Assembly (NCBI RefSeq): GCF_004365705.1
Contig: NZ_SOBN01000001.1
Coordinates: forward strand, 868,001-932,000
DNA length: 64,000 nucleotides
DNA from: Streptomyces sp. 846.5
GTDB lineage: Bacteria > Actinomycetota > Actinomycetes > Streptomycetales > Streptomycetaceae
Direction: 5' to 3'
Under the pieces are notes generated by a model. The model did no database searches, was not told the origin of the DNA, and was given only the letters and a program-made list of their open reading frames with translations. Below, in pieces: positions 1-64,000 of this stretch (position 1 is the first letter of the stretch; every line of letters begins with the position of its first letter). The position numbers were made by a program, and so were the translations under genes.

Positions 1-786
1 TGCGAGCAGCGAGGCCCGCACGGTCGGGGTGATCCGGACCGGCCAGCTGTGCGAGCCGATCCGGGCCATCGCTGCGGAGAGCCTGGTCACCGCGTTGGCC
101 GGGTTGGGCTTGGAGCCGTGGCCCGCCGTTCCGCGCGCGATGAGCCGCAGCCAGCCGGTGCCGCGCTCCCCCGCCGCGACCGGGTAGAGCCGCTGTCCGG
201 CCGCGGTGTGCACGGTGTAGCCGCCGGATTCGCCGATCGCCTCGGTGCAGCCCTCGAAGAGGTCCGGGTGCTGCTTGACCAGCCAGTCCGCTCCTGCCTC
301 GGCGCTGTCCTCCTCGTCGGCGGTGAAGCAGAGCACGATGTCCCGGCGAGGGCCGCGCCCTTCGCGCCCCCAGGCGCGGGCGACGGCGAGCATCATCGCG
401 TCCATGCCCTTCATGTCCAGGGCGCCGCGTCCCCACACCACGCCGTCGCGGATCTCGCCGCTGAACGGGGGGACGGTCCAGTCGGCCGCCTCGGCCGGGA
501 CGACGTCCAGGTGGCCGTGGACCAGGAGCGCGGGCAGGCCCGGCTCGCTGCCGCGGATCCGGGTGACCACATTGGCCCGGCCCGGCGCGGACTCCAGTAC
601 CAGCGGCGAGAGCCCGGCCTCGGCGAGCCGTTCGGCCGCGTACTCGGCGGCGGGACGCTCGCGGCAGTCGCCGCCGCCCCGGTTGGTGGTGTCGATGCGG
701 ATCAGCTCGGAGGTGAAACGCACCGCCTCCTCGCCGCGTTGGGTCGAAGCAGCCGCGCCCGTGGATGTCGATGTCGTCGTCTCCAT
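1..786 (-). CDS. M20-family metallopeptidase (partial, C-terminus beyond the left edge)
   Basis: This is a zinc-dependent amidohydrolase of the M20/ArgE/DapE group, probably a cytoplasmic dipeptidase or deacylase; the exact substrate cannot be read. From an ATG at 786 the minus strand stays open for 262 codons to the window edge. Visible signatures are GHLDVV near residues 91-96 (metal ligands His92 and Asp94), GRGALDMKG further on (bridging Asp), the TADEED acidic pair, and GESGG. The ABC-F gene starts divergently 78 bases away. The family is normally 430-450 residues, so roughly 40 percent is missing. Confidence 0.9.
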   Translation of the reverse strand, partial: METTTSTSTGAAASTQRGEEAVRFTSELIRIDTTNRGGGDCRERPAAEYAAERLAEAGLSPLVLESAPGRANVVTRIRGSEPGLPALLVHGHLDVVPAEAADWTVPPFSGEIRDGVVWGRGALDMKGMDAMMLAVARAWGREGRGPRRDIVLCFTADEEDSAEAGADWLVKQHPDLFEGCTEAIGESGGYTVHTAAGQRLYPVAAGERGTGWLRLIARGTAGHGSKPNPANAVTRLSAAMARIGSHSWPVRITPTVRASLLA

Positions 787-863
787 GCGCAGATCATGCC
801 GCACCCGGTCAGATCCGGTCGCAATCGTTCAGTGCGCGTCGCCCCGATAGGATCAGCCCCCTG

Positions 864-2501
864 ATGACTGCCACCCTCGTCGCCAAAGACCTCACCGCCG
901 GGCACGGTGACCGTGTGCTCTTCTCCGACCTCGACCTGGTCGTCGCCCCCGGCGACGTGATCGGCCTGGTCGGCGTGAACGGAGCGGGCAAGTCCACGCT
1001 GCTCCGGCTGCTCGCCGGCCTGGACACGGCCGAGTCGGGCACACTCCGCCTCAGCCCGCCGACCGCGACCGTCGGCCACCTCCCGCAGGAGCCGGAACGG
1101 CGCCCCGGCGAGTCCGTCCGCGCCTTCCTCGGCCGCCGCACCGGCGTCACCGCCGCCCAGGCCGACCTGGACGCCGCCACCCAGGGCCTGGTGGACGAGA
1201 CCCCGGGCGCCGACGACGCCTATGCCACCGCGCTGGACCGCTGGCTGGACCTCGGCGGCGCGGACCTGGACGAGCGCGCCGAGGAGGTCGCCGCCGACCT
1301 GGGCCTGACCGTCGGCCTCGACCTGGCGATGACCGCCCTCTCCGGCGGCCAGGCCGCCCGGGCCGGACTGGCCTCGCTGCTGCTCAGCCGCTACGACGTG
1401 TTCCTGCTCGACGAGCCCACCAACGACCTGGACCTGGACGGGCTGGAGCGGCTGGAGTCCTTCGTCTCCGGGCTCCGCGCCGGCACCGTGCTGATCAGCC
1501 ACGACCGCGAGTTCCTGACCCGTACGGTCACCCGGGTGCTGGAACTCGACCTGGCCCAGCAGCAGGTCAACCACTTCGGCGGCGGCTACGCGTCCTACCT
1601 GGAGGAGCGCGAGCGGGCCCGCCGCCATGCCCGCGCCGAGTTCGAGGAGTACGCCGACACCGTCTCCTCGCTGGAGGCGCGTGCCCGTACCCAGCGCGCC
1701 TGGATGGAGAAGGGCGTCAAGAACGCCCGCCGCAAGGCCCCCGACAACGACAAGATCGGCAAGGCGTTCCGCACCGAGTCGACCGAGAAGCAGGCGGCCA
1801 AGGCCCGGCAGACGCAGCGGCTGATCGAGCGCCTGGACGTGGTCGACGAGCCGCGCAAGGAGTGGGAGCTGCGGATGGAGATCGCCGCGGCCCCGCGCTC
1901 GGGCGCGGTGGTGGCCACGCTGCGTCAGGCCCGGGTCCAGCGGGGCGACTTCGCGCTGGGCCCGGTGGACCTGCAGATCGACTGGGCCGACCGGGTCGCC
2001 GTCACCGGCGCCAACGGCTCGGGCAAGTCCACCCTGCTGGCCGCGCTGCTGGGACGGCTGCCGCTGGACTCCGGCCAGGCCTCGCTCGGCCCCGGGGTGG
2101 TGGTCGGCGAGGTCGACCAGGCACGGGGGCTGTTCCTCGGCGAGCAGCCGCTGCTGGAGGCCTTCGGCGCGGCCGTCCCCGATCTGCCGCCGGCCGAAGT
2201 CCGCACCCTGCTGGCCAAGTTCGGGCTGCGCGCCGCGCACGTGCTGCGCCCGGCGGCGACCCTCTCCCCCGGCGAGCGCACCCGGGCGGCGCTGGCGCTG
2301 CTGCAGGGCCGCGGGGTGAACCTGCTGGTCCTGGACGAGCCGACGAACCATCTGGACCTGGTCGCCATCGAGCAGTTGGAGTCGGCGCTCGCCTCCTACA
2401 CCGGCACCCTGCTGCTGGTGACGCACGACCGGCGGATGCTGGAGGCGGTCGAGACGACCCGGCGGATCGTGGTCGAGGCCGGGCGGGTCAGCGAGAGCTG
2501 A
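864..2501 (+). CDS. ABC-F family ATP-binding protein
   Basis: A soluble 545-residue protein with two tandem ABC nucleotide-binding domains and no membrane segment, which is the ABC-F layout. Such proteins act on the ribosome, in translation control or antibiotic protection. Walker A motifs are GVNGAGKST (residues 37-45) and GANGSGKST (near 382). Signature motifs are LSGGQ (near 159) and LSPGE (near 466), each followed by a LLDEPTND or VLDEPTNH Walker B. A basic, charged linker joins the halves. I chose ATG 864, where ABC homology begins, over an upstream in-frame ATG at 765 that would overlap the divergent peptidase. It resembles the Ettm/EttA-like housekeeping type more than a dedicated resistance protein, but this is not certain. 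Confidence 0.93.
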   Translation: MTATLVAKDLTAGHGDRVLFSDLDLVVAPGDVIGLVGVNGAGKSTLLRLLAGLDTAESGTLRLSPPTATVGHLPQEPERRPGESVRAFLGRRTGVTAAQADLDAATQGLVDETPGADDAYATALDRWLDLGGADLDERAEEVAADLGLTVGLDLAMTALSGGQAARAGLASLLLSRYDVFLLDEPTNDLDLDGLERLESFVSGLRAGTVLISHDREFLTRTVTRVLELDLAQQQVNHFGGGYASYLEERERARRHARAEFEEYADTVSSLEARARTQRAWMEKGVKNARRKAPDNDKIGKAFRTESTEKQAAKARQTQRLIERLDVVDEPRKEWELRMEIAAAPRSGAVVATLRQARVQRGDFALGPVDLQIDWADRVAVTGANGSGKSTLLAALLGRLPLDSGQASLGPGVVVGEVDQARGLFLGEQPLLEAFGAAVPDLPPAEVRTLLAKFGLRAAHVLRPAATLSPGERTRAALALLQGRGVNLLVLDEPTNHLDLVAIEQLESALASYTGTLLLVTHDRRMLEAVETTRRIVVEAGRVSES

Positions 2502-2526
2502 GCCGCCCGGCGGGATTGACGCTGTG

Positions 2527-3180
2527 TCAGCCCTGCTTGGGGGGCAGGTACTTGTAGCCGACCCGGCGCACCGTCACGATCCGCTGACGGTAGCCGGCCC
2601 CCAACTTGCGCCGCAGCCTGGCGATGTGGACATCCACGGTGCGGCCGTCACCGATGTGGCCGTAGCCCCAGACGACGGTGACCAGGTGGTCCCGGGTGTG
2701 CACCCGGTGCGGGTTGGCGGCGAGATGGGTGAGCAGCTCGAACTCCAGGTAGGTGAGCTCCAGCGGCTCGCCGTCGATGTGGGCGATCCGCCGGTCCGCG
2801 TCCAGGTGCAGCCCCGGGGCCGGCACCGGCTGCAGCGACACGGGAGCCGGCTCCGGCGCGAGGACGGGCGGCTGCGCTGACCGAAGCTGGGTGACCGGCG
2901 CGACCGGGGCGAGCGCGGCGGCCCGGACCGCGGCGGGCACCGACTCGGCCGGGACCAGGACGAGGTAGCCCACCATCGGTGTGTCACCGGCCGCGAGCCC
3001 CTCGATCCCGGGCAGGGTGGACAGCGCGGACAGCGCCTGCGGCCAGGGGGTGACCACGGCGCCCTCGGGGAGCCGGAACACGCCCCCGACCGGGGCGGCG
3101 GCAGCGGCAGCGACAGGGGCGGGGATCACCGAGGTGACCGTGCGGAGGTGTGGTGCGGCCAGTGGTGAGACGTTCGACAT
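2527..3180 (-). CDS. winged-helix DNA-binding regulator (OmpR/PhoB-type C-terminus)
   Basis: A 217-residue transcription factor with an OmpR/PhoB-type winged helix in its last 100 residues and no receiver domain. The C-terminal core has the expected order: LELTYLEFELL, the loop HTRDHLVTVVWG, recognition helix GRTVDVHIARLRRKL and the wing VRRVGYKY. The N-terminal half is Ala/Pro-rich and includes a MVGYLVLVPAESV segment that I recognise from streptomycete orphan winged-helix regulators. The ATG at 3180 is preceded by AAAGCGAG; an in-frame ATG at 3222 is possible. It converges on the ABC-F gene with 25 bases between the stops. The target genes are unknown. Confidence 0.85.
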   Translation of the reverse strand: MSNVSPLAAPHLRTVTSVIPAPVAAAAAAPVGGVFRLPEGAVVTPWPQALSALSTLPGIEGLAAGDTPMVGYLVLVPAESVPAAVRAAALAPVAPVTQLRSAQPPVLAPEPAPVSLQPVPAPGLHLDADRRIAHIDGEPLELTYLEFELLTHLAANPHRVHTRDHLVTVVWGYGHIGDGRTVDVHIARLRRKLGAGYRQRIVTVRRVGYKYLPPKQG

Positions 3181-3272
3181 GACAGGACTCGCTTTCGCGC
3201 AAGCAGGAAGGGACAGCGACATGGGCGGTCGTCTGCGCGCGATGGTTCGTCCGCGTACCAGGGGGGTGGGGT

Positions 3273-3443
3273 CTACAACCCCGGGCAGCAGCCCTGGATC
3301 TCGATGCGGACCTGCGCGCCGGTCGAACGGCGACAGGTCTCGTCGAAGTGGAACGGCTGCCTGGACGGCCAGAACGGTTCGAGGTCGAGGGCGTGACGCC
3401 TCGTCCCCCCGCTCCGGGCTGCGTCCTCTGCATACGGCTCCAT
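3273..3443 (-). CDS. candidate small Cys-containing peptide
   Basis: A 56-codon frame lies between the winged-helix gene and the divergent efflux pump. About 87 percent of its third positions are G or C, as expected for real coding DNA here. The product is acidic and aromatic in its N-terminal half and ends RIEIQGCCPGL, with Cys37, Cys52 and Cys53. There is no good Shine-Dalgarno; an in-frame ATG three codons upstream is an alternative start. It lies 92 bases upstream of the regulator and on the same strand, so it could be a leader peptide or a modified-peptide precursor. I do not recognise the family, and no modifying enzyme is adjacent. Confidence 0.4.
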   Translation of the reverse strand: MEPYAEDAARSGGTRRHALDLEPFWPSRQPFHFDETCRRSTGAQVRIEIQGCCPGL

Positions 3444-3532
3444 GGGGACCATTCAACCAGACGCCACGGCCGGCTGGACAGCACCTCCCGCACAGCTGCG
3501 CCGAAGCTCCCGCGCTCTCTTGACTTCCCTTC

Positions 3533-3553
3533 TTTCTGACGGTCTGTTAGAAA
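3533..3553. promoter_or_regulatory. palindromic operator candidate upstream of the efflux pump
   Basis: Arms TTTCTGAC and GTTAGAAA (7 of 8 pairs match) flank the 5-base centre GGTCT. A TTGACT hexamer sits just upstream at 3520-3525. The size and position, about 55 bases before the MFS start, suit a TetR-like repressor site, but no TetR gene is adjacent. Confidence 0.4.
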
Positions 3554-3608
3554 CTGCTGCGGACGACCATGAGGGGCCCTCCGCGACCAGCCGCCGAGGA
3601 GCCGTACC

Positions 3609-5237
3609 GTGACCCAAGCCCAGGTCCCCGACACCGCCTCACCAGACCCCGAACCAGCCGCCGCGCGCCTTGAAGGCGCCTCCCGCCTGCGCATCTTCGC
3701 CGTCATCGGCGTCGTCGTGCTCTTCGCCGAGATAGCCGCGCTGCAGTACACGATGGTCGCCTCGGCCGCCCGCGACATCGCGCCGACCTTCCCGGGGGTG
3801 GGGGCCAACATCAGCTGGATGGTGATCATCTTCGGCCTGGTGGGCGGAGCGACCACCCCGATCTTCGGCAAGATGTCCGACCTGTGGGGCAAGCGCCGGA
3901 TGATGCTGATCTCCGGCGCCTCCTTCGCCGTCGGCACCCTGATCTGCGCCCTCACCTCCTCCTGGGCGCTGTTCCTGGTCGGCCGGGCGCTGGAGGCGGT
4001 CGCCATCAGCGCGCCCACCGTGGCGTACGGGCTGTTCCGCGACATCCTGCCGCGCCGCTACATCCCGGCCTCGATCGGCGTGATCGCCACCGGACTGGGG
4101 ATGTCCGCGCTGGTCGCGCCCCTGCTGGGCGGCTGGCTGCTGGACAACTACTCCTGGCGCTCGCTGTTCTGGTTCCTCCTGATCTTCGTCGCCGTGGTCG
4201 TCCCGCTGCTGGTGCTGGTCGTCCCGGAGACGCCGCTCCGTACCGACCAGCGGCTCGACCTGGGCGGCGCGGTGCTGCTCGCGGTCGGCGTCGGCCTGGT
4301 GCTGCTGTACCTGTCCAACGGGGCGACCTGGGGCTGGGGCCGTCCGACCGCCTGGGGCTGGCTGGCCGGCGGCGTCGCCCTGCTGCTCGCCTTCGTCGCG
4401 GTGGAGAAGCGCAGCGCCCAGCCGATCATGGACCTGAAGCTGCTGTTCTCCCCGAAGGTCAGCATGGTGCTGCTGGCCGCCCTGCTGGGCAGCATGGTCG
4501 TCGGCATCCAGGGCTACTCGATCCCCTACATGCTGCAGACCCCGCACAAGGCACAGCTCACCCAGGAGATCACCGCCCAGGTGGTCGCCGCCTCGCACGG
4601 ACAGCTCACCCCGGCCCTGGTCCCGCTGGTCCACATCAGCTTCAACGGGCTGATGGCCTACGGCCTGGGCGCCACCCTGCTCGGTTACGGGCTGCACTCG
4701 GCGGTCTTCTCCGGCGGCACCGGCATGCTGGCCGGCGGCGGAGCCGGCGAGTGGGCGCGCAAGGTCGGGCCACGCTATCCGCTGATCCTGGCCATGGCGA
4801 CGTTCACCCTGTCCTGCCTGCTCTACGCCTTCTTCTCGCACTCGGCCTGGCAGTACGCGGTGATCGCGGTGGTGTTCGGGCTCGGCTTCGGCTCCTTCTA
4901 CGCCGCCGCGCCCAACCTGATCGTCGAGGCCGTCCCGGCCCGGCAGCAGGGCATCAGCGCCGGCATGCTGGGCGTGGTCAACAGTCTGGCCACCTCCGTG
5001 GGCACGGCCGTCCTGACTGCGTTCCTCGCCGCCAACCCGGCGAAGTTCAAGGTCACCATCCCCGGTGTGCCCGCCTCCCTGACCGGCGGGTTCAACACCA
5101 TTCCTCAGCTCTACACCGACAACGGCTACCGTGACGGCCTGCTCTTCGCGGCCGGCGCCGGAGTGGTCGGCCTGGTGGTGGCCGTCCTCATGCGGCACGG
5201 ACGCCGTCCCGCCACCGGCGGCGAGGCCAGCGGCTGA
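3609..5237 (+). CDS. MFS drug-efflux transporter (DHA2 / 14-TM type)
   Basis: A 542-residue major facilitator protein. I count about 14 hydrophobic helices, which fits the DHA2 (EmrB/QacA-like) drug:proton antiporters. Between helices 2 and 3 is GKMSDLWGKRRM, the MFS motif A, and an ISAPTVAYGLF-like stretch lies in helix 4. The cytoplasmic N-terminus is Pro/Ala/Glu-rich. GTG 3609 is chosen because of the GAGGAG eight bases upstream and the absence of coding signal before it. A palindrome at 3533-3553 suggests a repressed promoter. The substrate is unknown; antiseptics or an endogenous metabolite are both possible. Confidence 0.9.
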   Translation: MTQAQVPDTASPDPEPAAARLEGASRLRIFAVIGVVVLFAEIAALQYTMVASAARDIAPTFPGVGANISWMVIIFGLVGGATTPIFGKMSDLWGKRRMMLISGASFAVGTLICALTSSWALFLVGRALEAVAISAPTVAYGLFRDILPRRYIPASIGVIATGLGMSALVAPLLGGWLLDNYSWRSLFWFLLIFVAVVVPLLVLVVPETPLRTDQRLDLGGAVLLAVGVGLVLLYLSNGATWGWGRPTAWGWLAGGVALLLAFVAVEKRSAQPIMDLKLLFSPKVSMVLLAALLGSMVVGIQGYSIPYMLQTPHKAQLTQEITAQVVAASHGQLTPALVPLVHISFNGLMAYGLGATLLGYGLHSAVFSGGTGMLAGGGAGEWARKVGPRYPLILAMATFTLSCLLYAFFSHSAWQYAVIAVVFGLGFGSFYAAAPNLIVEAVPARQQGISAGMLGVVNSLATSVGTAVLTAFLAANPAKFKVTIPGVPASLTGGFNTIPQLYTDNGYRDGLLFAAGAGVVGLVVAVLMRHGRRPATGGEASG

Positions 5238-5259
5238 CCCGGATCCGCCCGCCGGACCG

Positions 5260-5538
5260 TCAGCCGACCTTGATCAGACTGCCCTGCGGGTCTATCCGGT
5301 CCGCACTGTCGTCGTCGAACCACCGCCCGCCGGTGGCGAGGTACCGGAACCGGTGCTCCCCCGGCGGGAAGGTCAGCGTGACCGTCCTGGTTCCGTTGCG
5401 GCGACGGACCAGCTCGGCCGCGCCGGGCTGCCATCCGTTGAAGTCTCCGACCACACTCACCGTCCCGTCCGGCTCCTCCGAGCCCAACCGGAACGTCACC
5501 CTGGTCCGTCCACCGAACAGACGGGTACGTGTCAACAA
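5260..5538 (-). CDS. isoamylase early-set / AMPK-CBM-like small protein
   Basis: A 92-residue single-domain protein of the immunoglobulin-like E-set/CBM48 type. It contains the expected core VTFRLG, VSVVGDFNGWQPG, then a strand pair TVTLTFPPGEHRFRYLA and WFDDDSADR. These domains bind alpha-glucans such as glycogen when attached to enzymes; free-standing copies in actinomycetes have no settled role. It begins at a TTG with GGGAG nine bases upstream; another TTG follows immediately. It converges on the efflux-pump gene, with 22 bases between the ends. Confidence 0.8.
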   Translation of the reverse strand: MLTRTRLFGGRTRVTFRLGSEEPDGTVSVVGDFNGWQPGAAELVRRRNGTRTVTLTFPPGEHRFRYLATGGRWFDDDSADRIDPQGSLIKVG

Positions 5539-5739
5539 CTCCGCTCACTCCCTTCTTGATGCCGCCCGCGCCCCGGCAGTCGGACCCCGCCGGGGCGTCA
5601 GACGACAGCATGGCCGAAAGCCCGCCCGGGACGGAAGGGCCGCCTGGGGCCTGGCACACGATTGACAGCTAATCAGATTCGCCTGGACAAGTCCCGTCGC
5701 CGCCCGGGGTGACACCATGGCCGACCGGCCCCGACGCGT

Positions 5740-5755
5740 ATTACTCTTCGGTAAT
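5740..5755. promoter_or_regulatory. short inverted repeat overlapping a start codon
   Basis: ATTAC and GTAAT arms surround TCTTCG and run into the ATG of the thioesterase gene at 5754. The spacing is like a small dimeric repressor site. It partly resembles the TTACCGCTCGGTAA palindrome at 63001. Confidence 0.3.
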
Positions 5756-6563
5756 GACCACCGCTGACGCCTTCTACCTCCCCGGCGCGGAGGGACGGTT
5801 CACCCCGACCGCGCTGACCCGCGGCCCCTGGAGCCCCGACGCCCAGCACGCGGGCCCGCCCGCCGCCCTGCTGGGACGCGCAGCGGAGCGGTTCGCCGCC
5901 GAGCATCGGCCGGGCGCCAGGGTGGTCCGGATGACCTTCGAGATCCTGCGCCCGGCCCCCCTCGCGGAGGTTGCGGTGGCGGTCCGCGCTGCCGAGTCGG
6001 GCCGCAGCGTCGGACGGGTCGAGGCCGAGCTCCGCCTCGCCGACGGCCGGGTGGCCATGCGCGCCACCGCCCTGCTGATGCGCGCCGAGGAGGGCTCGGC
6101 CCCCGGGGTCGACCAGCCGCTCCCCTGCCCGGGTCCGCAGGAGGCCCCGCAGAGCACCTTCCCGGTCCCCTGGGACGAGGGGTACCACACCGCCGTGGAG
6201 TTCCGGTTCGTCGCCGGCGTCTTCACCGAGCGCGGCCCGGCCACCTGCTGGTTCCGTCCCCGCTTCCCGCTGGTGGCGGACGAGTCCACCTCCGGCCTGT
6301 GCCGCACCCTGATCGCCGCCGACTCCGGCAACGGCATCTCCGGCGAGCTCGACATCACCAGGTACCGCTACACCAACGCGGACCTGACGGTGCATCTGCG
6401 CCGCCCGCCGGTCGGCGACTGGGTCGGCCTCAGCTCCCGCACCACAGTCGACCCGGCCGGCATCGGGCTGGCGGACAGCCTCCTGCTGGACGAGAAGTCC
6501 ACCATCGGCCGCGCCGCCCAGACCCTCTTCGTGACCCCTGCCCCTGCTACGACTCGACCATGA
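5754..6563 (+). CDS. thioesterase-family protein (double hotdog)
   Basis: A 269-residue predicted acyl-CoA thioesterase. The N-terminal half (LTRGPWSPDAQHAGPPAALL, then MTFEILRPAPLAEVAVAVR) is the typical start of the actinobacterial acyl-CoA thioesterase-like fold, and the second half repeats the hotdog pattern (GDWVGLSSRTTVDPAGIGLA). It probably hydrolyses acyl-CoA in the cytoplasm; the chain preference is unknown. The ATG at 5754 starts at the homologous MTTADAFYL; an ATG 15 codons upstream is less likely. Its 3' end overlaps the convergent multicopper oxidase gene by 17 bases. Confidence 0.8.
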   Translation: MTTADAFYLPGAEGRFTPTALTRGPWSPDAQHAGPPAALLGRAAERFAAEHRPGARVVRMTFEILRPAPLAEVAVAVRAAESGRSVGRVEAELRLADGRVAMRATALLMRAEEGSAPGVDQPLPCPGPQEAPQSTFPVPWDEGYHTAVEFRFVAGVFTERGPATCWFRPRFPLVADESTSGLCRTLIAADSGNGISGELDITRYRYTNADLTVHLRRPPVGDWVGLSSRTTVDPAGIGLADSLLLDEKSTIGRAAQTLFVTPAPATTRP

Positions 6564-8040
6564 GGCCGAGCATCATGCCCTCGTCCTCGTGCGGGGCTAT
6601 GTGGCAGTGCAGCATGTACATGTAGGTCGTGTCGGAGTAGTCGGTGAACTCCATGGCGATCTTCACCACCGAGCCGCCGGTGACCTCCACGATGTCCTTC
6701 CACCCCAGGTAGGCGCCGGTGGGGGCGGTGCCGTTGACGGAGACGATCTGGAACGGGACGTCGTGCAGGTGGAAGGAGTGCTCCAGCTGCGTGGTGTTGT
6801 TGATCGTCCAGATCTCCTTGGCGCCCACGGTGGTGGTGATCATGTTGGACGTCATCGCGGAGAGGGTGGTGCCGGCGACGCCGTTGATCTCCATGGTGGT
6901 GCCACTGGCCTGGAGGTTGATGGTGCGTGCGGTGAACGACGAGGTGTCGTAGCGGGTGATGGTGTTGAGCGCGGTCGGCAGGGTGACCGGGGTGTCGGTG
7001 GCGCTCGGGGTGATGGTCAGGAAGTCGTAGGTGCCGCTGCCGCCCTTGACCCAGCCGGTGGTGATCACGGCTTGCAGGGTGACGGCGGCGGTCAGCTCCA
7101 TGTAGACCTCGGCGCGCTCGCCGGCCACCAGGCGGATGGAGGTGACGTCCTCGGACGCGTTCAAGTAGCCCTGCTCGGTGGCGATCTGGGTCATCGTGCC
7201 GCCGTCGGTGCGGCTGACGGTGATGATGTCGGCGAGCGAGGCGTTGAGGAACCGCACCCGCGTCCGCTTCTTGGTGGCGGTGAAGGTGAGCGTGGTGGCG
7301 TCCACGTTGGTGCCGTTGCAGATCACCGGGAACTCCAGGCTGCTGCTGCTGCTGTTGTAGCCGGAGAGGTTGTACTTGATGTCGCCGCTGGAGTCCACGG
7401 CGAGGCACTGCAGGATGATCGGGATGTCGTCCACGCCGTAGTCGCTCGGCAGGTCGGCGCCGGCGGTGCTGGAGTCCGAAACGATGATCATGCCGGCCAG
7501 ACCCTTGGCGATCTGCTCGGCCGTGGTGCCGAGGGCGTGCGGGTGGTACCAGAGGGTCGCCGCCTGCTGGTTGACGGTGAACGCCGGCGACCAGGTGCTG
7601 CCGCTGGCGAAGGCGAGCTGGGGCCCGCCGTCGTACTTGGCCGGGACGTGCGCGCCGTGGAAGTGGACGGTGCTCTCCGCGCCGAGGTTGTTGGTGATGT
7701 CGAGCTGGACGGACTCCCCGTTGGTCCACTGCATGGTGGGGCCGAGGTAGGAGCCATTGAAGCCGTAGGTGCTGCTGCTGGTACTGGCGAGCACGTCGTG
7801 GGTCCCGGTCTCCATGTCCAGCGTGTAGACGGAGACGCCGTTGGTGACGGTGGGCGAGAGCAGCGTGGGGATGCTCAGCGCGGCGGTGGCGTTGGTGGAG
7901 GTGGTGGTCGCGGCGCCGGCGGGATTGGTGTCGTTCAGCGCCATCCCGAGGACGGTGCCGCCCGCGAGGGCGGCCCCTAAGCCGGCGGTGCGGCTGAAGA
8001 ACGTACGGCGGCTGACGGAGTGTTTGGGTGTGTTGGTCAT
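6547..8040 (-). CDS. Tat-exported multicopper oxidase
   Basis: A 497-residue copper oxidase secreted in folded form. Residues 1-45 are a Tat signal with SRRTFF at 10-15 and an Ala-rich core. All four copper-binding regions are present: HFH (126-128), WYHPH (164-168), HSFHLH in the last domain, and HCHIAPHEDEGMM with His478, His480, His484 and the axial Met489. The three-cupredoxin layout and the C-terminal HEDEGMM are like CotA/CueO/FtsP-type enzymes. Likely activities are phenol or metal (Mn, Cu) oxidation outside the membrane. The ATG at 8040 is chosen because the Tat signal starts there; an ATG 14 codons earlier lies in the promoter region. Confidence 0.92.
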   Translation of the reverse strand: MTNTPKHSVSRRTFFSRTAGLGAALAGGTVLGMALNDTNPAGAATTTSTNATAALSIPTLLSPTVTNGVSVYTLDMETGTHDVLASTSSSTYGFNGSYLGPTMQWTNGESVQLDITNNLGAESTVHFHGAHVPAKYDGGPQLAFASGSTWSPAFTVNQQAATLWYHPHALGTTAEQIAKGLAGMIIVSDSSTAGADLPSDYGVDDIPIILQCLAVDSSGDIKYNLSGYNSSSSSLEFPVICNGTNVDATTLTFTATKKRTRVRFLNASLADIITVSRTDGGTMTQIATEQGYLNASEDVTSIRLVAGERAEVYMELTAAVTLQAVITTGWVKGGSGTYDFLTITPSATDTPVTLPTALNTITRYDTSSFTARTINLQASGTTMEINGVAGTTLSAMTSNMITTTVGAKEIWTINNTTQLEHSFHLHDVPFQIVSVNGTAPTGAYLGWKDIVEVTGGSVVKIAMEFTDYSDTTYMYMLHCHIAPHEDEGMMLGLMVES

Positions 8041-8061
8041 GCCAAGTGATGGTTGGCACCG

Positions 8062-8107
8062 GACATGTTGACACCATGTCATATACCTGTCTGTGACATA
8101 AGTCTAA
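8062..8107 (-). promoter_or_regulatory. promoter and palindrome upstream of the multicopper oxidase
   Basis: Read on the minus strand, TTAGAC (8107-8102) and TATATG (8085-8080) are 16 bases apart and form a plausible sigma-70-like promoter. Immediately downstream is an inverted repeat GACATG-N7-CATGTC (8062-8080), well placed for a repressor. The regulator is not identified. Confidence 0.45.
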
Positions 8108-8152
8108 CGAAGTGTCAGGTGTAACCTCCTGATGCCGGTGAGGTTGTACTGC

Positions 8153-8932
8153 TCATCCCCGCTTCGCCTGCCACCTGCGGTCGAGCCAGCGCTCCAGCAA
8201 CACCTCCAGCAGGGAGTCCTTCCCGTGCCGGTCGTCGAAGTCACCGAACCCGCCGAAGACCGCGCCTCCGCAGAGCCCCAGCAGGAGGAGCCACAGCAGC
8301 GCCCCCACCACATAGTCCGAGGTGCTCAGTACGTAGGTCAGAGCGAAGTGGACCATGACGGCGGTCCAGTATCCGAAGCCGACCCACGCGATCGGCCGGA
8401 GGCCGAAGTTGCCGAAGAGCTGGCGAAGCGTGCCGTTCCCCAGCAGGAACCAGAGCAGCAGCCCCAGCCCGGTCCAGGCCAGCACGGCGGTGTTCGTCAG
8501 GACGCCCTCGGTGGGCGGGTCGAACCCGTCGCCCTGACCGGCCACGGTGATCCAGACCACCGCACCCCGCCAGGTCTCCAGGTCCGCGCGCACCCCGGAC
8601 GTGGCCACGTTGTAGACGGAGGCGACGACCTCCCTGGTCTCCGTCGCGCCGGATGCCCGCCGGTAGGTCACCTGGTAGTGGGTGTGCTTGCTCGTCCCCG
8701 ATTCATCACTGGTCGTCTCCACGTAGGAGTGCCGGCCCGTCACGCTGCCCGTCTCCCGGGCGACGCAGCCGTGATCGGCGGAGGCAGGCGTCGGTACGCC
8801 CCCGGAGCACAGGTACGCATGGCGGTACGCCATGGTGTCCTGGTAGGGCCCCACCGACCACAGCACCGCGCAGACAACCGCGGCAAGGCCGCCCACCAGC
8901 GCCCCCACCCGAACGATCACGAACCAACGCAT
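8153..8932 (-). CDS. membrane protein of unknown function
   Basis: A 259-residue protein that I do not recognise. One N-terminal helix (residues 5-27) is followed by an extracytoplasmic-looking domain of about 110 residues with two cysteines that could pair and several Thr/Ser-rich beta-like segments. Three more helices follow (near 148-168, 180-202 and 208-232), then a charged cytoplasmic tail. The ATG at 8932 begins MRWFVIVRVGALV. It stands alone between the oxidase and the exonuclease gene. Confidence 0.75.
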   Translation of the reverse strand: MRWFVIVRVGALVGGLAAVVCAVLWSVGPYQDTMAYRHAYLCSGGVPTPASADHGCVARETGSVTGRHSYVETTSDESGTSKHTHYQVTYRRASGATETREVVASVYNVATSGVRADLETWRGAVVWITVAGQGDGFDPPTEGVLTNTAVLAWTGLGLLLWFLLGNGTLRQLFGNFGLRPIAWVGFGYWTAVMVHFALTYVLSTSDYVVGALLWLLLLGLCGGAVFGGFGDFDDRHGKDSLLEVLLERWLDRRWQAKRG

Positions 8933-9045
8933 GCGCGCCCCCCTCCGCCCAGGATGCCCATGACGACACCATGGGAATCATGGACCACGGGTCGTGGAGA
9001 ATGGACCGGTCCTCCGCCTCCGAGCCAGCAGGGAACCCCGGCACC

Positions 9046-9849
9046 ATGAGCACGCTCACCGTCACCACGGCCAACGTCAACGGCCTGCGCGCCGCCACCG
9101 GCAAGGGCTACGTCGAGTGGCTTGCCGCGACCAGGGCCGACGTGATCTGCCTGCAGGAGGTCCGGGCCGAGCCCGCGCAGCTCGCCGAGCACGTCCGTGA
9201 GCCGGAGGGCTGGCACGTGCTGTGGGCGCCCTCCTCGGCCAAGGGCCGGGCCGGTGTCGCGGTGCTCTCCCGTGCCGAGCCGCAGGACCGCCGCATCGGC
9301 TTCGGCTCGGCCGAGTTCGACGCAACCGGCCGCTACGCCGAGATCGACCTCCCCGGCCTGACCGTCGCCAGCCTCTACCTCCCCTCCGGCGAGGTGGGCA
9401 CACCGCGCCAGGAGGAGAAGGAGCGCTTCCAGGTCGAGTTCCTGGACCACCTCAAGTCCCTCCGCGAACGCGCCGCAGCGGCCGGCCGCGAGGTCCTGGT
9501 CTGCGGCGACTGGAACATCGCGCACCACGAGGCCGACCTGAAGAACTGGAGGACCAACCGGAAGAACTCCGGTTTCCTCCCCGAGGAGCGCGCCTGGATG
9601 ACGCGCGTCATCGACGAGGCCGGCTACGTCGACACCGTCCGCCGCCTCCACCCGGACGTCGACGGCCCCTACTCCTGGTGGTCCTACCGCGGCCGCGCCT
9701 TCGACAACGACGCCGGCTGGCGCATCGACTACCAGATGGCCACCCCGGGCCTCGCCGAGAAGGCCACATCAGCAGTGGTCGAGCGGGCCGCCACCCACCC
9801 GGAGCGCTGGTCCGACCACGCACCCGTCACCGTCACCTTCGACGTCTGA
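9046..9849 (+). CDS. xth: exodeoxyribonuclease III (AP endonuclease family)
   Basis: A 267-residue Mg-dependent enzyme of the ExoIII/APE1 family, acting in base-excision repair at abasic sites and 3' blocks. The signature residues are all visible: TANVNGLRAA, DVICLQEVR (catalytic Glu), GDWNIAHHEADLKNW (Asp and Asn), the DNA-binding loop NDAGWRIDYQMATP (Asp), and the terminal WSDHAPVTV (Asp-His). Length is normal. ATG 9046 matches the family start; longer in-frame extensions run into the divergent membrane-protein gene. Confidence 0.94.
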   Translation: MSTLTVTTANVNGLRAATGKGYVEWLAATRADVICLQEVRAEPAQLAEHVREPEGWHVLWAPSSAKGRAGVAVLSRAEPQDRRIGFGSAEFDATGRYAEIDLPGLTVASLYLPSGEVGTPRQEEKERFQVEFLDHLKSLRERAAAAGREVLVCGDWNIAHHEADLKNWRTNRKNSGFLPEERAWMTRVIDEAGYVDTVRRLHPDVDGPYSWWSYRGRAFDNDAGWRIDYQMATPGLAEKATSAVVERAATHPERWSDHAPVTVTFDV

Positions 9850-9974
9850 CGAGGCAGCGCAAGACGGCGCGGCGCGCCGGATGGCGTCCTCGGCGCAGCG
9901 CGGGGACAGTGGTCCCAGGGACGTGAACCCGCCCGGGCGCCCGCCTCGGGCAAACCATCGCTGGGAGACGAGAC

Positions 9975-10766
9975 ATGTCTGAAGTCACTGCTCCGTACGA
10001 ACCCGGCACGCCGTGCTGGATCGACCTGATGGCCCCGGACCAGCAGGCCGCGCTGGACTTCTACCGGGACCTGTTCGGCTGGCAGGGCGAGATCGGCGCC
10101 GAGGAGTTCGGCGGCTACTCGGTCTGCACGCTCAAGGGCAAGGCGGTCGCCGGCGTCATGAAGTCGATGCCGATGGGCGACCAGCCCCCGCCGCCCACCG
10201 TCTGGACCACCTACTTCTCCAGCGCGGACGCCGACGCCACCCAGGCCGCGATCACCGCCAACGGCGGCACCGTGATCGCCCCGGTCATGGACGTGGGCAC
10301 GATCGGCCGGATGCTGATCGCCGCGGACCCGCAGGGCGCGGTGTTCGGGGTGTGGCAGCCGCTGGAGTTCCCCGGGGCCCAGATCGTCAACGAGCCCGGC
10401 GCACTGGTCTGGAACCAGCTCAGCACCACCGACCCCAAGGCCGCCGGGGCCTTCTACCAGGCCGCGCTGGGCCTGGAGGCCGGTCCGATGCCGGAGATGC
10501 CGGAATTCACCGGGTTCATGGTCAAGGGACGGGTCATCGGCGGCGTGCAGGGCATGGAGAACCTCCCGCCCGGGGTTCCGCCGCACTGGCTGGTGAACTT
10601 CGCCGTGGACGACGCCGACAGCACGGTCGACGCACTGGTGCGGGCCGGCGGCTCGGTGATGGCACCCGCGTTCGACATGGAGAAGGTCGGCCGGATGGCC
10701 GTCCTCCAGGACCCGCAGGGAGCGACCTTCGCCGTGGTCGCCGTGAGCGCGCCGGTGGCCTCCTGA
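9975..10766 (+). CDS. VOC-superfamily (glyoxalase/bleomycin-resistance-like) protein
   Basis: A 263-residue protein with two consecutive vicinal-oxygen-chelate domains, residues 10-125 and 132-260. Each starts with a typical FYRDLFGW or FYQAALGL helix and ends with a PQGAVFGVW or PQGATFAVV strand. Known tandem VOC proteins of this type in Streptomyces are often annotated as hydroxylases, but metal ligands are not obvious here and the role is open. GGGAGACGAGAC precedes the ATG. Its stop lies four bases from the stop of the convergent NB-ARC regulator. Confidence 0.85.
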   Translation: MSEVTAPYEPGTPCWIDLMAPDQQAALDFYRDLFGWQGEIGAEEFGGYSVCTLKGKAVAGVMKSMPMGDQPPPPTVWTTYFSSADADATQAAITANGGTVIAPVMDVGTIGRMLIAADPQGAVFGVWQPLEFPGAQIVNEPGALVWNQLSTTDPKAAGAFYQAALGLEAGPMPEMPEFTGFMVKGRVIGGVQGMENLPPGVPPHWLVNFAVDDADSTVDALVRAGGSVMAPAFDMEKVGRMAVLQDPQGATFAVVAVSAPVAS

Positions 10767-10769
10767 CCC

Positions 10770-13466
10770 TCAGCGCCATACCGCGGGTTCGGTCCGCAGG
10801 GCGGACAGCCGGGCGGCGGCTTCTGCGGCGGCGGGAGAGTTGAGCCGGCGGTAGAGGGCGACGGCGTCCTCCATCCCGGCCAGCGCGGTGGTGCGGTCGC
10901 CGAGGGCGAGGGTGCAGCGGGCCGCCCCTTCCAGGGCGCGCGCCTGGTCCAGTGGGCTGTCGATGTCGCGGGCGAGTGCCAGCGCCTGCTGGTGCAGCTT
11001 CAGAGCCGCGCGTGGGCCGGTCGTCCGCTCGGTCAGGACGGCCAGGTCGAGCAGGGTGCCGGTCTCGCCGAGGCGGCTGCCGGTCTCCCGGTAGAGGGCC
11101 AGCGCCTGCTGGTAGAGCCCGGCGGCTTCGGGGCCCTCGCCCAGCGCTTCGCGGGCCCGGCCCAGGCCGAGCAGTGAGTCGGCCTCGCCGTGGCGGCTGC
11201 CCGCCTCCCGGCAGGCGTCCAGGGAGCGCTGGTGCAGCTCGGCCGCGCCCCGGTGGTCGCCGGCGGCGTGCCGGACCCGGCCCAGGCCGCGCAGGGTGTT
11301 GGCCACGCCCTGGACGCTGTTGAGGTCCTGGTAGATCGTCAGCGCCTCCTGGTAGTACTTCCCGGCGCTGCCCGGGTCGCCCGTCTCGTCGAGGATGAAG
11401 GCCAGGTCGTGCAGGGCCGCAGCCTCGCCCCGGCGGTCGCCCATGGTGCGGTAGAGGTCGAGCACCTGCGAGGACAGCTCGACCGCGGCGGGGGAATCGC
11501 CCGAGGAGTGCCGGGCCCGTCCCAGGTCGCACAGCGCGCGGGCCTCGCCCAGCCGGTCGCCGAGGGCCCGGAAGCCGGCCAGGGCCCGCTCGTGCAGCGC
11601 GGCGGCCTCCCGGATCTCCCCGGTCAGCAACCGGACGCGGCCCAGCTCGTGCAGGTCGTTGGCCTCACCGTGCCGGTCGCCGAGCTCCTGGTGGACGGCC
11701 AGGGCCTGCTCGTACAGCTCCGCAGCAGCCCGGTAGCCGCCGGTCGCGTGCCGGACCCGTCCCAGGTCGCACAGGGCATCCGCCTCGCCGCGGCGGTCGC
11801 CCGCGGCGGCCGCCGCGGCCACGGCGGACTGGTGCAGGACGGCGGCCTGGCTCCAGCGTCCCTCCAGCAGCAGGAAGGCTGCCAGGTCGGCGGAGAGCGA
11901 CACGGTGAACGAGGGAAGGGATGCGACGGCGGGGTGGCCGAGGAGCGCGAGCAGGTTCCGGTGCTCGCTGCGCATCCAGGCCAGGGCCTCGGCCCGGTCG
12001 GACAGAGCGGGGAGGGCGACGGGCGCCGTCGGCCCGGGGCGCCGACCGGGGCGGGTGCGGCGCGCCAGGTGCTCGTTGGCCCGCGCGGCGGCGTGCTGGT
12101 AGTACGCGGCCAGCCGGTGCAGCGGGGCGTCCTGGTCCGCCTCGTCCGTCCGGTGCTCGTCCGTCCGGTCCTCTGCCGTCGACCGGGCGTAGAGCCCGAT
12201 CAGGTCGTGGAACAGGTACCGCCCCGGGGCGCGCTGGACCAGCAGGTTGTGGTCGAGCAGGCTCTCCAGCAGCCGCTCCGCCGTGCGGTGGTCGGTGTCG
12301 GCCAGCGCGGCGACGGCGCAGGTGTCGACGTCGTGGCCGGGGATGCGGGAGAGCAGCCGCAGCAGGTCCTGTTCGGCGGGGGCGAGGGAGGCGAAGGAGG
12401 TGGCGAAGACGGCTGTCAGACTCCGGTCCTCGTCCGTCAGGTGGGTCAGCCGGTGGTGCTCGTCGCGCAGCAGCTCCACCAGGCTCTCCAGGTGCAGGCT
12501 GCGGTGGTGGCGCAGCCGGGCGGCGGCGATGCGGATCGCGAGGGGCAGCCGGCCGCAGAGCTCGACGAGCTCGTCGGCGGCCGGATGGCCGTCAGGGACG
12601 CGGCCGGGGCCCGCGGCTTCGCGCAGCAGCGCCACCGCGTCCGGGCCGGGGAGTAGGTCGACGGCCAGGTTCTGGGCGTCGTCGAGTCCGGTCAGCCGCC
12701 TGCGGCTGGTGATCAGGACCAGGCAGCTGGACGTTCCCGGCAGCAGCGGGCGGACCTGCGCGCTGCTGGCGGCGTTGTCGAGGATGATCAGCGTGCGGGT
12801 GTCGGCGAGCCGTTCCCGGTACAGGGCGGCGCGGGTGCTCAGCTCCTCGGGGATCTGCTGGGGTGACACGCCCAGTGAGCGCAGCAGCCAGTCCAGGGCG
12901 TCGGCGGGGGTGACCGGGGCGACGCCGACGGTGTGGCCGTGGAGGTCCACGAAGAGCTGCCCGTCCGGGAACTGGGGGCGCGCCCGGTGCGCGGCCCGGA
13001 TGGCCAGCGCGGACTTGCCCACTCCGCCCATGCCGTCGATGGCCGAGATCACCACCATGCCGCAGGCGCTGCCCGCCGGCGCCGACCTGGCCAGCGACAG
13101 CAGTTGGTCGAGCTCCCGGGCTCGGCCGGTGAACAGCCTGGTGTCGTAGGGCAGTTGGCAGGGAGCGTCCGGGCGCGGCCGCACCTTGTCGCGGCTGCTG
13201 TCCGGGCGGGCCGGGGCGGAGCGGGTACGCGCCGCCGCGAGCAGCTGCTCGCAGCGGCGTGGATCAAGCGCGAGGGCGTCGGCGAGCCGGGTCACCGACG
13301 AGAGCCGCGGCTGTCGGCGCCCCGCCTCCAGCACGCTGATCGAGTGGGCCGACACCCCTGACCTGTCGGCCAGTTCGTCCTGCGTCCAGCCGGCCGTGAG
13401 CCGACAGTCGCGCAGAAGCTCCCCGAAGGCACTCCCGCCCACTTGTCCCCCTGAACGTTCTGGCAC
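10770..13466 (-). CDS. XRE/NB-ARC/TPR regulator (AfsR-like STAND ATPase)
   Basis: An approximately 898-residue signal-transduction ATPase. An N-terminal XRE helix-turn-helix (ELLRDCRLTAGWTQDELADR, then SGVSAHSISVLEAGRRQPRL) is followed by an NB-ARC module with P-loop GMGGVGKSAL and Walker B-like TLIILDNA. The second half is a long series of TPR-like repeats with a YEQALAVHQELGDRHGEA pattern. STAND proteins of this build switch on ATP binding after a ligand contacts the repeats, and in Streptomyces often control secondary metabolism. The start is uncertain: GTG 13466 (after AGAGGA) or GTG 13442 (after AGGGGG); an ATG at 13529 lacks a ribosome site. Confidence 0.9.
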   Translation of the reverse strand: MPERSGGQVGGSAFGELLRDCRLTAGWTQDELADRSGVSAHSISVLEAGRRQPRLSSVTRLADALALDPRRCEQLLAAARTRSAPARPDSSRDKVRPRPDAPCQLPYDTRLFTGRARELDQLLSLARSAPAGSACGMVVISAIDGMGGVGKSALAIRAAHRARPQFPDGQLFVDLHGHTVGVAPVTPADALDWLLRSLGVSPQQIPEELSTRAALYRERLADTRTLIILDNAASSAQVRPLLPGTSSCLVLITSRRRLTGLDDAQNLAVDLLPGPDAVALLREAAGPGRVPDGHPAADELVELCGRLPLAIRIAAARLRHHRSLHLESLVELLRDEHHRLTHLTDEDRSLTAVFATSFASLAPAEQDLLRLLSRIPGHDVDTCAVAALADTDHRTAERLLESLLDHNLLVQRAPGRYLFHDLIGLYARSTAEDRTDEHRTDEADQDAPLHRLAAYYQHAAARANEHLARRTRPGRRPGPTAPVALPALSDRAEALAWMRSEHRNLLALLGHPAVASLPSFTVSLSADLAAFLLLEGRWSQAAVLHQSAVAAAAAAGDRRGEADALCDLGRVRHATGGYRAAAELYEQALAVHQELGDRHGEANDLHELGRVRLLTGEIREAAALHERALAGFRALGDRLGEARALCDLGRARHSSGDSPAAVELSSQVLDLYRTMGDRRGEAAALHDLAFILDETGDPGSAGKYYQEALTIYQDLNSVQGVANTLRGLGRVRHAAGDHRGAAELHQRSLDACREAGSRHGEADSLLGLGRAREALGEGPEAAGLYQQALALYRETGSRLGETGTLLDLAVLTERTTGPRAALKLHQQALALARDIDSPLDQARALEGAARCTLALGDRTTALAGMEDAVALYRRLNSPAAAEAAARLSALRTEPAVWR

Positions 13467-13564
13467 GAATCCTCTGGACACAGACTCTATGTGCCGCCTG
13501 TGTCGTGCACCATACAAAAGTAAGATCAACGGCCAGGTGTGACGGACGACGCCGCGTGGCGCCG

Positions 13565-14311
13565 CTATCGGGCCCGTGGGCGTCGGGCGGAGGCCGCCAG
13601 CCAGAGGTTCGCGGCCTCAACGCGGCAGTGGACCTGGAGTTTCGCGTAGGCGTGCTCCAGGTGCTTGTCCACAGTGCGGGCGGAGACGTCCAGGCAGTGG
13701 GCGATCTGCTGGTCCGTCATGCCGCGGGCGAGCAGGTCCAGGACCGCGGACTCACGAGCGGTGACCCCGGCGGGTGTCGGCACGCGTGGGGCGAGCCGGT
13801 CCAGCGCGTGGCTCAGCCGGATCCGCAACAGCTCCGAGGCGGCCACGTCGGCCTCGGTGAAGTCGCTGCCGCTGCGGTTCACGACCAGGCAGACGCTGCG
13901 CCGGCCGGTGCGCGCGTACCCGGCCGGGCAGGCCATGGCGAGCTGGTACTCGGCGCCGACCGGCCGCAGCACCTCGGCATAGGTGCCGAGCCGGTGGTAC
14001 TCGGTGCGCGTCTGCAGGTCGGAGCGGCGCAGCGGAACCACGGCGGCGGTGTCGCAGTGACGGAACAGCGGGTCGGCCGGTGCGTGCCGGAAGAAGGTCT
14101 GCACGGCGTCGGGACCGAAGAGGTCGGTCGGGGTGCTGAGCGGCTGACGCCCGGCAGCGGTGCGCAGCGACCAGATCAGGCTGTCCCCCGGGACCGCCTG
14201 GAGCAGCATCGGGAGGAGGGCTGGGAGGAGCGTCTCCTCGTCGACGGCATCAAGCAGGAGGTCGATCACGGCCAGGATGCGCCGTAGTCCGGCTTCCCCG
14301 GACGGAGTCAC
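13565..14311 (-). CDS. LuxR-family transcriptional regulator
   Basis: A 248-residue regulator with a LuxR/GerE helix-turn-helix at its C-terminus. The sequence VTARESAVLDLLARGMTDQQ then IAHCLDVSARTVDKHLEHAYAKL has all conserved positions. The first 170 residues form an unrecognised sensory domain, possibly GAF- or PAS-like. Start is a GTG at 14311 with a weak AAGG site. It lies head-to-tail after the methyltransferase with a 63-base gap and upstream of the NB-ARC regulator on the same strand, but no shared promoter can be shown. Confidence 0.82.
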   Translation of the reverse strand: MTPSGEAGLRRILAVIDLLLDAVDEETLLPALLPMLLQAVPGDSLIWSLRTAAGRQPLSTPTDLFGPDAVQTFFRHAPADPLFRHCDTAAVVPLRRSDLQTRTEYHRLGTYAEVLRPVGAEYQLAMACPAGYARTGRRSVCLVVNRSGSDFTEADVAASELLRIRLSHALDRLAPRVPTPAGVTARESAVLDLLARGMTDQQIAHCLDVSARTVDKHLEHAYAKLQVHCRVEAANLWLAASARRPRAR

Positions 14312-14374
14312 CCTTGGAGCGTGCTCCGCCCGGGGCGCCTGGTCAAATCGGGGCTGTAGTGTGCCACCGGTGTT

Positions 14375-15439
14375 CTACCGGCTGGCGGCGTAGACCCGGT
14401 TGACGGGGCTCTCGGCGGCGAGCTTCCAGTGGTGCAGGCCCGCGCCGTCCGCCAGGTCGCGCATGGCGGCCTCGCCGGCGTGGTTGCCCAGCGTCTGCGG
14501 TCCGTGCTGGGCCAGCGCGGAGGGCAGGCAGACGGCGACCGAGGCGGAGACCACCGCGCGGCCGATGGGGTTGATGTTCTCCGTCACGTCCGCCGAGACG
14601 TTGGGCTCGACGATCATGCAGCTGCCGTCCTCGGCCAGGGCCTGCTGGGCGTGGGCCAGCGCCTGGCCCGGGTCGCCCATGTCGTGCAGGCAGTCGAAGA
14701 AGGTGACCAGGTCGTAGCCGTCGCCGGGGAAGTCCTGGGCGGTGGCCACGTCGAAGCTGACCCGGTCGGAGAGTCCCTGTTCCTCGGCGATCTTCCTGGC
14801 GGCGTCGATCGAGGGCTGGTGGAAGTCGAAGCCGTGGAAGTGCGACTTGGGGTAGGCCTGCGCCATCAGCATGGTCGAGTAGCCGTACCCGCAGCCGATG
14901 TCGGCGACCTCTCCCCCGCGCTCCAGCTTGGCGGTCGTCCCGTTCATCGCGGGCAGCCACTCGGAGACCAGGGCGCCGGTGTAACCGGGGCGGAAGAACT
15001 TGGCGGTGCCCGCGAACAGTGCGGCGCTGTGCTCCTCCCAGCCCACCCCCTCACCGGTGCGGAAGGCCTCCATCAGCGCGTCCTCGCTGCCGTAGAGCGC
15101 CTGCATCATGGTGAGGAACCCGGCGGCGTATGTGGGCGCGCTGGGGTCCGCGAGCACGGCGGCGTGCTCGTCCGGCAACAGGTAGCCGTCCCGGTCGGCG
15201 TCGTAGACCACGTACTCGCCCGCGACCTGGGCGGCCAGCCACTCCCTGACGTACCGCTCGGTGAGCCCGGTCTTCTCCGCGAGCTGCGCGGACGTGAGCG
15301 GACCGGCGCCGGCCATGGCCGCGTACAGGCCCAGCCGGTCGCCGAGCGAGGTGCACAGTCCGGCGACCGCGGCTCCGGCGTCCGTCACCACGCGGCCCAG
15401 GAACTCCATGACCTTGTCCTCGTCCATGGCTGTGGCCAT
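14375..15439 (-). CDS. SAM-dependent methyltransferase (Rv2258c-like)
   Basis: A 354-residue class I methyltransferase with an N-terminal winged-helix dimerisation domain (LTSAQLAEKTGLTERYVREW near residue 50) and a Rossmann domain starting at about 170. Motif I is EVADIGCGYGYST, motif II falls in HGFDFHQPSI, and the DLVTFFDCLHDMGD stretch is motif IV. The layout matches the mycobacterial Rv2258c group, whose substrates are not firmly known. The ATG at 15439 has a strong AGGAGG eight bases upstream, which favours it over ATGs at 15448 and 15427. It is separated by 76 bases from the PaaX gene. Confidence 0.88.
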   Translation of the reverse strand: MATAMDEDKVMEFLGRVVTDAGAAVAGLCTSLGDRLGLYAAMAGAGPLTSAQLAEKTGLTERYVREWLAAQVAGEYVVYDADRDGYLLPDEHAAVLADPSAPTYAAGFLTMMQALYGSEDALMEAFRTGEGVGWEEHSAALFAGTAKFFRPGYTGALVSEWLPAMNGTTAKLERGGEVADIGCGYGYSTMLMAQAYPKSHFHGFDFHQPSIDAARKIAEEQGLSDRVSFDVATAQDFPGDGYDLVTFFDCLHDMGDPGQALAHAQQALAEDGSCMIVEPNVSADVTENINPIGRAVVSASVAVCLPSALAQHGPQTLGNHAGEAAMRDLADGAGLHHWKLAAESPVNRVYAASR

Positions 15440-15515
15440 GGCAACCACCTCCTCGGTGCGGTACCTGCCAGTCCATCAGCCCTGGCACCGCCCGGCGATA
15501 CGGGATTCTCCGTAT

Positions 15516-16382
15516 TCAGTCCCCGCTGTGGATCACTGCCGTGGCGTGTTCGCGGGCCGGTGCGCCGAGCGCGCGGTTGAGGTCGTCGAAGAGCAGGCCC
15601 GCGGTCTCACCGCTCCAGCCCGGGGGCAGCAGCTGGAGCGGGAGCCCCGGATCGCGGTACGGCAGGCGGCGCCACTGGGTGAGCATCGGGATGTAGGTCG
15701 AGAAGGCCTCGGCCGGGGTCGTGCCGTCCGCGGTCACCCGGTCGAGTACGGGGCGGTACCTGCGGAGGAAGTCCGCGTACAGCCCGGAGAGTTCGTCCAG
15801 GTCCCACCAGGCGCGCACCTTGGAGCGGGGCTCACCGAATCCCGTGTGCTCGCCGTGGAACAGGTCCACATAGCCGGAGAGACCGCGGCGTTCCAGGGTG
15901 CGTCGGGTCTCGGCCGCCAGGTTGCCGGGGGCGATCCACACTCCTGGCGCCGCGGTGCCGAACCCCAGCCGGGTCAGACTGGCACGCAGTTCGTGACGCT
16001 TCTCCCGCTCGGACTCGGGCACGGAGAAGACGACCAGGAGCCAGCCGTCGGCGGTGCTCGCCCGGACCCGTTCAAAGATGCGGGTGTCGCCCTCGGCGAG
16101 CACCTCCAAGGCCGAACTCTCCAGCGAGTAGCCGGCCGCTCGGCCGTGGCGCTCGGGGCACAGCACGCCGCGCCGCTTGAGGCGGGAGATCGAGGAGCGC
16201 ACGGCGGGCTCGTCCAGGCCGAGGTCGGCCATGAGCCGGACCAGGGAGGCCACCGACATCCAGTTGTCCTCGCTGCGCGCGTACAGGCCGAAGACCGTGA
16301 GGATCAGCGGGCCGGGCCGGGTGTCGCGCCCTGCTGTGGCGGGCGGGGTCGGTTCGGTTCGCGTCGTCGGCCCCGTGGTCAT
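15516..16382 (-). CDS. PaaX-family transcriptional repressor
   Basis: A 288-residue PaaX-like regulator. The N-terminal winged helix is LILTVFGLYARSEDNWMSVA followed by VRSSISRLKRRGVL. A central WLLVVFSVPESEREKRHELR block and a GFGTAAPGVWIAP segment are characteristic of the family. PaaX represses phenylacetate genes and releases DNA when it binds an aryl-CoA, so a PaaX relative beside an aryl-CoA ligase suggests induction by the CoA thioester made here. It is the last gene of the leftward unit RidA-FAH-PaaX, 10 bases after the FAH gene. ATG 16382 gives the family length. Confidence 0.9.
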   Translation of the reverse strand: MTTGPTTRTEPTPPATAGRDTRPGPLILTVFGLYARSEDNWMSVASLVRLMADLGLDEPAVRSSISRLKRRGVLCPERHGRAAGYSLESSALEVLAEGDTRIFERVRASTADGWLLVVFSVPESEREKRHELRASLTRLGFGTAAPGVWIAPGNLAAETRRTLERRGLSGYVDLFHGEHTGFGEPRSKVRAWWDLDELSGLYADFLRRYRPVLDRVTADGTTPAEAFSTYIPMLTQWRRLPYRDPGLPLQLLPPGWSGETAGLLFDDLNRALGAPAREHATAVIHSGD

Positions 16383-16392
16383 GGCTCCCACC

Positions 16393-17283
16393 CTAATGGG
16401 CGCTGGTCGGGCGCTTGAGGTGCGCCTGGGTGATGCGATTGCGCAGCCGGCCGATCCCCTCGATCCGCGCCTCGACGGTCGATCCGCCGACCAGGTGCCG
16501 CGGGGGTGTGCGGGCGTGGCCGACGCCGCCCGGAGTGCCGGTGGCGATGATGTCGCCGGGGTTGAGCCGCACGACCGTGGAGACGTACTCGACCAGGGCG
16601 ACCGGGTCGAACAGCAGGTCGGCCGTGGAGTCGTCCTGCATGACCTCGCCGTCCACCTCCAGCCGGATGCCGAGGGCGGGACGGACCCCGCCGGGCAGTT
16701 CGTCCGGGGTGACCAGCCAAGGGCCCACCGGGGTGCAGGAGTCCCAGGCCTTTCCCTGGAGCCACTGTCCGGTGCGGTACTGCCAGTCCCGGGCGGTGAC
16801 GTCGTTGAGCACGGTGAAGCCCGCGATGGCCTGCTCGGCCTGGGTACCGACGGCCCTTCTGACGGGTTTTCCGATGACCAGGGCGAGTTCGGCCTCCCAG
16901 TCGAACGCGTGGCTCTCCTCCGGCTTGACGATCTCGTCCTCGGCGCCGGCCAGGCTGTCGGCGAACTTCGCGAAGAGCGTCGGGTACTGAGGCAGCTCGC
17001 GGCCCATCTCCAGGATATGGCTGCGGTAGTTGAGCCCGACGCAGACGATCTTCGACGGGCGGGGCACCAGCGGCGCGAACTCGGCCCCGGCCGCCGGGTA
17101 GGACGGTGTCGCCGGGTCGGTGCCCGCCCGGACCGCCTCGGCGCGGGTGCGCCAGTCGGGACGGGCGAGGAACGCGCCGAGGTCGGCGTCGCCGAGGTCG
17201 ACGAACCGGTCCCCGTCGAGTCGGACCGCCCGGGTCGCCGGCTCGCCGTCGGCGGTGGGGACACGGAGGGTGGCAAACTTCAC
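16393..17283 (-). CDS. fumarylacetoacetate-hydrolase-family protein
   Basis: A 296-residue FAH-superfamily enzyme. These metal-dependent proteins cleave or decarboxylate 2,4-dioxo acids and include fumarylpyruvate and maleylpyruvate hydrolases. Visible core motifs are VCVGLNYRSHILEMG, the metal-site DWEAELALVIGKP, NDVTARDWQ, and GDIIATGTPGGVG. The GTG at 17283 has AAGGAG six bases upstream and is clearly better than upstream in-frame codons. Placement between RidA and PaaX suggests it acts on the ring-opened, deaminated product of the aryl-CoA route. Hydratase or decarboxylase activity cannot be excluded. Confidence 0.9.
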   Translation of the reverse strand: MKFATLRVPTADGEPATRAVRLDGDRFVDLGDADLGAFLARPDWRTRAEAVRAGTDPATPSYPAAGAEFAPLVPRPSKIVCVGLNYRSHILEMGRELPQYPTLFAKFADSLAGAEDEIVKPEESHAFDWEAELALVIGKPVRRAVGTQAEQAIAGFTVLNDVTARDWQYRTGQWLQGKAWDSCTPVGPWLVTPDELPGGVRPALGIRLEVDGEVMQDDSTADLLFDPVALVEYVSTVVRLNPGDIIATGTPGGVGHARTPPRHLVGGSTVEARIEGIGRLRNRITQAHLKRPTSAH

Positions 17284-17339
17284 GGTCGGCTCCTTGGGCA
17301 GGCAGGACTGCGCCGTTCGGGTGGTTTTTCGGACGGGCG

Positions 17340-17780
17340 TCAGACTGACGCGATACTCTGCTCCGTGCTCGGAGCGCGCAGCCGGTGCTCGGGGATCACC
17401 GCCACGCCGAGGATCTCGATCATCGCCTCCGGCTGCCACAGCGCGGTGCAGCCGATGCCCGCCATCGCCGGGTAGACCGTCCCGGCCAGCTCCCGCCAGA
17501 CCCGGCCGATCTCCTTGCCGTGGGCCTGGTAGTCGGGGATGTCGGTGAGGTAGATCGTGACGCTGACCAGGTCCTGCGGCTCGCCGCCGGCCTCGCGCAG
17601 GGTGGCGAGCACATTGCCGAAGGCCTGCCGGAACTGCTCGACGATGCCGCCGGGCACGATCCGCATCCCGGCGTCGAGGGCGGTCTGCCCGCCCAGGTAG
17701 AGGGTGTTGCCGGCCAGCGTCCCGTGGGAGTAGCCGCTGGGGGCCGGGAGGGTGGGCGGGTTCACGGCGAGGGGCGGCAT
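17340..17780 (-). CDS. RidA/YjgF-family enamine/imine deaminase
   Basis: A 146-residue RidA-like protein. It shows SGYSHGTLAGNTLYLGGQTA, GGIVEQFRQAFGNVLATL, DLVSVTIYLTDI and a YPAMAGIGCTALWQPEAMIE C-terminal stretch. RidA members hydrolyse enamines or imines to ketones and ammonia; the family includes 2-aminomuconate deaminases of aminophenol and anthranilate-type pathways. The classical catalytic Arg of housekeeping RidA is not obvious (GIGCTALWQPE), so a pathway-specific deaminase is likelier. It is the first gene of the leftward unit, with GGAGG before ATG 17780, divergent from the cupin gene. Confidence 0.88.
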   Translation of the reverse strand: MPPLAVNPPTLPAPSGYSHGTLAGNTLYLGGQTALDAGMRIVPGGIVEQFRQAFGNVLATLREAGGEPQDLVSVTIYLTDIPDYQAHGKEIGRVWRELAGTVYPAMAGIGCTALWQPEAMIEILGVAVIPEHRLRAPSTEQSIASV

Positions 17781-17895
17781 GGGGCCTCCGTCCGGTCGAG
17801 TGTGCGCTGGATCCTCCGGCGCCTGGTATTGACTTTATCCGACGGTGATGAAAAATACGAGATACAGTGCAGCCTCACGAACGGAGCGGTCTCCG
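17781..17895. promoter_or_regulatory. divergent promoter region between RidA and cupin genes
   Basis: This 115-base gap must drive both arms of the aryl-CoA locus. A TTGACT hexamer (17829-17834) is followed after 17-18 bases by an unusually A-rich stretch (17851-17858), a fair promoter for the cupin operon. The imperfect inverted sequence TTATC-N7-GATGA (17835-17851) overlaps it and could be the PaaX-like operator; I could not match it to the E. coli PaaX consensus. Confidence 0.4.
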
Positions 17896-18378
17896 ATGGA
17901 GCCTGATCTCAGCAAGTACCGCCTGGAGGGTGACAACTCGATGTACCGGCTGCCGAACGGCCTGGTCGCTCCGGTGGTCACCCGGGTCGGGTCCGAGCAC
18001 GGGGACACCGCGGACTCGGGCGGCGCGGTGCGCGTGTCGGGCGTGAGCATCCAGCACACCCCGGCCCGCCGGCTCTGGTTCGGCAAGGTGCGCAACGAGC
18101 CCGGCTACCGCTCCGTCTCGCACCACCACGGCGAGGCCGAGACCGGCGGGTATGTGCTCTCCGGCCGGGCGCGCATCTACTTCGGCGAGAAGTTCGAGGA
18201 CTACACCGACATGGAGGAGGGCGACTGGGTCTTCGTGCCGCCCTTCATGCCGCATGTCGAGTGCAACCTCTCGCGCACCAGGCCGCTGGTGTGGATGACC
18301 ACCCGCACCCCCGAGAACATCGTGGTCAACCTCCCCGACGTCGACGACGCCGAACTGCGCGACTGGCTGAGCCGATGA
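17896..18378 (+). CDS. single-domain cupin, possible ring-cleaving dioxygenase
   Basis: A 160-residue cupin. Motif 1 is SHHHGEAETGGYVLSG (His76, His77, His78, Glu82), and motif 2 is GDWVFVPPFMPHVECN with His120 and the conserved Asn124, so a 3-His/1-Glu metal site is likely. Short cupins can be dioxygenases or regulators. The length does not fit classical gentisate 1,2-dioxygenase (about 350 residues, two cupin folds) or typical 3-hydroxyanthranilate dioxygenase motifs. It is the first gene of the rightward operon, and its stop overlaps the next ATG. GGAG lies nine bases before ATG 17896. Dioxygenase function is inferred from context only. Confidence 0.85.
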   Translation: MEPDLSKYRLEGDNSMYRLPNGLVAPVVTRVGSEHGDTADSGGAVRVSGVSIQHTPARRLWFGKVRNEPGYRSVSHHHGEAETGGYVLSGRARIYFGEKFEDYTDMEEGDWVFVPPFMPHVECNLSRTRPLVWMTTRTPENIVVNLPDVDDAELRDWLSR

Positions 18379-19289
18379 CCGCCGCGACGCCGCCGACCTC
18401 CGAGATCGCCACCGCGGCGCTCACGCTCACCCCCGTACCGCCCGAGCACTTCGACCAGGCGTTCACCGCGGTGACCCAGCCGTGCCCGTGGCCCAAGGCC
18501 TACGGCGGAGATCTGGTCGCCCAGGCCGCGGCAGCGGCAATGCGCTCGGTCGACGACGCCAAGACCCTGCATTCCATGCACAGTTACTTCCTGCGCCCGG
18601 CCGAGATCGGGGCCGAGGTCCGGTACGAGGTCGAGGTACTGCGCGACGGCCGCGGCTACAGCACCCGGCAGGTCCGCGGATTCCAGAACAGCAAGGCGCT
18701 CTACGTCTGCATGGCCAACTTCGCCGCGGGCGAGGCCGGAGCGAGTTTCGCCGCCGAACTCACCGAGGTGGTGCCCGGACCCGAGGACCTGCCCAGCTCC
18801 GCCGGGTACCTCGCGAAACGCGAGGGCGGCTCGATGACGGCGCTGTCGAAGGCCTACTGGTCGGGCGGCCGCGGCTTCGACATGCGGCATGTGCCCGGCC
18901 CGGTCTACCTCGCGGTGGAGGGCGAGAAGGGCCAGAAGGCGCCGCAGCAGGCGGTGTGGGTCAAACCCTTCGACCCGCTGCGCCCGGTCGCCGGGCTCAG
19001 CGACGCGCAGCGCGACCTCGCCGCGCTCGCCTACGTCTGCGACTACACCATCCTCGAACCCGTGCTCCGGGTGCTCGACCTGCCGTGGGCCACCCCCGGC
19101 CTGGTCACCGCCAGCCTCGACCACTCCATGTGGTTCCACCGGCCCGCGGAGACCGACGGCTGGCTGCTCTACACGCAGGAGGCCGTCAGTGCCGAGGCCG
19201 GGCGCGGTCTGGGCGTCGGGCGGTTCTTCACACCGGACCGGCGCCATCTGGCCACCGTCGCCCAGGAGGGCATGATCCGCCCCGCCTGA
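18375..19289 (+). CDS. acyl-CoA thioesterase, TesB type
   Basis: A 304-residue double-hotdog thioesterase of the TesB family. It starts with PWPKAYGGDLVAQAAAAAMR and contains LHSMHSYFLRPA, and carries the second-half signature LVTASLDHSMWFHRP with the catalytic Asp, then DGWLLYTQEA. TesB enzymes hydrolyse acyl- and aryl-CoA to free acids. Its ATG overlaps the cupin stop (ATGA), so translation is coupled. In this cluster it could release the hydroxylated aryl acid from CoA before ring opening, or rescue CoA from dead-end thioesters. Confidence 0.92.
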   Translation: MTAATPPTSEIATAALTLTPVPPEHFDQAFTAVTQPCPWPKAYGGDLVAQAAAAAMRSVDDAKTLHSMHSYFLRPAEIGAEVRYEVEVLRDGRGYSTRQVRGFQNSKALYVCMANFAAGEAGASFAAELTEVVPGPEDLPSSAGYLAKREGGSMTALSKAYWSGGRGFDMRHVPGPVYLAVEGEKGQKAPQQAVWVKPFDPLRPVAGLSDAQRDLAALAYVCDYTILEPVLRVLDLPWATPGLVTASLDHSMWFHRPAETDGWLLYTQEAVSAEAGRGLGVGRFFTPDRRHLATVAQEGMIRPA

Positions 19290-19332
19290 CGCCCGGCCGC
19301 TCCGACGCGTTCACGGAAGGACCCGCATCCCG

Positions 19333-20991
19333 ATGTCACTCTCACCCTCGGCACACGTGGACACGTTCACCCGCGACCATCTGCCGCCCGCGCATCTGTG
19401 GCCCACCCTTGAGTTCACCACGCCGGAGCTGCACTATCCGGACCGGCTCAACGCCGGCACCGCACTGATCGACGTTCCCATCGAACTCCACGGCGCCGAC
19501 CGCCCGGCGCTGCGCACCCCGGCCGGGGAGCAGTGGACCTACGGACAGCTGCGCCTGCGCGCCAACCAGGTCGCGCAGGTGCTGACGGAGGATCTGGGCC
19601 TGGTGCCCGGACAGCGGGTGCTGCTGCGTTCGCCCAACAACCCCTGGACCGTCGCCGCCTGGCTCGGCGTGCTGAAGGCGGGGGGCGTCGTGGTGACCAC
19701 CATGGCCGCCCTGCGCCCGCGAGAACTCGCGCCGATCGTCGAACGCACCCGGCCCTCGGTCGCCCTCGTCGACCACCGGTTCGCCGAGGACGTGCACGCC
19801 GTTCGCGACTCGACGCTGCCCCCGCTGCACGTCGTGGAGTTCGGCGGCACCGGGCCCGCGGACCTCGTCGCCCGCGCCGCCGCCAAGTCCGGTGTGTTCG
19901 CCGACGTCCCGACCGCCGCCGACGACGTGGCCCTGCTCGGGCCGACGTCCGGCAGCACCGGGGTCCCCAAGATCACCATGCACTTCCACCGCGACCTGCT
20001 GTCGATCGACAACACCTTCGGCCGCCACACGCTCGCGCTGCGGCCCGACGACGTGGTCGCCTGTTCCGCGCCGCTGGCCTTCACCTTCGGCCTCGGCATG
20101 CTTGTCGTCTTCCCGCTGCGGGCCGGCGCCTGCGCGCTGCTCACCGAGAGCGCCACCCCGGATCAGCTCGCCCGGACCGTCGCGCGCGAAGGCGTGACGG
20201 TGCTGGCCACAGCCCCGACCGCGTACCGCGCGATCGTGCGCGCCGGCAGCGAGCGCGCGCTGGCCGGGCTGCGGACCGCCGTCTCCGCGGGCGAGCACAT
20301 CACCGAGTCCGTCTGGCGCCGGCTGCGCGACGAGCTGGGCCTGCCGGTCATCGACGGCATCGGCGCCACGGAGCTGCTGCACATCTTCATCTCCGCCGCC
20401 GGGGACGAGATCCGGCCCGGCGCGACCGGAAAGCCGCTGCCCGGCTACCGGGCCGCCATCCTCGGCCCCGACGGCGAGGAGCTCGGTCCCGGCGAACCCG
20501 GGCGCCTCGGGGTGATCGGCCCGGTCGGCTGCCGCTACCTCGACGACGAGCGCCAGAAGGACTACGTCGTCAACGGCTGGAACGTCACCGGCGACGTCTT
20601 CCGGCGGGACGAGGACGGCTACTTCCACTACCTCGCCCGCAGCGACGACATGATCGTCTCCTCCGGGTACAACATCGGCGGCCCCGAGGTCGAGGCGGCC
20701 ATCGAGACCCACCCCGACGTCCTGGAATGCGCCGTCGTTCCGCGTCCCGACGCCGAGCGCGGCTCGGTGGTGTGCGCCTTCGTCGTGCTGCGCCCGGGAG
20801 TCGAGGGCGGCGCGGCCAAGGCGCGGGAGATCCAGGACCACGTCAAGCAGGTGCTGGCGCCCTACAAGTACCCGCGCGACCTCAGATTCTGCGCGAGCCT
20901 GCCGCGCAACGCGAGCGGGAAGCTGCAGCGTTTCGCGCTCCGCAGGATCGTCGAGGACGAGCAGGCCGGCGCGGCTGCCGCCGGGCACTGA
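19333..20991 (+). CDS. benzoate/2-aminobenzoate-CoA ligase-like AMP-forming enzyme
   Basis: A 552-residue acyl-adenylate synthetase. The P-loop GPTSGSTGVPK is near residue 208. The A5 motif GIGATELLHIFISA (near 343) is the form seen in benzoate-type ligases. The TGDVF hinge region follows, and PRNASGKLQR near 524 carries the catalytic Lys. Benzoate and 2-aminobenzoate ligases share this subgroup, so the acid activated is an aromatic carboxylate. The fused monooxygenase downstream favours anthranilate, or salicylate. ATG 19333 lies 43 bases after the thioesterase, preceded by GAAGGA. Confidence 0.9.
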   Translation: MSLSPSAHVDTFTRDHLPPAHLWPTLEFTTPELHYPDRLNAGTALIDVPIELHGADRPALRTPAGEQWTYGQLRLRANQVAQVLTEDLGLVPGQRVLLRSPNNPWTVAAWLGVLKAGGVVVTTMAALRPRELAPIVERTRPSVALVDHRFAEDVHAVRDSTLPPLHVVEFGGTGPADLVARAAAKSGVFADVPTAADDVALLGPTSGSTGVPKITMHFHRDLLSIDNTFGRHTLALRPDDVVACSAPLAFTFGLGMLVVFPLRAGACALLTESATPDQLARTVAREGVTVLATAPTAYRAIVRAGSERALAGLRTAVSAGEHITESVWRRLRDELGLPVIDGIGATELLHIFISAAGDEIRPGATGKPLPGYRAAILGPDGEELGPGEPGRLGVIGPVGCRYLDDERQKDYVVNGWNVTGDVFRRDEDGYFHYLARSDDMIVSSGYNIGGPEVEAAIETHPDVLECAVVPRPDAERGSVVCAFVVLRPGVEGGAAKAREIQDHVKQVLAPYKYPRDLRFCASLPRNASGKLQRFALRRIVEDEQAGAAAAGH

Positions 20992-21017
20992 GCCGCCGAG
21001 CACTGAGAGGAACCACC

Positions 21018-23405
21018 GTGAAGATCGCGATCATCGGCGGAGGCCCCGGCGGCCTCTACCTCGCCTCACTGATGAAACAGCTCGACCCGGCCCATGAGAT
21101 CACCGTGTGGGAGCGCAACGCTCCTGACGACACCTTCGGCTTTGGCGTGGTCTTCTCCGACGAGACCCTCGGCGGCATCGAGAACGCCGACACCGCGTTC
21201 GCCGAGGCCATGGCCCAACGCTTCGCCCGGTGGACCGACATCGACATCCACTACCGGGGTGAGCGCCACACGGTGGGCGGGCAGGGCTTCGCCGCCCTGG
21301 GCCGCAAGGACCTGCTGCACCTGCTCCAGGCGCGCTGTCGTACACGTGGGGTCACCCTGAACTTCTCGACGCCCGCGCCGGATCTCGAGGAGCTGCGCGC
21401 CTCGCACGACCTCGTGGTGGCGGCCGACGGTGTCAACTCCCGGGCCCGGGCGGCACACGCCGAGGTGTTCCGTCCGACACTGGACCGGCGGCGCAACAAG
21501 TACATGTGGCTCGGCACGGACCGGGTCTTCGAGGCGTTCCAGTTCTTCGTCAAGCAGACGCCGTGGGGAACCATGCAGGTGCACGGCTACCCGTACTCGG
21601 AGCAGGGCTCGACGTTCATCGTCGAGATGCACGAGGACGTCTGGCGCGCCGCGGGATTCGACGCCACGGCCGAGGCGCAGCTGCCGCCGGGCGTCTCGGA
21701 CGAGTACGCGGTCTCCCGGCTGCGCGAGCTGTTCGCCGAGGAACTGGCCGGGCACGAGCTGTACGCCAACAACTCCAAGTGGCTCGACTTCACCACCGTG
21801 CGCAACGAACGCTGGCACGACGGCAATCTGGTGCTGCTCGGCGACGCGGCGCACACCGCGCACTTCTCCATCGGCTCGGGCACCAAACTGGCCATGGAGG
21901 ACGCCCTCGCCCTCGCGGCCTGCCTGCACGAACACGCAGGGATCGACGCCGCGTTGAGCGCGTACGAGACCGAGCGGCGGCCGGTCGTGGAGTCCACCCA
22001 GCGTGCGGCCCAGGCCTCGCTGGAGTGGTTCGAGAACATCGGCATGTACGTCGGCCAGGAGCCGACGCGGTTCTGCTTCAATCTGCTCACGCGCTCGCGC
22101 CGGATCACCTACGCCAACCTGCGCACCCGGGACCGTGAGTTCGCCGACCGGGTGGACGCCGCGTTCGCCGCCGAGCAGGGCCTGGAGAGCGTGGCGCCGG
22201 CGATGTTCCAGCCGTTCCGGCTCGGGGCGCTGGAGTTGAAGAACCGGGTCGTCGTCTCCCCCATGGACATGTACAGCGCCGTCGACGGCCTGCCCGGCGA
22301 TTTCCATCTCGTCCATCTCGGTTCCAAGGCGATGGGTGGGGCCGGGCTGGTGATGACCGAGATGGTGTGCGTATCGCCGCAGGCGCGGATCACCCCGGGC
22401 TGCACCGGGCTGTGGACCGACGCCCAGGGCGAGGCCTGGAGCAGGATCGTCTCCTTCGTCCACGACCGCAGCACCGCGCGGATCGGGCTCCAGCTCGGCC
22501 ACTCCGGCCGCAAGGGCTCGACCCGGCTGATGTGGGAGGGCATGGACGAGCCGCTGGCGGAGGGCAACTGGCCCCTGGTGGGCCCCTCGGCGGTGCCGTA
22601 CGGGCCGGGGACGCAGACGCCTCGGGAGGCCACCCGCGCGGACCTGGACCAGGTCGTCGCCGACTTCGTCGCTGCGGCCCGCCGGGGCGCGCAGGCCGGA
22701 TTCGACCTGCTGGAACTGCACTGCGCGCACGGCTACCTGCTCTCCTCGTTCCTCTCGCCGCTCGCGAACCACCGCACCGACGCATACGGCGGCTCGTTGG
22801 AGAACCGGCTGCGCTTCCCGCTGGAGGTCTTCGACGCGGTGCGCGCGGTCTGGCCGGCCGACCGGCCGGTGATCGTGCGCATCTCCGCCACCGACTGGGC
22901 GCCGGACGGCAACACCGAGCACGACGCCGTCGAGATCGCCCGCGCCTTCATCGCGCACGGCGCGGACGGGATCGACGTCTCCTCGGGCCAGGTCGCCCGG
23001 CACGAGCGGCCCGCGTTCGGCCGCTCCTACCAGACGCCGTTCGCCGACCGCATCCGGCACGAGGTCGCCGCGGCCACCGGCACGGCCGTCATCGCGGTGG
23101 GGGCGATCGCGTCCTACGACGACGTCAACTCGATCCTGCTGGCCGGTCGCGCCGACCTGTGCGCACTGGGCCGCACCCACCTCTACGACCCGCAGTGGAC
23201 CCTGCACGCGGCGGCCGAGCTGGACTACCGGGGTGCCGCAGCGACCTGGCCGCTGCCCTACGAGGCCGGACGGCGCAGACCGCCGACCGCCCGCACCGAT
23301 GCGGTCCGCCCCCGCCTGGCACTGCTGCGCGACGACACCCAGGACCCGCAGCAGGCCCTCCATCTGCGCTGGACGCCGTCCCAGGCACCGGTCCATGTCG
23401 CCTGA
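21018..23405 (+). CDS. fused aryl-CoA 5-monooxygenase / old-yellow-enzyme (2-aminobenzoyl-CoA or salicylyl-CoA type)
   Basis: A 795-residue flavoprotein fusion. The first 390 residues are a salicylate-hydroxylase-like FAD monooxygenase: GGGPGGLYLA at the start and GDAAHTAHFSIGSGTKLAME near 275. From about residue 395 an old-yellow-enzyme barrel begins (FRLGALELKNRVVVSPM) with HCAHGYLLSSFLSPLANHRT near 567 and a GGSLENRLRF FMN/substrate loop. This is the domain order of 2-aminobenzoyl-CoA monooxygenase/reductase, which hydroxylates C5 and reduces the ring; salicylyl-CoA 5-hydroxylases are relatives. GTG 21018 has AGAGGA in place; a much longer upstream frame only overlaps the ligase gene out of phase. 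Confidence 0.92.
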   Translation: MKIAIIGGGPGGLYLASLMKQLDPAHEITVWERNAPDDTFGFGVVFSDETLGGIENADTAFAEAMAQRFARWTDIDIHYRGERHTVGGQGFAALGRKDLLHLLQARCRTRGVTLNFSTPAPDLEELRASHDLVVAADGVNSRARAAHAEVFRPTLDRRRNKYMWLGTDRVFEAFQFFVKQTPWGTMQVHGYPYSEQGSTFIVEMHEDVWRAAGFDATAEAQLPPGVSDEYAVSRLRELFAEELAGHELYANNSKWLDFTTVRNERWHDGNLVLLGDAAHTAHFSIGSGTKLAMEDALALAACLHEHAGIDAALSAYETERRPVVESTQRAAQASLEWFENIGMYVGQEPTRFCFNLLTRSRRITYANLRTRDREFADRVDAAFAAEQGLESVAPAMFQPFRLGALELKNRVVVSPMDMYSAVDGLPGDFHLVHLGSKAMGGAGLVMTEMVCVSPQARITPGCTGLWTDAQGEAWSRIVSFVHDRSTARIGLQLGHSGRKGSTRLMWEGMDEPLAEGNWPLVGPSAVPYGPGTQTPREATRADLDQVVADFVAAARRGAQAGFDLLELHCAHGYLLSSFLSPLANHRTDAYGGSLENRLRFPLEVFDAVRAVWPADRPVIVRISATDWAPDGNTEHDAVEIARAFIAHGADGIDVSSGQVARHERPAFGRSYQTPFADRIRHEVAAATGTAVIAVGAIASYDDVNSILLAGRADLCALGRTHLYDPQWTLHAAAELDYRGAAATWPLPYEAGRRRPPTARTDAVRPRLALLRDDTQDPQQALHLRWTPSQAPVHVA

Positions 23406-23436
23406 GCGGGTGCTGCGCACGGCGGATGACTCACCG

Positions 23437-24024
23437 TCAGGTCTTCGGTCGCAGGGTGAGGATCGCGGTGACCGCCGCGACCACGCGGGCGTCGACCCCC
23501 TCCGGGTCAGCCGACGGGAGCTTGCCGTCCAGGTGCAGGAACGCCAGGCCGTGGACCAGCGACCAGCCCGCTGTGGCCAGGGCCTCGGCGTCGGCTCCCG
23601 GGAACGCCTCGTTCACACAGGCCAGCACATAGGCGCGGAGCTCCGCCGCGGCGACGGTCCGGGCGTCCTCGGTGTCGGAGCAGGGGTCGCCGAACATCAG
23701 CCGGAACAGCACCGGCCGGTCCAGGGCGAACCGGACGTAGCCGACGGCGAGCAGCGCGAACTCCTCCGGGGTGGCCGGCAGCGCGTCCGCGGCGCCCAGC
23801 AGGCGCTGCCTGAGGTCGGCGAAGCCGGCCGCCGCGAGTTCGGACTCCAGCGCCTCCTTGTCCGCGAAGTGCCGGTACGGCGCGGCCGGTGAGACCCCGG
23901 CCCGGCGGGCCACCGCGCGCAGCGACAGGCTGCCGCCGTCCTCCTCCAGCAGGTCCATGGCGGCGCCCAACAGGGCTGCACGCAGATCACCGTGGTGGTA
24001 GCGGGACTTCTCCGGAGTCGACAC
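23437..24024 (-). CDS. TetR/AcrR-family regulator
   Basis: A 195-residue TetR-like repressor. The DNA-binding part is YHHGDLRAALLGAAMDLLEE then SLRAVARRAGVSPAAPYRHF. The ligand domain is the TetR_C type with FRLMFGDP and GWSLVHGLAFLHLDG. The GTG at 24024 has AGGAG ten bases away; an ATG at 24033 sits almost on the ribosome site. The start lies inside the 3' end of the DUF4387 gene (38-base overlap), an odd junction. A 39-base element upstream is nearly repeated in front of the old-yellow-enzyme at 46 kb, so that distant gene is its likely target. Confidence 0.88.
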   Translation of the reverse strand: MSTPEKSRYHHGDLRAALLGAAMDLLEEDGGSLSLRAVARRAGVSPAAPYRHFADKEALESELAAAGFADLRQRLLGAADALPATPEEFALLAVGYVRFALDRPVLFRLMFGDPCSDTEDARTVAAAELRAYVLACVNEAFPGADAEALATAGWSLVHGLAFLHLDGKLPSADPEGVDARVVAAVTAILTLRPKT

Positions 24025-24388
24025 GGTCTGCATTCTCCTCGTACGGTGATGTAAGCATTGTATACATCGAGAGCGGGGCGACCGGGACTTCGCGGTCGAC
24101 CAGGGGGGCGTACTGCTGGCCGCCGTAGCTGTCGGAGTCGTGGATGTCGCCCTGGCGCACGGGGCGCGGCAGGGAGACCTTGACGGCCTGGGCGCGGTCG
24201 TGATGGACCACCAGGACCCGGTCGGGGTCGGCTCCGTAGAGGTCGGCGAAGAGCTGCGGGGTGAGCAGTCCGGAGTCCCGCAGGGTCCGGTAGCTGTGCT
24301 CGTCGCGGCACATGAAGTCGAAGGTCAGGACGAAGGGCCCGGCGTTCTTGGAGCGGATCAGGGAGCACAGGTCGAGCAGGGTGGTCAC
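23987..24388 (-). CDS. DUF4387 family protein
   Basis: A 133-residue small protein whose first 105 residues match the DUF4387 pattern: LLDLCSLIRSKNAGPFVLTF, FMCRDEHSYRTLRDSGLL, then LFADLYGADPDRVLVVHHDR and GDIHDSDSYGGQQYAPLVD. DUF4387 genes almost always follow an AtuA/DUF1446 gene, as here; its GTG start overlaps the AtuA stop by four bases (24385-24388). Function is unknown; AtuA-type proteins were first linked to acyclic terpene use in Pseudomonas. The last 25-30 residues are read through the operator and start region of the TetR gene and look like an unnatural extension. Confidence 0.87.
   Translation of the reverse strand: MTTLLDLCSLIRSKNAGPFVLTFDFMCRDEHSYRTLRDSGLLTPQLFADLYGADPDRVLVVHHDRAQAVKVSLPRPVRQGDIHDSDSYGGQQYAPLVDREVPVAPLSMYTMLTSPYEENADRVDSGEVPLPPR
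24031..24069. promoter_or_regulatory. TetR operator/promoter element, copy 1
   Basis: The core is a perfect inverted repeat GATGTA-N9-TACATC (24048-24068). The whole 39 bases match, with about six differences, the reverse complement of 46037-46075. It lies directly upstream of the TetR gene, with a TATACA-like -10 inside, so it probably serves for autoregulation. Confidence 0.65.
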
Positions 24389-25755
24389 GGCATCACCTCG
24401 TGGTGGACGGTCCGGAACATCTCGTAGGGGGTGCTGGGTACGACCACGTGGTTGAGGGTGAACCGGTAGACCGGGCCGCGGTCGGTCTCGGGGGGCGAGA
24501 AGGGGAAGGCGACGGTGCTGGCCAGCCCTTCGTACTGGGGTATCGGCAGGTGCGAGCTGGAGTGGGCGACGAAGGTCGCCACCGCGCGGGCGAGGGCCTG
24601 GGTGGGGGCGGTGATCGTGATCAGGACGCCGAGTTCGTGGGCGGTCCGGTCGCGGGCCGGGTCCAGCGGGCCGAGGACGGCGTGCTGCCCGTAGAGGCGG
24701 TAGTCGATGTCGATGTCGTCGGGGTCGACCCGGCCGTCGAAGATGTCGCTGATCTTGGCGCGGAAGTACCTCTGGGCCATGGGCAGGAGCGTAGGGAGCT
24801 GTTCGATGACGACGCGGTCGCGGATCCCGCCGACCGCGATGGTCTGGTACCCGACGAGCCGGGAGCCCTCGAGTTTGATCGTGTAGGTGTCGCTGGGACG
24901 GTAACGGGCTCCGGCGACCCGTACCCGTCGTTCGTCCAGGGCGGTGTAGCTGGCGTCGGTGGTGTCCAGGATGCCGGAGGGTTCGGTGATCAGATAGGGG
25001 TTGGCGTTCTCGTACAGGGTGTGGGCGGCCACCGAGAGCGGGGTCAGCCGGGCGGCGGGGTCCAGGGGCTCGACGTCGAAGCAGTCCTCGCGCAGGTGGA
25101 CGAAGAGACCGTCGGCGCTGGGCGGGATCGCGCACGCGGCCCCGCACTCGATGGTCTTGGCCGCGTGCCAGGTCAGTCCCGGGTCGGCGCCCATGACGTG
25201 CGGCAGTGCGGCGAACAGGGCGGTGTCGCTGGCACGGCCGGCCAGGACCACCTCGGCGCCTTCGCGCAGGGCCTGCTGGATGGGTTCGACGCCCATCATG
25301 CCCACGACGTGACTGTCGGTCAGAGTGTCGCGGTCGATCGGGGGCGCCGGGTCCAGCGGACGGATGCGGCCCTGCTCGTAGCGCTTGGTGAGGTAGGCGG
25401 GGTCCTGGTCGGCGTAGATGAGGGCGAGCCTGAACGACAGGCCCTCCTGCGCCGCGATGTCACGGGCGATCCCGGCGACCAGGTCGACGCCGGCGTCGCG
25501 GCCGCTGGTGCCGCAGGAGCCGATGATCAGCGGCACACCCAGGGTGTCGCGGGCCTTGAGGAGCAGGCGGAGGTCGCGGGTCACGGCTTCGCGGGACAGC
25601 TTGGGTACACCGCTGCCCAGGTGGTAGGGGCCGCTGTCGGTGGAGCCGGCGTCGCAGGCGATCACGTGCGGGAGCATGGCCACTCCACGCTCCAGGGACT
25701 CGCGGCGGAAGCCCGCGCCCAGGGCGCCGGTGGGGGCCAGGATCCTGATCTCCAA
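24385..25755 (-). CDS. AtuA-like acyclic terpene utilisation protein (DUF1446)
   Basis: A 456-residue protein of the DUF1446/AtuA family. The recognisable series is ILAPTGALGAGF, VIACDAGSTDSGPYHLGSG, PLIIGSCGTSGRDAG, SHVVGMMGVEPIQQAL, VVLAGRASDTALFAALP and KTIECGAACAIPP. The biochemical activity is not established; Pseudomonas AtuA is needed for citronellol/geraniol growth, but family members occur in many catabolic loci. The TTG at 25755 with GGAAGAG upstream fits the family start; an ATG 18 codons earlier would swallow the GntR operator at 25777. It is translationally coupled to DUF4387. The neighbouring ABC transporter suggests a small imported substrate. Confidence 0.87.
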   Translation of the reverse strand: MEIRILAPTGALGAGFRRESLERGVAMLPHVIACDAGSTDSGPYHLGSGVPKLSREAVTRDLRLLLKARDTLGVPLIIGSCGTSGRDAGVDLVAGIARDIAAQEGLSFRLALIYADQDPAYLTKRYEQGRIRPLDPAPPIDRDTLTDSHVVGMMGVEPIQQALREGAEVVLAGRASDTALFAALPHVMGADPGLTWHAAKTIECGAACAIPPSADGLFVHLREDCFDVEPLDPAARLTPLSVAAHTLYENANPYLITEPSGILDTTDASYTALDERRVRVAGARYRPSDTYTIKLEGSRLVGYQTIAVGGIRDRVVIEQLPTLLPMAQRYFRAKISDIFDGRVDPDDIDIDYRLYGQHAVLGPLDPARDRTAHELGVLITITAPTQALARAVATFVAHSSSHLPIPQYEGLASTVAFPFSPPETDRGPVYRFTLNHVVVPSTPYEMFRTVHHEVMP

Positions 25756-25776
25756 GGGTCTCTTCCATTCAGTAAA

Positions 25777-25790
25777 TTTGCTATAGCAAC
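25777..25790. promoter_or_regulatory. GntR operator candidate upstream of the AtuA gene
   Basis: TTTGCTATAGCAAC, containing the perfect 12-base palindrome TTGCTATAGCAA, lies 22 bases before the TTG start of the AtuA-like gene. The same core occurs at 26560, 30616 and 30672. Confidence 0.7.
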
Positions 25791-25832
25791 GTGGTGGCGA
25801 GTGGATCACTCACTGTCCGGTGCGGGTGACTT

Positions 25833-26543
25833 CTAGGCGTCCCAGCCGGCGAGGTCGCCAGCGGCGGAGGCCGCGTGGGCACGGGCGAGCCCTTCGGCGA
25901 GACCGGCGTCGCGCTCGCGCAGCGCGTTCAGGATCTGCCGGTGCTGGCCGTAGCGCTGGACCTGGCCGGGGGTGCTGCCTGCGCTGAGCTGGGCGGAGGC
26001 GATCCGCAGCCGCTCGGAGCGGCTGAACGCGCGGACCTGCTCCAGGGTGCGCAGCAGTTGCGCATTGGCGGCCGTGGCCTCCACTGCCGTGTGGAAGTCG
26101 CGGACCGCGTTGAAGATCTGCTCGACCGCGCCGGGGCCCAGGTCCCGGCCGGCGTCGCGGTTCGCGCGCAGGGCGTCGGCGGCGGCGTCGGCGGCGTCGA
26201 GCAGCTGCGCCATCCGGTCGAGCTGCTCGGTCGTGGCCTTGCGTGCGGCGAACCCGGCGGCGACGCCCTCCAGGGCGGCTTCGATGGCCGCGCTCTCGGT
26301 GCGCTCCTCGGGCGATACGGTGGCCACGCGCAGCGAGCGCAGGCCGGTGCGCTCGACCAGCTGTTCCTGTTCCAGACGGCGCAGGGCCTCGCGGACCGGG
26401 GTGGCGCTCACGCCCAGGCTGGCGGCGAGCCCGCGCTCGGTGATCTTCTCGCCCCAGGGCAGGTCTCCCTTGACGATGGCCGCCCGAAGCGCCCGGTACG
26501 CCTGGTCGGCCAGGGACTGTGAACTGAGTTCGGGAAGCGTCAT
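25833..26543 (-). CDS. GntR-family regulator, FCD subgroup
   Basis: A 236-residue FadR-like regulator. The winged helix is LADQAYRALRAAIVKGDLPW then LAASLGVSATPVREALRRLE. The helical FCD ligand domain follows, with a likely metal-binding His in VRDFHTAVEA and one in GQHRQILNAL. It is on the same strand between the ATPase and AtuA genes, with 31 and 77 bases to each. A TGCTACAGCA site 17 bases upstream of its ATG suggests autoregulation, and three better copies elsewhere in the locus identify its regulon. FCD regulators generally sense small carboxylates. Confidence 0.92.
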   Translation of the reverse strand: MTLPELSSQSLADQAYRALRAAIVKGDLPWGEKITERGLAASLGVSATPVREALRRLEQEQLVERTGLRSLRVATVSPEERTESAAIEAALEGVAAGFAARKATTEQLDRMAQLLDAADAAADALRANRDAGRDLGPGAVEQIFNAVRDFHTAVEATAANAQLLRTLEQVRAFSRSERLRIASAQLSAGSTPGQVQRYGQHRQILNALRERDAGLAEGLARAHAASAAGDLAGWDA

Positions 26544-26559
26544 GGCACCATTTGATATC

Positions 26560-26569
26560 TGCTACAGCA
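26560..26569. promoter_or_regulatory. weaker GntR operator candidate (autoregulatory)
   Basis: TGCTACAGCA is one substitution from the core TGCTATAGCA and lies 17 bases upstream of the GntR start, inside the short gap after the ATPase gene. Confidence 0.5.
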
Positions 26570-26574
26570 CACTG

Positions 26575-27717
26575 TCAAACAGCGTGCTGGGCGGCGATTG
26601 ATGCGGGCTGTTCGGCGGTGGACGCGGTGTCGGCGGGTACCGGGTCGTCGGCCACCGGACTGGCGGCCCCCTCGGCCAGGCCGACCCGGACCGTCGAGCC
26701 GGCCAAGGGTCGGGTGCTGAGGGCCTGGAGGAGCTGTGGACCCGCCTGGAGCGTGTGCAGGTAGTGGTCGCCGAGGAAGGTCGTGTGGACGACCCGCGCG
26801 GGCCATCCCGAGTCGGCGGCGCCCGGCTGCGGGTCGGTCAGGACGAGGGCTTCGGGACGCACGGCCACGGTCATGCCCCCGGGCGGCGGTGCGGACTCCG
26901 CCCGGAAGGGAACGCCGCCCGGCAGCCCGGGGACGTCCAGGCGGTAGGCGCCGTCGCCGACGGTGCGGGCGGTGCCGGTCAGGAAATTGCAGCGGCCCAG
27001 GAATTCGGCCACGAAACGGCTGCCGGGGTGGTGGTAGACCTCCTCGGGTGTGCCGGCCCGCACGATGCGGCCCTGGTTCATCACCAGGATCCGGTCGCTC
27101 ATGGCCAGGGCCTCGGTCTGGTCGTGGGTGACGAAGACGGTGCTGATGCCGAGGTCGCGCTGCAACTCCCGGAGCCAGTCGCGGGCGCGTTCGCGCAGCT
27201 TGGCGTCCAGGTTGGAGAACGGCTCGTCCAGCAGCAGCGCGCTGGGGCCGTGGGCGAGGGCCCTGGCCAGGGCGACGCGCTGCTGCTGTCCGCCGGAGAG
27301 CTCATGGGGACGGGCGTCCGACCGGTGTCCGAGCTCGACCAACTCCAGGACCTCGCCCACCCGTTGCCTGATCTCCTGGCGCGGGGTGCGGCGGATCCTG
27401 AGCGCGAAGCCGACGTTCTGAGCCACCGTCAGGTGCGGCCACAGCGCGTAGGACTGGAAGACCACCCCCAACTCCCGTTGCTCGGCCGGGATGTTGCGGC
27501 GCGTCTTCGCGTCGAAGAACGTGCGGTCGCCGTGGGTGATGGTCCCGGCGTCGGGGGTCTGGAAGCCAGCGATCGACATCAGGGTGGTGGTCTTGCCGCA
27601 GCCGCTGGGGCCCAGCAGGGTGACGAACTGACCGTCGGAGACGGTGAATCCGACGTCGTCCAGGACGCGGGCGGTCCCGATCGTGCGGGTGAGCCGGTGT
27701 ACAGAGATCTCAGGCAT
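26575..27717 (-). CDS. ABC transporter ATP-binding protein (FbpC/PotA type)
   Basis: A 380-residue importer ATPase. It has LLGPSGCGKTTTLMSIAG (Walker A), the Q-loop VVFQSYALWP, signature HELSGGQQQRVALARALAHG, Walker B ALLLDEPFSNLD and H-loop FVTHDQTEALAMSD. A C-terminal TOBE-like regulatory domain spans residues 250-350. The subgroup serves iron(III), polyamine or 2-aminoethylphosphonate importers. Its start overlaps the permease stop by eight bases, showing an operon. The acidic Ala-rich C-terminal tail is not conserved. The substrate depends on the binding protein upstream. Confidence 0.92.
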   Translation of the reverse strand: MPEISVHRLTRTIGTARVLDDVGFTVSDGQFVTLLGPSGCGKTTTLMSIAGFQTPDAGTITHGDRTFFDAKTRRNIPAEQRELGVVFQSYALWPHLTVAQNVGFALRIRRTPRQEIRQRVGEVLELVELGHRSDARPHELSGGQQQRVALARALAHGPSALLLDEPFSNLDAKLRERARDWLRELQRDLGISTVFVTHDQTEALAMSDRILVMNQGRIVRAGTPEEVYHHPGSRFVAEFLGRCNFLTGTARTVGDGAYRLDVPGLPGGVPFRAESAPPPGGMTVAVRPEALVLTDPQPGAADSGWPARVVHTTFLGDHYLHTLQAGPQLLQALSTRPLAGSTVRVGLAEGAASPVADDPVPADTASTAEQPASIAAQHAV

Positions 27718-29449
27718 GGCGAGCCTTCTTGCGCAGGGTCCACCCCAGGCCCGCCGCGAGGGCGAGGGCGACGAGGAGGACTTGGACGAGGGCCATCGCT
27801 GCGACCGGTCCCGGCAGTCCCTTGGACCAGGTCTGCAGCATGGTGGTGCCCAGCAGTTCGGTGCCGGGCTTGGTCAGGAACACCACCGGGTCGTAGTCGC
27901 TGACCAGGGTCACGAACATCAGCACCAGGGCGCTGAGCAGGGCCGGGCGCAGCAGCGGCAGGGTGATGCGGCGGGTGGTGGTCCACCAGTTCGCGCCGGA
28001 GGCTGCGGCGGCCCTGGACAGTTCGGGGCTGATCCGGGCCAGGGCGGGGGCCAGGACGATGTAGGCGAGGGTCATGTTGCGGACGCACAGGGCGAGGAGT
28101 TCGCCCCACAGGCTGGTGCGGAGCACGGCCCCGGGCCAGTCGACGATCAGGAACAGCCAGAAGAAGCCGACGCCGAAGACGATGCCGGGGGTGGCCCGGG
28201 GGTAGACCAGCAGGGCGGGCAGGGTGCGGCGCAGCCGGAAGCCGGAGTGGTGGGCGATGACGGTGGCCAGGGCGACCAGGGCGACGGTGGCGGCGCTGCC
28301 GATGACGCCGACCATGAGACTGTCGGTGACGGCGCGGTGCAGGGTGGGGTCGTCCCAGAGCTGCTGCCAGTTCGCGGCGGTCCACAGCCGCCAGGGCGCG
28401 ACCAGGGTGGTGAGGTCGGTGACCGAGGACATCAGTGCGAGGCCAAGGAGCGGCACCACGGAGGTCAGGGCCACGAAGCCGGTCGTGGCGGTGGCGGCCG
28501 GCAGGCGCCAGCGGCCCAGTTCCAGGGGGCGGGCGGGAGCGGTGGCACGGGTGCCGGCGGTGTAACGGGCGGAGTGGCGCAGCAGTCGCCCGCGCAGCAC
28601 CAGCAGGGTGGAGGCGACCAGCAGCAGCAGGATCGCTCCGGCGGAGACGACCGGCGGGTCCGGGACGGTGCTGTTGTTCCAGGTGTCGTAGAGGTAGCTG
28701 GCGATGAAGCCGATGTGCGCGGGGCGGCCCAGGAACAGCGGGATGCCCAGCACTTCCAGGCACAGCGTGAAGATCAGCATGCCGCTGTCGAGGAGGGCGG
28801 TGCGCAGCATCGGCAAGGTGACGGTGCGCAGCACACGGACGGTGCCCCCGCCCGAGGCGCGGACCGCGTCCTCCAGGCCGCCGTCGCCGCTCTCCAGTAC
28901 GGCTTTGCAGGTCAGGTAGGCGATGGGGAGGGTGACCACGGCGCCCAGGACGGACATGCCGGGCAGTGAGGTGAGGTTCCAGGCGGGCAGGTGCAGGTTC
29001 TTGGACCACAGCTGAGTGAGGTAGCCGGCCGGTCCGTACAGCGACTCCCAGCCGACGATCAGTCCGAGCGGGGGGATCAGCAGCGGGGCGAGCAGGGCCG
29101 CTCCGAGCCAGCGGCGTCCGGGGAGGTCGGTGCGGGCCACCAGGACGGCGAAGGCGGCGCCGAGGATCAGGGCCAGCGCGGTGGCCGTCAGTGCGAACAC
29201 GGCGGTGTTCAGGGCGGCCTGACGGAACGCCGGGTCGGTGAACAGCTGCCTGTAGGCGTCGACGCTGAACACGCCTCCGGGCAGGTAGTAGGGCTTGGAG
29301 CGCAGCGAGGTGATGACCAGCGGGACGAGCGGTGCCAGGGTCAGCACGGCCACTGCGGCCCAGACGAGGTACTGGCCGGGACCGGTGGGCAGGCGGCGGC
29401 GCCGGTCGCGCGGGGCGGCCGGGGCGGCGGCGGGAGCGAAGGAGGTCAT
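27710..29449 (-). CDS. ABC transporter permease, fused double-length (FbpB type)
   Basis: A 579-residue inner-membrane permease with two consecutive binding-protein-dependent transport domains, about 12 helices in all. Each half has an EAA-like loop: one near LEDAVRASGGGTVRVLRTVT and one near LSRAAAASGANWWTTTRRIT. This fused form is typical of FbpB/PhnU-like iron or aminophosphonate importers. Start ATG 29449 follows GGAG-like sequence eight bases after the SBP stop; the upstream extension only reads the SBP gene out of frame. It pairs with the ATPase (overlapping) and the lipoprotein. Confidence 0.9.
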   Translation of the reverse strand: MTSFAPAAAPAAPRDRRRRLPTGPGQYLVWAAVAVLTLAPLVPLVITSLRSKPYYLPGGVFSVDAYRQLFTDPAFRQAALNTAVFALTATALALILGAAFAVLVARTDLPGRRWLGAALLAPLLIPPLGLIVGWESLYGPAGYLTQLWSKNLHLPAWNLTSLPGMSVLGAVVTLPIAYLTCKAVLESGDGGLEDAVRASGGGTVRVLRTVTLPMLRTALLDSGMLIFTLCLEVLGIPLFLGRPAHIGFIASYLYDTWNNSTVPDPPVVSAGAILLLLVASTLLVLRGRLLRHSARYTAGTRATAPARPLELGRWRLPAATATTGFVALTSVVPLLGLALMSSVTDLTTLVAPWRLWTAANWQQLWDDPTLHRAVTDSLMVGVIGSAATVALVALATVIAHHSGFRLRRTLPALLVYPRATPGIVFGVGFFWLFLIVDWPGAVLRTSLWGELLALCVRNMTLAYIVLAPALARISPELSRAAAASGANWWTTTRRITLPLLRPALLSALVLMFVTLVSDYDPVVFLTKPGTELLGTTMLQTWSKGLPGPVAAMALVQVLLVALALAAGLGWTLRKKARHA

Positions 29450-29457
29450 TGGGGTGC

Positions 29458-30591
29458 TCAGTGACCGAGGGCCTTGTTCCAGCGGTCGGTGATCGCCTTC
29501 TGCTGGTCGACCACGTCCTGGGAGACCGGGACGAGGTAGGTGGCGGCGGCCGGGACGTGGGTGGCCAGGTCGGTCAGGTCGGCGGTGCAGCCGGTGGCGG
29601 ACTTGAAGTTGTTCATCGAGGCCTCCAGGCCCACCGCGCACAGGACCTGCTGGCCGGGGGCGCTGTAGACGTAGTCCAGGAACAGCTGGGCCGAGGCCGG
29701 GGAGGCGGCTCCGGCGGTCTGCGTGATCAGACGCGGCACCAGCGGGGTGGCGTCCTTCATGTAGCCGTAGCCGGCCAGGCCCTTGTACTGCGGGATGACG
29801 CTCTGGGCCAGGCCGCTGGACAGCCAGCCGACCGAGGCGCCGCCCTGGACCATGTACTGCAGCCCGTCCAGGCCCTCGTCCAGGGTCCTGGTGTGCGGGC
29901 CGAGGGTGTCCAGCTCGCCGTACACGGTGTTCGCGCCGAGGAGGTGGACCAGGCCGTAGACGGCCTCGTACCCGAGCGGGTTGTTCGGCGAGTAGCTGAC
30001 CAGGGGGTACTTGGCCGGGTCGCTCTTCACATGGGCGGCCAGGTCCGCGTAGCCGGTGGGGATCCCGGATCCGGTCAGCAGCTTCGCGTTCCAGGTGACC
30101 AGGACCGGGTCGGGAGACAGCACGTACACGCCATGGCCCTGGTCGGTGTAGGCGGGGAAGTTCTCCAGGCCCTGCGGGGTGACGTTCGCGAGCAGGCCGT
30201 TCTGCTCGGCCTGCAGCGCCTGCGGGACGGAGTCGGAGATCAGCAGGTCGGCGGTGCGGGCGCTCTGGGCGTGCTCGGACTGGAACTTGGTGAACACCTG
30301 ATTGTCCGACAGCTGCGAGTACTGCGGCTTGATCCAGGGATAGGCCTTGGTGAAGGCGTCGAGCACCGGCTTGAACGCGGCGCTGGGCGTGTTGCCGTAG
30401 ATGATCAGCCCGGACTCGGCGTGGGACCTGGTCACCAGGTCGGCGACGGCGGCCGGCGCGGCGGGGGTGGCGGACCCCGCGGCCGGCTGGGACGCGGTGG
30501 TACCGGTGGACGAGCAGGCGGCCAGCACGGAACCGACCGCAAGGACCGCGATGGCCAGTCGGACCGACGCAGGAGAAGGATGGCGGCTCAT
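29458..30591 (-). CDS. extracellular substrate-binding lipoprotein
   Basis: A 377-residue solute-binding protein. A signal peptide ends in the lipobox LAAC (Cys near 25), followed by a Ser/Thr/Ala-rich tether. The body starts GLIIYGNTPSAAFKPVLDAF, the usual first strand-helix of FbpA/AfuA-like binding proteins, and includes TADLLISDSVPQALQ and TWNAKLLTGSGIPTGYADL. I see no tyrosine pair typical of iron binding with certainty, so an organic anion is equally possible. It is the first gene of the transporter operon, and a GntR palindrome lies 25 bases upstream. Confidence 0.9.
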   Translation of the reverse strand: MSRHPSPASVRLAIAVLAVGSVLAACSSTGTTASQPAAGSATPAAPAAVADLVTRSHAESGLIIYGNTPSAAFKPVLDAFTKAYPWIKPQYSQLSDNQVFTKFQSEHAQSARTADLLISDSVPQALQAEQNGLLANVTPQGLENFPAYTDQGHGVYVLSPDPVLVTWNAKLLTGSGIPTGYADLAAHVKSDPAKYPLVSYSPNNPLGYEAVYGLVHLLGANTVYGELDTLGPHTRTLDEGLDGLQYMVQGGASVGWLSSGLAQSVIPQYKGLAGYGYMKDATPLVPRLITQTAGAASPASAQLFLDYVYSAPGQQVLCAVGLEASMNNFKSATGCTADLTDLATHVPAAATYLVPVSQDVVDQQKAITDRWNKALGH

Positions 30592-30615
30592 GATGACCTC
30601 ATTCGGAATAGTGAA

Positions 30616-30628
30616 TTTGCTATAGCAG
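30616..30628. promoter_or_regulatory. GntR operator candidate upstream of the binding-protein gene
   Basis: TTTGCTATAGCAG with the perfect core TGCTATAGCA. The preceding bases AGTGAA resemble the AGTAAA before the copy at 25777, so the shared element extends to about 19 bases. Confidence 0.7.
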
Positions 30629-30671
30629 ATGGGATGAACTGCGGCGATCTTAAGTGACTCGCCGGTAGGTG

Positions 30672-30685
30672 TTTGCTATGGCAAA
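30672..30685. promoter_or_regulatory. second GntR operator candidate in the divergent gap
   Basis: TTTGCTATGGCAAA, a 14-base near-perfect palindrome 44 bases from the copy at 30616 (four to five helical turns). It could support looping or cooperative binding, or control the MMPL promoter on the other side. Confidence 0.65.
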
Positions 30686-30873
30686 TGAGAGCACCGGGCC
30701 TTCCGGGGTGTCAAGGCCTGGGAAACCCCCGCGTCATCTGCCTCCAACCTGCCCGAAATGCCGCCGTGGCGCGAGCGGGCTCGGTTAAGGAGATCGAAAG
30801 GTGGGTCCTCCTACCTTCGGGAGCATCGCCGGTCTGCGCCTGGGACCGGCCCGCTCCCGGAGGTGGATTTCTC

Positions 30874-33078
30874 GTGGAACGCTTCGCCGCGTTCGTCCTG
30901 CGGCACCGTCTGTGGGTGGCCCTGGCCTGGGTCGCCGTCACGGTGGTCGGCGTGCTGATGGCACCGCATGTGGCCGACCGCCTCAAGACCGGCACGACCG
31001 TGAACTCGGCCGGCTACCACGCCAACGCCGCGCTGCAGAAGGAGTACGGCGGAGTCGGCGCCAACCCCAGCGTGCTGGTGGTGGACCTGCCGAACGGCGC
31101 CACCGCCGACAGTCCGTCGGTGAAGGCCGGCCTCGCCGCCGCCGACAGGGTGGCCGCCGGCGTCCCCGGGGTCCACGACCTGTCCTACGCCAGCGCGGGC
31201 GACCGCGCCCTGGTGGGTACCGGCGGCAGCTCCACCCTGGTCATGGTCTACCCGCCGAAGATGGGCGACCCGGTCGCCCCGCAGGTGCTGGACGCCATGG
31301 GCGCGGCCGTCGCCCACGACGTTCCCGGCGCCGTGGTGCACCAGACCGGTATCGAACAGCTGAGCTCCGGAGGCACCGGCGGCGGTTCCAGCGTCCTGAC
31401 CGAGATGCTCATCGGCGGCCTGCTCGCCCTGCTGGTCCTGGCCTGGGTGTTCGGCTCCGCGCTGGCGCTGCTGCCGCTGCTGTCGGCCATCGTGTCGGTG
31501 CTGACCATGCAGCTGGCGATCTGGGGTCTCACCTACGCCACCAGCATCGCCATCAACCCCTCGGTCCAGTTCATCGTCGCCCTGCTGGGACTGGGCCTGT
31601 CCATCGACTACTCGCTGCTGCTGGTCAACCGCTGGCGCGAGGAACGCGACAAGGGCGCGGACAACCGGCAGGCCGTGCTGCGGTCGGTGCGCCGTGCCGG
31701 GCACTCGGTGGCGTTCAGCGCCCTGATCGCCTCGCTGGGACTGTTCGCCCTGATCGTGGTCCCGGTCTCGTTCATCCAGGGCGTGGGCCTGTCCGGACTG
31801 TTCATCCCCTCCATCGCCGCTCTGGTCGCGCTGACCACCATCCCGCTGCTGCTCTCGGCGGCCGGACCGCGGCTGGACCGGATCCGGCTGCGCCGCCGCA
31901 GGGGCACCGGCGCGGGGACCATGTGGACCCGCACCGCGCGCACCATCGTCGCCCGCCCCAAGGCCGCGGCCCTGCTGGGCGCCGCGATCCTGGGCACCCT
32001 CTGCGCCTTCGGGCTGACCATCAACGTCGCCGCCCCCGCCTCCACCTCGCTGGCCGCCGGCGGCCCGGCTCAGCAGGGCCTGATCGCCCTGCAGCACGAC
32101 GGCTTCCCCACCGGCGTGCTGACCTCCGTCCCGGTCGAACTGCCGACCGGAACCGACCCGACCGCCACCGCCGCGACCCTGCGCGCCCTGCCCGAGATGC
32201 ACGGCGTCCTGGTGGCCGACACCCCGGCCTGGCACCATGCCGGCAGCTCGGTGATCATGGCGCTGCCCAGGACCGAGATGGGCACCGCGCATGCCGGAAC
32301 CGCCCTGGCCGACCTGCGCGCCGCCGCCCCGCACAACGCCCTGATCGGCGGCAACCAGGTCCAGGGGGCCGACGTCACCCACATCCTGTCCAGCTGGTTC
32401 CCGGTCCTGCTCGGCGTGGTCGCCCTGCTGACCTTCCTGCTCCTGGCTCGCGGCATGCGCTCGCTGGTACTGCCCGCCAAGGCCGTCGCCCTGAACCTGC
32501 TGTCCGTCGGCGCCGCCTACGGCGCGCTGGTGCTCATCTGGCAGCTCGGCTACGGCTCCACCGCTCTGTGGGGCATCCCGGCCACCGGATCGATCAGCCC
32601 CTTCGTGCCGATGCTGCTCTTCGGGTTCCTCTTCGGGGTCTCCATGGACTACGAGGTGTTCATCCTGGCCCGCGTCCGCGAGGCCCACGACCGGACCGGC
32701 GACACCCGCGAGGCCGTGGTCGAAGGGGTCTCCCGCACCGGACGCCTCGTCACCAGTGCAGCCCTGGTGCTGTTCCTGGCCCTGGTGTCGCTGTCCTCCG
32801 CCCCCGACGTGACCATCAAGATGATGGCCACCGGCATGGCCGCGGGCGTGCTGATCGACGCCCTGGTCGTGCGCACCCTGCTCACCCCCGCGCTGGTGGT
32901 CCTGTTCGGCCGGGCCAACTGGTACCTGCCCCCCTGGGCCGCCCGGGTGCTGCGGATCAGGCCCGGCACAGCGGGCGGGACAGCGGGCAGCACACCGGGC
33001 AGCACACTCGACGACGACCGGGACGGGGCCGACGGCGCGCTGAACCCCCCGGCCCCGCACCCGTCCGTGCATGCTTGA
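30874..33078 (+). CDS. MMPL-family (RND-like) membrane transporter
   Basis: A 734-residue MMPL protein with the RND duplication: helix 1 near residues 12-32, a large extracytoplasmic loop, helices 2-6 including LGLGLSIDYSLLLVNRWREE, a second loop, and helices 8-12 with FGVSMDYEVFILARVREAHD. The acidic GLSIDY and GVSMDY segments carry the proton-relay Asp-Tyr pairs. Such proteins export lipids or drugs. GTG 30874 begins VERFAAFVLRHRLWVALAWV with GGAGG ten bases before; a 67-codon upstream extension lacks coding character. Three bases separate it from the response regulator, so the three genes form one operon. Confidence 0.92.
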   Translation: MERFAAFVLRHRLWVALAWVAVTVVGVLMAPHVADRLKTGTTVNSAGYHANAALQKEYGGVGANPSVLVVDLPNGATADSPSVKAGLAAADRVAAGVPGVHDLSYASAGDRALVGTGGSSTLVMVYPPKMGDPVAPQVLDAMGAAVAHDVPGAVVHQTGIEQLSSGGTGGGSSVLTEMLIGGLLALLVLAWVFGSALALLPLLSAIVSVLTMQLAIWGLTYATSIAINPSVQFIVALLGLGLSIDYSLLLVNRWREERDKGADNRQAVLRSVRRAGHSVAFSALIASLGLFALIVVPVSFIQGVGLSGLFIPSIAALVALTTIPLLLSAAGPRLDRIRLRRRRGTGAGTMWTRTARTIVARPKAAALLGAAILGTLCAFGLTINVAAPASTSLAAGGPAQQGLIALQHDGFPTGVLTSVPVELPTGTDPTATAATLRALPEMHGVLVADTPAWHHAGSSVIMALPRTEMGTAHAGTALADLRAAAPHNALIGGNQVQGADVTHILSSWFPVLLGVVALLTFLLLARGMRSLVLPAKAVALNLLSVGAAYGALVLIWQLGYGSTALWGIPATGSISPFVPMLLFGFLFGVSMDYEVFILARVREAHDRTGDTREAVVEGVSRTGRLVTSAALVLFLALVSLSSAPDVTIKMMATGMAAGVLIDALVVRTLLTPALVVLFGRANWYLPPWAARVLRIRPGTAGGTAGSTPGSTLDDDRDGADGALNPPAPHPSVHA

Positions 33079-33081
33079 GCC

Positions 33082-33759
33082 ATGCGCATCCTCGTGATCG
33101 AGGACGACGAGGCCCTCGGCGCGTCCCTGACCTGGGGACTGCAGGCCGAGGGCTACGCCGTCCAACTCGCCGGCGACGGCACCGAAGGCCTGTGGCAGGC
33201 CACCGAGCACGACTTCGACGCGATCATCCTGGACGTCATGCTCCCCGGCCTGGACGGCTTCCAGATCTGTTCCCGGCTGCGCAGCGCCGGGAACTGGACC
33301 CCGATCCTCATGCTCTCGGCCATGGACGCCGACCTCGACCAGGCCGAAGGGCTCGACCTGGGCGCCGACGACTACCTCACCAAGCCCTTCGCCTACCCCG
33401 TCCTGCTGGCCCACCTGCGCTCCCTGCTGCGACGCGGGGCGCCGCCGCGGCCGGCCCTGCTGCAGGCCGGCGACCTGACCCTGGACCCGGCCACCCGCGC
33501 CGTGCACCGCGCGGGCACGCCCATCAGCCTGACCGCCGGAGAGACGAAGGTGCTGGAGTACCTGCTGCGTGCGGACGGCCGCGCCGTGCCCAAGACCGAA
33601 CTGCTGGAGCACTGTTGGGACGCCGCCTCGCAGGCCGATCCCGCCGTCGTCGAGGTCCGCATCCACCACCTGCGCCGCAAGATAGACGCACCCTTCCAGA
33701 GCCGCACCGTGGAGACGGTCCGGGGATCGGGATACCGCATTGACCCGCACCGCCCCTAG
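33082..33759 (+). CDS. OmpR-family response regulator
   Basis: A 225-residue response regulator. The receiver domain has the acidic pair Asp8-Asp9, phospho-acceptor Asp51 (IILDVMLPGLDG), a Ser/Ala switch position near 79 and Lys101 in YLTKPF. The winged-helix output starts near 130 (ISLTAGETKVLEYLLR) and ends VETVRGSGYRI. It overlaps the kinase gene by 20 bases and directly follows the MMPL gene, so the likely output is control of that exporter. Confidence 0.95.
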   Translation: MRILVIEDDEALGASLTWGLQAEGYAVQLAGDGTEGLWQATEHDFDAIILDVMLPGLDGFQICSRLRSAGNWTPILMLSAMDADLDQAEGLDLGADDYLTKPFAYPVLLAHLRSLLRRGAPPRPALLQAGDLTLDPATRAVHRAGTPISLTAGETKVLEYLLRADGRAVPKTELLEHCWDAASQADPAVVEVRIHHLRRKIDAPFQSRTVETVRGSGYRIDPHRP

Positions 33760-35146
33760 CCCGGTACTGCGCGGCCGCTCGCTGCGCCTGCGGCTCACGT
33801 TGCTGGCGACCCTCGTCGTCACCGCCGCCATCGCCCTGGGCGCCGCCGTTCTGGCCATCACCCTGGTCATTTCGGTCCGCGCCAACGTCGACACCACCCT
33901 CAACGCCTACGCCGAGTCCATCGCCCGCTCCGCCACCGGCGCCACCTGGCCCACTCCGCTGCCTGCCGCCCCCGGCGACCCCGGCATCTGGGCCCAGGTC
34001 GTCGACGCCTCCGGCCATGTGGTCGCCGCCACCGCCAACGTCACCGGCCAGCCCGCCCGTTACACCCTCCCCGCCGACAGCAGCACGCCCCGACCCACAG
34101 CCCAGGGCTCCCAGGACCGCGGCGAGGAGCAGGTCGTGGCCCAGCGCTACGTCGCCGGATCCACCCCCGTCGTGGTCTACGCGGGCGGCTCCACCCGCGT
34201 GCTGTCCATCGTCACCACCGACATCCAGGGCCATCTGCTGTTCGCCCTGCCGCTGGTGCTGCTCGGCGCGCTGGGACTGTCCTGGCTACTGATCGGCCGC
34301 GCCCTGCGCCCGGTGGAGCGCATCCGCGCCGAGGCGGCCGAGATCACCGGCAGCGATCTGCACCGTCGCATCCCACAGCCCGACGGCGACGACGAGATCG
34401 GACGCCTCGCCCGCACGCTGAACACCATGCTCGCCCGCCTGGAGGACTCCGCGACCCGCCAGCGCCGCTTCGTCGCCGACGCCTCCCACGAACTGCGCAC
34501 CCCGCTCACCGCGGTCCGCACCTCGCTGGAGGTCGGACTCGCCCACCCCGACCAGGCTCCCTGGCCCGAGCTCGCCCAACGCGCCGTCACCGAGACCGCA
34601 CGGCTCCAACGCCTGGTCGACGCACTGCTGTTGCTCGCCCGCGCCGACGACCGGACCCTGCTGCGGCACCGCGAGCCGGTCGACCTCCCGGCGCTGGCCC
34701 GGACCGTCGCGCACGCGGCGCCCACCCGCGTCCCGGTTACGGTCCTCGCCCCTCGGGATGCCTCGGTCCTCGGTGATCCCGACCAGCTCACCCGGCTGAT
34801 CCGCAACCTGCTCGACAACGCCGACCGCCACGCGGACACGCACGTCCAGCTCACCGTGACCACCGAGGACCCCGACACCGCCGTCGTCCGTGTCACCGAC
34901 GACGGCCCCGGCATTCCGTCCGCCGACCGGGAACGGGTCTTCGACCGCTTCGTCCGGCTCCAGGCCGCCCGCTCCCGCCGGGCCGGGGAAGAGGCCGGCA
35001 CCGGCCTGGGACTGTCCATCGCCCGCGACATCGCCGTCGCCCACGGCGGGACGATCACCATCACCGACGGGCCCGACCAGAGCGGTGCGACCTTCACCGT
35101 GCGCCTGCCCGCCGTGCCCGCCGTGCGCCGCACGGACGCCCAGTAG
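33740..35146 (+). CDS. sensor histidine kinase
   Basis: A 468-residue membrane kinase with two helices (near residues 15-40 and 160-182) around a short extracytoplasmic sensor of about 120 residues. HAMP begins LRPVERIRAEA, and the dimerisation/phosphotransfer segment is DASHELRTPLTAVR (His). The ATPase boxes are NLLDNADRH (N), DDGPGIP (G1) and GTGLGLSIAR (G2). The likely start is TTG 33740 inside the regulator's last codons, which implies coupled translation. The sensor has no recognisable ligand motif. Confidence 0.93.
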   Translation: MTRTAPSPVLRGRSLRLRLTLLATLVVTAAIALGAAVLAITLVISVRANVDTTLNAYAESIARSATGATWPTPLPAAPGDPGIWAQVVDASGHVVAATANVTGQPARYTLPADSSTPRPTAQGSQDRGEEQVVAQRYVAGSTPVVVYAGGSTRVLSIVTTDIQGHLLFALPLVLLGALGLSWLLIGRALRPVERIRAEAAEITGSDLHRRIPQPDGDDEIGRLARTLNTMLARLEDSATRQRRFVADASHELRTPLTAVRTSLEVGLAHPDQAPWPELAQRAVTETARLQRLVDALLLLARADDRTLLRHREPVDLPALARTVAHAAPTRVPVTVLAPRDASVLGDPDQLTRLIRNLLDNADRHADTHVQLTVTTEDPDTAVVRVTDDGPGIPSADRERVFDRFVRLQAARSRRAGEEAGTGLGLSIARDIAVAHGGTITITDGPDQSGATFTVRLPAVPAVRRTDAQ

Positions 35147-35222
35147 CGCCCTCCGTTTACGTAAGCGGATATCTCATATCCCGGACAGTTCTTGACAGTG
35201 GCGTGTTGACCCGCGAACACTA

Positions 35223-35238
35223 CCGACCGTTCGGTCGG
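35223..35238. promoter_or_regulatory. TetR-type palindrome upstream of the GPR1/FUN34 gene
   Basis: CCGACCGTTCGGTCGG: perfect 7-base arms with a TT centre, a classical TetR operator shape, 38 bases before the transporter ATG. The TetR gene at 37790-38551 is the obvious candidate to bind it. Confidence 0.6.
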
Positions 35239-35275
35239 CTCCATATGCAACAACATCCAACGAAGGGTGCTTGTC

Positions 35276-36001
35276 ATGACCGCCACGTCAATTTCCCCTG
35301 CCGGGGCAACCCCCACCGCCGCACCACCCCGCATCGGGCACGCGATAGCCGTCGGCGCAGCCGGTTTCGCCTGGTGCTCGCTCGCGCTCGGCCTGTCCAC
35401 CGTCGGCGCGATGAACGCCGCGGGCAGCTCGGTGATCCTCACCGGGACGTTCTTCTACGGCGGCATCGTCCAGCTGGTCGCAGGGTTCTTCGCCCTGGCC
35501 GCCGGAACCACGTTCGTCGCCGCCTTCCTGACCGCCTACGGCGCCTTCTGGCTGGGCTACACCGCGATCCAGGTGTACCTGGCCCCGCACATCGCCGCCC
35601 AGGTGCTGGCCGCGGGCGCCGGCACCGGCGCCTCGCAGCAGGCGCTCGCGGGCCAGGCCCACCACGCCGTCGTCCAGGCGCTCGGGGTGTTCCTGATCGC
35701 CTGGCTGGTGGTCACGGTCATCTTCACCATCGCGAGCCTGGGCACCAACGCGGTCACGCTCACCGCCTTCTGCCTGCTGGACCTCACCATCGTGCTGCTG
35801 GCGGCCGCCTACCTCGGGGCCAGCAGCGTCGGTGTGCCCGTCGACTCCGTACTGCACGCGGCGGGGTGGGCCGAGATCGTCCTGGCCGCGGTCGCCTTCT
35901 ACGTCGTCCTGGCGGAGCTGGCCAACGACACGCTGCACCGCACGGTCTTCCCGCTCTTCCCGCTGACCCGGTTCAGCGCCCCCACCGCGCCCAGCGCCTG
36001 A
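35276..36001 (+). CDS. GPR1/FUN34/YaaH-family acetate/succinate transporter
   Basis: A 241-residue protein with six predicted helices of the AceTr family. It carries the family features AGFAWCSLALGLSTVG, a GGIVQLVAGFFALAAGTTF segment and YGAFWLGYTA, close to the NPAPLGL/GFxxxF layout though the first motif is altered. E. coli SatP and yeast Ady2 take up acetate or succinate. A 55-residue loop between helices 3 and 4, rich in Ala and Gln, is longer than usual. ATG 35276 has GAAGG eight bases away. A TetR palindrome upstream suggests local control. Confidence 0.85.
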   Translation: MTATSISPAGATPTAAPPRIGHAIAVGAAGFAWCSLALGLSTVGAMNAAGSSVILTGTFFYGGIVQLVAGFFALAAGTTFVAAFLTAYGAFWLGYTAIQVYLAPHIAAQVLAAGAGTGASQQALAGQAHHAVVQALGVFLIAWLVVTVIFTIASLGTNAVTLTAFCLLDLTIVLLAAAYLGASSVGVPVDSVLHAAGWAEIVLAAVAFYVVLAELANDTLHRTVFPLFPLTRFSAPTAPSA

Positions 36002-36007
36002 GCCGAC

Positions 36008-36037
36008 CGGGACACAGTCAGACCCGGGACACAGTCA
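36008..36037. repeat. 13-base direct repeat between transporter and hydrolase
   Basis: CGGGACACAGTCA occurs at 36008-36020 and 36025-36037, 17 bases apart start to start. It fills the gap before the CocE-like gene; a slippage duplication or a paired binding site are both possible. Confidence 0.5.
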
Positions 36038-36049
36038 ATGGAGACTCGC

Positions 36050-37840
36050 ATGACCACACGAGCACCACTCGCTCTGCTGCGCCGCCACCCGAGCGCATCC
36101 GCCCTGGTCACCGGGGTGGCCGCGGCCACCCTGATCACCACCGCCCTCGCCCCCGCCGCCGGCGCCGCGCCGCACCCGGCCTGGACGCCCGAACCCGCCG
36201 CCTACGGGGTGAGCGCTCCGGTGAACGTCTCGGTACGGATGGACGATGGGGTGACGATCACCGCCGAGGTCGTCTACCCCACCGACCCGGCCACCGGAGC
36301 CCGGGCCACCGGCGACTTCCCGGTGCTGCTGACCCAGAACCCGTACGGCACCGCGCGTTCGGACCCGACCACCGCCGGGGACTACTTCGTCCAGCGCGGC
36401 TACATCTACGTCGCCTCCGCGGTACGCGGCACCGGCACCTCGGGCGGGCAGCTCTCCTGGTTCGGGCAGCGCCAGGGTAAGGACGGCGCGGAACTGGTGG
36501 ACTGGGCGGCCAGGAACCTGCCGGGCTCCGACGGGCGGGTCGGCCTGGACGGCTGCTCCTACCTGGGGGTGGACCAGTGGTTCACCGCCGCGGCCGTCGG
36601 GCCCGACTCCGCGCTCAGGGCGATCGCCCCGTTCTGCACCGACTCGAACTTCTACGACGACCTGACCGCCAACGGCGGTATCCCCACCTCGTTCGTCGCC
36701 GGCATCGGTCACGCCGAGCCGCGCGGACCGCAGGACGATCCCGCCACCGACCCGCAGTCGGTCGTGGTCGCCCAGCAGGCCACCGGCGGGCCCGACGCCT
36801 ACAACAACGCCTACTGGCAGAGGCTGGACGTCCAGAAGCTGATGCCGACCATCGTGGCCAACGGCATCCCGGCGCTGACCGAGGCGGGGTGGAACGACCT
36901 GTTCCCGGGCGGCAACCTGGGTGACTACGTCGCGGCGCAGAACGCGTACTTCCACCGTCCGCTCACCGCCCCCGTCACCGCCGGCGAGCCGGTCACCGGC
37001 CGCTACCAGGCGATCGTGGGCCCGTGGACGCACGGGGAGAACGTCAACGCCACCACCCTGCAGAACAAGCGGCTGGAGTGGTTCGACACCTGGCTCAAGG
37101 GCGAGAAGACCGGCATGGCCGACACCTCCACCCCGCTGCACCTGTTCGAGAACGGGGCGAACCGGTGGACCGACACCGCCGCTTGGCCCCCGTCCGGCGA
37201 CGCCCGGACCCTCTACCTGGGCAAGGGCACGCTCGCGCAGGACCGGACAGGCAGCAGCGCGAGCGACACCCTGGCCTGGGCCCCGGCCGACACCTCGAAC
37301 TCGCTGACCTACACCAGCAGCCCGCTGGCCACGGCAGAAGTCCTTGACGGCCCGTCGGATCTGACCGTCTACGCCTCCTCGACGACCAGCGACACCGAGT
37401 TGAGCGCCACGCTGAACATCGTCGCCCCCGACGGCACGGCGACCAAGCAGGCCGACGGCGTGCTGCTCGGCAGTGGGCGAGCCCTGGACCCGGCGACAAG
37501 CTGGTACGGCCGCAACGGGGTCCTGCTGCAGCCGAGCCATCCGTTCACCCAGGCCAGTTCGCGGCCGGTCACCCCCGGTCGCACCACCCGCTACGACATC
37601 TCGCTGCTGTCGAACGTCACCCAGATCCCGGCGGGCGACCGGATCCAACTGGTGCTCACCAGTCAGACGCCGACCACCTTCCACTTCCCCGTCTCCCCCA
37701 CACCCCAGGAGCTGGCCGACCTCGCCGGAGGCGTCTACACGGTCGGCTATGGCGGACCCACCGCCTCCGCGCTCAACCTCCCGCTCACCTCACCCGGCAG
37801 GTTCACCACCAGCCCGACCGACTGGGGTCCCTCGTCCTGA
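36050..37840 (+). CDS. secreted CocE/NonD-family hydrolase (X-Pro dipeptidyl-peptidase-like)
   Basis: A 596-residue alpha/beta hydrolase. A twin-Arg-containing N-terminus and Ala-rich core end near APAAGAAPHP, so export is expected. The S15/CocE signature appears as GRVGLDGCSYLG, where the nucleophile Ser is preceded by Cys rather than the usual Val or Ile. The oxyanion region is QNPYGT, SAVRGTGTSGG precedes it, and IVGPWTHGEN carries the catalytic His. The C-terminal X-Pro-type jelly-roll runs from about residue 410. Activity may be an ester or acyl-amide hydrolase. ATG 36050 has GGAG six bases away, better than ATG 36038. Confidence 0.87.
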   Translation: MTTRAPLALLRRHPSASALVTGVAAATLITTALAPAAGAAPHPAWTPEPAAYGVSAPVNVSVRMDDGVTITAEVVYPTDPATGARATGDFPVLLTQNPYGTARSDPTTAGDYFVQRGYIYVASAVRGTGTSGGQLSWFGQRQGKDGAELVDWAARNLPGSDGRVGLDGCSYLGVDQWFTAAAVGPDSALRAIAPFCTDSNFYDDLTANGGIPTSFVAGIGHAEPRGPQDDPATDPQSVVVAQQATGGPDAYNNAYWQRLDVQKLMPTIVANGIPALTEAGWNDLFPGGNLGDYVAAQNAYFHRPLTAPVTAGEPVTGRYQAIVGPWTHGENVNATTLQNKRLEWFDTWLKGEKTGMADTSTPLHLFENGANRWTDTAAWPPSGDARTLYLGKGTLAQDRTGSSASDTLAWAPADTSNSLTYTSSPLATAEVLDGPSDLTVYASSTTSDTELSATLNIVAPDGTATKQADGVLLGSGRALDPATSWYGRNGVLLQPSHPFTQASSRPVTPGRTTRYDISLLSNVTQIPAGDRIQLVLTSQTPTTFHFPVSPTPQELADLAGGVYTVGYGGPTASALNLPLTSPGRFTTSPTDWGPSS

Positions 37841-38551
37841 CCGCTCCGCGCTGGACGGCTCCGCGCCGGACCTCCCCGAGGTCCGGCGCGTGCGCGCCTG
37901 TTCGGTGCTGCTCTCCGTGAGCGCGTCCTGCAACTCGTCGTCGGTGACCTCGAACGCGGGCAGGCTGGTCGGCCGTCCCGGCTCCGCGCGCAGGCCGTCG
38001 ATCAGGATCACCAGATAACGGCGCCACAGCTCGGGCTGACCGGTGTGATCGGTGACGGCACCGACCATCAGCTGCAGCATGGGGAAGTCCGGCGGGACCA
38101 GGTCGCGTCGCAACGTGCCCTGCTGCTGGGCGCGCGCGACCAGCGCGTCGACGGACGGGGCCACCCGGTCGCGCATCTGCCTCTGCCGCTCCGGCCCGCG
38201 CCCGGTGCCGAGCATCACCTCGCGCAGCCCGCGGTCGAAGGCCTGGACCTCGCACACCCGCTCCAGCGCCCAGGTCAGTCCGAGCCAGGGGTCGGGCTCG
38301 GTCAGCGCCTGGCGCAGGTAGCCGTCCACGGTCTCGACCATGTCGTCGAACAGGGCGTCGACCAGAGCCTCCTTGTCGGAGAACTTCCGGTAGACGGTGC
38401 CCACCCCGACTCCGGCGTGGTGGGCGATGTCGTTGAGCGTCGCGCCGACGCCCCGGTCGCGGAACACCTCACGCGCCGCGGTGAGGATGCGCGCAAGGTT
38501 GCGCTCCGCGTCCTTGCGCAGCCGCGGCGCCTGCTCGGGTCCCACAGCCAT
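37790..38551 (-). CDS. TetR-family regulator
   Basis: A 253-residue TetR protein. Its DNA-binding region is RILTAAREVFRDRG then LNDIAHHAGVGVGTVYRKFS. A C-terminal SBD-like domain follows to about residue 200. The last 45 residues are Arg/Ser/Gly-rich, look disordered, and overlap the 3' end of the convergent CocE-like gene by 51 bases; a drifted stop codon is likely. The palindrome at 35223 is the nearest TetR-like operator, so it may control the transporter-hydrolase pair. Confidence 0.87.
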   Translation of the reverse strand: MAVGPEQAPRLRKDAERNLARILTAAREVFRDRGVGATLNDIAHHAGVGVGTVYRKFSDKEALVDALFDDMVETVDGYLRQALTEPDPWLGLTWALERVCEVQAFDRGLREVMLGTGRGPERQRQMRDRVAPSVDALVARAQQQGTLRRDLVPPDFPMLQLMVGAVTDHTGQPELWRRYLVILIDGLRAEPGRPTSLPAFEVTDDELQDALTESSTEQARTRRTSGRSGAEPSSAERSGRGTPVGRAGGEPAG

Positions 38552-38640
38552 ACGGACAGCCCTTGTCGCTCGGAGTGGCGCAAGCATATCCGCGGGCCAG
38601 GCTGTGGATCGTCACCCGGGCAGGGCGCCGGGGCGCCGCC

Positions 38641-39945
38641 TCAGCCGGTCGGCACGACGTCGGGGTTGTCGGCGTTGGTCAGCGTCTGCCAGGCGACGAA
38701 GAGGGCGTTGGTACCCTGCGGGCGCATCTGCTCGGTGAGCGTCTGGGTGTTGGTCATGGCGATGCCCTGGCGGTTGTGCAGGGCGTTGAAGCCGACCTCG
38801 GTGACCGGTCCGAGGCCCTTGTTGACGCTGCCGCCGCAGAGCCAGCTGGGCACGGCCGCGCCGAGCTGGTACTTCGACTGGAAGCCCAGCGCCTGCTGGA
38901 GCCGGGGGCCGACCTCGGGGTAGAGGTCCTGACCCTGGATCAGGGTGGTCTCGGCGACGCTGGAGATGGAGGCGATGCCGTAGCCGGTGTGGGTGAAGTC
39001 GCGGCAGGTCTCCTGGGTGAGGCCGTCGACGAAGGTCGACTGGCCCTGCCAGTAGGAGATGATCTTCGCGCTGGTGGTGAGGTTCTGGCTGGGGACGGTC
39101 TTGGGCAGGGCGCCGTCCGAGGACAGGTAGATGTAGGCCGGGACCCGGACCAGGAACTTGTTGACGGCCTTGGTGTAGTCGGCGGTGTCGTTGAGGTAGA
39201 TGGAGATGCCGACGGCCGCCTGCATCATCACCAGCTCCCAGTTGCCGTTGCTGTTGGAGCCGTTGATGACCTCGGGCAGGTAGACGTTCTTCAGCATGGT
39301 GCCAAAGCGCGCCTGGTTCGCCCAGCCGCCGGTGTAGGTGTAGCGGATGATCTCGCCGGCCTGCGGCCACATCGACCCGGCCCAGCCGGTCTGCAGCGGG
39401 GCGTTGCTGTTGGTGTGTTGGGTGATGGTGGCCGACCAGGCGTCCATCAGCTTGATCGACTCCTGCGCGTACGCCGCGTTGCCGGTGATGTACCAGGCCA
39501 GCGCATCGGTGTAGGCGGCGATCGCGTCCTGACGCTCGTCGGTGCAGCCGTAGTTGGGGTTGGACACCGGCCCGCACTCGACATTGGCGCGCGGCGCGGG
39601 AACCCGGCTCAGCGAGGCGTAGGAACTCGCCATCATCTGCGCATAGGCGTCCTTCCAGGGCTCCGCCCCGGCCTTCACCTGAGTCTTCACGTAAGCGAGT
39701 TGGGTCAGGCTGACCCCGACCCCGGGATGAACGAACGAGGTCGGCGCGGGCGCCACGGCCGGCGTCACCGCGGCGGCCTTCAGGCCGACGGCGGGGGTGG
39801 TGACGGCGGCCAGACTCGACGGAACCGTCAGCACACCGGCCAGCCCGGCAATCAGCAGGCCAGTGAGGCCCGCGACCCAGGCCGTCCTGCGCCGCCGGTG
39901 CGACGGCGGTATCGAGGACTTGGAGGACGTGGGGGACGAACGCAT
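38641..39945 (-). CDS. secreted alginate-lyase-family protein
   Basis: A 434-residue exported protein. The signal is preceded by an Arg-rich stretch (HRRRR), and the hydrophobic core TAWVAGLTGLLIAGLAGVLT ends near SLAA. The mature part matches the alpha/alpha-toroid alginate-lyase family: AYAQMMASSYASLSR, ITGNAAYAQESIKLMDAWS, then NGNWELVMMQAAVGISIYLN and DFTHTGYGIASISSVAETTL with likely active-site His. It is probably a PL5-like polysaccharide lyase; uronic-acid specificity is uncertain. AGGAAGG lies six bases before ATG 39945. The 283-base gap upstream separates it from the accessory island. Confidence 0.82.
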   Translation of the reverse strand: MRSSPTSSKSSIPPSHRRRRTAWVAGLTGLLIAGLAGVLTVPSSLAAVTTPAVGLKAAAVTPAVAPAPTSFVHPGVGVSLTQLAYVKTQVKAGAEPWKDAYAQMMASSYASLSRVPAPRANVECGPVSNPNYGCTDERQDAIAAYTDALAWYITGNAAYAQESIKLMDAWSATITQHTNSNAPLQTGWAGSMWPQAGEIIRYTYTGGWANQARFGTMLKNVYLPEVINGSNSNGNWELVMMQAAVGISIYLNDTADYTKAVNKFLVRVPAYIYLSSDGALPKTVPSQNLTTSAKIISYWQGQSTFVDGLTQETCRDFTHTGYGIASISSVAETTLIQGQDLYPEVGPRLQQALGFQSKYQLGAAVPSWLCGGSVNKGLGPVTEVGFNALHNRQGIAMTNTQTLTEQMRPQGTNALFVAWQTLTNADNPDVVPTG

Positions 39946-40228
39946 GGGATGCCTTCCTGTGGGGGCGGAACCGATCCCTGGTTCAAGGATGTGAATCCAT
40001 GTCATTGACATGAACCTGTGAGGATAGGTCAGGAAGATAGGTCTGAACCAATCCACCGTCAAGCCCCGCCCGACCAGTCGTCAACTGGTCGTGGGGGTCT
40101 GCGCATCCAGGGCGTGATCGTCTATTCCAAGACAGGAATACTCCTATTGCGGCATGGACGCGCCCACGCCTGCCCCGTAGCGTCATCCGTGAGGCTGGGA
40201 AGTCCCCGGCTCCGCAAAGGGGTTGACC

Positions 40229-40441
40229 ATGGCAGAGAAGACCGGCCTTACTCGGCTTACGACCCGCCCCGGCGGCCCGAACTGCGATGACGACGACTGC
40301 CCGAACGTGTACCGCACCGAGTCTGGGACGTTCGTAGTCCAGGGCGCGACCTTCGGCGGTTTCCAACCGCCGGACGGCGAAGGATTGGTGGAAATTCCCG
40401 AACACATTTTGAGGGAGGCTGTCCGTGCTCTTGGATGGTGA
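40229..40441 (+). CDS. small protein of the DUF6879/XRE trio
   Basis: A 70-residue acidic protein. The motif GGPNCDDDDCPNVYRTESGT and the end VEIPEHILREAVRAL are features I recognise from small proteins that precede DUF6879 genes in Streptomyces. The function is unknown. AAAGGGG precedes ATG 40229. It overlaps the DUF6879 gene by 17 bases, so translation is coupled. Confidence 0.8.
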   Translation: MAEKTGLTRLTTRPGGPNCDDDDCPNVYRTESGTFVVQGATFGGFQPPDGEGLVEIPEHILREAVRALGW

Positions 40442-40949
40442 TGGATGGCGGGAGGTATTCGACACCTACGAGCGCGACGCATGGCGCTTTGAGGCGCAAC
40501 CGGTCTACACCATGCCCAACGAAACCGAGAATATTTCTCGTTTCCTCCGAGGGGAGCCCAAGCCAAGCAATCATAATGAGCGCTGGCATCAGCGAGTACG
40601 CGGATACAAGGCTGCCGGAAGGACTGTCGGCCGAGTCCGGATTGTTCGCCAGCCATTGACAGACTATCAGCGCTATCAATTCGCATGGGGGATCCCTGGG
40701 AACATTGAGGCAGGAGAGGATATTCGTGTTCTCGACGCCACCCGAAGCGACTACGGATTGCCGCTGACCGGCCGCGACTGGTGGCTCTTCGACGATTCCA
40801 GGGTTGTGAATCTCAATTTCCGTCCTGATGGGACACAGATCAGCCGCGAATTGGTCGAGTCTCCGAATCTCGCCCAGCATCTCCGATGGCGAGATGTCGC
40901 AATGACCAACTCTGTTCCTTTCGCTGAGTACCTGAAAGAGAATGGGTGA
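40425..40949 (+). CDS. DUF6879 family protein
   Basis: A 174-residue cytoplasmic protein of the DUF6879 family. Typical elements are AWRFEAQPVY, GRTVGRVRIVRQPLTDYQRY, FAWGIPGNIEAGEDIRVLD and the C-terminal DWWLFDDSRVV. Members are encoded next to XRE-DUF5753 regulators in streptomycetes. Some such pairs behave like toxin-antitoxin or developmental switches, but no activity is proven for DUF6879. Base composition is visibly lower in GC than the surrounding genes. GTG 40425 has GGAGG; the stop overlaps the next GTG by four bases. Confidence 0.85.
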   Translation: MLLDGDGWREVFDTYERDAWRFEAQPVYTMPNETENISRFLRGEPKPSNHNERWHQRVRGYKAAGRTVGRVRIVRQPLTDYQRYQFAWGIPGNIEAGEDIRVLDATRSDYGLPLTGRDWWLFDDSRVVNLNFRPDGTQISRELVESPNLAQHLRWRDVAMTNSVPFAEYLKENG

Positions 40950-41779
40950 CGTTCGATCCAAATGAGCTAGGACGCTCGAAGCAAGACCTGGCAGAAAAGC
41001 TCAGAGATCTGCGCAAGCGGGCTGGCCTCACCGGGGAGGCGCTGGCCCGCCTCTGCAACGTGTCACAATCCAAGATTTCGAAGATCGAGACTGGGAAGAC
41101 AACCCCGAGCCTCACCGATGTGGAGTGCATCCTCCGAGCTGTCGGTGCGCCCGTGGAGATGGTCCAGGAGATCACGGCGCTGGCCCGTCTGGCGTCCACA
41201 GAGTGGCAGGACAAGCGCTCCTCATGGCGTAGAGGCATTGAGAAGCGGCAGGCTGAGTTGGCGGCTCTGGAAAGCAGCGCTACCCACCTGCGGTATTTTC
41301 TGCCATCCATGATTACCGGACTTCTGGCAACTCCCGAATACATACGCGCAAGCCTTGCTCATACACCGGGGGACGTCTCCGGAACCGTGGCACGCAAGAT
41401 TGATCGTCAGGCAATCCTCTACGACACGAGCAAAAACTTTACATTCATACTCAGTGAACAGGCGGTCAAATGGGCCATAATGCCAGCGCGCGTCATGTCG
41501 GTCCAGGTTGACCGCATGATCTCGCTGTCCCATCTGTCAAATATCCAGCTAGGTGTAATCCCGTACGGAACCATTGCCACCCGCGGCCCTATGAATACAT
41601 TTACCGTCTATGACGATCGCCTGGCTACGGCAGAAACCTTTACTGGTCGTATGGTGTTCCAGGATGCGCGTGATGTGCGGCAACATCTGGATCTGTTCGC
41701 ACTCTTCGAAGAGGTAGCCGTATTTGGCTCCGCCGCCCGCGATTTCCTCGGAGAATGGTCAAGCACATACCGCAAATGA
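40946..41779 (+). CDS. XRE-family regulator with DUF5753 domain
   Basis: A 277-residue DNA-binding protein. The XRE helix-turn-helix is LRDLRKRAGLTGEALARLCN then VSQSKISKIETGKTTPSL. A DUF5753 ligand/interaction domain extends from about residue 95 (RYFLPSMITGLLATPEYIRA) to 270. WhiJ-like proteins of this build affect development in Streptomyces and are usually paired with small partner proteins; here the partners are the two upstream genes. Coupled GTGA overlap confirms one operon. The GC content is about 55 percent, suggesting a mobile origin. Confidence 0.92.
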   Translation: MTFDPNELGRSKQDLAEKLRDLRKRAGLTGEALARLCNVSQSKISKIETGKTTPSLTDVECILRAVGAPVEMVQEITALARLASTEWQDKRSSWRRGIEKRQAELAALESSATHLRYFLPSMITGLLATPEYIRASLAHTPGDVSGTVARKIDRQAILYDTSKNFTFILSEQAVKWAIMPARVMSVQVDRMISLSHLSNIQLGVIPYGTIATRGPMNTFTVYDDRLATAETFTGRMVFQDARDVRQHLDLFALFEEVAVFGSAARDFLGEWSSTYRK

Positions 41780-41876
41780 TCTTTTATGCGGCTACAGGAA
41801 TTATTCTTCCCTCTGTCTGACTGTGCTTCTAGCCTTGGGAAATCCAAGGAAGCACACTCTTACGGGGAGCAGCATC

Positions 41877-42104
41877 ATGACCACCAGTCAGCAGGACCTC
41901 CAAAATGACCCCTACCGGCTGGCTATTAACGCCGCCGAACGGCTCCGCGCGGCCCTTGCAGTCCACGGGATTACGATCCCCTCGCTGCGCGGCGGGTATC
42001 CCGTTCGAGACATGCCCATGGTCGAGTTGGGAGAGTGTGCCACCAACGCTGCTGACGAGTTGTCGGCCGTCCTGGAGAAGGCTGCAGCGGGAGGTGCGCG
42101 ATGA
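41877..42104 (+). CDS. small hypothetical protein
   Basis: A 75-residue helical protein (AINAAERLRAALAVHGITIP, then ELGECATNAADELSAVLEKA). GGGGAG stands eight bases before ATG 41877, so it is probably expressed. It follows the XRE gene by 97 bases and overlaps the next ATG by four. I do not recognise a function; short Ala-rich proteins like this are common after XRE-DUF5753 genes. Confidence 0.65.
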   Translation: MTTSQQDLQNDPYRLAINAAERLRAALAVHGITIPSLRGGYPVRDMPMVELGECATNAADELSAVLEKAAAGGAR

Positions 42105-42328
42105 TCCATCGTCCTGCCCCGCCCGCTGAGGAGCCCGGTCCGGGCGGACGCTCCGGAAGCTGCTGGGAGGACTCGCATCCCCGGCTGCACGCCATCTGCT
42201 CCGGGGTGTTCACCTCACGGGACTGCCCCACGGCCAGCCCGGAGCGGCTCCGATGCGCCTGCCCATGCCACACGCCGGAGGGGGCGCAGATGCGGCAGGT
42301 CCGCCGAACCAGAACGGCGGTGCGCTGA
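42101..42328 (+). CDS. small Cys/Pro-rich hypothetical protein
   Basis: A 75-residue frame overlapping its neighbours by four bases upstream (ATGA) and one downstream (TGATG). That spacing argues for real coupled translation. The product contains CWEDSHPRLHAICSG and RCACPCHTPEG, so six cysteines and several histidines could bind a metal. No known family was recognised. Confidence 0.5.
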   Translation: MIHRPAPPAEEPGPGGRSGSCWEDSHPRLHAICSGVFTSRDCPTASPERLRCACPCHTPEGAQMRQVRRTRTAVR

Positions 42329-42573
42329 TGGGCACCACGACGACCATGCGCTTCCGGAACTACGAGATCAAGCCCGACCCGTCCGGGCTGCCGCTGCTCG
42401 CTGCCGTCTGTGTGTCAGGGGAGGAGACCGAGTGCGGAGCAACGTCGGATGAGCAGACGGACCCGCAGAAAGTGGGGCGCTGGATAGCCCAGCATCTCCA
42501 GGACACCGGCCATGACCGCTACCAACGCCGTTATGCGGACTACGTCACGGCCGAGCTGGGCGGGTGGCTGTGA
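42328..42573 (+). CDS. small hypothetical protein (DUF7848-like)
   Basis: An 81-residue protein with MRFRNYEIKPDP, AVCVSGEETECGATS, a WIAQHLQDTGHDRYQRRYAD segment and a terminal ELGGWL. This pattern is, as far as I can recall, the DUF7848 family of streptomycete accessory regions; the assignment is tentative. Two cysteines and a CxxxGH-like spacing suggest a small zinc-finger-like fold. TGATG links it to the previous stop. Confidence 0.65.
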   Translation: MGTTTTMRFRNYEIKPDPSGLPLLAAVCVSGEETECGATSDEQTDPQKVGRWIAQHLQDTGHDRYQRRYADYVTAELGGWL

Positions 42574-42724
42574 TACCCGGAGGGCTCACCGAACGGCGGG
42601 AGGAACTTTCACAGCGTGCCGAGCGGCTGCGTGTCGGGCTCGTCCGTCGACCCTGGTGCTGCCCCTCGGGGCGAGGCTCGGCCAGAGCCGCCCAGCACTT
42701 TCTGCGGCGGCAGATCGAAGGAGG

Positions 42725-43279
42725 TCAAGGAGTGTGCAGCCGGGGTAGCTCTGAAAGCTTCGGAAGGCGTTGCGGTAGTAGCAAACTCCAGTAGCTCACG
42801 ACCCGGCGCTGAGTCCGGGCGAAGAAGGCCGGGTTGGCCATGATGAACTCCCCGAAGGCGATGCGGCGACTGTCCCCAGGGGTGTCGAGGCTGCAAAGCG
42901 CATCGCTGATGTCGACCAGGATCTCCAGGACGTACTCGCCGACGAGTTGCACGACGAACGGGATGACCCATGGGTCCCCCGCGCTGAGGATCTGCGCCAG
43001 GTGGCGCTGCCTGACCCAGCCGTCGCAGTGCCGTGAATACAGGCAGTGCAGAACCTGCCGCTGACGCAACGAGAGGGCAGCAACCGACGCCGGCGACGGC
43101 TCATCGTTGTAGACGCGTCCCGGTATGGAGACCTGCTGGCCATGGACCATGACAGAAAACGGCGCGGCCGGCCGATGTCGAGATGCAGGCAGGACCGCCA
43201 GCACTGCTTGGACGTCATCGGCGAGCTCGGCCGGGAACGCCGACGACGACAGTTCTTGGGGGTTGGAGAACGGCTGCAC
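42725..43279 (-). CDS. hypothetical protein
   Basis: A 184-residue protein with no domain that I can name. Features include an N-terminal acidic part, a central LSLRQRQVLHCLYSRHCDGW then VRQRHLAQIL that has helix-turn-helix-like spacing, and a hydrophobic VIPFVVQLVGEYVLEILVDI stretch. It is encoded opposite to the rest of the island. Codon third positions are GC-biased, supporting a real gene. The 5' end is 160 bases from the WD40 gene. Confidence 0.6.
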   Translation of the reverse strand: MQPFSNPQELSSSAFPAELADDVQAVLAVLPASRHRPAAPFSVMVHGQQVSIPGRVYNDEPSPASVAALSLRQRQVLHCLYSRHCDGWVRQRHLAQILSAGDPWVIPFVVQLVGEYVLEILVDISDALCSLDTPGDSRRIAFGEFIMANPAFFARTQRRVVSYWSLLLPQRLPKLSELPRLHTP

Positions 43280-43439
43280 GTGTCGAGCATATGTGCTGAC
43301 CAGCGACCGAGATGATCACCCCGATGTTAAGGAACAAGCTGAGCACCCATCCGAATCACCGGGCAGTCCGCGCACATGTCATTGTCGCCATCGTTCAGCG
43401 TTGGAGCCGCACGCAAGGTTCTACTGGTTGGATACGTGC

Positions 43440-44720
43440 ATGTCTGACGATCTGTATGTCGACGGCGCCGGGGCCGGCCGCGTGGAGGCCGACGGGCGGC
43501 TGATGGATCCGGAGTTCCTGGTGAACTCCTTCTCCAGTCCGGTGGTGAAGCTGCTGCACGAGGCCACGGATCCTGGGGCGCGGTTGGCGGCGGCCGTGTA
43601 TCGGCAGTCGATCGACGTGCACCGCCAAGCCGGTGCGGCTGTACGGCGACAGGTGCTGGCGCTGGATGCCGCCCGGTTCGGGGACCGCGAGTTGGCGGCG
43701 CGGATCACCACCGTTCCGGTGAAGGGCGAGCCCGCCGCGGAGTGGGGCGTGCTGTGGGCCACCGGCACCGGGGTCGACAGCCGGTTCTGGCCGACCTCCA
43801 CCGGCCACACCGGCACCGTGACGGCGGTGGCGACGGCGGTCGTGGGCGGCCGACCTGTTGCCGTCACCGGCGGCGAGGACAAGACACTGCGTGTGTGGGA
43901 CCTGACCACCGGACAGCCCCACGGCGAGCCCATGGTCGGCCACGACGGCCGCGACAACTGGGCGACGGCTCTGGCGACTTGCGCCCTGGCGGGCCGACCC
44001 GTCGCCGTGGCCGGCACGTGGGACGGGGCCGTCCAGGTGTGGGACCTGGCCGACGGCCAACCCCTGGGCGAACGCCTCACCGGCCACGACGGCCCGGTCG
44101 GAGCAGTCGCGACGGCCACGGTGGGCGGCAGACCCGTTGCCGTCACCGGCAGCCACGACAGATCCGTGCGCGTCTGGGACCTGACCACCGGCCGACCCAT
44201 CGGCCGCCCCCTCACCGGCCACACCGGAAGCGCGGAGGCAGTGGCGACGGCAGCGGTGAACGGGCAGCCGGTCGCCGTAACCGTCGGGGGCGAGTACGAC
44301 GAGACCGTGCGGATGTGGGACCTGGCCACCGGCAGACCCATAGGCGAACCGCTGACCACCCACGGCGGAAGCGTGCGGGCGGTCGCCACAGCGGTCCTGG
44401 ACGGCCGACCCGTTGCCGTCACCGGCAGCCACGACAGATCCGTGCGCGTGTGGGACCTGGCCGACGGCCGCCCCCTCGGCGACCCCTTCACCGGCCACGA
44501 GGGAAGCGTACGAGCGGTATCGACGGCAGTTCTGGACGGCCGACCGGTGGCCGTCACCGGAGGCGACGACGGGACGGTGCGTGTGTGGGATCTGACCACC
44601 GGCCGACAGATCGGGCGGGAGCTGATGTTCCCCGCCAGGGCTTCCCGCGTGGCCGTCTCACCGGACCACCGGCTGGTGGTGGGGTTCGGCCACGATGCGG
44701 CGGTGCTGGCCCGCCGCTGA
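43440..44720 (+). CDS. WD40-repeat protein, N-terminally short
   Basis: A 426-residue protein. The first 110 residues (VAAAVYRQSIDVHRQ-like, LALDAARFGDRELAARI) resemble the linker that in larger streptomycete WD40 proteins sits between a protease or STAND ATPase domain and the propeller. That effector domain is missing here. About six clear WD repeats follow, each with a PVAVTG...VRVWDL core, plus a degenerate last blade, consistent with one seven-bladed propeller. Two repeats share 43 identical bases, evidence of recent internal copying. A scaffold role is likely. Confidence 0.87.
   Translation: MSDDLYVDGAGAGRVEADGRLMDPEFLVNSFSSPVVKLLHEATDPGARLAAAVYRQSIDVHRQAGAAVRRQVLALDAARFGDRELAARITTVPVKGEPAAEWGVLWATGTGVDSRFWPTSTGHTGTVTAVATAVVGGRPVAVTGGEDKTLRVWDLTTGQPHGEPMVGHDGRDNWATALATCALAGRPVAVAGTWDGAVQVWDLADGQPLGERLTGHDGPVGAVATATVGGRPVAVTGSHDRSVRVWDLTTGRPIGRPLTGHTGSAEAVATAAVNGQPVAVTVGGEYDETVRMWDLATGRPIGEPLTTHGGSVRAVATAVLDGRPVAVTGSHDRSVRVWDLADGRPLGDPFTGHEGSVRAVSTAVLDGRPVAVTGGDDGTVRVWDLTTGRQIGRELMFPARASRVAVSPDHRLVVGFGHDAAVLARR
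44131..44449 (+). repeat. identical 43-base segments within the WD40 gene
   Basis: 44131-44173 and 44407-44449 are identical, beginning GACCCGTTGCCGTCACCGGC and ending CCGTGCGCGT. They encode the same blade region of repeats 3 and 5, while the repeats between differ, which points to gene conversion or duplication of blades. Confidence 0.85.
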
Positions 44721-44771
44721 CCGTTGGGGCCTACCACATCCGGCTGGCCGGGCCGCCGCGGCCGGCGGAGC

Positions 44772-46004
44772 TCATCGCGCGGTCAGCCAGGTGCGGTAGC
44801 GGCGCAGGGCGCGCTTGCGGGTCAGGTTGTCGCGGAGGAACGCGAGGAGCGGGTTCACGCCCGGGGAGGTCGGGCGGTCCTGGGCCAGCAGTCGGAGCTG
44901 GTGTTTGATGCGTGACATGGCGGCGGCCGAGGCCAGAGCTTTGTCCTTGATCCGGACCGGGGCGAGGCGGACCTCGGCGTCCGCGCCGGCGTGCCAGAGC
45001 TTGGGCAGGTCCGGGTTGACCGCCAGCGCCGAGCCCATGCCGACCACGGCGACTCCCGCGGCGAGCGCCTCCTCCGCGACCGGACGGCGGGCGATGCCGC
45101 CGGTGAGCATGATCGGCAGCGGGCTGCTGCGGACCAGTTCGGCGGCGAGGTCGAGGAAGTAGGCCTCGCGGGCCTTGGTGCGTCCGTCCGCCGGGCGACC
45201 GGACATCGCCGGGCTCTCGTAGCTGCCTCCGGAGAGCTCGACCAGGTCGACGCCCAGCGGTGCCAGCATGTCGATCACCCGCTGGGCGTCGGCGAGCTCG
45301 AACCCGCCGCGCTGGAAGTCGGCGGAGTTGAGCTTGACCGCTACCGCGAACTGCGGTCCCACCGCGGCGCGGACCCTGCGGACCACTTCGAGCAGCAGGC
45401 GGGCGCGGTTCTCCAGCGAGCCGCCCCAGCGGTCGGTGCGGACGTTGGACAGCGGGGAGAGGAACTGCGAGAGCAGGTAGCCGTGGGCCGCGTGGATCTC
45501 GACGCCGTCGAATCCGGCCTTCTCCGCCAGCCGTGCCGTGTCCGCGAAGCGGGCGACGGTCGCGGCGATCTGCTGCTCGGTCATCGCGACGGGTCGGGCC
45601 AGGCGCTTGCTCTGCCTGCCGATGTCGACCCTGATCGCGGAGGGACCCCACGCCACGCCGGGCATCTCGGCGAAGACCTGGCGACCCGGGTGATTGATCT
45701 GCATCCAGACCGCGGCGCCCCCGGACTTCGCGGCCCGCGCCCACTCGACGAAGGGTTCCAGCGGGGAGTCCACGTCCAGCACCACCCCGGCCGGCCCGGT
45801 CAGCGCCTCGGCGTGCACCATGACGTTCCCGGTGATCAACAGGCCGGTGCCGCCCCGGCTCCAGCGGCGGTAGAGCCGCAGCAGACGCTCATCGGGCAGC
45901 TGGCCCTCGCCGGCGAGGTTCTCCTCCATGGCCGCCTTGGCGATGCGGTTGGGCAGTACGGAGCCGCTGGCCAGCGCCAGTGGGGCGAACAGATCACTCG
46001 ACAT
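44772..46004 (-). CDS. NADH:flavin oxidoreductase / old yellow enzyme
   Basis: A 410-residue FMN-dependent ene-reductase-like protein. The start LFAPLALASGSVLPNRIAKA, the WMQINHPGRQ strand, and GVEIHAAHGYLLSQFLSPLS with the RTDRWGGSLENRARL loop are diagnostic. MLTGGI and VVGMGSALAVNPDL form the phosphate site. The last 45 residues are basic and extend past the barrel. ATG 46004 is preceded by GGGAAG. Upstream lies copy 2 of the TetR element, and the regulator itself is probably the gene at 23437. The substrate could be an enone or quinone-like compound. Confidence 0.9.
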   Translation of the reverse strand: MSSDLFAPLALASGSVLPNRIAKAAMEENLAGEGQLPDERLLRLYRRWSRGGTGLLITGNVMVHAEALTGPAGVVLDVDSPLEPFVEWARAAKSGGAAVWMQINHPGRQVFAEMPGVAWGPSAIRVDIGRQSKRLARPVAMTEQQIAATVARFADTARLAEKAGFDGVEIHAAHGYLLSQFLSPLSNVRTDRWGGSLENRARLLLEVVRRVRAAVGPQFAVAVKLNSADFQRGGFELADAQRVIDMLAPLGVDLVELSGGSYESPAMSGRPADGRTKAREAYFLDLAAELVRSSPLPIMLTGGIARRPVAEEALAAGVAVVGMGSALAVNPDLPKLWHAGADAEVRLAPVRIKDKALASAAAMSRIKHQLRLLAQDRPTSPGVNPLLAFLRDNLTRKRALRRYRTWLTAR

Positions 46005-46036
46005 TGCTTCCCGTCCTCGTGGGTCCACCGTCCCTC

Positions 46037-46088
46037 GGATGTGTACGGTGCTTACATCACGGTACGAGGAGCATGTAAACAGTGTCAA
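46037..46088 (-). promoter_or_regulatory. TetR operator element copy 2 with -35 box
   Basis: 46037-46075 matches the reverse complement of 24031-24069 with about six differences. On the minus strand TTGACA (46088-46083) is a good -35 for the old-yellow-enzyme gene, and the operator would cover its -10. On the plus strand the copy retains AGGAG followed by ATG TAA, a likely relic of a divergent TetR start. Confidence 0.6.
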
Positions 46089-46196
46089 CTTTATCTGGAT
46101 CATATCTGGCGCTTCAGGGATGCGTGAACCGCGCATCGGCGGGGAAAATGGGAGAAAACAGGGCCTTTCATGTTCTTCCGGAAGAAGGCGATCAGA

Positions 46197-46649
46197 ATGG
46201 CTCACATCGCGAATCGTGGCTCCGACATCGCGGCACACCCCGACGTGGCCGAGATGCGGGCCCGGTACGCCCGTATGGAGAGCCGCCGTGGCGTGGTCGC
46301 CATCGACGGCATGGTGCTGCTCGCCGGCCTGTACGCGGCGATCTCCCCGTGGGTCGTGCACTTCGGCCCGTCCAACCCCAACCTCCTGATCAACAACCTC
46401 GTCCTCGGCATCGCGCTCGCCGTGATCGGCATGGGCCTCACGCTCGCGCCCGAGCGGATGTTCCGCCTGAGCGGCGTCGTCGCGGCGATCGGCGTCTGGC
46501 TGATCATCTCGCCCTGGGTCGTAACCGTCGGGCACCACCCGACGGCAGGGATGATCTGGAACAACGTGGTGATCGGTGGCATCTGCTGTGCCCTCGGACT
46601 GGTAGCAGTCGCGATGGTCATGTCCCTCGGTCGTCCCACCGGGAGATAG
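46197..46649 (+). CDS. SPW-repeat membrane protein
   Basis: A 150-residue membrane protein with four helices and two SPW motifs (AAISPWVVHF and IISPWVVTVG), each at the end of a helix pair, as in the SPW-repeat family. A charged N-terminal segment of about 45 residues precedes them. The function is unknown. ATG 46197 has AAGAAGG eight bases upstream, better than ATG 46170. A strong hairpin follows the stop. Confidence 0.88.
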   Translation: MAHIANRGSDIAAHPDVAEMRARYARMESRRGVVAIDGMVLLAGLYAAISPWVVHFGPSNPNLLINNLVLGIALAVIGMGLTLAPERMFRLSGVVAAIGVWLIISPWVVTVGHHPTAGMIWNNVVIGGICCALGLVAVAMVMSLGRPTGR

Positions 46650-46683
46650 CCGGCACCGGCGGACCGGAAGCCCGGACCGCACA

Positions 46684-46715
46684 CGTACGGCCCCGGCGTA
46701 TGCCGGGGCCGTACG
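46684..46715. terminator. bidirectional hairpin terminator
   Basis: Perfect 14-base arms CGTACGGCCCCGGC and GCCGGGGCCGTACG with a GTAT loop lie between two convergent genes, SPW and the beta-helix protein. There is no U-tract, as is usual in high-GC actinomycetes. Confidence 0.85.
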
Positions 46716-46751
46716 CGGCGTGTGTGCGCTGATGCTTGATGCGCTGGTGAG

Positions 46752-49523
46752 TTACTGGGTCCAGGCCTGGAACTCCGAGATCTGTCCGGCCGGCCAGCCG
46801 GTGTTGGCGGTGATGCTGACCCGCAGGTACCGCTGCGAGGTGGCCGGGAAGGTGAGGGTGACGGTGTTGCTGCTCGACAGGGTGAACGTGTAGGTCGCGG
46901 ACGACTTCACGGTCGCGAAGCTCGTCCCGTCGGTCGAGCCGAGCAGGGACAGCGTCTCGTCGCGCGCGCCCCAGCCGGCGGGCAGTTGGAGCACCACCCG
47001 GCCCACCGACTGGGAGGATCCCAGGTCGACCTGCACCCACTGCGGGAACGCGTTGTTGGCGCTCTCCCAGTACGAACTCTGGTTGCCGTCGGTGACGTTG
47101 GACGACTGGTAGACGTCCGTGTGCGACGACTCGCTGGTCGGCCTGCCGGCGGCGAGGTTGGTGCTGACGGTGCTGGTCGCGGCGAACTGCAGGCTGTTGA
47201 GGTTCCAGCCGCCGTTGTCCTGGTTGACGGTCAGCACCTGCTGTCCGGCCGGCAGCGTCACCTGGGCGGTGACGGTGGACCAGGTCTGCCATCCGCCGGT
47301 GGCCGGGAGGCTGACCGCGCCGCTGAGGTTGGTTCCCGAGGCGTCGGACAGGTGCAGGGCGCCGCTGACCGCACTGGGCGCGGCGACTCTCAGACTGACC
47401 GTGTAGGTCCCGGCCGCGGCGACATTGAGGGTGTAGCGGAACCACTGGCCGCCCGAGGTCCAGCCGACGTCGTAACCGCCGCCGGTGTCCGAGGTGGTCT
47501 CCAGGTCGACGCCGTCCGCGCGGTAGCCGTTGCCGCTGCCGTTGACGGAGCTGACGTTGTAGCCGACGCCCTGGCCGCCGGTGTCGTAGTTCTCGGCCTG
47601 GACCAGGCCCGGGACGGCGGCGGCCGTACCGCCGTACGGTCCCTCCACGGTGCCGCTGCCCTGCCAACTGTTGCCGCTCGCAGTCGCGGTGAAGCCGGAG
47701 GAGTTGTTGGCGAACGGCACCAGGCCCGACCCGAGACCGGTGACGGTGTTGCCGGTGATGGTGGCCGAGCCGGTGGGCGCGGGGTAGAACGGCGGCGCGA
47801 TGACGATGCCGTTGCGCCAGGGCGCGGTGACCGTGTTGTTCTGCAGCAGCGTGTTGGTGGACGTGGAGAAGCCAATCCCGTCGTACAGGGCGTTGACCAC
47901 GGTGTTGTTGGTGACGGTCACATGGTCGACGACCCCGACGTTCTGGCCGTCGCCGCCGTTGCCCACCTGCAGGGCCGGCTGGCCCTGGCTGTAGCCGTTG
48001 CCGCCCGACCGGACGATGGTGTTGCCGTTGACCGTCGCGGTGAGCAGGTCGCTGCTGTTGACGCCGAAGCGCCCGGCGCCGAGTCCGATGTAACGGGCCG
48101 TGTCGGCGATGTAGTTGTTCTCGACGTCCTGGTTGCTGCCGCCGTAGATGCCGATGCCCTTGCCTCCCCAGGGCGCGATGACGGTGTTGTGCGTCATCGT
48201 GATGTGCGACATGGCGGTGTAGTAGGTCTTGTTGCCGCTGGAATCGGTGTTGTAGGCAACCGAGTTGATGGCCATCCCGTCATCACCGGTGCCGCGGACG
48301 AAGTTGTTGGTCGCGGTGATGTTGTTGCCGACGGAGTTGTTCAGCGACACGTTGTTGAGGTTGATGCCGTCGGCCCAGACCGCGGTGACCCGGCTGTTCT
48401 GCACCGTGCCGCCGGTGCCGGAGGCCCAGAAGCCGGACTCGACGTGCTGGCTCCAGATGCTGTCGGCGACCCAGTTGGTCCCGGAGGTGTCCATCGCGCC
48501 ACCGCCGCCGTCGACCATCGCGCGGCTGGTGGAGTCGGAGTCGAGGTGGAAGTCGTGGACGTTGCACGAGGTCAGCTCGAACGTGGCGGCCAGGGGGGTG
48601 CTGTTGGGCAGCGGGACGTCTCGGTAGATCGTGCTGTACCACATGCCCGCGCCGGCGATGGTGATGCCCTGGGCCTTCAGGCCGGTGGTGCCCTTGAGGT
48701 AGAACGTGCCCGCCGGAATCCACAGGATCTTGCTCTGGGACTGGGCCTGGTTGATGCAGTTCTGGATGGCCGCGGTGCTGTCGACGGCGCCGCTGTCGGC
48801 GGACCCGTTGGTGGGGTTGTTGTCGGCGACCGCACCGCAGCTGGTGATGGAGATGGAGTTGGCCGGCTGGGCCGCCGGTGGCGGCGGGTTCTCCACGTCG
48901 ACGACGTCGAGGTAGTAGAAGGCGGCCGTGTTGGCGGCGTCCTTCTTCAGCGTGATGGTGCTGCCGGGGGCGATCGCCGCGCCGGTGACGAACGTGTGCG
49001 ACTCGTCGAAGAACTCGCGGGGGTCGCCGTCGGCCGGGTTCTGGTCGCTGCCGTTGTAGTTGTTGCTGCCGCCCTCGTAGAACCAGCTCTGCTTCGAGTT
49101 GAGGTTCAGCGCCTGGCGGAACACGCCGTCGACGTAGAGGTCGAGCGTCGCCGTGGCGCCACCGCCTGACGGTGAGTCAGGGATGCTCTCACGGAGGTTC
49201 AGCGCGGTGATCGGCGCGCCGGTGGTGTTCGTCCACTGAACGCCCTGCCCGACGCCGGTGAGCTGCACATAGGCGTGTCCGGACGCCTCCACCGCGGGGC
49301 TCGAGTACTGAGTGGTCGGCGCAGCGGTCAGCGACACGGCAGTGGCCCCGCCGATGAGCGTGCCCGCCTCGGCCTCGTAGCCGGTGAACGGGACCGTCGC
49401 CCCTGCGCCGGTGGCCGCCGCGGCCGGCGCCGCGGTGACCGGGACCAGCAAGGGGCCGGCGAGTAACGCGGTGACGACCAGTCCGATCCAGGCGCGTGGG
49501 GCGGCGTTGGGCAGGTGTCTCAT
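46752..49523 (-). CDS. secreted beta-helix polysaccharidase with CBM6 and discoidin domains (GH87-like)
   Basis: A 923-residue extracellular protein. After a signal peptide (1-38) comes a CBM-like jelly-roll (about 45-210) and a right-handed parallel beta-helix with many Asn/Gly turns (about 220-650). A CBM6-like module (about 655-775) and a C-terminal F5/8-type C (CBM32-like) domain (about 785-923) complete it. The beta-helix has VWADGINLNN near residue 383 and GTGDDGMAIN near 413. GH87 alpha-1,3-glucanases use three aspartates arranged this way, so alpha-1,3-glucan is a reasonable guess. It shares the polysaccharide theme with GH64 6 kb away. Confidence 0.8.
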   Translation of the reverse strand: MRHLPNAAPRAWIGLVVTALLAGPLLVPVTAAPAAAATGAGATVPFTGYEAEAGTLIGGATAVSLTAAPTTQYSSPAVEASGHAYVQLTGVGQGVQWTNTTGAPITALNLRESIPDSPSGGGATATLDLYVDGVFRQALNLNSKQSWFYEGGSNNYNGSDQNPADGDPREFFDESHTFVTGAAIAPGSTITLKKDAANTAAFYYLDVVDVENPPPPAAQPANSISITSCGAVADNNPTNGSADSGAVDSTAAIQNCINQAQSQSKILWIPAGTFYLKGTTGLKAQGITIAGAGMWYSTIYRDVPLPNSTPLAATFELTSCNVHDFHLDSDSTSRAMVDGGGGAMDTSGTNWVADSIWSQHVESGFWASGTGGTVQNSRVTAVWADGINLNNVSLNNSVGNNITATNNFVRGTGDDGMAINSVAYNTDSSGNKTYYTAMSHITMTHNTVIAPWGGKGIGIYGGSNQDVENNYIADTARYIGLGAGRFGVNSSDLLTATVNGNTIVRSGGNGYSQGQPALQVGNGGDGQNVGVVDHVTVTNNTVVNALYDGIGFSTSTNTLLQNNTVTAPWRNGIVIAPPFYPAPTGSATITGNTVTGLGSGLVPFANNSSGFTATASGNSWQGSGTVEGPYGGTAAAVPGLVQAENYDTGGQGVGYNVSSVNGSGNGYRADGVDLETTSDTGGGYDVGWTSGGQWFRYTLNVAAAGTYTVSLRVAAPSAVSGALHLSDASGTNLSGAVSLPATGGWQTWSTVTAQVTLPAGQQVLTVNQDNGGWNLNSLQFAATSTVSTNLAAGRPTSESSHTDVYQSSNVTDGNQSSYWESANNAFPQWVQVDLGSSQSVGRVVLQLPAGWGARDETLSLLGSTDGTSFATVKSSATYTFTLSSSNTVTLTFPATSQRYLRVSITANTGWPAGQISEFQAWTQ

Positions 49524-49670
49524 CGGGTCCCTCCCTGGGATGCAGGGGAATGCAGCGCATCGGAGGGAACGTAATCGGATCGACAGTCATCCGCAAGGCT
49601 TTGATTCATCTCTGCAAATACTCAACTTCTCTACAGATCCCTGCTGGCGATTCGACTCATTGCACCGAAG

Positions 49671-49691
49671 CTTAGGTATGGCTAACCTAAG
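49671..49691. promoter_or_regulatory. iron box (DmdR/IdeR operator) upstream of the CopD-like gene
   Basis: The 19-base core TTAGGTATGGCTAACCTAA (49672-49690) fits the actinobacterial DtxR-family iron-box consensus (TTAGGTTAGGCTAACCTAA) with two central changes. Flanking bases extend the arms to GCTTAGGT and ACCTAAGC. It lies 40 bases before the CopD ATG, so iron repression of this gene is likely. Confidence 0.75.
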
Positions 49692-49730
49692 CCAGCCTGT
49701 TATTCTCCTGTAAGCAAGGACGGATCGCCC

Positions 49731-50975
49731 ATGCCCTTTTCCAGTGCCGCACCCCATTCCGTGAGCCTGTCCGCGGCGGCTCCGTCGACCCCGCTGGGCC
49801 CGTTCGTCGACAGCGCCATCGCCTGGACGGGCTGGGTGACACTGATGGGATTCGTCGGCCTGGCCGCCCTGGCGCTCCTGGCCGTGGGTCCGCCGGCCCG
49901 CCGGGTCGGAGCGGACACGCTGGCCGCGGTCACCGCACGGCTCTCCCGCGCGGCGGTCGTGCTGGGCGTGCTGGCGGTACCCGCCGTGCTCACCGACCTG
50001 GCCCGGGGGGCGTCGCAGAGCGGCGGCTACGACTACGGCGCGGCGTGGAGCTCCCTGTACGACGGCAGCAACGACGGCCGCCTCTCCGGACTGGAGGTGA
50101 CGCTCATCCTGGTCGGCGCCGCAGCGATCGCCCCGCTCACCCTCCGCAGGGTAGCCGCCGGCCCCTTGCGAACGTGGTTGCTGGCGGCCGGACTTGGCGC
50201 CGGGACGATCGCGCTCGGCACCACCAGGTTCCCGAACCAGACCCCCAAGGACTGGGGGCGCACCAGCTTCGAGACCCTGATGTGGATGCTGCACCTGATC
50301 GGCGGCGGCGTCTGGATCGGCGGCCTGATCGGCCTCGCGCTGCTCGCCCTGCCGGGCACTGTCGCCCCCGCCGACCGGGGCGCGTTCTGGGCACCGGCAA
50401 TACGCCGGTTCTCCGCGACCGCCATGAGCTGCGTCGCCGCCATCACCCTCTCCGGCCTGTTCCTGTACTGGGAGCATGTCGACGGCCCCACCCAACTGGT
50501 CACCACCATGTACGGACGCGTGCTCGGCGTGAAGATCCTTTTCTTCGGCGCCCTGCTGCTGCTCGGCGTCTTCAACCAGTTCTGGCTGCACCCGCGGGTC
50601 GACGCACTGCGGGCCGCCGGCGATCAGCGTCCGCTGCGCACCATCCTGGTACGGCAGTTCCCCGCCGTGATCGGCGCGGAAGTCCTGCTCGCGCTGGCGG
50701 TGCTGTTCGTCGCACCGTTCCTGCACGGCTCGGCCCGCAACCAGGCCTTCCAGGCCGACGCGGCCAAGCACTCCACCGTCGCGCTCACCACCCTGCCCAA
50801 GCTCGCACCCAAGGTGGCCGACGCCTCCACCTGGCTGTGGGGCACTGCCGAAACCGTCCTCGTCATCGCCGTGATGACCGCCGGCTACCGGCTCTCCGCC
50901 CGCCTCGCCCAACGCCGCATCGCCGCAACCCCGGTCATCACTCCCCCCGGCCCCGCCGACCTCGTCGAGGCATGA
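49731..50975 (+). CDS. CopD-family copper-resistance/transport-like membrane protein
   Basis: A 414-residue protein with eight to nine helices matching the CopD domain. It includes MLHLIGGGVWIGGLIGLALL with an invariant His and two Trp, RFSATAMSCVAAITLSGLFL, and a GRVLGVKILFFGALLLLGV stretch before NQFWLHPRVD. CopD members import copper or support cytochrome and copper-enzyme maturation. Control by an iron box rather than a copper operator is the unusual feature. There is no fused CopC domain and no neighbouring copper gene. ATG 49731 follows AAGGACGG. Confidence 0.88.
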   Translation: MPFSSAAPHSVSLSAAAPSTPLGPFVDSAIAWTGWVTLMGFVGLAALALLAVGPPARRVGADTLAAVTARLSRAAVVLGVLAVPAVLTDLARGASQSGGYDYGAAWSSLYDGSNDGRLSGLEVTLILVGAAAIAPLTLRRVAAGPLRTWLLAAGLGAGTIALGTTRFPNQTPKDWGRTSFETLMWMLHLIGGGVWIGGLIGLALLALPGTVAPADRGAFWAPAIRRFSATAMSCVAAITLSGLFLYWEHVDGPTQLVTTMYGRVLGVKILFFGALLLLGVFNQFWLHPRVDALRAAGDQRPLRTILVRQFPAVIGAEVLLALAVLFVAPFLHGSARNQAFQADAAKHSTVALTTLPKLAPKVADASTWLWGTAETVLVIAVMTAGYRLSARLAQRRIAATPVITPPGPADLVEA

Positions 50976-51002
50976 GTCGCTCCGCGCGTGACGGCCACCA
51001 TG

Positions 51003-51020
51003 CATGACGATTTCGTCATG
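51003..51020. promoter_or_regulatory. palindromic operator of the Uma2-XRE pair
   Basis: CATGACGA and TCGTCATG are perfect 8-base arms around TT, 12 bases before the ATG at 51033. It probably binds the XRE protein encoded second in the operon. Three possible upstream starts of the Uma2 gene overlap it and so are less likely. Confidence 0.6.
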
Positions 51021-51032
51021 TACGGTGGCTAT

Positions 51033-51617
51033 ATGGCGGCTGCTACCAAGCGAGAGATCTACCGACACCTGCGGGCGTTCGCTGCGCACTTCACGCCGCC
51101 GGCGCCCTTCAGTTCCCACGTCGAGATCAGCGACGGCCAGATCATCATGATGATGAGCCCCGCCGGTCGCCACGACCTCGCCGCCCTGCGTATCGAGCGT
51201 CAACTCCAACCGCAGTTGCCCGACGGCATCGTTGCCACGACCTCTGGGGACATCGAGGAGGCCGACCTGGGTCAGTTGCGTCGCCCCGATGTCCTGGTGC
51301 TGCCGGAGGCGGCCATGGACACCGACGACGCCATCAGTCCCCGCGCGCTTCTGGCGGCCATCGAGATCGTGTCACCGTCGAATCCGGAGAACGACTACGT
51401 GAGCAAGCTGCGCCACTATCCGCAGCTCGGCATCCCGCACTACTTGATCGTCGACCCGCGCGACGGCACCTGTGTGCACCACTGGGCCATCACGACCAAG
51501 GACGGCACCGCCGCCTACGACGCCCGTGTCCCCTACACTTTCGGCGACAAGGTCACCATCGGGGAGTGGGTCATCGACACCAGCGAGTTGCCCCGCTACG
51601 ACCAGGACCCGCGGTGA
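51033..51617 (+). CDS. Uma2-family restriction-endonuclease-like protein
   Basis: A 194-residue PD-(D/E)XK-fold protein of the Uma2 family. The core is ADLGQLRRPDVLVLPEAA (Asp), LLAAIEIVSPSNPENDYVSK (Glu and Lys) and LRHYPQLGIPHYLIVDPRDG. Uma2 proteins are abundant in streptomycetes and cyanobacteria, but their role is not settled; nuclease activity is presumed from the fold. ATG 51033 is chosen because a palindrome occupies the more upstream candidates at 50988 and 51000. The GTGA overlap couples it to the XRE gene. Confidence 0.88.
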   Translation: MAAATKREIYRHLRAFAAHFTPPAPFSSHVEISDGQIIMMMSPAGRHDLAALRIERQLQPQLPDGIVATTSGDIEEADLGQLRRPDVLVLPEAAMDTDDAISPRALLAAIEIVSPSNPENDYVSKLRHYPQLGIPHYLIVDPRDGTCVHHWAITTKDGTAAYDARVPYTFGDKVTIGEWVIDTSELPRYDQDPR

Positions 51618-51814
51618 CGGCCGCAGACCTGATCCGCGCCAGGCGCACCGCACTGGGCCTGTCGCAGGCGGAACTCGCCATCCGGGCCGGAACCGGCCAG
51701 GCCTTCGTCTCCCGGGTGGAGTCCGGCAAGACCACGCCCACCCTGCCCGTCCTGCAACGTCTCGCCACGGCACTCGACTGCGACCTGGTACTGGACCTCG
51801 CACCACGCCGGTGA
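51614..51814 (+). CDS. small XRE-family DNA-binding protein
   Basis: A 66-residue helix-turn-helix protein: RRTALGLSQAELAIRAGTGQ then AFVSRVESGKTTPTLPVLQR. The size fits the antitoxin-like halves of HigBA-type operons. GTG 51614 overlaps the Uma2 stop by four bases. It may autorepress at the 51003-51020 palindrome and might neutralise Uma2 if the pair is a toxin-antitoxin module; this is inferred. Confidence 0.88.
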   Translation: MTAADLIRARRTALGLSQAELAIRAGTGQAFVSRVESGKTTPTLPVLQRLATALDCDLVLDLAPRR

Positions 51815-51833
51815 CCGTACGCGCCGGGGGCGG

Positions 51834-52136
51834 TCAGGCGCCGGCTTCAACCTTGCCCGGGTCGTTGGGGTGGGACTCCAGGGGCGTGACCACGGCGGTC
51901 ATCCAGGGGTGGAGCGGAAGGCCGCCGAGTACCTTCTCGTGCAGTTCGGCCTCGTCGTTGGCGCGCCAGATGCCGAGGCTCCGCAGTTCGCCGACGGGAC
52001 GCCAGAGCCGGAACAGGTGCCCAGTGGCGGCCAGCTCCTTCGCGTGTACGGCTTCGGCGGCGCGGCGCCGGTCGACCTCGGCCTGGTCGGTTCCCTCGGG
52101 AATGGTGGTGGTCAGCTCGACCAGGAACTCCTGCAT
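51834..52136 (-). CDS. muconolactone delta-isomerase-like protein
   Basis: A 100-residue small protein of the muconolactone isomerase (CatC-like) ferredoxin-fold family: MQEFLVELTTTIPEGTD, RRRAAEAVHAKELA, LFRLWRPVGELRSLGIWRAN, and a terminal LPLHPWMTAVVTPLE. True CatC works in the beta-ketoadipate route from catechol. Here it is alone, without catA or catB, so it may have another small-lactone or Dabb-like function. GGGAGAGGG precedes ATG 52136. Confidence 0.85.
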   Translation of the reverse strand: MQEFLVELTTTIPEGTDQAEVDRRRAAEAVHAKELAATGHLFRLWRPVGELRSLGIWRANDEAELHEKVLGGLPLHPWMTAVVTPLESHPNDPGKVEAGA

Positions 52137-52334
52137 GGCCCTCTCCCTCTCTCTGTCGGGGCGCCCCGCCGTGGGGAGCCCACGGCTCCACTCTGCGCTT
52201 ACCGCCGGGGTCGCGCCACGACCGGCTTCCTCCCTCCTGGTAGGCCACGCCTCCCAGGCGGCGAGACACTGTGCATTGACAGCGACACTATGTATCGCAA
52301 AACTTGTCGCACCAAACCGTCTCCGGGAGGCCCC

Positions 52335-52769
52335 ATGCACCGCCCCCACGCACACGCCCCCAGCTCCGCTCATCTGCGCGCCGCCACGACTGCGCTGCGC
52401 TCGATCACCGGACTGCTGCCCGGCCGCGGGCGGCGCGGCCAGGGGGCGCCGGTCAGCTCCCATGCCCGCGTGCCCACCGAGCGCAGCGAGCGGTACGGGA
52501 AGCAGCTGTGCGACCACGCGGCCTGGAAGGCGTCCCGCGCGGAGTGGACCCCGCCGGACGGGGTGATCGAGTTCCCCGGCTCCACCGGCGTCTGCCGAGT
52601 CTCCGCGGAGTCCGACTGCCTCCGACTCTCCATCGAGGCGGCCACCCCCGCCGATCTGGCCCGGCTGCAGCAGATCATCGGCGGCAACATCGAACGCTTC
52701 GCCGCTCGCGAGGGCCTCACCGTGACCTGGGCCGACGGACCCGATCCCGCGTTCAAGAGTTTTATTTAA
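52335..52769 (+). CDS. DUF2218 domain protein
   Basis: A 144-residue protein. The last 95 residues are the DUF2218 domain: SHARVPTERSERYGKQLCDH, VIEFPGSTGVCRVSAESDCL and QQIIGGNIERFAAREGLTVT. The family is mostly found next to iron/siderophore or redox genes and has no proven activity. The first 45 residues are basic and poorly ordered, and a later start near the domain is possible. GGAGG before ATG 52335 supports the long form. Confidence 0.83.
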   Translation: MHRPHAHAPSSAHLRAATTALRSITGLLPGRGRRGQGAPVSSHARVPTERSERYGKQLCDHAAWKASRAEWTPPDGVIEFPGSTGVCRVSAESDCLRLSIEAATPADLARLQQIIGGNIERFAAREGLTVTWADGPDPAFKSFI

Positions 52770-52776
52770 GGTTGAG

Positions 52777-52792
52777 TTGAGAGCGCTTTCAA
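52777..52792. promoter_or_regulatory. LacI-type operator upstream of the GH64 gene
   Basis: TTGAGAGCGCTTTCAA is palindromic except for one pair and contains the central GAGCGCTT step typical of LacI-family sugar repressors such as CebR. It lies 44 bases upstream of ATG 52836. Confidence 0.6.
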
Positions 52793-52835
52793 GCGCAGGT
52801 TATTGACGAGGCGTGAAGCGAAGACAAGAGTGTCC

Positions 52836-54584
52836 ATGACACTGACTGATCATCCGTCACGACCGCCTGCGACCCCCACGCCTGGCTGTCCGGTCCCCCA
52901 GGAGCAAGCCGTGATCTCCCGCCGTAAACTGATCAGCGCCTCGATCGCAGCCGCGGCCGCGCCGGTCCTGCTCACCACCCTGCGACGCACCGCCTCGGCG
53001 AGCACGACCCCCACCCTCCCGGTCCAGTTGGCCAACAACACCTCCTCCGCCACGGTCTACGCCTACGTCCTGGGCCTGGACCTCAACCAGGGCAACAGCT
53101 GGGCCTTCCTGCAGGCCGACGGGAGCACGCTCTACCACCCGCCGTCCCCCTCCGCTCCGGGAGCGGCGCTCGGCGCCGACTGCGCGATCGCGCTGAACGC
53201 GCCCGGCTCGCCGGCCAAGACGATCTACGTTCCCCATCTGGCCAGCGGACGGATCTACTTCTCCATCGGCAGCAAGCTCACCTTCCTGGTCAACCCCGGC
53301 CCCGGCATCGCGATGCCGTCGGTGTCCAACCCCACCGACCCCAACATCGCCACGGCCTACAGCTTCTGCGAGTTCACCTACGACACCAACCAGTTGTACG
53401 CCAACATCAGCTATGTGGACTTCGCGTCCGTGCCCATCTCGTTCAACCTGCAGACGCCCCAGGGCAGTCAGACGGTGAACGGTCTGCCGGCCGGCGGGCT
53501 GGCGACGGTGGCCGCCGCCCTGCGCGCCCAGGCCGCCACGGACGGCAGCGACTGGGCCAAGCTCATCGTCACCGACTCCAGCGGGGCGGCGCTGCGCGTG
53601 CTCAGCCCCAACACCGCGATCACGGCCAACCCCTCGCTCTTCGGCGGCTACCTCGAGAGCTACATCGACCAGGTCTGGACGAAGTACCAGAGCACCGACC
53701 TGGTGATCGACACCCAGGCCTCCTGGGGCAGCACCACCGGACGCGTCAGCAACGGCGTGCTGAGCTTCCCCGGGGTCGGCAGCTTCGCCAAGCCCAGCAC
53801 CGCAGCCGTGTTCAACTGCAGCAGCGCCCCGTTCACCACCGGCAACGACGAGATGGGGAACCTCAGCGCCCGTCTCGCCGCCGCCCTCAACCGCACCACG
53901 CTGCTGGACAACGCCAACCAGCCTGACGGCGAGAACCCCTCGGCCTTCTACGCGCAGCCGCGGACCAACCACTACGCCCGCATCCTGCACCAGACCGCGA
54001 CCGACCACCTGGGTTACGCCTTCCCCTACGACGACGTCCACCCCGCCGGGGTCGACTTCGAGGGCAGGGTGCAGTCGTCCTCGCCGACCTCACTCACCAT
54101 CAGCGTCGGTGCGGCGCAGGGGGGTTCGACCAGCACGTCGGCCTCGGCCTCGCCGACCAGTGGCACCGGCACCGGAGCCTTCGGCACCATCCAGGCCGAG
54201 TCCTTCACCTCACAGTCCGGCACGGCGACCGAGACCTGCAGCGACACCGGAGGGGGCCAGGACGTCGGCTGGATCGCCAACGGGGACTGGCTGAGCTACG
54301 CCGGCATCGACTTCGGCAGCACCGGGGCCACCCAGTTCCAGGCCCGCGTGGCCTCCGGAGCCGCCGCCGGTGTCAGCGGCCTGGTCCAGGTCCGTCTCAA
54401 CAGCCCCACCGGCACGGTGCTGGGGAGCTTCTCCATCGCCGGCACGGGCGGCTGGCAGACCTGGCAGACCGTCCCCGCCGCGATCACCCGCACCACCGGG
54501 GTCCAGACCGTTTACCTCACCTTCGCCAGCGGGCAACCTGCCGACTTCGTGAACATCAACTGGTTCACGTTCAAGGCCAGTTAG
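52836..54584 (+). CDS. secreted GH64 beta-1,3-glucanase with CBM6
   Basis: A 582-residue enzyme that cleaves beta-1,3-glucan (laminaripentaose-producing type). A Tat-like signal with SRRKLIS (residues 28-34) precedes the GH64 thaumatin-like fold, about residues 65-420. The catalytic pair of this family is visible as the Glu in FCEFTYD and the Asp in YVDFASV, 15-17 residues apart. A Ser/Thr-rich linker (STSTSASASPTS) leads to a CBM6-type module (about 455-582) with GGGQDVGWIANGDWLSY. A LacI-type operator upstream suggests sugar induction. ATG 52836 is used; a GTG nearer the Tat motif is possible. Confidence 0.9.
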   Translation: MTLTDHPSRPPATPTPGCPVPQEQAVISRRKLISASIAAAAAPVLLTTLRRTASASTTPTLPVQLANNTSSATVYAYVLGLDLNQGNSWAFLQADGSTLYHPPSPSAPGAALGADCAIALNAPGSPAKTIYVPHLASGRIYFSIGSKLTFLVNPGPGIAMPSVSNPTDPNIATAYSFCEFTYDTNQLYANISYVDFASVPISFNLQTPQGSQTVNGLPAGGLATVAAALRAQAATDGSDWAKLIVTDSSGAALRVLSPNTAITANPSLFGGYLESYIDQVWTKYQSTDLVIDTQASWGSTTGRVSNGVLSFPGVGSFAKPSTAAVFNCSSAPFTTGNDEMGNLSARLAAALNRTTLLDNANQPDGENPSAFYAQPRTNHYARILHQTATDHLGYAFPYDDVHPAGVDFEGRVQSSSPTSLTISVGAAQGGSTSTSASASPTSGTGTGAFGTIQAESFTSQSGTATETCSDTGGGQDVGWIANGDWLSYAGIDFGSTGATQFQARVASGAAAGVSGLVQVRLNSPTGTVLGSFSIAGTGGWQTWQTVPAAITRTTGVQTVYLTFASGQPADFVNINWFTFKAS

Positions 54585-54605
54585 GAATACGGTCACTCAA
54601 CGCGT

Positions 54606-54633
54606 CGGCGGCGGGAGTCCGACCCCGCCGCCG
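54606..54633. terminator. hairpin between GH64 and pseudokinase genes
   Basis: Perfect 10-base arms CGGCGGCGGG and CCCGCCGCCG with an 8-base loop, 21 bases after the GH64 stop and facing the convergent gene. No U-run. Confidence 0.7.
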
Positions 54634-54766
54634 GCGTGCGTACGCATTCCCGGGGCCGGCACCGAAATCCCTCCGCGGGTGATTCCCGTTCCGGCGGAAG
54701 CACTCATCCGCCGCCGTCCCCCATTACCGTCCGCTTACGGAATATCGGCATTCCCTGTGAGGCATT

Positions 54767-56623
54767 TCACGACACCGACACGGTGACGCCGTCGAACCAG
54801 GCGGACCCGCCCTTGCTCAAACCCTGGTCGCCGAGCCGCAGTTGGAGGTCGGCCTGGACCGCGCCGGAGGGCCTGGCCAGGGTGATCGAGACCTGCTGCC
54901 AGTCGTGGCTGCCGCCGTTGGAGAACACGGCGTGGTCCGAGCCGATCTGGCGGCCCGCGGAGTCGTAGAACAGCAGGTCGATGCAGACCTTCTGCTGTGA
55001 CGGTCCCGCAGTCCTGATCCAGGCGGCGTAGGTGTGGGACCCGGGCTGTACGGCCATCTGCGAGGCCAGTCCGGCGAAGACGTACCCACCGGCGGCGGCC
55101 GTGAGCTTGAGGGAGCCGTCCCCGCTGTGCGAGACCGCGGGGTCCTGGGTCATGGTTCCACTCGCATAGGCGACCTCCTGCCAGGCGCCCGGCGGCGTGG
55201 TCGCGCTGGCGCTCGGACTGGCACTGTGACCGGGGCCGAGGCCGACACCAGCACCAGCACCAGCACCAGCACCAGCACCAGCACCCATGCTGGGACTGGG
55301 ACTTGGGCCTGACGTGTGGCTGGGGCTGGGGACGGGCGCCGCGAAGGCGGTTCCGATCGCCGAAGGGCGGGCGCCAGCGCCGCCCGCGACCGCCGAGGGG
55401 GCCGACCGCGTACCTCCCTTGGAGTTGACACCCGTCAGCGTGGCCGCGATCACCCCGGCGACCATCACCAGCAGGATTCCGACCTGCCACAGGCCACGGC
55501 GGCTTCGCAGCCGGGCCCGCCAGCCGGACTGTTGTGAGCGTTCACCTGACTCCTCAACTACCGAGCCGTTCGGGGTCGGTAGATACGCTGCGACCTGTGC
55601 GCCCATCGCCCGCACCGCCTCGCCGGCGCGCCCGCTGGGGCCCCGTTGGGCGCTCGCGTCGCCCACGCCGACCCGGCGGCCCGCTCCCCGCCGTCGGCTC
55701 CAACCGGACCGCACCATCTCGGTCAGCCCCGGGGGCGCCTGCCGGTTGTCCTCGACCAGGGCGACCAGCCGCTCGCGGCCGCGTTCGACCCACCCCGCGT
55801 CGAAGGCGCGGGACGTCACCTTGCCGAAGGCGGTGAGGAGGTCGGCTGCGGTCCGGCCCTCGCGCGCATCGGGATCGTTGGCCCGGTCCAGGACCGCCCG
55901 CAGCAGATCCGGGACGCCGTCCAGTGCCGCGGTTCCCGCGCTCGTCCTGGCCCTGCGGCCGGTCTGGCCCCCGGGGACGGACGGACCGGCCGGGGCGGAC
56001 TGACCGGCCTTTCCGGCCGGGAAGACGCACGCCGCGAAGAGGATGGCGACCGCGGCGAGGTCCGCCGCGATCGCCGTCTCCCGCTGTTCCGCCGCCGGCC
56101 CCGACTCGGGTGACGAACCGTCGGGCGAGCCGGTCCGCCGCACCAGTCCGACGTCGACCAGCACGCACACCCCGTCGGTGCCGACCAGCACCTGGTTGGG
56201 GTGCACGCTGCGGTGCGGCACCCCGCGTCCGTGCAGTGCGCTCAGCGCCGCGAGCACATCGGTGACCACGACCGAGGCGGTCTGCCAGTCGAAGCCGCGG
56301 GACCGCTGAGTCAGCAGCGTGGACAGCGGGACACCGTCGATGTGCCGACGGACCACAGCGATGATGCGACCCGTCGCCCCCACGACGTAGCGCTCCGGCG
56401 GTGCCACCCGGGGGTCGTCCAGGGCCGCCAACGCCGAGGTCTCGGCCGGGTACGCGCCCTGGAAGCCCGGGTCGGCGGCCAGCCCGACATCGAGGACGCG
56501 GAGCGACGAGAGCACACCGGACTCGTCGCGCAGCAGCTGTGTGGTGCCCGCATCGCGGTCGGATATCCACGTCCCGTTCCGGGCTTCGGGGCCGGAACGC
56601 CGTAACGCGTGTTGATGCGCCAT
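54767..56623 (-). CDS. membrane pseudokinase with extracellular carbohydrate-binding-like domain
   Basis: A 618-residue single-pass protein. Residues 20-290 follow the serine/threonine kinase fold, with ALSALHGRGVPHRSVHPNQV at the catalytic loop. The HRD Asp is Ser139, the Lys is His141 and the following Asn is Gln144; there is no Gly-rich loop, and DVG replaces DFG, so catalysis is very unlikely. One helix (about 374-396) leads to an outer Pro/Ser-rich tether with a Gly-Ala run at about 446-459. The last 125 residues (PAVSHSGDGSLKLTAAAGGY, QPGSHTYAAWIRTAG, QQVSITLARPSG) form a CBM4/9-like beta-sandwich. The start is ATG 56623, or 56650. Confidence 0.83.
   Translation of the reverse strand: MAHQHALRRSGPEARNGTWISDRDAGTTQLLRDESGVLSSLRVLDVGLAADPGFQGAYPAETSALAALDDPRVAPPERYVVGATGRIIAVVRRHIDGVPLSTLLTQRSRGFDWQTASVVVTDVLAALSALHGRGVPHRSVHPNQVLVGTDGVCVLVDVGLVRRTGSPDGSSPESGPAAEQRETAIAADLAAVAILFAACVFPAGKAGQSAPAGPSVPGGQTGRRARTSAGTAALDGVPDLLRAVLDRANDPDAREGRTAADLLTAFGKVTSRAFDAGWVERGRERLVALVEDNRQAPPGLTEMVRSGWSRRRGAGRRVGVGDASAQRGPSGRAGEAVRAMGAQVAAYLPTPNGSVVEESGERSQQSGWRARLRSRRGLWQVGILLVMVAGVIAATLTGVNSKGGTRSAPSAVAGGAGARPSAIGTAFAAPVPSPSHTSGPSPSPSMGAGAGAGAGAGAGVGLGPGHSASPSASATTPPGAWQEVAYASGTMTQDPAVSHSGDGSLKLTAAAGGYVFAGLASQMAVQPGSHTYAAWIRTAGPSQQKVCIDLLFYDSAGRQIGSDHAVFSNGGSHDWQQVSITLARPSGAVQADLQLRLGDQGLSKGGSAWFDGVTVSVS
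55246..55285. repeat. CACCAG hexanucleotide microsatellite
   Basis: About 6.7 uninterrupted copies of CACCAG (40 bases) encode the Gly-Ala run in the extracellular tether of the pseudokinase. Slippage would change linker length in steps of two residues without breaking the frame. Confidence 0.9.
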
Positions 56624-57182
56624 TCCACTGCTCACTTCGCGGCCTCCCACATGAATTGCTGCTCATCATCATGAACAGATTTGCTGCTGTCCAGTGCTCC
56701 GCTCTTGCGTGCGAGCCAACCAGGACCATTCCGAAGGCGCCGGGGTGTCGACACACCTGCCCACAGGTGAGCGATCTGCTCGGTAAATCACCGTCCGGGG
56801 GGCGAAGTTTTCCGGAAAACACACTCCCGAGGACGAATTGGGATCGCAATCCGCACCGCTGCCTAGACTCCTGCCGTCGGCGCCGGAGCAGACCTCCGCG
56901 ATCACCCGCCGGCCCGGCCCGGTGTCCCGCCCCGGGTCGAGCCGACCCGCTCAGCGCCAACTCTCTTATCAATTCCTAACGGAGACGCTGTGCCCCGTTC
57001 CGGCCGGATGACTCCCTCTATGCTCGGATCGGCCAGGTAGTCACCCATTGACCCTCCCGGCCCAGCTGCCTCAACCGGTCCCCACCGGTACCGGGCGGTT
57101 GATTCACTCCCAAGGTCAGCGGATGCCACCGGGCCAGCTTCCCCGGGCCGGCGGCATCCGCAGGACCGGCGAAGGAGGTTGC
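56624..57182. other. 559-base non-coding region between divergent pseudokinase and PucR-like genes
   Basis: No convincing gene is seen. The part nearest the kinase is relatively AT-rich (56655-56850), as expected for promoters, and contains TTGCTGCTCATCATCATGAA-like sequence. A minus-strand frame at 56902-57195 has weak codon bias and no ribosome site. The right part carries a long-armed hairpin just before the PucR-like gene. Confidence 0.6.
57119..57161 (+). promoter_or_regulatory. 5'-leader hairpin before the PucR-like gene
   Basis: GCGGATGCC (57119-57127) and GGCATCCGC (57153-57161) are perfect 9-base arms closing a 25-base loop, itself rich in CCGGG. The structure ends 11 bases before the AAGGAGG ribosome site of the gene at 57183, so it could be an attenuator or a translational control element. 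Confidence 0.5.
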
Positions 57183-58610
57183 ATGTCCACCGCAACGCAC
57201 TACAGTCCGGGCCTCACATCGCAGCGCGCCCCGTCAGCCCACCCGGCTCGGGCCGCCTCGATCGTCGGCCACCGCGACCGGGTCCCCGTGCCCCGGAGCA
57301 GCGGACCTCAGGGAGAGGCGCCCCGCACGGTGCCGCACGACGCGCCGTGGGTGGCCCTGCCACCGGGTTTCGCCAGGCTGATGCGGGGTGAGAACCCGCG
57401 ACTGGTGTCCGAGATAGTGGAGCAGATATGCCGTCAACTGCCGGAGTACGCCCAGCTGTTCGAGGAGGACTCCGGGGCGCTGCTGCGCCGGGCCACCAGC
57501 CGGGTACTGGACCACTTCGCCGAGCTGATCGCCGGCGACCAAAGTTCGAGCGCCGCCTCGGCCACCATCCACCGGGCGCTGGGACGCGGTGAGTCCCGGG
57601 CCGGCCGCAGTCTGGACCTGCTGCAGGCCGCCTACCGCCTCGGTGCACGCCTGGTCTGGCGCAGGTACGCCATGGTCGCGCGCCACACCGGGGTCTCCCA
57701 GGGCACGCTGGCGCTGCTCGCCGAGGTGATCTTCGCCTACACCGACCAGATCGTGATCGCCGCTGCCGCCGGCTACGCACAGGCGCAGACCGACGAGCCC
57801 GGCACCCAGCGCTTCCTCCGTCAGAAGCTGCTGCGGTCGCTGCTGGCGGGCGAACCCGCCTACCTGGTGGCCGAGGCCGCCCGGGCGGCGCGGTGGAAGC
57901 TGCCCACCGTGCTCTCCGCGGTCGTGCTGCTGCGGCCGGGGGGTTCCGACACCCCGGCCGAACGCACCGCCCTCGGCAGCGCCGGCGCGGCCCGGCTGCG
58001 GCACCGGCCGGACGTCCTGGCGCAGTTGGAGGGCCCGGAGGCCTTCCTTATCGTCCCGGAGCCGCACGCCCCGGGCGCCCGGGAGCAGCTGGCCGAGCTG
58101 CTCGGGGACCAGCCCGCGGTGGTCGGCCCCGCGGTGCCCTGGGCCAGCGCCGCCGAGTCGCTGCGCTGGGCCCGTACTGTCGCCGAGAGGCTGCCCGGCA
58201 CGGTCCTGGCCGACACCTCGGGTCCGACCTACTGCGACGAGAACCTGTCGGCGCTGCTGCTTCTCGGCGACCAGGCGCTGGTCGGGCTGGTCAGCGAGCG
58301 CTGCCTGGCTCCGCTCCGGGGGCTGACCCCCAACCGCCGCCGTCATCTGGAGGCGACCCTGCTGGCGTGGCTGGAGGCCAGCAGCGGCAGCGCTCCCGAG
58401 GTGGCGGTCAGCCTGGGTCTGCACCCGCAGACGGTGCGTCAGCGGATGCGCCGCCTGGAGAAGTTGTTCGGCGACGCTCTGACGGACCCGCAGTCCCGGT
58501 TCGAGATCGACCTGGCGCTCCGGGGACGCCTGCTGCAGGAGCGGGAGGCGGCGCGGACCGCAGGGCTGGCCGCGCCGGCGGACCGGGCCTTGCTCAGCCC
58601 GACGGGGTGA
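57183..58610 (+). CDS. PucR/CdaR-like helix-turn-helix regulator
   Basis: A 475-residue regulator. Residues 60-200 form the RsbRD-like N-terminal domain common in streptomycete PucR-like proteins (ENPRLVSEIVEQICRQLPEY, GRSLDLLQAAYRLGARLVWR). A GGDEF-related middle part follows, and the last 70 residues hold the HTH_30 domain (HLEATLLAWLEASSGSAPEV, then LGLHPQTVRQRMRRLEKLFG). Targets are unknown; similar proteins sit beside lipase and fatty-acid genes. A second member of this family is encoded at 61625. AAGGAGG precedes ATG 57183. Confidence 0.88.
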   Translation: MSTATHYSPGLTSQRAPSAHPARAASIVGHRDRVPVPRSSGPQGEAPRTVPHDAPWVALPPGFARLMRGENPRLVSEIVEQICRQLPEYAQLFEEDSGALLRRATSRVLDHFAELIAGDQSSSAASATIHRALGRGESRAGRSLDLLQAAYRLGARLVWRRYAMVARHTGVSQGTLALLAEVIFAYTDQIVIAAAAGYAQAQTDEPGTQRFLRQKLLRSLLAGEPAYLVAEAARAARWKLPTVLSAVVLLRPGGSDTPAERTALGSAGAARLRHRPDVLAQLEGPEAFLIVPEPHAPGAREQLAELLGDQPAVVGPAVPWASAAESLRWARTVAERLPGTVLADTSGPTYCDENLSALLLLGDQALVGLVSERCLAPLRGLTPNRRRHLEATLLAWLEASSGSAPEVAVSLGLHPQTVRQRMRRLEKLFGDALTDPQSRFEIDLALRGRLLQEREAARTAGLAAPADRALLSPTG

Positions 58611-58726
58611 GGCCGCCCGTGGTGAGCGGGTAGGCGTCGGCCTGCCCTGGGGTGAGGACGCCGCCGCCTGCCTGCTCCAGGCGGGCGGCGACGTTCTCGC
58701 TCTGCACCGGGCCGCCCGGCCCGCGG

Positions 58727-58882
58727 TCACTTCCGCCCGAAGATCCACCAGCCGCGGCGCTGCTCGGGCTCGCAGGAACAGCGCTGGGCGGCGGGAACGC
58801 CGCCCAGGACCTGGTCGACGTGGTTGCCACAGCCCGCATAGGTGTACTTGCCGCAGCGGGAGCAGCTGACGCGTCGGCACAT
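58727..58882 (-). CDS. 51-residue Cys-rich conserved small protein
   Basis: A short gene with a clear AGGAG five bases before its ATG at 58882. The product MCRRVSCSRCGKYTYAGCGN continues HVDQVLGGVPAAQRCSCEPE and ends WWIFGRK. Six cysteines (2, 7, 10, 18, 35 and 37) and a His suggest a small zinc ribbon. I recognise this type of tiny protein as widespread in actinomycetes, without known function. It lies antisense between two plus-strand genes, with over 110 bases of gap on each side. Confidence 0.82.
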   Translation of the reverse strand: MCRRVSCSRCGKYTYAGCGNHVDQVLGGVPAAQRCSCEPEQRRGWWIFGRK

Positions 58883-59085
58883 GGGGTCTCCTTCGTTCGG
58901 GTTCATGATGCGCGGTCCAGCATACCCCCAGGGGTAATTTGCACCCCTGACGGCCTCACCGGCACCCTGGATTTCCCGAACCGGACATCTTCCGGTGGTG
59001 GCCGCCCCGTCCGGCCGTACGGGAGAGTGGCTGCACCGGCTACCCTGGCCGGAGTGGACCAGACACCGTGCCGGAGGGAGCTCGC

Positions 59086-59301
59086 ATGCTCGAATCCGTA
59101 GGACTGGACGACCACACCGAGGAGACCTACCGCCACCTGGTCTCCCGCTCCCCCTCGTCCGTCACCGAGCTCGTCGACCTGCTCGGCACCGGCGAGCGGC
59201 GGGTCCGCAAGGCCCTGGACGCCCTGGTCTCGCTGGGCCTGGCCTACCCCGAGGCCGGCGGCACGGGCCGATTCGTGGCGGTCGACCCCCAGGTGGGCTG
59301 A
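59086..59301 (+). CDS. stand-alone TrmB-like winged-helix fragment
   Basis: A 71-residue protein: MLESVGLDDHTEETYRHLVS, then SVTELVDLLGTGERRVRKAL, DALVSLGLAYPEAGG. The sequence matches the N-terminal winged helix of large streptomycete LuxR-type regulators that start with a TrmB-like domain, but stops right after it. GGAGGGAG before ATG 59086 suggests that it is expressed. It is either a remnant or a free-standing DNA-binding module. Confidence 0.75.
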   Translation: MLESVGLDDHTEETYRHLVSRSPSSVTELVDLLGTGERRVRKALDALVSLGLAYPEAGGTGRFVAVDPQVG

Positions 59302-59419
59302 CCGGCCCAGATCCGGCCACGAGGGTACTTCCGGGCATGCAGCGCCCGATTTGCGATGATATGACTTTTCTCTGGACGTCATCACCTCATCTCAGCGGGC
59401 CGAGCAGCTGGAGCTGACC

Positions 59420-59830
59420 GTGTCGAACTACCCCTTGCTCAATGTGTTCTGGACCATGCTGGAGTTCTTCCTCTGGATCCTCTGGTTCTTCCTGCTCTTC
59501 AAGATCATCACCGACCTCTTCCGCGATCACAGCCTGAGCGGCTGGGCCAAGGCCGGCTGGATCCTGCTGGTGATCGTGCTGCCCTACCTCGGCGTGCTGC
59601 TGTACGTGATCATCCGCGGCCGCTCCATGGGCGAGCGCGACCGGGAGCAGGCACGGCAGACCGACGCCGCGGTCAAGGAGTACATCCGGCAGGCCGCGGC
59701 GACACCCGGCGGCGCCACCGGAACCGGTGCGAACCATGTGGACGAACTGTCCAGGCTCGCCGACCTCAGGTCCTCCGGGGCGCTCAGCGACGAGGAGTTC
59801 CAGAAGGCCAAGGACAAGCTGCTGGCCTGA
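59420..59830 (+). CDS. PLDc_N / SHOCT domain membrane protein
   Basis: A 136-residue protein. Two helices at the N-terminus (FLWILWFFLLFKIITDLFRD and AGWILLVIVLPYLGVLLYVI) form the PLDc_N hairpin found at the start of cardiolipin synthases. The C-terminus is a SHOCT motif (DELSRLADLRSSGALSDEEF). This fusion is common in actinobacteria, without known enzymatic function. The likely start is GTG 59420 after GGAGCTGACC. Confidence 0.88.
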   Translation: MSNYPLLNVFWTMLEFFLWILWFFLLFKIITDLFRDHSLSGWAKAGWILLVIVLPYLGVLLYVIIRGRSMGERDREQARQTDAAVKEYIRQAAATPGGATGTGANHVDELSRLADLRSSGALSDEEFQKAKDKLLA

Positions 59831-59857
59831 CGGCCTCCTGACCTGACGCCGTTCGGC

Positions 59858-60739
59858 TCACACGCTGACGCACTCACCGGGGATCGAGGGCTGCGGCCCG
59901 TCGGCGTCCTGCCGCCCGCCGTGCGCGCCCTCCCCCGGCCAGATGCCCAGGGCCGTGCACATGGTCGGCATCAGCGTCATCGCGGCGGCCAGGTAGCCCC
60001 GGTCGGAGGGGTGGTAGCGGTCCGAGGCGAACATCTCCGGACGGCCGGCGAACTCCGGGCCGAGCAGGGCGCCGAGCAGGACGCTGTGCCCGCGCGCCTC
60101 GGTCACGGCCAGGTCCTGCGCCGCCGCGAGCCTACGGCTGGCCTGCCGGGCCAGCCACCGCAGCGGTCGCATGATGCCGCCGACCGCCCCCAGATCGGGG
60201 CAGGTGCCGACGACGACCTCGGCCCCGGCCGCACGCAGCCGCCGCACGGTGTCGCCGAGCTGCCGCGCCGCCTCGGCGGGCTTGACCTGCTGGGCGACGT
60301 CATTGGCCCCGACCATGATCAGCGCGAGGTCCGGGGCGGGCTCCCGCTCCAGCACCAGCCGGGTCTGCCGCTCCAGGTCCGCGGAGACGGCTCCGTTCGC
60401 CGCGACGACGGTGAGCCGCACCGGCCGTTCGGCGATGGCGGCTATGCCCCCGGCGAGCAGCACCCCCGGGGTTCGGTCGGCGCGGTCCACGCCGAACCCG
60501 GCGGCGGTGGAGTCCCCCAGCACCACCAGCGTCAGCGGCTCGGCACCGTCGCTCGCCAGTTCCCGCCCGTAGCACCCGTCGGCGGGCAGCGGGTCGCCCT
60601 GCAGGACGTCCAGCTTGACTGCGGCGATCTTCGCCTCGGCCAGCAGCAGCCCCGCGAACCCGGCGCCGAGCAGGCCGATGCCCCCGCCGCCGTAGGCCGC
60701 CGCTGCCGCCACCCGCCGTGCCACTCTTCCACGCGACAT
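59858..60739 (-). CDS. SGNH/GDSL-family hydrolase
   Basis: A 293-residue membrane-anchored or secreted esterase. An N-terminal Arg-rich segment and helix (AAAAAYGGGGIGLLGAGFAG) are followed by the SGNH blocks: VVLGDSTAAGFGVD (nucleophile Ser), a Gly in ANGAVSADLE, IMVGANDVAQ (Asn), and SDRYHPSDRGY (Asp and His). Substrates may be lipid or polysaccharide acyl groups. ATG 60739 matches the start of homologues; an upstream ATG adds 15 codons. Its 3' end faces the SHOCT gene, 27 bases apart. Confidence 0.9.
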   Translation of the reverse strand: MSRGRVARRVAAAAAYGGGGIGLLGAGFAGLLLAEAKIAAVKLDVLQGDPLPADGCYGRELASDGAEPLTLVVLGDSTAAGFGVDRADRTPGVLLAGGIAAIAERPVRLTVVAANGAVSADLERQTRLVLEREPAPDLALIMVGANDVAQQVKPAEAARQLGDTVRRLRAAGAEVVVGTCPDLGAVGGIMRPLRWLARQASRRLAAAQDLAVTEARGHSVLLGALLGPEFAGRPEMFASDRYHPSDRGYLAAAMTLMPTMCTALGIWPGEGAHGGRQDADGPQPSIPGECVSV

Positions 60740-60911
60740 CAGCGACCCCCACCCCGTCACTGTCGAATTACTTGTATGGCCCAACTACATGGGAGATACC
60801 CCGCCCCGGGCGGTACAGAAACCCTCCGCCGGTTTCGGGACCCTGACAGCATCGTGCACCACAGCACTGACAATCCGGGGGGCCGCTCCGCTCAGCCCTG
60901 GTCAGCCCTGC

Positions 60912-61628
60912 TCAGGACGGATCGGCGGTGCAGCCGGGGTGGCCCCAGCCGCCGCCGACCCTGGTGATCTGCTCGCCCTTGGCGTAGGACCGGCCGCACG
61001 GGCAGGTGCCGGGGAAGCGTGCGGAGAGGGTCCGCGCACGGCTCCCGGCCCCGGCCGGTTTGGCCGTGCCGGCCGGCTTGGCCGCGGCGCCCCCCGCCCC
61101 CGCCGCCGGTCGCCTGCTGCGGGCCGCGGATCCGCGCACCGGGTCCGGCACCGGGAGGTCGGGGGCGGTTCCGCCGGACGGCTGCTGGAGCCGCGCGGCG
61201 TCGCTGGCGGCCTTGTCGGCGATCGCGTTCAGCGGGTCACCGTCCACCTGGTGCGCCGGAACGTAGACGAAGGTGACGTCGCGGCCCTCCAGCAGCGCGT
61301 CGATGCGCTGGATCAGCTCGCGGTTGGCCACCGGCTTGCCGCCGGCGTTCTTCCAGCCGTTGCGCTTCCAGTTGGCCAGCCACTTGGTCACCGCGTCACG
61401 GGTGTAGGTGCTGTCCAGCCGCACCTCCAGCGGCACCGCGGGGTCCGTGGCCGTCAGCAGCTGCTCCAGCGCGGTGAGTTCGCCGATGTTGTTGGTGCTG
61501 TGGCCCAGCGGTCCGGCCTGCCAGCGTTGCGGCGCGCCGGCGCTGTCCGCCACCACGAAGGCCCACGCGGCCGGCCCCGGGTTTCCCTTGGCTGCTCCGT
61601 CGCACGCCGCGACGACTCGTTCGATCAT
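60912..61628 (-). CDS. ribonuclease HI with Cys-rich C-terminal extension
   Basis: A 238-residue RNase H. The catalytic Asp is in ACDGAAKGNPGPAAW, the Glu in NIGELTALEQLL, the next Asp in VRLDSTYTRDAV, and the last in NAIADKAASDA, giving the full DEDD set; PAHQVDGDPLNAIAD shows the usual handle-less actinobacterial form. From residue 160 comes a Pro/Ala-rich linker and CPCGRSYAKGEQITRV ending WGHPGC, a probable zinc finger. Its ATG overlaps the stop of the PucR-like gene by three to four bases, so the two are coupled. Confidence 0.9.
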   Translation of the reverse strand: MIERVVAACDGAAKGNPGPAAWAFVVADSAGAPQRWQAGPLGHSTNNIGELTALEQLLTATDPAVPLEVRLDSTYTRDAVTKWLANWKRNGWKNAGGKPVANRELIQRIDALLEGRDVTFVYVPAHQVDGDPLNAIADKAASDAARLQQPSGGTAPDLPVPDPVRGSAARSRRPAAGAGGAAAKPAGTAKPAGAGSRARTLSARFPGTCPCGRSYAKGEQITRVGGGWGHPGCTADPS

Positions 61629-62920
61629 GCCCCCATGATGGCAGTTCCCCGCCCCTCCCCCGGCCCGCCCGGATGGCCGGCCGGCTGGCTGCCGTACGCG
61701 GCCAGCGCCGCCTGGATCCTCGGCAGGTCCGGGCCGTGCGTGGCGCTGAGGCCGGTGAGCGCGGTGGTCCGACGCAGCCGGTAGTCGACGGTGTTGGGGT
61801 GGATGTGCAGCCGCTCGGCGGTCCGGCGCCGGTCCAGGCCGGTCGCCAGATAGGTGCGCAGGGTCTCCAGCAGGTCGGTCCGGCCCGCCAGCGGCCCCAG
61901 CAGCGCGGCCAGGTGGTCGCGGGCCGGGCTGGGCAGTGCCAGCTGGTACTCCATCAGGACGTCGTCCAGCCGGTAGAGGCCGGGACCGCGCCCGCAGTCG
62001 TGGGCCACCTGGCGCACCTGGGCGGCCAGCCGGGCGGCCTCGGCGACCCCCTCCGGACCTGCGGCGACGGCCGCGGCGGTCAGCTCGGCGCCCGACGCCC
62101 GGGCCACATGCCGCACCAGCACGGCGAGCCGGTTCCAGTCGGCCGCAGTCAGCTCCTCGGTCCCCAGCGCGACCGGGACCAGCGCGATTCCGCCGTCCGG
62201 CGACAGCGCGGTCAGCACCGTGTCCGGCACCTGCCGCTCCAGCTCCGCGCGGATCCGCCGCACCTTGCGCCGTGCCGCGATGGCGGCGTCCACCCCGGGG
62301 GTGCGCTCGTCCGGGTGCTGGGCCGCGGCGATGCTGACGACCCAGTAGCACGCGGGCAGCCGCATGCCGGCGCGTTCGGCAGCCTGCTGCGCCGGGGCGC
62401 CGTCCAGCAGCGCCGACAGCAGGGTCTGCCGGGCGCTCTGTTCGTCGCCGAGGACGGCCCGGCTCTCCTGGATGTAGCCGGCGAACACGGATCCGGCGAC
62501 CACCTGCAGATAGCGCAGCAGCAGCCGCTGGGCCGCCAGCACATCGGCCAGGTCACCGGGGACCGCGTCGGCCATCATCCGGTCCAGGCACTCGTGCGCC
62601 CCGAGGAAGTAGGCGCCGACCACCGCGTCCAGCGGGATGCGTTCCTCCGCCCTGCGCGCGGCCGAACGGTGCATCAGTTCCAGCTGGGCGGTGTCGGGCA
62701 GCTTCCCGGTCCGCAGCACCTGCGCGAAGCCCCGGATGCCGCGTACCACGACGCCGGTGACGTCCCCGTGCAGCTGCTCGGCCGGGAGGGTGGCGTAGAC
62801 CGGGAGTTCCTCGACCAGCCGGGCCACGATGTCCGCCGCCAACTCGTGCACCGAGACGCTCAGCCGCCACTCCAGTGGGATCCCGCCGATGCTGATCGGG
62901 GCATGACTGACAAGCGTCAC
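61625..62920 (-). CDS. PucR/CdaR-like helix-turn-helix regulator
   Basis: A 431-residue relative of the protein at 57183. The N-terminal RsbRD-like part is VSVHELAADIVARLVEELPV to about 160, and the C-terminal HTH_30 is LLETLRTYLATGLDRRRTAE then RLHIHPNTVDYRLRRTTALT. GTG 62920 with GAGGTG close by is chosen; an ATG at 63055 would take in the palindromes of the divergent promoter. It is adjacent and divergent to the lipase gene, an arrangement suggesting that it controls the lipase, and is followed by RNase H. Confidence 0.87.
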   Translation of the reverse strand: MTLVSHAPISIGGIPLEWRLSVSVHELAADIVARLVEELPVYATLPAEQLHGDVTGVVVRGIRGFAQVLRTGKLPDTAQLELMHRSAARRAEERIPLDAVVGAYFLGAHECLDRMMADAVPGDLADVLAAQRLLLRYLQVVAGSVFAGYIQESRAVLGDEQSARQTLLSALLDGAPAQQAAERAGMRLPACYWVVSIAAAQHPDERTPGVDAAIAARRKVRRIRAELERQVPDTVLTALSPDGGIALVPVALGTEELTAADWNRLAVLVRHVARASGAELTAAAVAAGPEGVAEAARLAAQVRQVAHDCGRGPGLYRLDDVLMEYQLALPSPARDHLAALLGPLAGRTDLLETLRTYLATGLDRRRTAERLHIHPNTVDYRLRRTTALTGLSATHGPDLPRIQAALAAYGSQPAGHPGGPGEGRGTAIMGA

Positions 62921-63000
62921 AAGGCACCTCGCGAAGTTCCGGCGCCGGTTCGGGGGCCGACCCGGCTGCGGGTGCCCCGATGCGGCGGGGCCCTCCACTA

Positions 63001-63056
63001 TTACCGCTCGGTAACCCGGATGGGAAGCGGCCCGCCCGGTTTTGTGACGCGTCACA
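63001..63056. promoter_or_regulatory. two palindromes in the regulator-lipase divergent gap
   Basis: TTACCGCTCGGTAA (63001-63014) and TGTGACGCGTCACA (63043-63056) are perfect palindromes 42 bases apart, centre to centre. The second resembles a CRP half-site pair with a shortened centre. Both are suitable for dimeric regulators between the PucR-like gene and the lipase. Confidence 0.55.
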
Positions 63057-63124
63057 GATCCGGCGGGGAAAGTCTGCGTTCCCGTCCCAGGTCCGAACCG
63101 GCCGTACCCGACTCATCATGGCGT

Positions 63125-63163
63125 GTCCCCGCCACCCCGGGGACGTCCCCGCCACCCCGGGGA
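63125..63163. repeat. tandem 20-base direct repeat before the lipase
   Basis: GTCCCCGCCACCCCGGGGA occurs at 63125-63143 and 63145-63163. Each copy is also partly self-complementary (CCCCG and CGGGG), so it can form small hairpins in the leader 28 bases before the lipase start. Confidence 0.7.
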
Positions 63164-63190
63164 TGCCGTACCCAGCACCCGAGGAGAGCC

Positions 63191-64000
63191 GTGCGCAAGC
63201 CACTTGCCCTGGCCGCGACCGCCGCACTGACCTGCACCTGCATGTTCCTGCCCGGCGTCGGACCGGCGTCGGCCGCCGCCCCGGCCGCCGTCGCCCCCGG
63301 CTCGGTCGTGCCGGACCAGGACCCGTTCTACTCCGCTCCCTCCGACATCGCCCAGTACGCGCCGGGGCAGATCGTCGCGAGCCGTGCGGTGCCGGGCGTG
63401 AACCTCTTCGGGATCCCGGTCCCGGTCGATGCCTGGCAGATCTCCTACCGGACCAACGACTCCCACGACCAGCCCGAACTGGCGGTGACCACCCTGGTCG
63501 TCCCGAAGGCCGCGTGGACCGGGTCCGGCTCGCGCCCGGTGGTCTCGCTGCAGACCCCCGAGGACAGCCTGGGCACCCAGTGCGCACCCTCGTACCAGAT
63601 CGCCTCCGGCTCGGACGTCCAGGACGCGGCGCTCGGCGCCCAACTGCTGGCGGCGAACTGGGCGGTGGCGCTGCCCGACTTCGAGGGCCCCAAGTCGGTG
63701 TTCCTGGCCGGGCCGCAGGCCGGCCACGCGGTGCTGGACGGCATCCGCGCGGTGAAGAACTTCGGCCAGGCGGGCATCGGGACCGCCAACCAGTGGGCCC
63801 TGGACGGCTACTCCGGCGGCGCCGAGGCCACCGGCTGGGCCGCGCAGCTGCAGCCCTCGTACGCGCCCGAGGTCACCCTCGCCGGCGCGGCGATCGGCGG
63901 CACCCCGTCCGACCCGGCCGCGGTGGGCCGCTACATCGACGGGACCGTCTTCGCCGGCTTCGAGTTCGCCGCCGCGCTCGGCATCTCCACCGAGTTCCCC
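63191..64000 (+). CDS. secretory lipase-family protein (partial, cut by the right edge)
   Basis: The first 270 residues of a secreted alpha/beta hydrolase. The signal peptide (1-29) has an Ala/Leu core and ends PASAAAP. The mature part matches the actinobacterial secretory-lipase (LIP) family: DPFYSAPSDIAQYAPGQIVA, VPVDAWQISYRTNDSHDQPE and the nucleophile elbow LDGYSGGAEATGWAAQL with the Ser. The family is 380-430 residues, so the Asp/His of the triad lie beyond the window. GTG 63191 has GAGGAGAGCC directly upstream. The divergent PucR-like gene is a likely regulator. Confidence 0.88.
   Translation, partial: MRKPLALAATAALTCTCMFLPGVGPASAAAPAAVAPGSVVPDQDPFYSAPSDIAQYAPGQIVASRAVPGVNLFGIPVPVDAWQISYRTNDSHDQPELAVTTLVVPKAAWTGSGSRPVVSLQTPEDSLGTQCAPSYQIASGSDVQDAALGAQLLAANWAVALPDFEGPKSVFLAGPQAGHAVLDGIRAVKNFGQAGIGTANQWALDGYSGGAEATGWAAQLQPSYAPEVTLAGAAIGGTPSDPAAVGRYIDGTVFAGFEFAAALGISTEFP

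What the first reader, a model, noticed from the sequence alone, without database searches (positions are those of the whole stretch)
15516..23405. Compact CoA-dependent aryl-acid pathway, plausibly anthranilate via 5-hydroxyanthranilate
Seven adjacent genes supply every step of a possible new route. The ligase makes the aryl-CoA, and the fused monooxygenase/OYE hydroxylates C5. TesB releases the free acid, a 160-residue cupin could open the ring, RidA would hydrolyse the enamine, and the FAH protein would cleave the dioxo acid; PaaX would sense the aryl-CoA. Known 2-aminobenzoyl-CoA routes continue by beta-oxidation, but no beta-oxidation gene is present. The salicylyl-CoA route of Streptomyces needs gentisate dioxygenase, and the cupin here is far too short for that family. 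RidA is hard to explain unless the substrate carries nitrogen.
Basis: partly seen in the sequence, partly recalled or inferred. Interest (0 to 1): 0.82.

Follow-up and report, generated by a model that had tools for sequence, protein, structure and literature searches.

The report
Anthranilate breakdown through a reduced ring
A conserved set of seven soil-bacterium genes most likely breaks down anthranilate by attaching it to coenzyme A, destroying its aromatic character and then cutting the ring with a small metal-binding protein, which could supply the missing end of a pathway whose late steps are still unknown.

Summary
The seven genes are real (15516-23405) and travel together. Of the 80 loci kept from a cupin-based genome scan, 80 hold ligase, monooxygenase/OYE, RidA and TesB, 69 PaaX and 47 FAH; none matched the enoyl-CoA hydratase or gentisate dioxygenase probe. 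The same genes lie on plasmid pAL1 of Arthrobacter Rue61a, whose ligase was shown to make anthraniloyl-CoA (PMC3534580); the window's is 64% identical. Anthranilate is well supported; free 5-hydroxyanthranilate is not. The OYE active-site residues H/H/Y are kept in 89 of 89 distinct cupin-linked enzymes and in 0 of 27 gentisate-dioxygenase-linked ones. My reading: the fused enzyme makes non-aromatic 2-amino-5-oxocyclohexene-carboxyl-CoA, the RidA-like protein deaminates it, the cupin opens the dione ring, TesB removes CoA, FAH splits the chain. Steps after the fused enzyme are inferred. The RidA-like protein lacks the arginine needed by known imine deaminases, and the cupin has no close solved relative.

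The parts
15516..16382 (-). PaaX-family transcriptional regulator (288 aa), likely aryl-CoA-responsive repressor
   Evidence: Pfam PaaX, PaaX_M, PaaX_C; TIGR02277 168.5 bits, under its cut-off of 264.55; PaaX in 69 of 80 loci
16393..17283 (-). FAH-family C-C hydrolase (296 aa), proposed acylpyruvase
   Evidence: Pfam FAA_hydrolase 2.4e-67; NYxxHxxE motif; 57% identical to the FAH of a gentisate-type cluster, L055; FAH in 47 of 80 loci
17340..17780 (-). RidA-family protein (146 aa), Met in place of the canonical catalytic Arg; proposed enamine hydrolase
   Evidence: Pfam Ribonuc_L-PSP; YPAMAGIG against YPARAAIG of 3r0p and 3k0t; in 80 of 80 loci
17827..17860 (.). conserved 34-bp element TATTGAC...AATACGA between the divergent RidA and cupin genes, probable promoter/operator
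   Evidence: pattern upstream of the cupin in 47 of 80 loci, 0 in one shuffle of each; single copy in the window; not found in the matching stretch of L100 (pAL1), L103, L195, L039, L040. The pattern was derived from these same 80 loci
17896..18378 (+). single-domain cupin (160 aa), proposed dione-cleaving dioxygenase
   Evidence: Pfam Cupin_2 2.9e-8; H76, H77, H78, E80, E82, H120 invariant in 13 aligned sequences
18375..19289 (+). TesB-type acyl-CoA thioesterase (304 aa), start overlapping the cupin stop
   Evidence: Pfam Acyl_CoA_thio, 4HBT_3, 4HBT_3C; CDYT, SLDH and QEG in 12 of 12 aligned; 80 of 80 loci
19333..20991 (+). aryl-CoA ligase (552 aa), probable anthranilate-CoA ligase
   Evidence: Pfam AMP-binding; best solved relatives benzoate-CoA and anthranilate-CoA ligases; 64% to the pAL1 ligase, which was shown to act on anthranilate
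21018..23405 (+). fused FAD monooxygenase and OYE reductase (795 aa), 2-aminobenzoyl-CoA monooxygenase/reductase type
   Evidence: NF006101 1228 bits against a cut-off of 1078; Pfam FAD_binding_3 and Oxidored_FMN; 72% to pAL1
22719..22736 (+). OYE active-site motif HCAHGY (H568, H571, Y573 of the fused protein)

Best explanation
The cluster degrades anthranilate (2-aminobenzoate) by a CoA route in which the ring is made non-aromatic before it is opened, with no beta-oxidation. (1) The ligase makes anthraniloyl-CoA [strongly supported by a tested homologue]. [quoted passage not shown] active site intact here]. (3) The RidA-family protein hydrolyses the enamine to 2,5-dioxocyclohexanecarboxyl-CoA, which fits the C7H8O4 acid seen as a CoA ester in Rue61a [inferred]. 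(4) The small metal-binding cupin cleaves this cyclic beta-dicarbonyl between C1 and C2 with O2, as Dke1 does with beta-diketones, giving 2,4-dioxopimeloyl-CoA [inferred]. (5) TesB frees the acid, succinylpyruvate [inferred; it may act earlier]. (6) FAH, as an acylpyruvase, gives succinate and pyruvate [inferred]. PaaX represses the divergent operons until aryl-CoA accumulates [inferred]. My odds: steps 1-2 about 0.85, step 3 about 0.6, step 4 about 0.45, step 6 about 0.55.
For: Same seven genes on pAL1, with ligase activity on anthranilate and CoA esters of C7H7NO3 and C7H8O4 acids only in anthranilate-grown cells (PMC3534580). Identity to pAL1: MO 72%, RidA 71%, cupin 65%, ligase 64%, TesB 59%. 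80 of 80 loci kept have MO, ligase, RidA and TesB; enoyl-CoA hydratase and gentisate dioxygenase probes 0 of 80. OYE H/H/Y in 89 of 89 cupin-linked MOs against 0 of 27 gentisate-linked; 18 of 21 with beta-oxidation genes keep it. TesB in 10 of 10 cupin-plus loci and in 0 of the 29 cupin-minus MO loci. Anthranilate-forming neighbours: tryptophan dioxygenase and kynureninase homologues, cyclase-family and indole-type genes; both tryptophan genes in the host genome. Four cupin relatives without MO lie near OYE reductase, FAH or SDR genes. Dke1 accepts 2-acetylcyclohexanone and ethylacetoacetate (PMC7226712).
Against: No sequence link between this cupin and Dke1 or any characterised C-C dioxygenase; only weak cupin hits. 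The cupin models are poor (pLDDT 56.6 and 39.1); the better one lists salicylate and gentisate dioxygenases among weak hits, which leans to the rival. The RidA-like protein lacks the Arg essential in RidA. FAH is missing from 33 of 80 loci, though 52-53% homologues lie elsewhere in three genomes whose cluster lacks it. The window FAH is 57% to a gentisate-cluster FAH and 46% to pAL1's. Tryptophan dioxygenase is within reach in only 1 of 80 loci, kynureninase in 0. 5-Hydroxyanthranilate is converted cometabolically by Rue61a, and the known enzyme makes 5-hydroxyanthraniloyl-CoA when NADH is short. Free 2,5-dioxocyclohexanecarboxylate should decarboxylate, so the order of cupin and thioesterase matters and is unknown.
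Confidence: 0.45

Rival explanations
1. One reading: the fused enzyme only hydroxylates, TesB frees 5-hydroxyanthranilate, the cupin cleaves its aromatic ring, RidA hydrolyses the enamine and FAH cleaves the dioxo acid.
For: Monocupin ring-cleaving dioxygenases exist (PMC10306065); weak fold hits to salicylate/gentisate dioxygenases from a low-confidence model; FAH resembles that of a gentisate-type cluster; a hydroxyanthraniloyl-CoA-type ester was seen in Rue61a, the known enzyme forms 5-hydroxyanthraniloyl-CoA when NADH is short, and Rue61a converts 5-hydroxyanthranilate cometabolically; a thioesterase is present in 80 of 80 loci.
Against: OYE residues kept in 89 of 89 cupin-linked MOs but in 0 of 27 gentisate-linked; Rue61a does not grow on 5-hydroxyanthranilate; the cupin has no detectable relation to the gentisate dioxygenase of L097 (hhalign probability 1.7%); C1-C2 cleavage of 5-hydroxyanthranilate would give an amide, not an enamine (chemical reasoning).
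Confidence: 0.15
2. Reduced ring, but hydrolytic opening: FAH (or the thioesterase) opens the cyclic dione without oxygen, and the cupin is an enamine hydrolase, isomerase or decarboxylase.
For: FAH enzymes cleave C-C bonds beside carbonyls; the cupin's weak relatives in the PDB include isomerases and oxalate decarboxylase; the RidA lacks its catalytic Arg, so another protein may deaminate.
Against: FAH is absent from 33 of 80 loci, so it is the least constant of the enzymes (the cupin itself was the search query, so its presence there proves nothing).
Confidence: 0.25
3. Salicylate route: salicylyl-CoA is hydroxylated to gentisyl-CoA and degraded as gentisate.
For: NCBIfam name 'bifunctional salicylyl-CoA 5-hydroxylase/oxidoreductase', above cut-off.
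Against: Gentisate dioxygenase probe 0 of 80 loci, RidA 80 of 80; pAL1 ligase acts on anthranilate and Rue61a does not grow on salicylate or gentisate; gentisate-linked MOs form a separate set with a changed OYE site.
Confidence: 0.05

Closest known systems
Anthranilate lower-pathway genes of plasmid pAL1, Arthrobacter sp. Rue61a (PMC3534580, passages seen; NC_009453.1)
   Same: Same seven genes: RidA, FAH, cupin, TesB, ligase, MO/OYE and PaaX, 46-72% identical; ligase tested on anthranilate
   Different: FAH is in the cupin operon there; in the window it lies with RidA and PaaX. In the passages seen only ligase, MO and the PaaX-type regulators were given roles; I could not read the 2007 pAL1 paper.
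Aerobic 2-aminobenzoyl-CoA pathway of Azoarcus evansii (through PMC4539516, passages seen)
   Same: Ligase plus fused monooxygenase/reductase; RidA also recurs in the beta-oxidation-type clusters found here
   Different: The known route is said to continue by beta-oxidation; the window type lacks it and has cupin, TesB and FAH instead
Gentisate-type clusters of Streptomycetaceae (L097, L098 and relatives), like the salicylyl-CoA route (recalled)
   Same: Ligase, MO, FAH, PaaX
   Different: Gentisate-dioxygenase-like bicupin (under its NCBIfam cut-off), nitrilase-family hydrolase, OYE site Q/H/H; no RidA in the two 20-kb loci
Dke1, acetylacetone-cleaving cupin dioxygenase (PMC7226712, passage seen)
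   Same: Cupin; beta-dicarbonyl substrates, including one on a cyclohexanone ring; its small size is recalled
   Different: No sequence match found; analogy only

Membership tests
Aerobic 2-aminobenzoyl-CoA pathway | Aryl-CoA ligase acting on anthranilate | tested here: inconclusive
   64% identity over 552 columns to a ligase shown to act on anthranilate; substrate itself not testable here
Aerobic 2-aminobenzoyl-CoA pathway | Fused FAD monooxygenase/OYE with intact reductase site | tested here: met
   NF006101 above cut-off; H568, H571, Y573 kept; that these residues matter is recalled from OYE enzymes
Aerobic 2-aminobenzoyl-CoA pathway | Beta-oxidation enzymes follow | tested here: not met
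   In the linked genes: enoyl-CoA hydratase 0 of 80, acyl-CoA dehydrogenase 1 of 80 loci; hence called a variant. Unlinked beta-oxidation genes of the genome were not examined
Salicylyl-CoA/gentisate route | Gentisate 1,2-dioxygenase in the cluster | tested here: not met
   0 of 80 loci; cupin unrelated by hhalign; the rest of the host genome was not searched for one
RidA imine deaminase (RidA, Rid1-3) | Conserved catalytic arginine | tested here: not met
   Met in the window and in 88 of 89 cupin-linked RidA, the last unresolved; role of Arg from PMC4433059
Cupin metal enzymes | Metal-ligand His/His/Glu/His pattern of the two cupin motifs | tested here: met
   H76, H77, H78, E80, E82, H120 invariant in 13 of 13; motif definition seen in PMC10306065
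Ring-cleaving cupin dioxygenases (gentisate, salicylate, hydroxyanthranilate) | Sequence or fold kinship to a characterised member | tested here: inconclusive
   None by sequence; weak fold hits from a pLDDT 56.6 model
TesB thioesterases | Catalytic Asp/Thr(Ser)/Gln | tested here: met
   D of CDYT, S of SLDH and Q of QEG in 12 of 12 aligned; the identity of the triad is recalled; TIGR00189 166.5 bits, under its cut-off of 292.85
Phenylacetate PaaX equivalog | TIGR02277 score over cut-off | tested here: not met
   168.5 against 264.55 bits

The most novel reading that the evidence does not exclude
A ring-opening strategy for aromatic acids not described in the papers found: oxygenase plus OYE first turn the arene into an alicyclic enaminone, an Arg-less RidA makes the dione, and a new family of small cupin dioxygenases cuts this non-aromatic ring oxidatively, so that anthranilate ends directly as succinate and pyruvate. 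The cupin-FAH pair would be a portable module, also used with separate OYE reductases on other cyclic diones.
Probability: 0.35. Interest if true: 0.75.

Novelty: new variant of a known kind. Interest (0 to 1): 0.55.

Why it matters
The late steps of the aerobic anthraniloyl-CoA pathway are an admitted gap: a catabolism survey left out tryptophan degradation through this enzyme 'due to a lack of knowledge' (PMC9007349, passage). The gene set is conserved in many actinomycetes, with related sets in alphaproteobacteria, in some cases beside tryptophan or indole catabolism genes. It names candidate proteins for those steps and one sharp test. It would also give a biochemical role to an Arg-less RidA group and to an uncharacterised cupin family. 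It shows that the label 'salicylyl-CoA 5-hydroxylase/oxidoreductase' covers at least two kinds of cluster, since enzymes of the cupin and the gentisate kind both pass its cut-off; the beta-oxidation kind was not scored.

Tried and rejected
Tried, little gained:
- Two AlphaFold jobs on the cupin (and 81/86), both of low confidence.
- Profile search of the PDB for the cupin: weak cupins only.
- Paper searches (open-access text only; listed of found: 25 of 78, 30 of 65, 30 of 31, 1 of 1, 15 of 39, 11 of 11). In the listings and the passages I opened, none gives the cupin, TesB, RidA and FAH a role in anthranilate breakdown. I read passages, no whole paper.
- Distant cupin relatives (37-42%) lie in unrelated contexts.

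Considered and rejected:
- Salicylate as substrate.
- The size argument against ring cleavage.
- The 177-aa cupin start: it lies inside the conserved upstream element, and most close relatives start at MEPD.

Limits of the counts:
- The 80 loci are the best of 391 and 76-92% identical to the window cupin; 12 of them are not over 20 kb. Neighbours were sought with one probe per gene (two for acyl-CoA dehydrogenase; tblastn E <= 1e-8, 35% coverage), so distant forms can be missed.
- The 27 gentisate-linked MOs come largely from one search seeded with such an MO in one family, and most of the 89 cupin-linked from the cupin scan, so they are not independent events.
- Most loci reach only 1.5 kb to each side, so missing RidA there says nothing.
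- From one search's table, MOs under 80% query coverage were dropped, as were duplicates by sequence. Besides the groups named, 22 had no informative neighbour in reach (14 H/H/Y, 8 other) and one (L200, Q/H/H) had a racemase-like neighbour but no gentisate dioxygenase in reach.
- Of the plasmid cupin hits (161 records) 30 rows were listed, and I opened the neighbourhoods of 12 of them (one search had no annotation), plus pAL1 by accession.
Full report
What is there. The window lies in a 9.03-Mb genome. One member of its family, G478, has a contig of the same length as Streptomyces sp. LUP47B, so I take the host for an actinomycete of the Streptomyces family. Between 15516 and 23405 seven genes form two divergent groups: cupin, TesB, ligase and fused MO/OYE on the + strand, and RidA, FAH and PaaX on the - strand. 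Families were assigned with Pfam and NCBIfam. The cupin stop and TesB start overlap. A 34-bp element (17827-17860) between the divergent RidA and cupin genes recurs upstream of the cupin in 47 of 80 related loci and in 0 shuffled controls. It was not found in five more distant clusters checked, pAL1 among them. I derived the pattern from the same 80 loci, so the count describes conservation and is not an independent test.

Is it a unit? Yes. The cupin profile was scanned over one genome per species; 391 relatives were confirmed and the best 80 kept. All 80 hold MO, ligase, RidA and TesB within the 10-kb flanks; 69 hold PaaX and 47 FAH. The probes for enoyl-CoA hydratase and gentisate dioxygenase matched in 0 of 80, those for acyl-CoA dehydrogenase in one, and that for tryptophan dioxygenase in one. 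In an even draw of 394 genomes of the class, 11 have a strong cupin (E < 1e-40) and 66 an MO at E <= 1e-150. Ten of the 11 carry both side by side; the eleventh, G612, has the cupin without an MO in the 15 kb fetched. The nine MOs of 71% identity or more, plus one of 68%, are the ones with such a cupin; the other 56 genomes with an MO have none of that strength (one, G648, has a 43% cupin far from its MO). So the cupin marks one clade of MO clusters.

Three kinds of MO cluster. In the 40 loci compared, enoyl-CoA hydratase occurs in 17 of 30 cupin-minus loci and in 0 of 10 cupin-plus loci; one cupin-plus locus, L081, has an acyl-CoA dehydrogenase at its edge. TesB was found in 10 of 10 cupin-plus loci and in none of the 29 cupin-minus loci with an MO. 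RidA is shared by the cupin kind and the beta-oxidation kind. A third kind (L097, L098 and relatives) has a gentisate-dioxygenase-like bicupin (under the NCBIfam cut-off), FAH, PaaX and a nitrilase-family hydrolase; the two 20-kb loci show no RidA. In L055, which also holds a gentisate-dioxygenase-like gene, the MO lacks the OYE half.

The deciding comparison. I read the residues aligned with H568, H571 and Y573 of the OYE half in 160 distinct fused MOs. Beside a cupin, 89 of 89 are H/H/Y. With enoyl-CoA hydratase or acyl-CoA dehydrogenase, 18 of 21 are H/H/Y. Beside a gentisate dioxygenase, 0 of 27 are: 26 are Q/H/H and one Q/H/Q. Of 22 with no informative neighbour in reach, 14 are H/H/Y and 8 are not, so the site also varies outside the gentisate kind; the last one (L200) is Q/H/H. 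That these positions are catalytic in OYE enzymes is recalled, not shown here. Where the next enzyme needs an aromatic hydroxy acid, the reductase is lost or altered; in the window's kind it is kept. This argues that the window's fused enzyme gives the non-aromatic 2-amino-5-oxocyclohexene-carboxyl-CoA, as described for the Azoarcus enzyme (through PMC4539516), and against a free aromatic 5-hydroxyanthranilate. The sets share ancestry, so the numbers are not independent events.

Substrate. Plasmid pAL1 of Arthrobacter sp. Rue61a carries the same seven genes: MO 72%, RidA 71%, cupin 65%, ligase 64%, TesB 59%, PaaX 48-49%, FAH 46% identical. In PMC3534580 (passages) the pAL1 ligase made anthraniloyl-CoA. 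CoA esters of C7H7NO3 and C7H8O4 acids appeared only in anthranilate-grown cells. The strain did not grow on salicylate, gentisate or 5-hydroxyanthranilate, though it converted the last cometabolically. It has a second, chromosomal ligase (also tested) and a candidate second MO, so the metabolites cannot be pinned to pAL1. In Rhodococcus qingshengii the cluster includes tryptophan 2,3-dioxygenase and kynureninase homologues (both just under NCBIfam cut-offs). In Alloyangia a related set lies beside a cyclase-family gene and indole-type genes. The host genome has tryptophan dioxygenase and kynureninase genes next to each other elsewhere. Anthranilate is therefore the likely substrate; the window's own ligase is untested.

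What the other proteins do is inference. The C7H8O4 acid fits the deaminated ring dione, so an enamine hydrolase is needed, and the RidA-like protein is the candidate. Against it stands Met in place of the arginine on which known imine hydrolysis depends (PMC4433059, passages), in 88 of 89 cupin-linked copies (one unresolved) and in 8 of 9 from the beta-oxidation kind. The same replacement in both kinds suggests a shared special role. The cupin keeps the metal-ligand positions but has no close solved relative. Dke1, a cupin that cleaves beta-dicarbonyls and accepts 2-acetylcyclohexanone (PMC7226712, passage), is the nearest chemical analogue I know. Four relatives of the cupin without the MO sit near OYE reductase, FAH or SDR genes, which fits cyclic dione chemistry better than arene chemistry. 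FAH would then split a 2,4-dioxo acid. The window's FAH is 57% identical to one from a gentisate-type cluster, no further than it is from the FAHs of other cupin clusters (matched stretches 44-59%). FAH is missing from 33 of 80 loci, although 52-53% homologues lie elsewhere in three genomes whose cluster lacks it.

Against my reading: the fold search with a low-confidence cupin model lists salicylate and gentisate dioxygenases among its weak hits, a monocupin ring-cleaving dioxygenase is known (PMC10306065, passages), and the known monooxygenase/reductase does release 5-hydroxyanthraniloyl-CoA when NADH is short (as cited in PMC3534580).

Novelty. Ligase and MO of pAL1 have been discussed as an anthranilate-CoA pathway, and the Azoarcus route is classical. 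In the listings and passages that my searches gave, the other genes have no role. PMC9007349 (passage) lists the pathway among those omitted for lack of knowledge. Two key older papers are not held, so earlier proposals may exist. I file it as a new variant of a known kind.

Noticed in passing
L097 8592-15907 and L196-L222: Streptomycetaceae clusters with an MO whose OYE site is Q/H/H (Q/H/Q in L208), a gentisate-dioxygenase-like bicupin that also matches 5-aminosalicylate dioxygenase, and a nitrilase-family hydrolase (L097 and L098 also FAH and an Asp/Glu-racemase-like protein). Since cleavage of 5-hydroxyanthranilate between C1 and C2 would give an amide, these, rather than the window, may be a true 5-hydroxyanthranilate route.
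   Followed up: partly
L102, L104, L105, L106: Cupins 47-67% identical to the window's lie near FAH, SDR or free-standing OYE reductase genes without the fused MO: a possible dione-cleaving module.
   Followed up: partly
L101, L191, L192: Alphaproteobacterial versions: MO, RidA, cupin, FAH, two SDRs and hotdog/thioesterase-family proteins in place of TesB; L192 beside cyclase-family, indolepyruvate oxidoreductase and indole/styrene monooxygenase genes.
   Followed up: partly
L087 1302-1676: A 56% cupin in genome G612 with no MO in the 15 kb fetched, the one exception among 11 strong cupins.
   Followed up: no
window 40000-42200: Local G+C drop (52-64% against about 71%) around a helix-turn-helix protein (40946-41779, by eye) and a small neighbouring ORF (40425-40949).
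   Followed up: no
window 10770-13529: 919-aa protein with N-terminal helix-turn-helix, ATPase-like and tetratricopeptide-like repeat sequence (by eye), next to a LuxR-type regulator at 13565-14311 (by eye).
   Followed up: no
window 24385-25809: AtuA-family protein (Pfam PF07287) with a GntR/FCD regulator upstream, just beyond the cluster.
   Followed up: no
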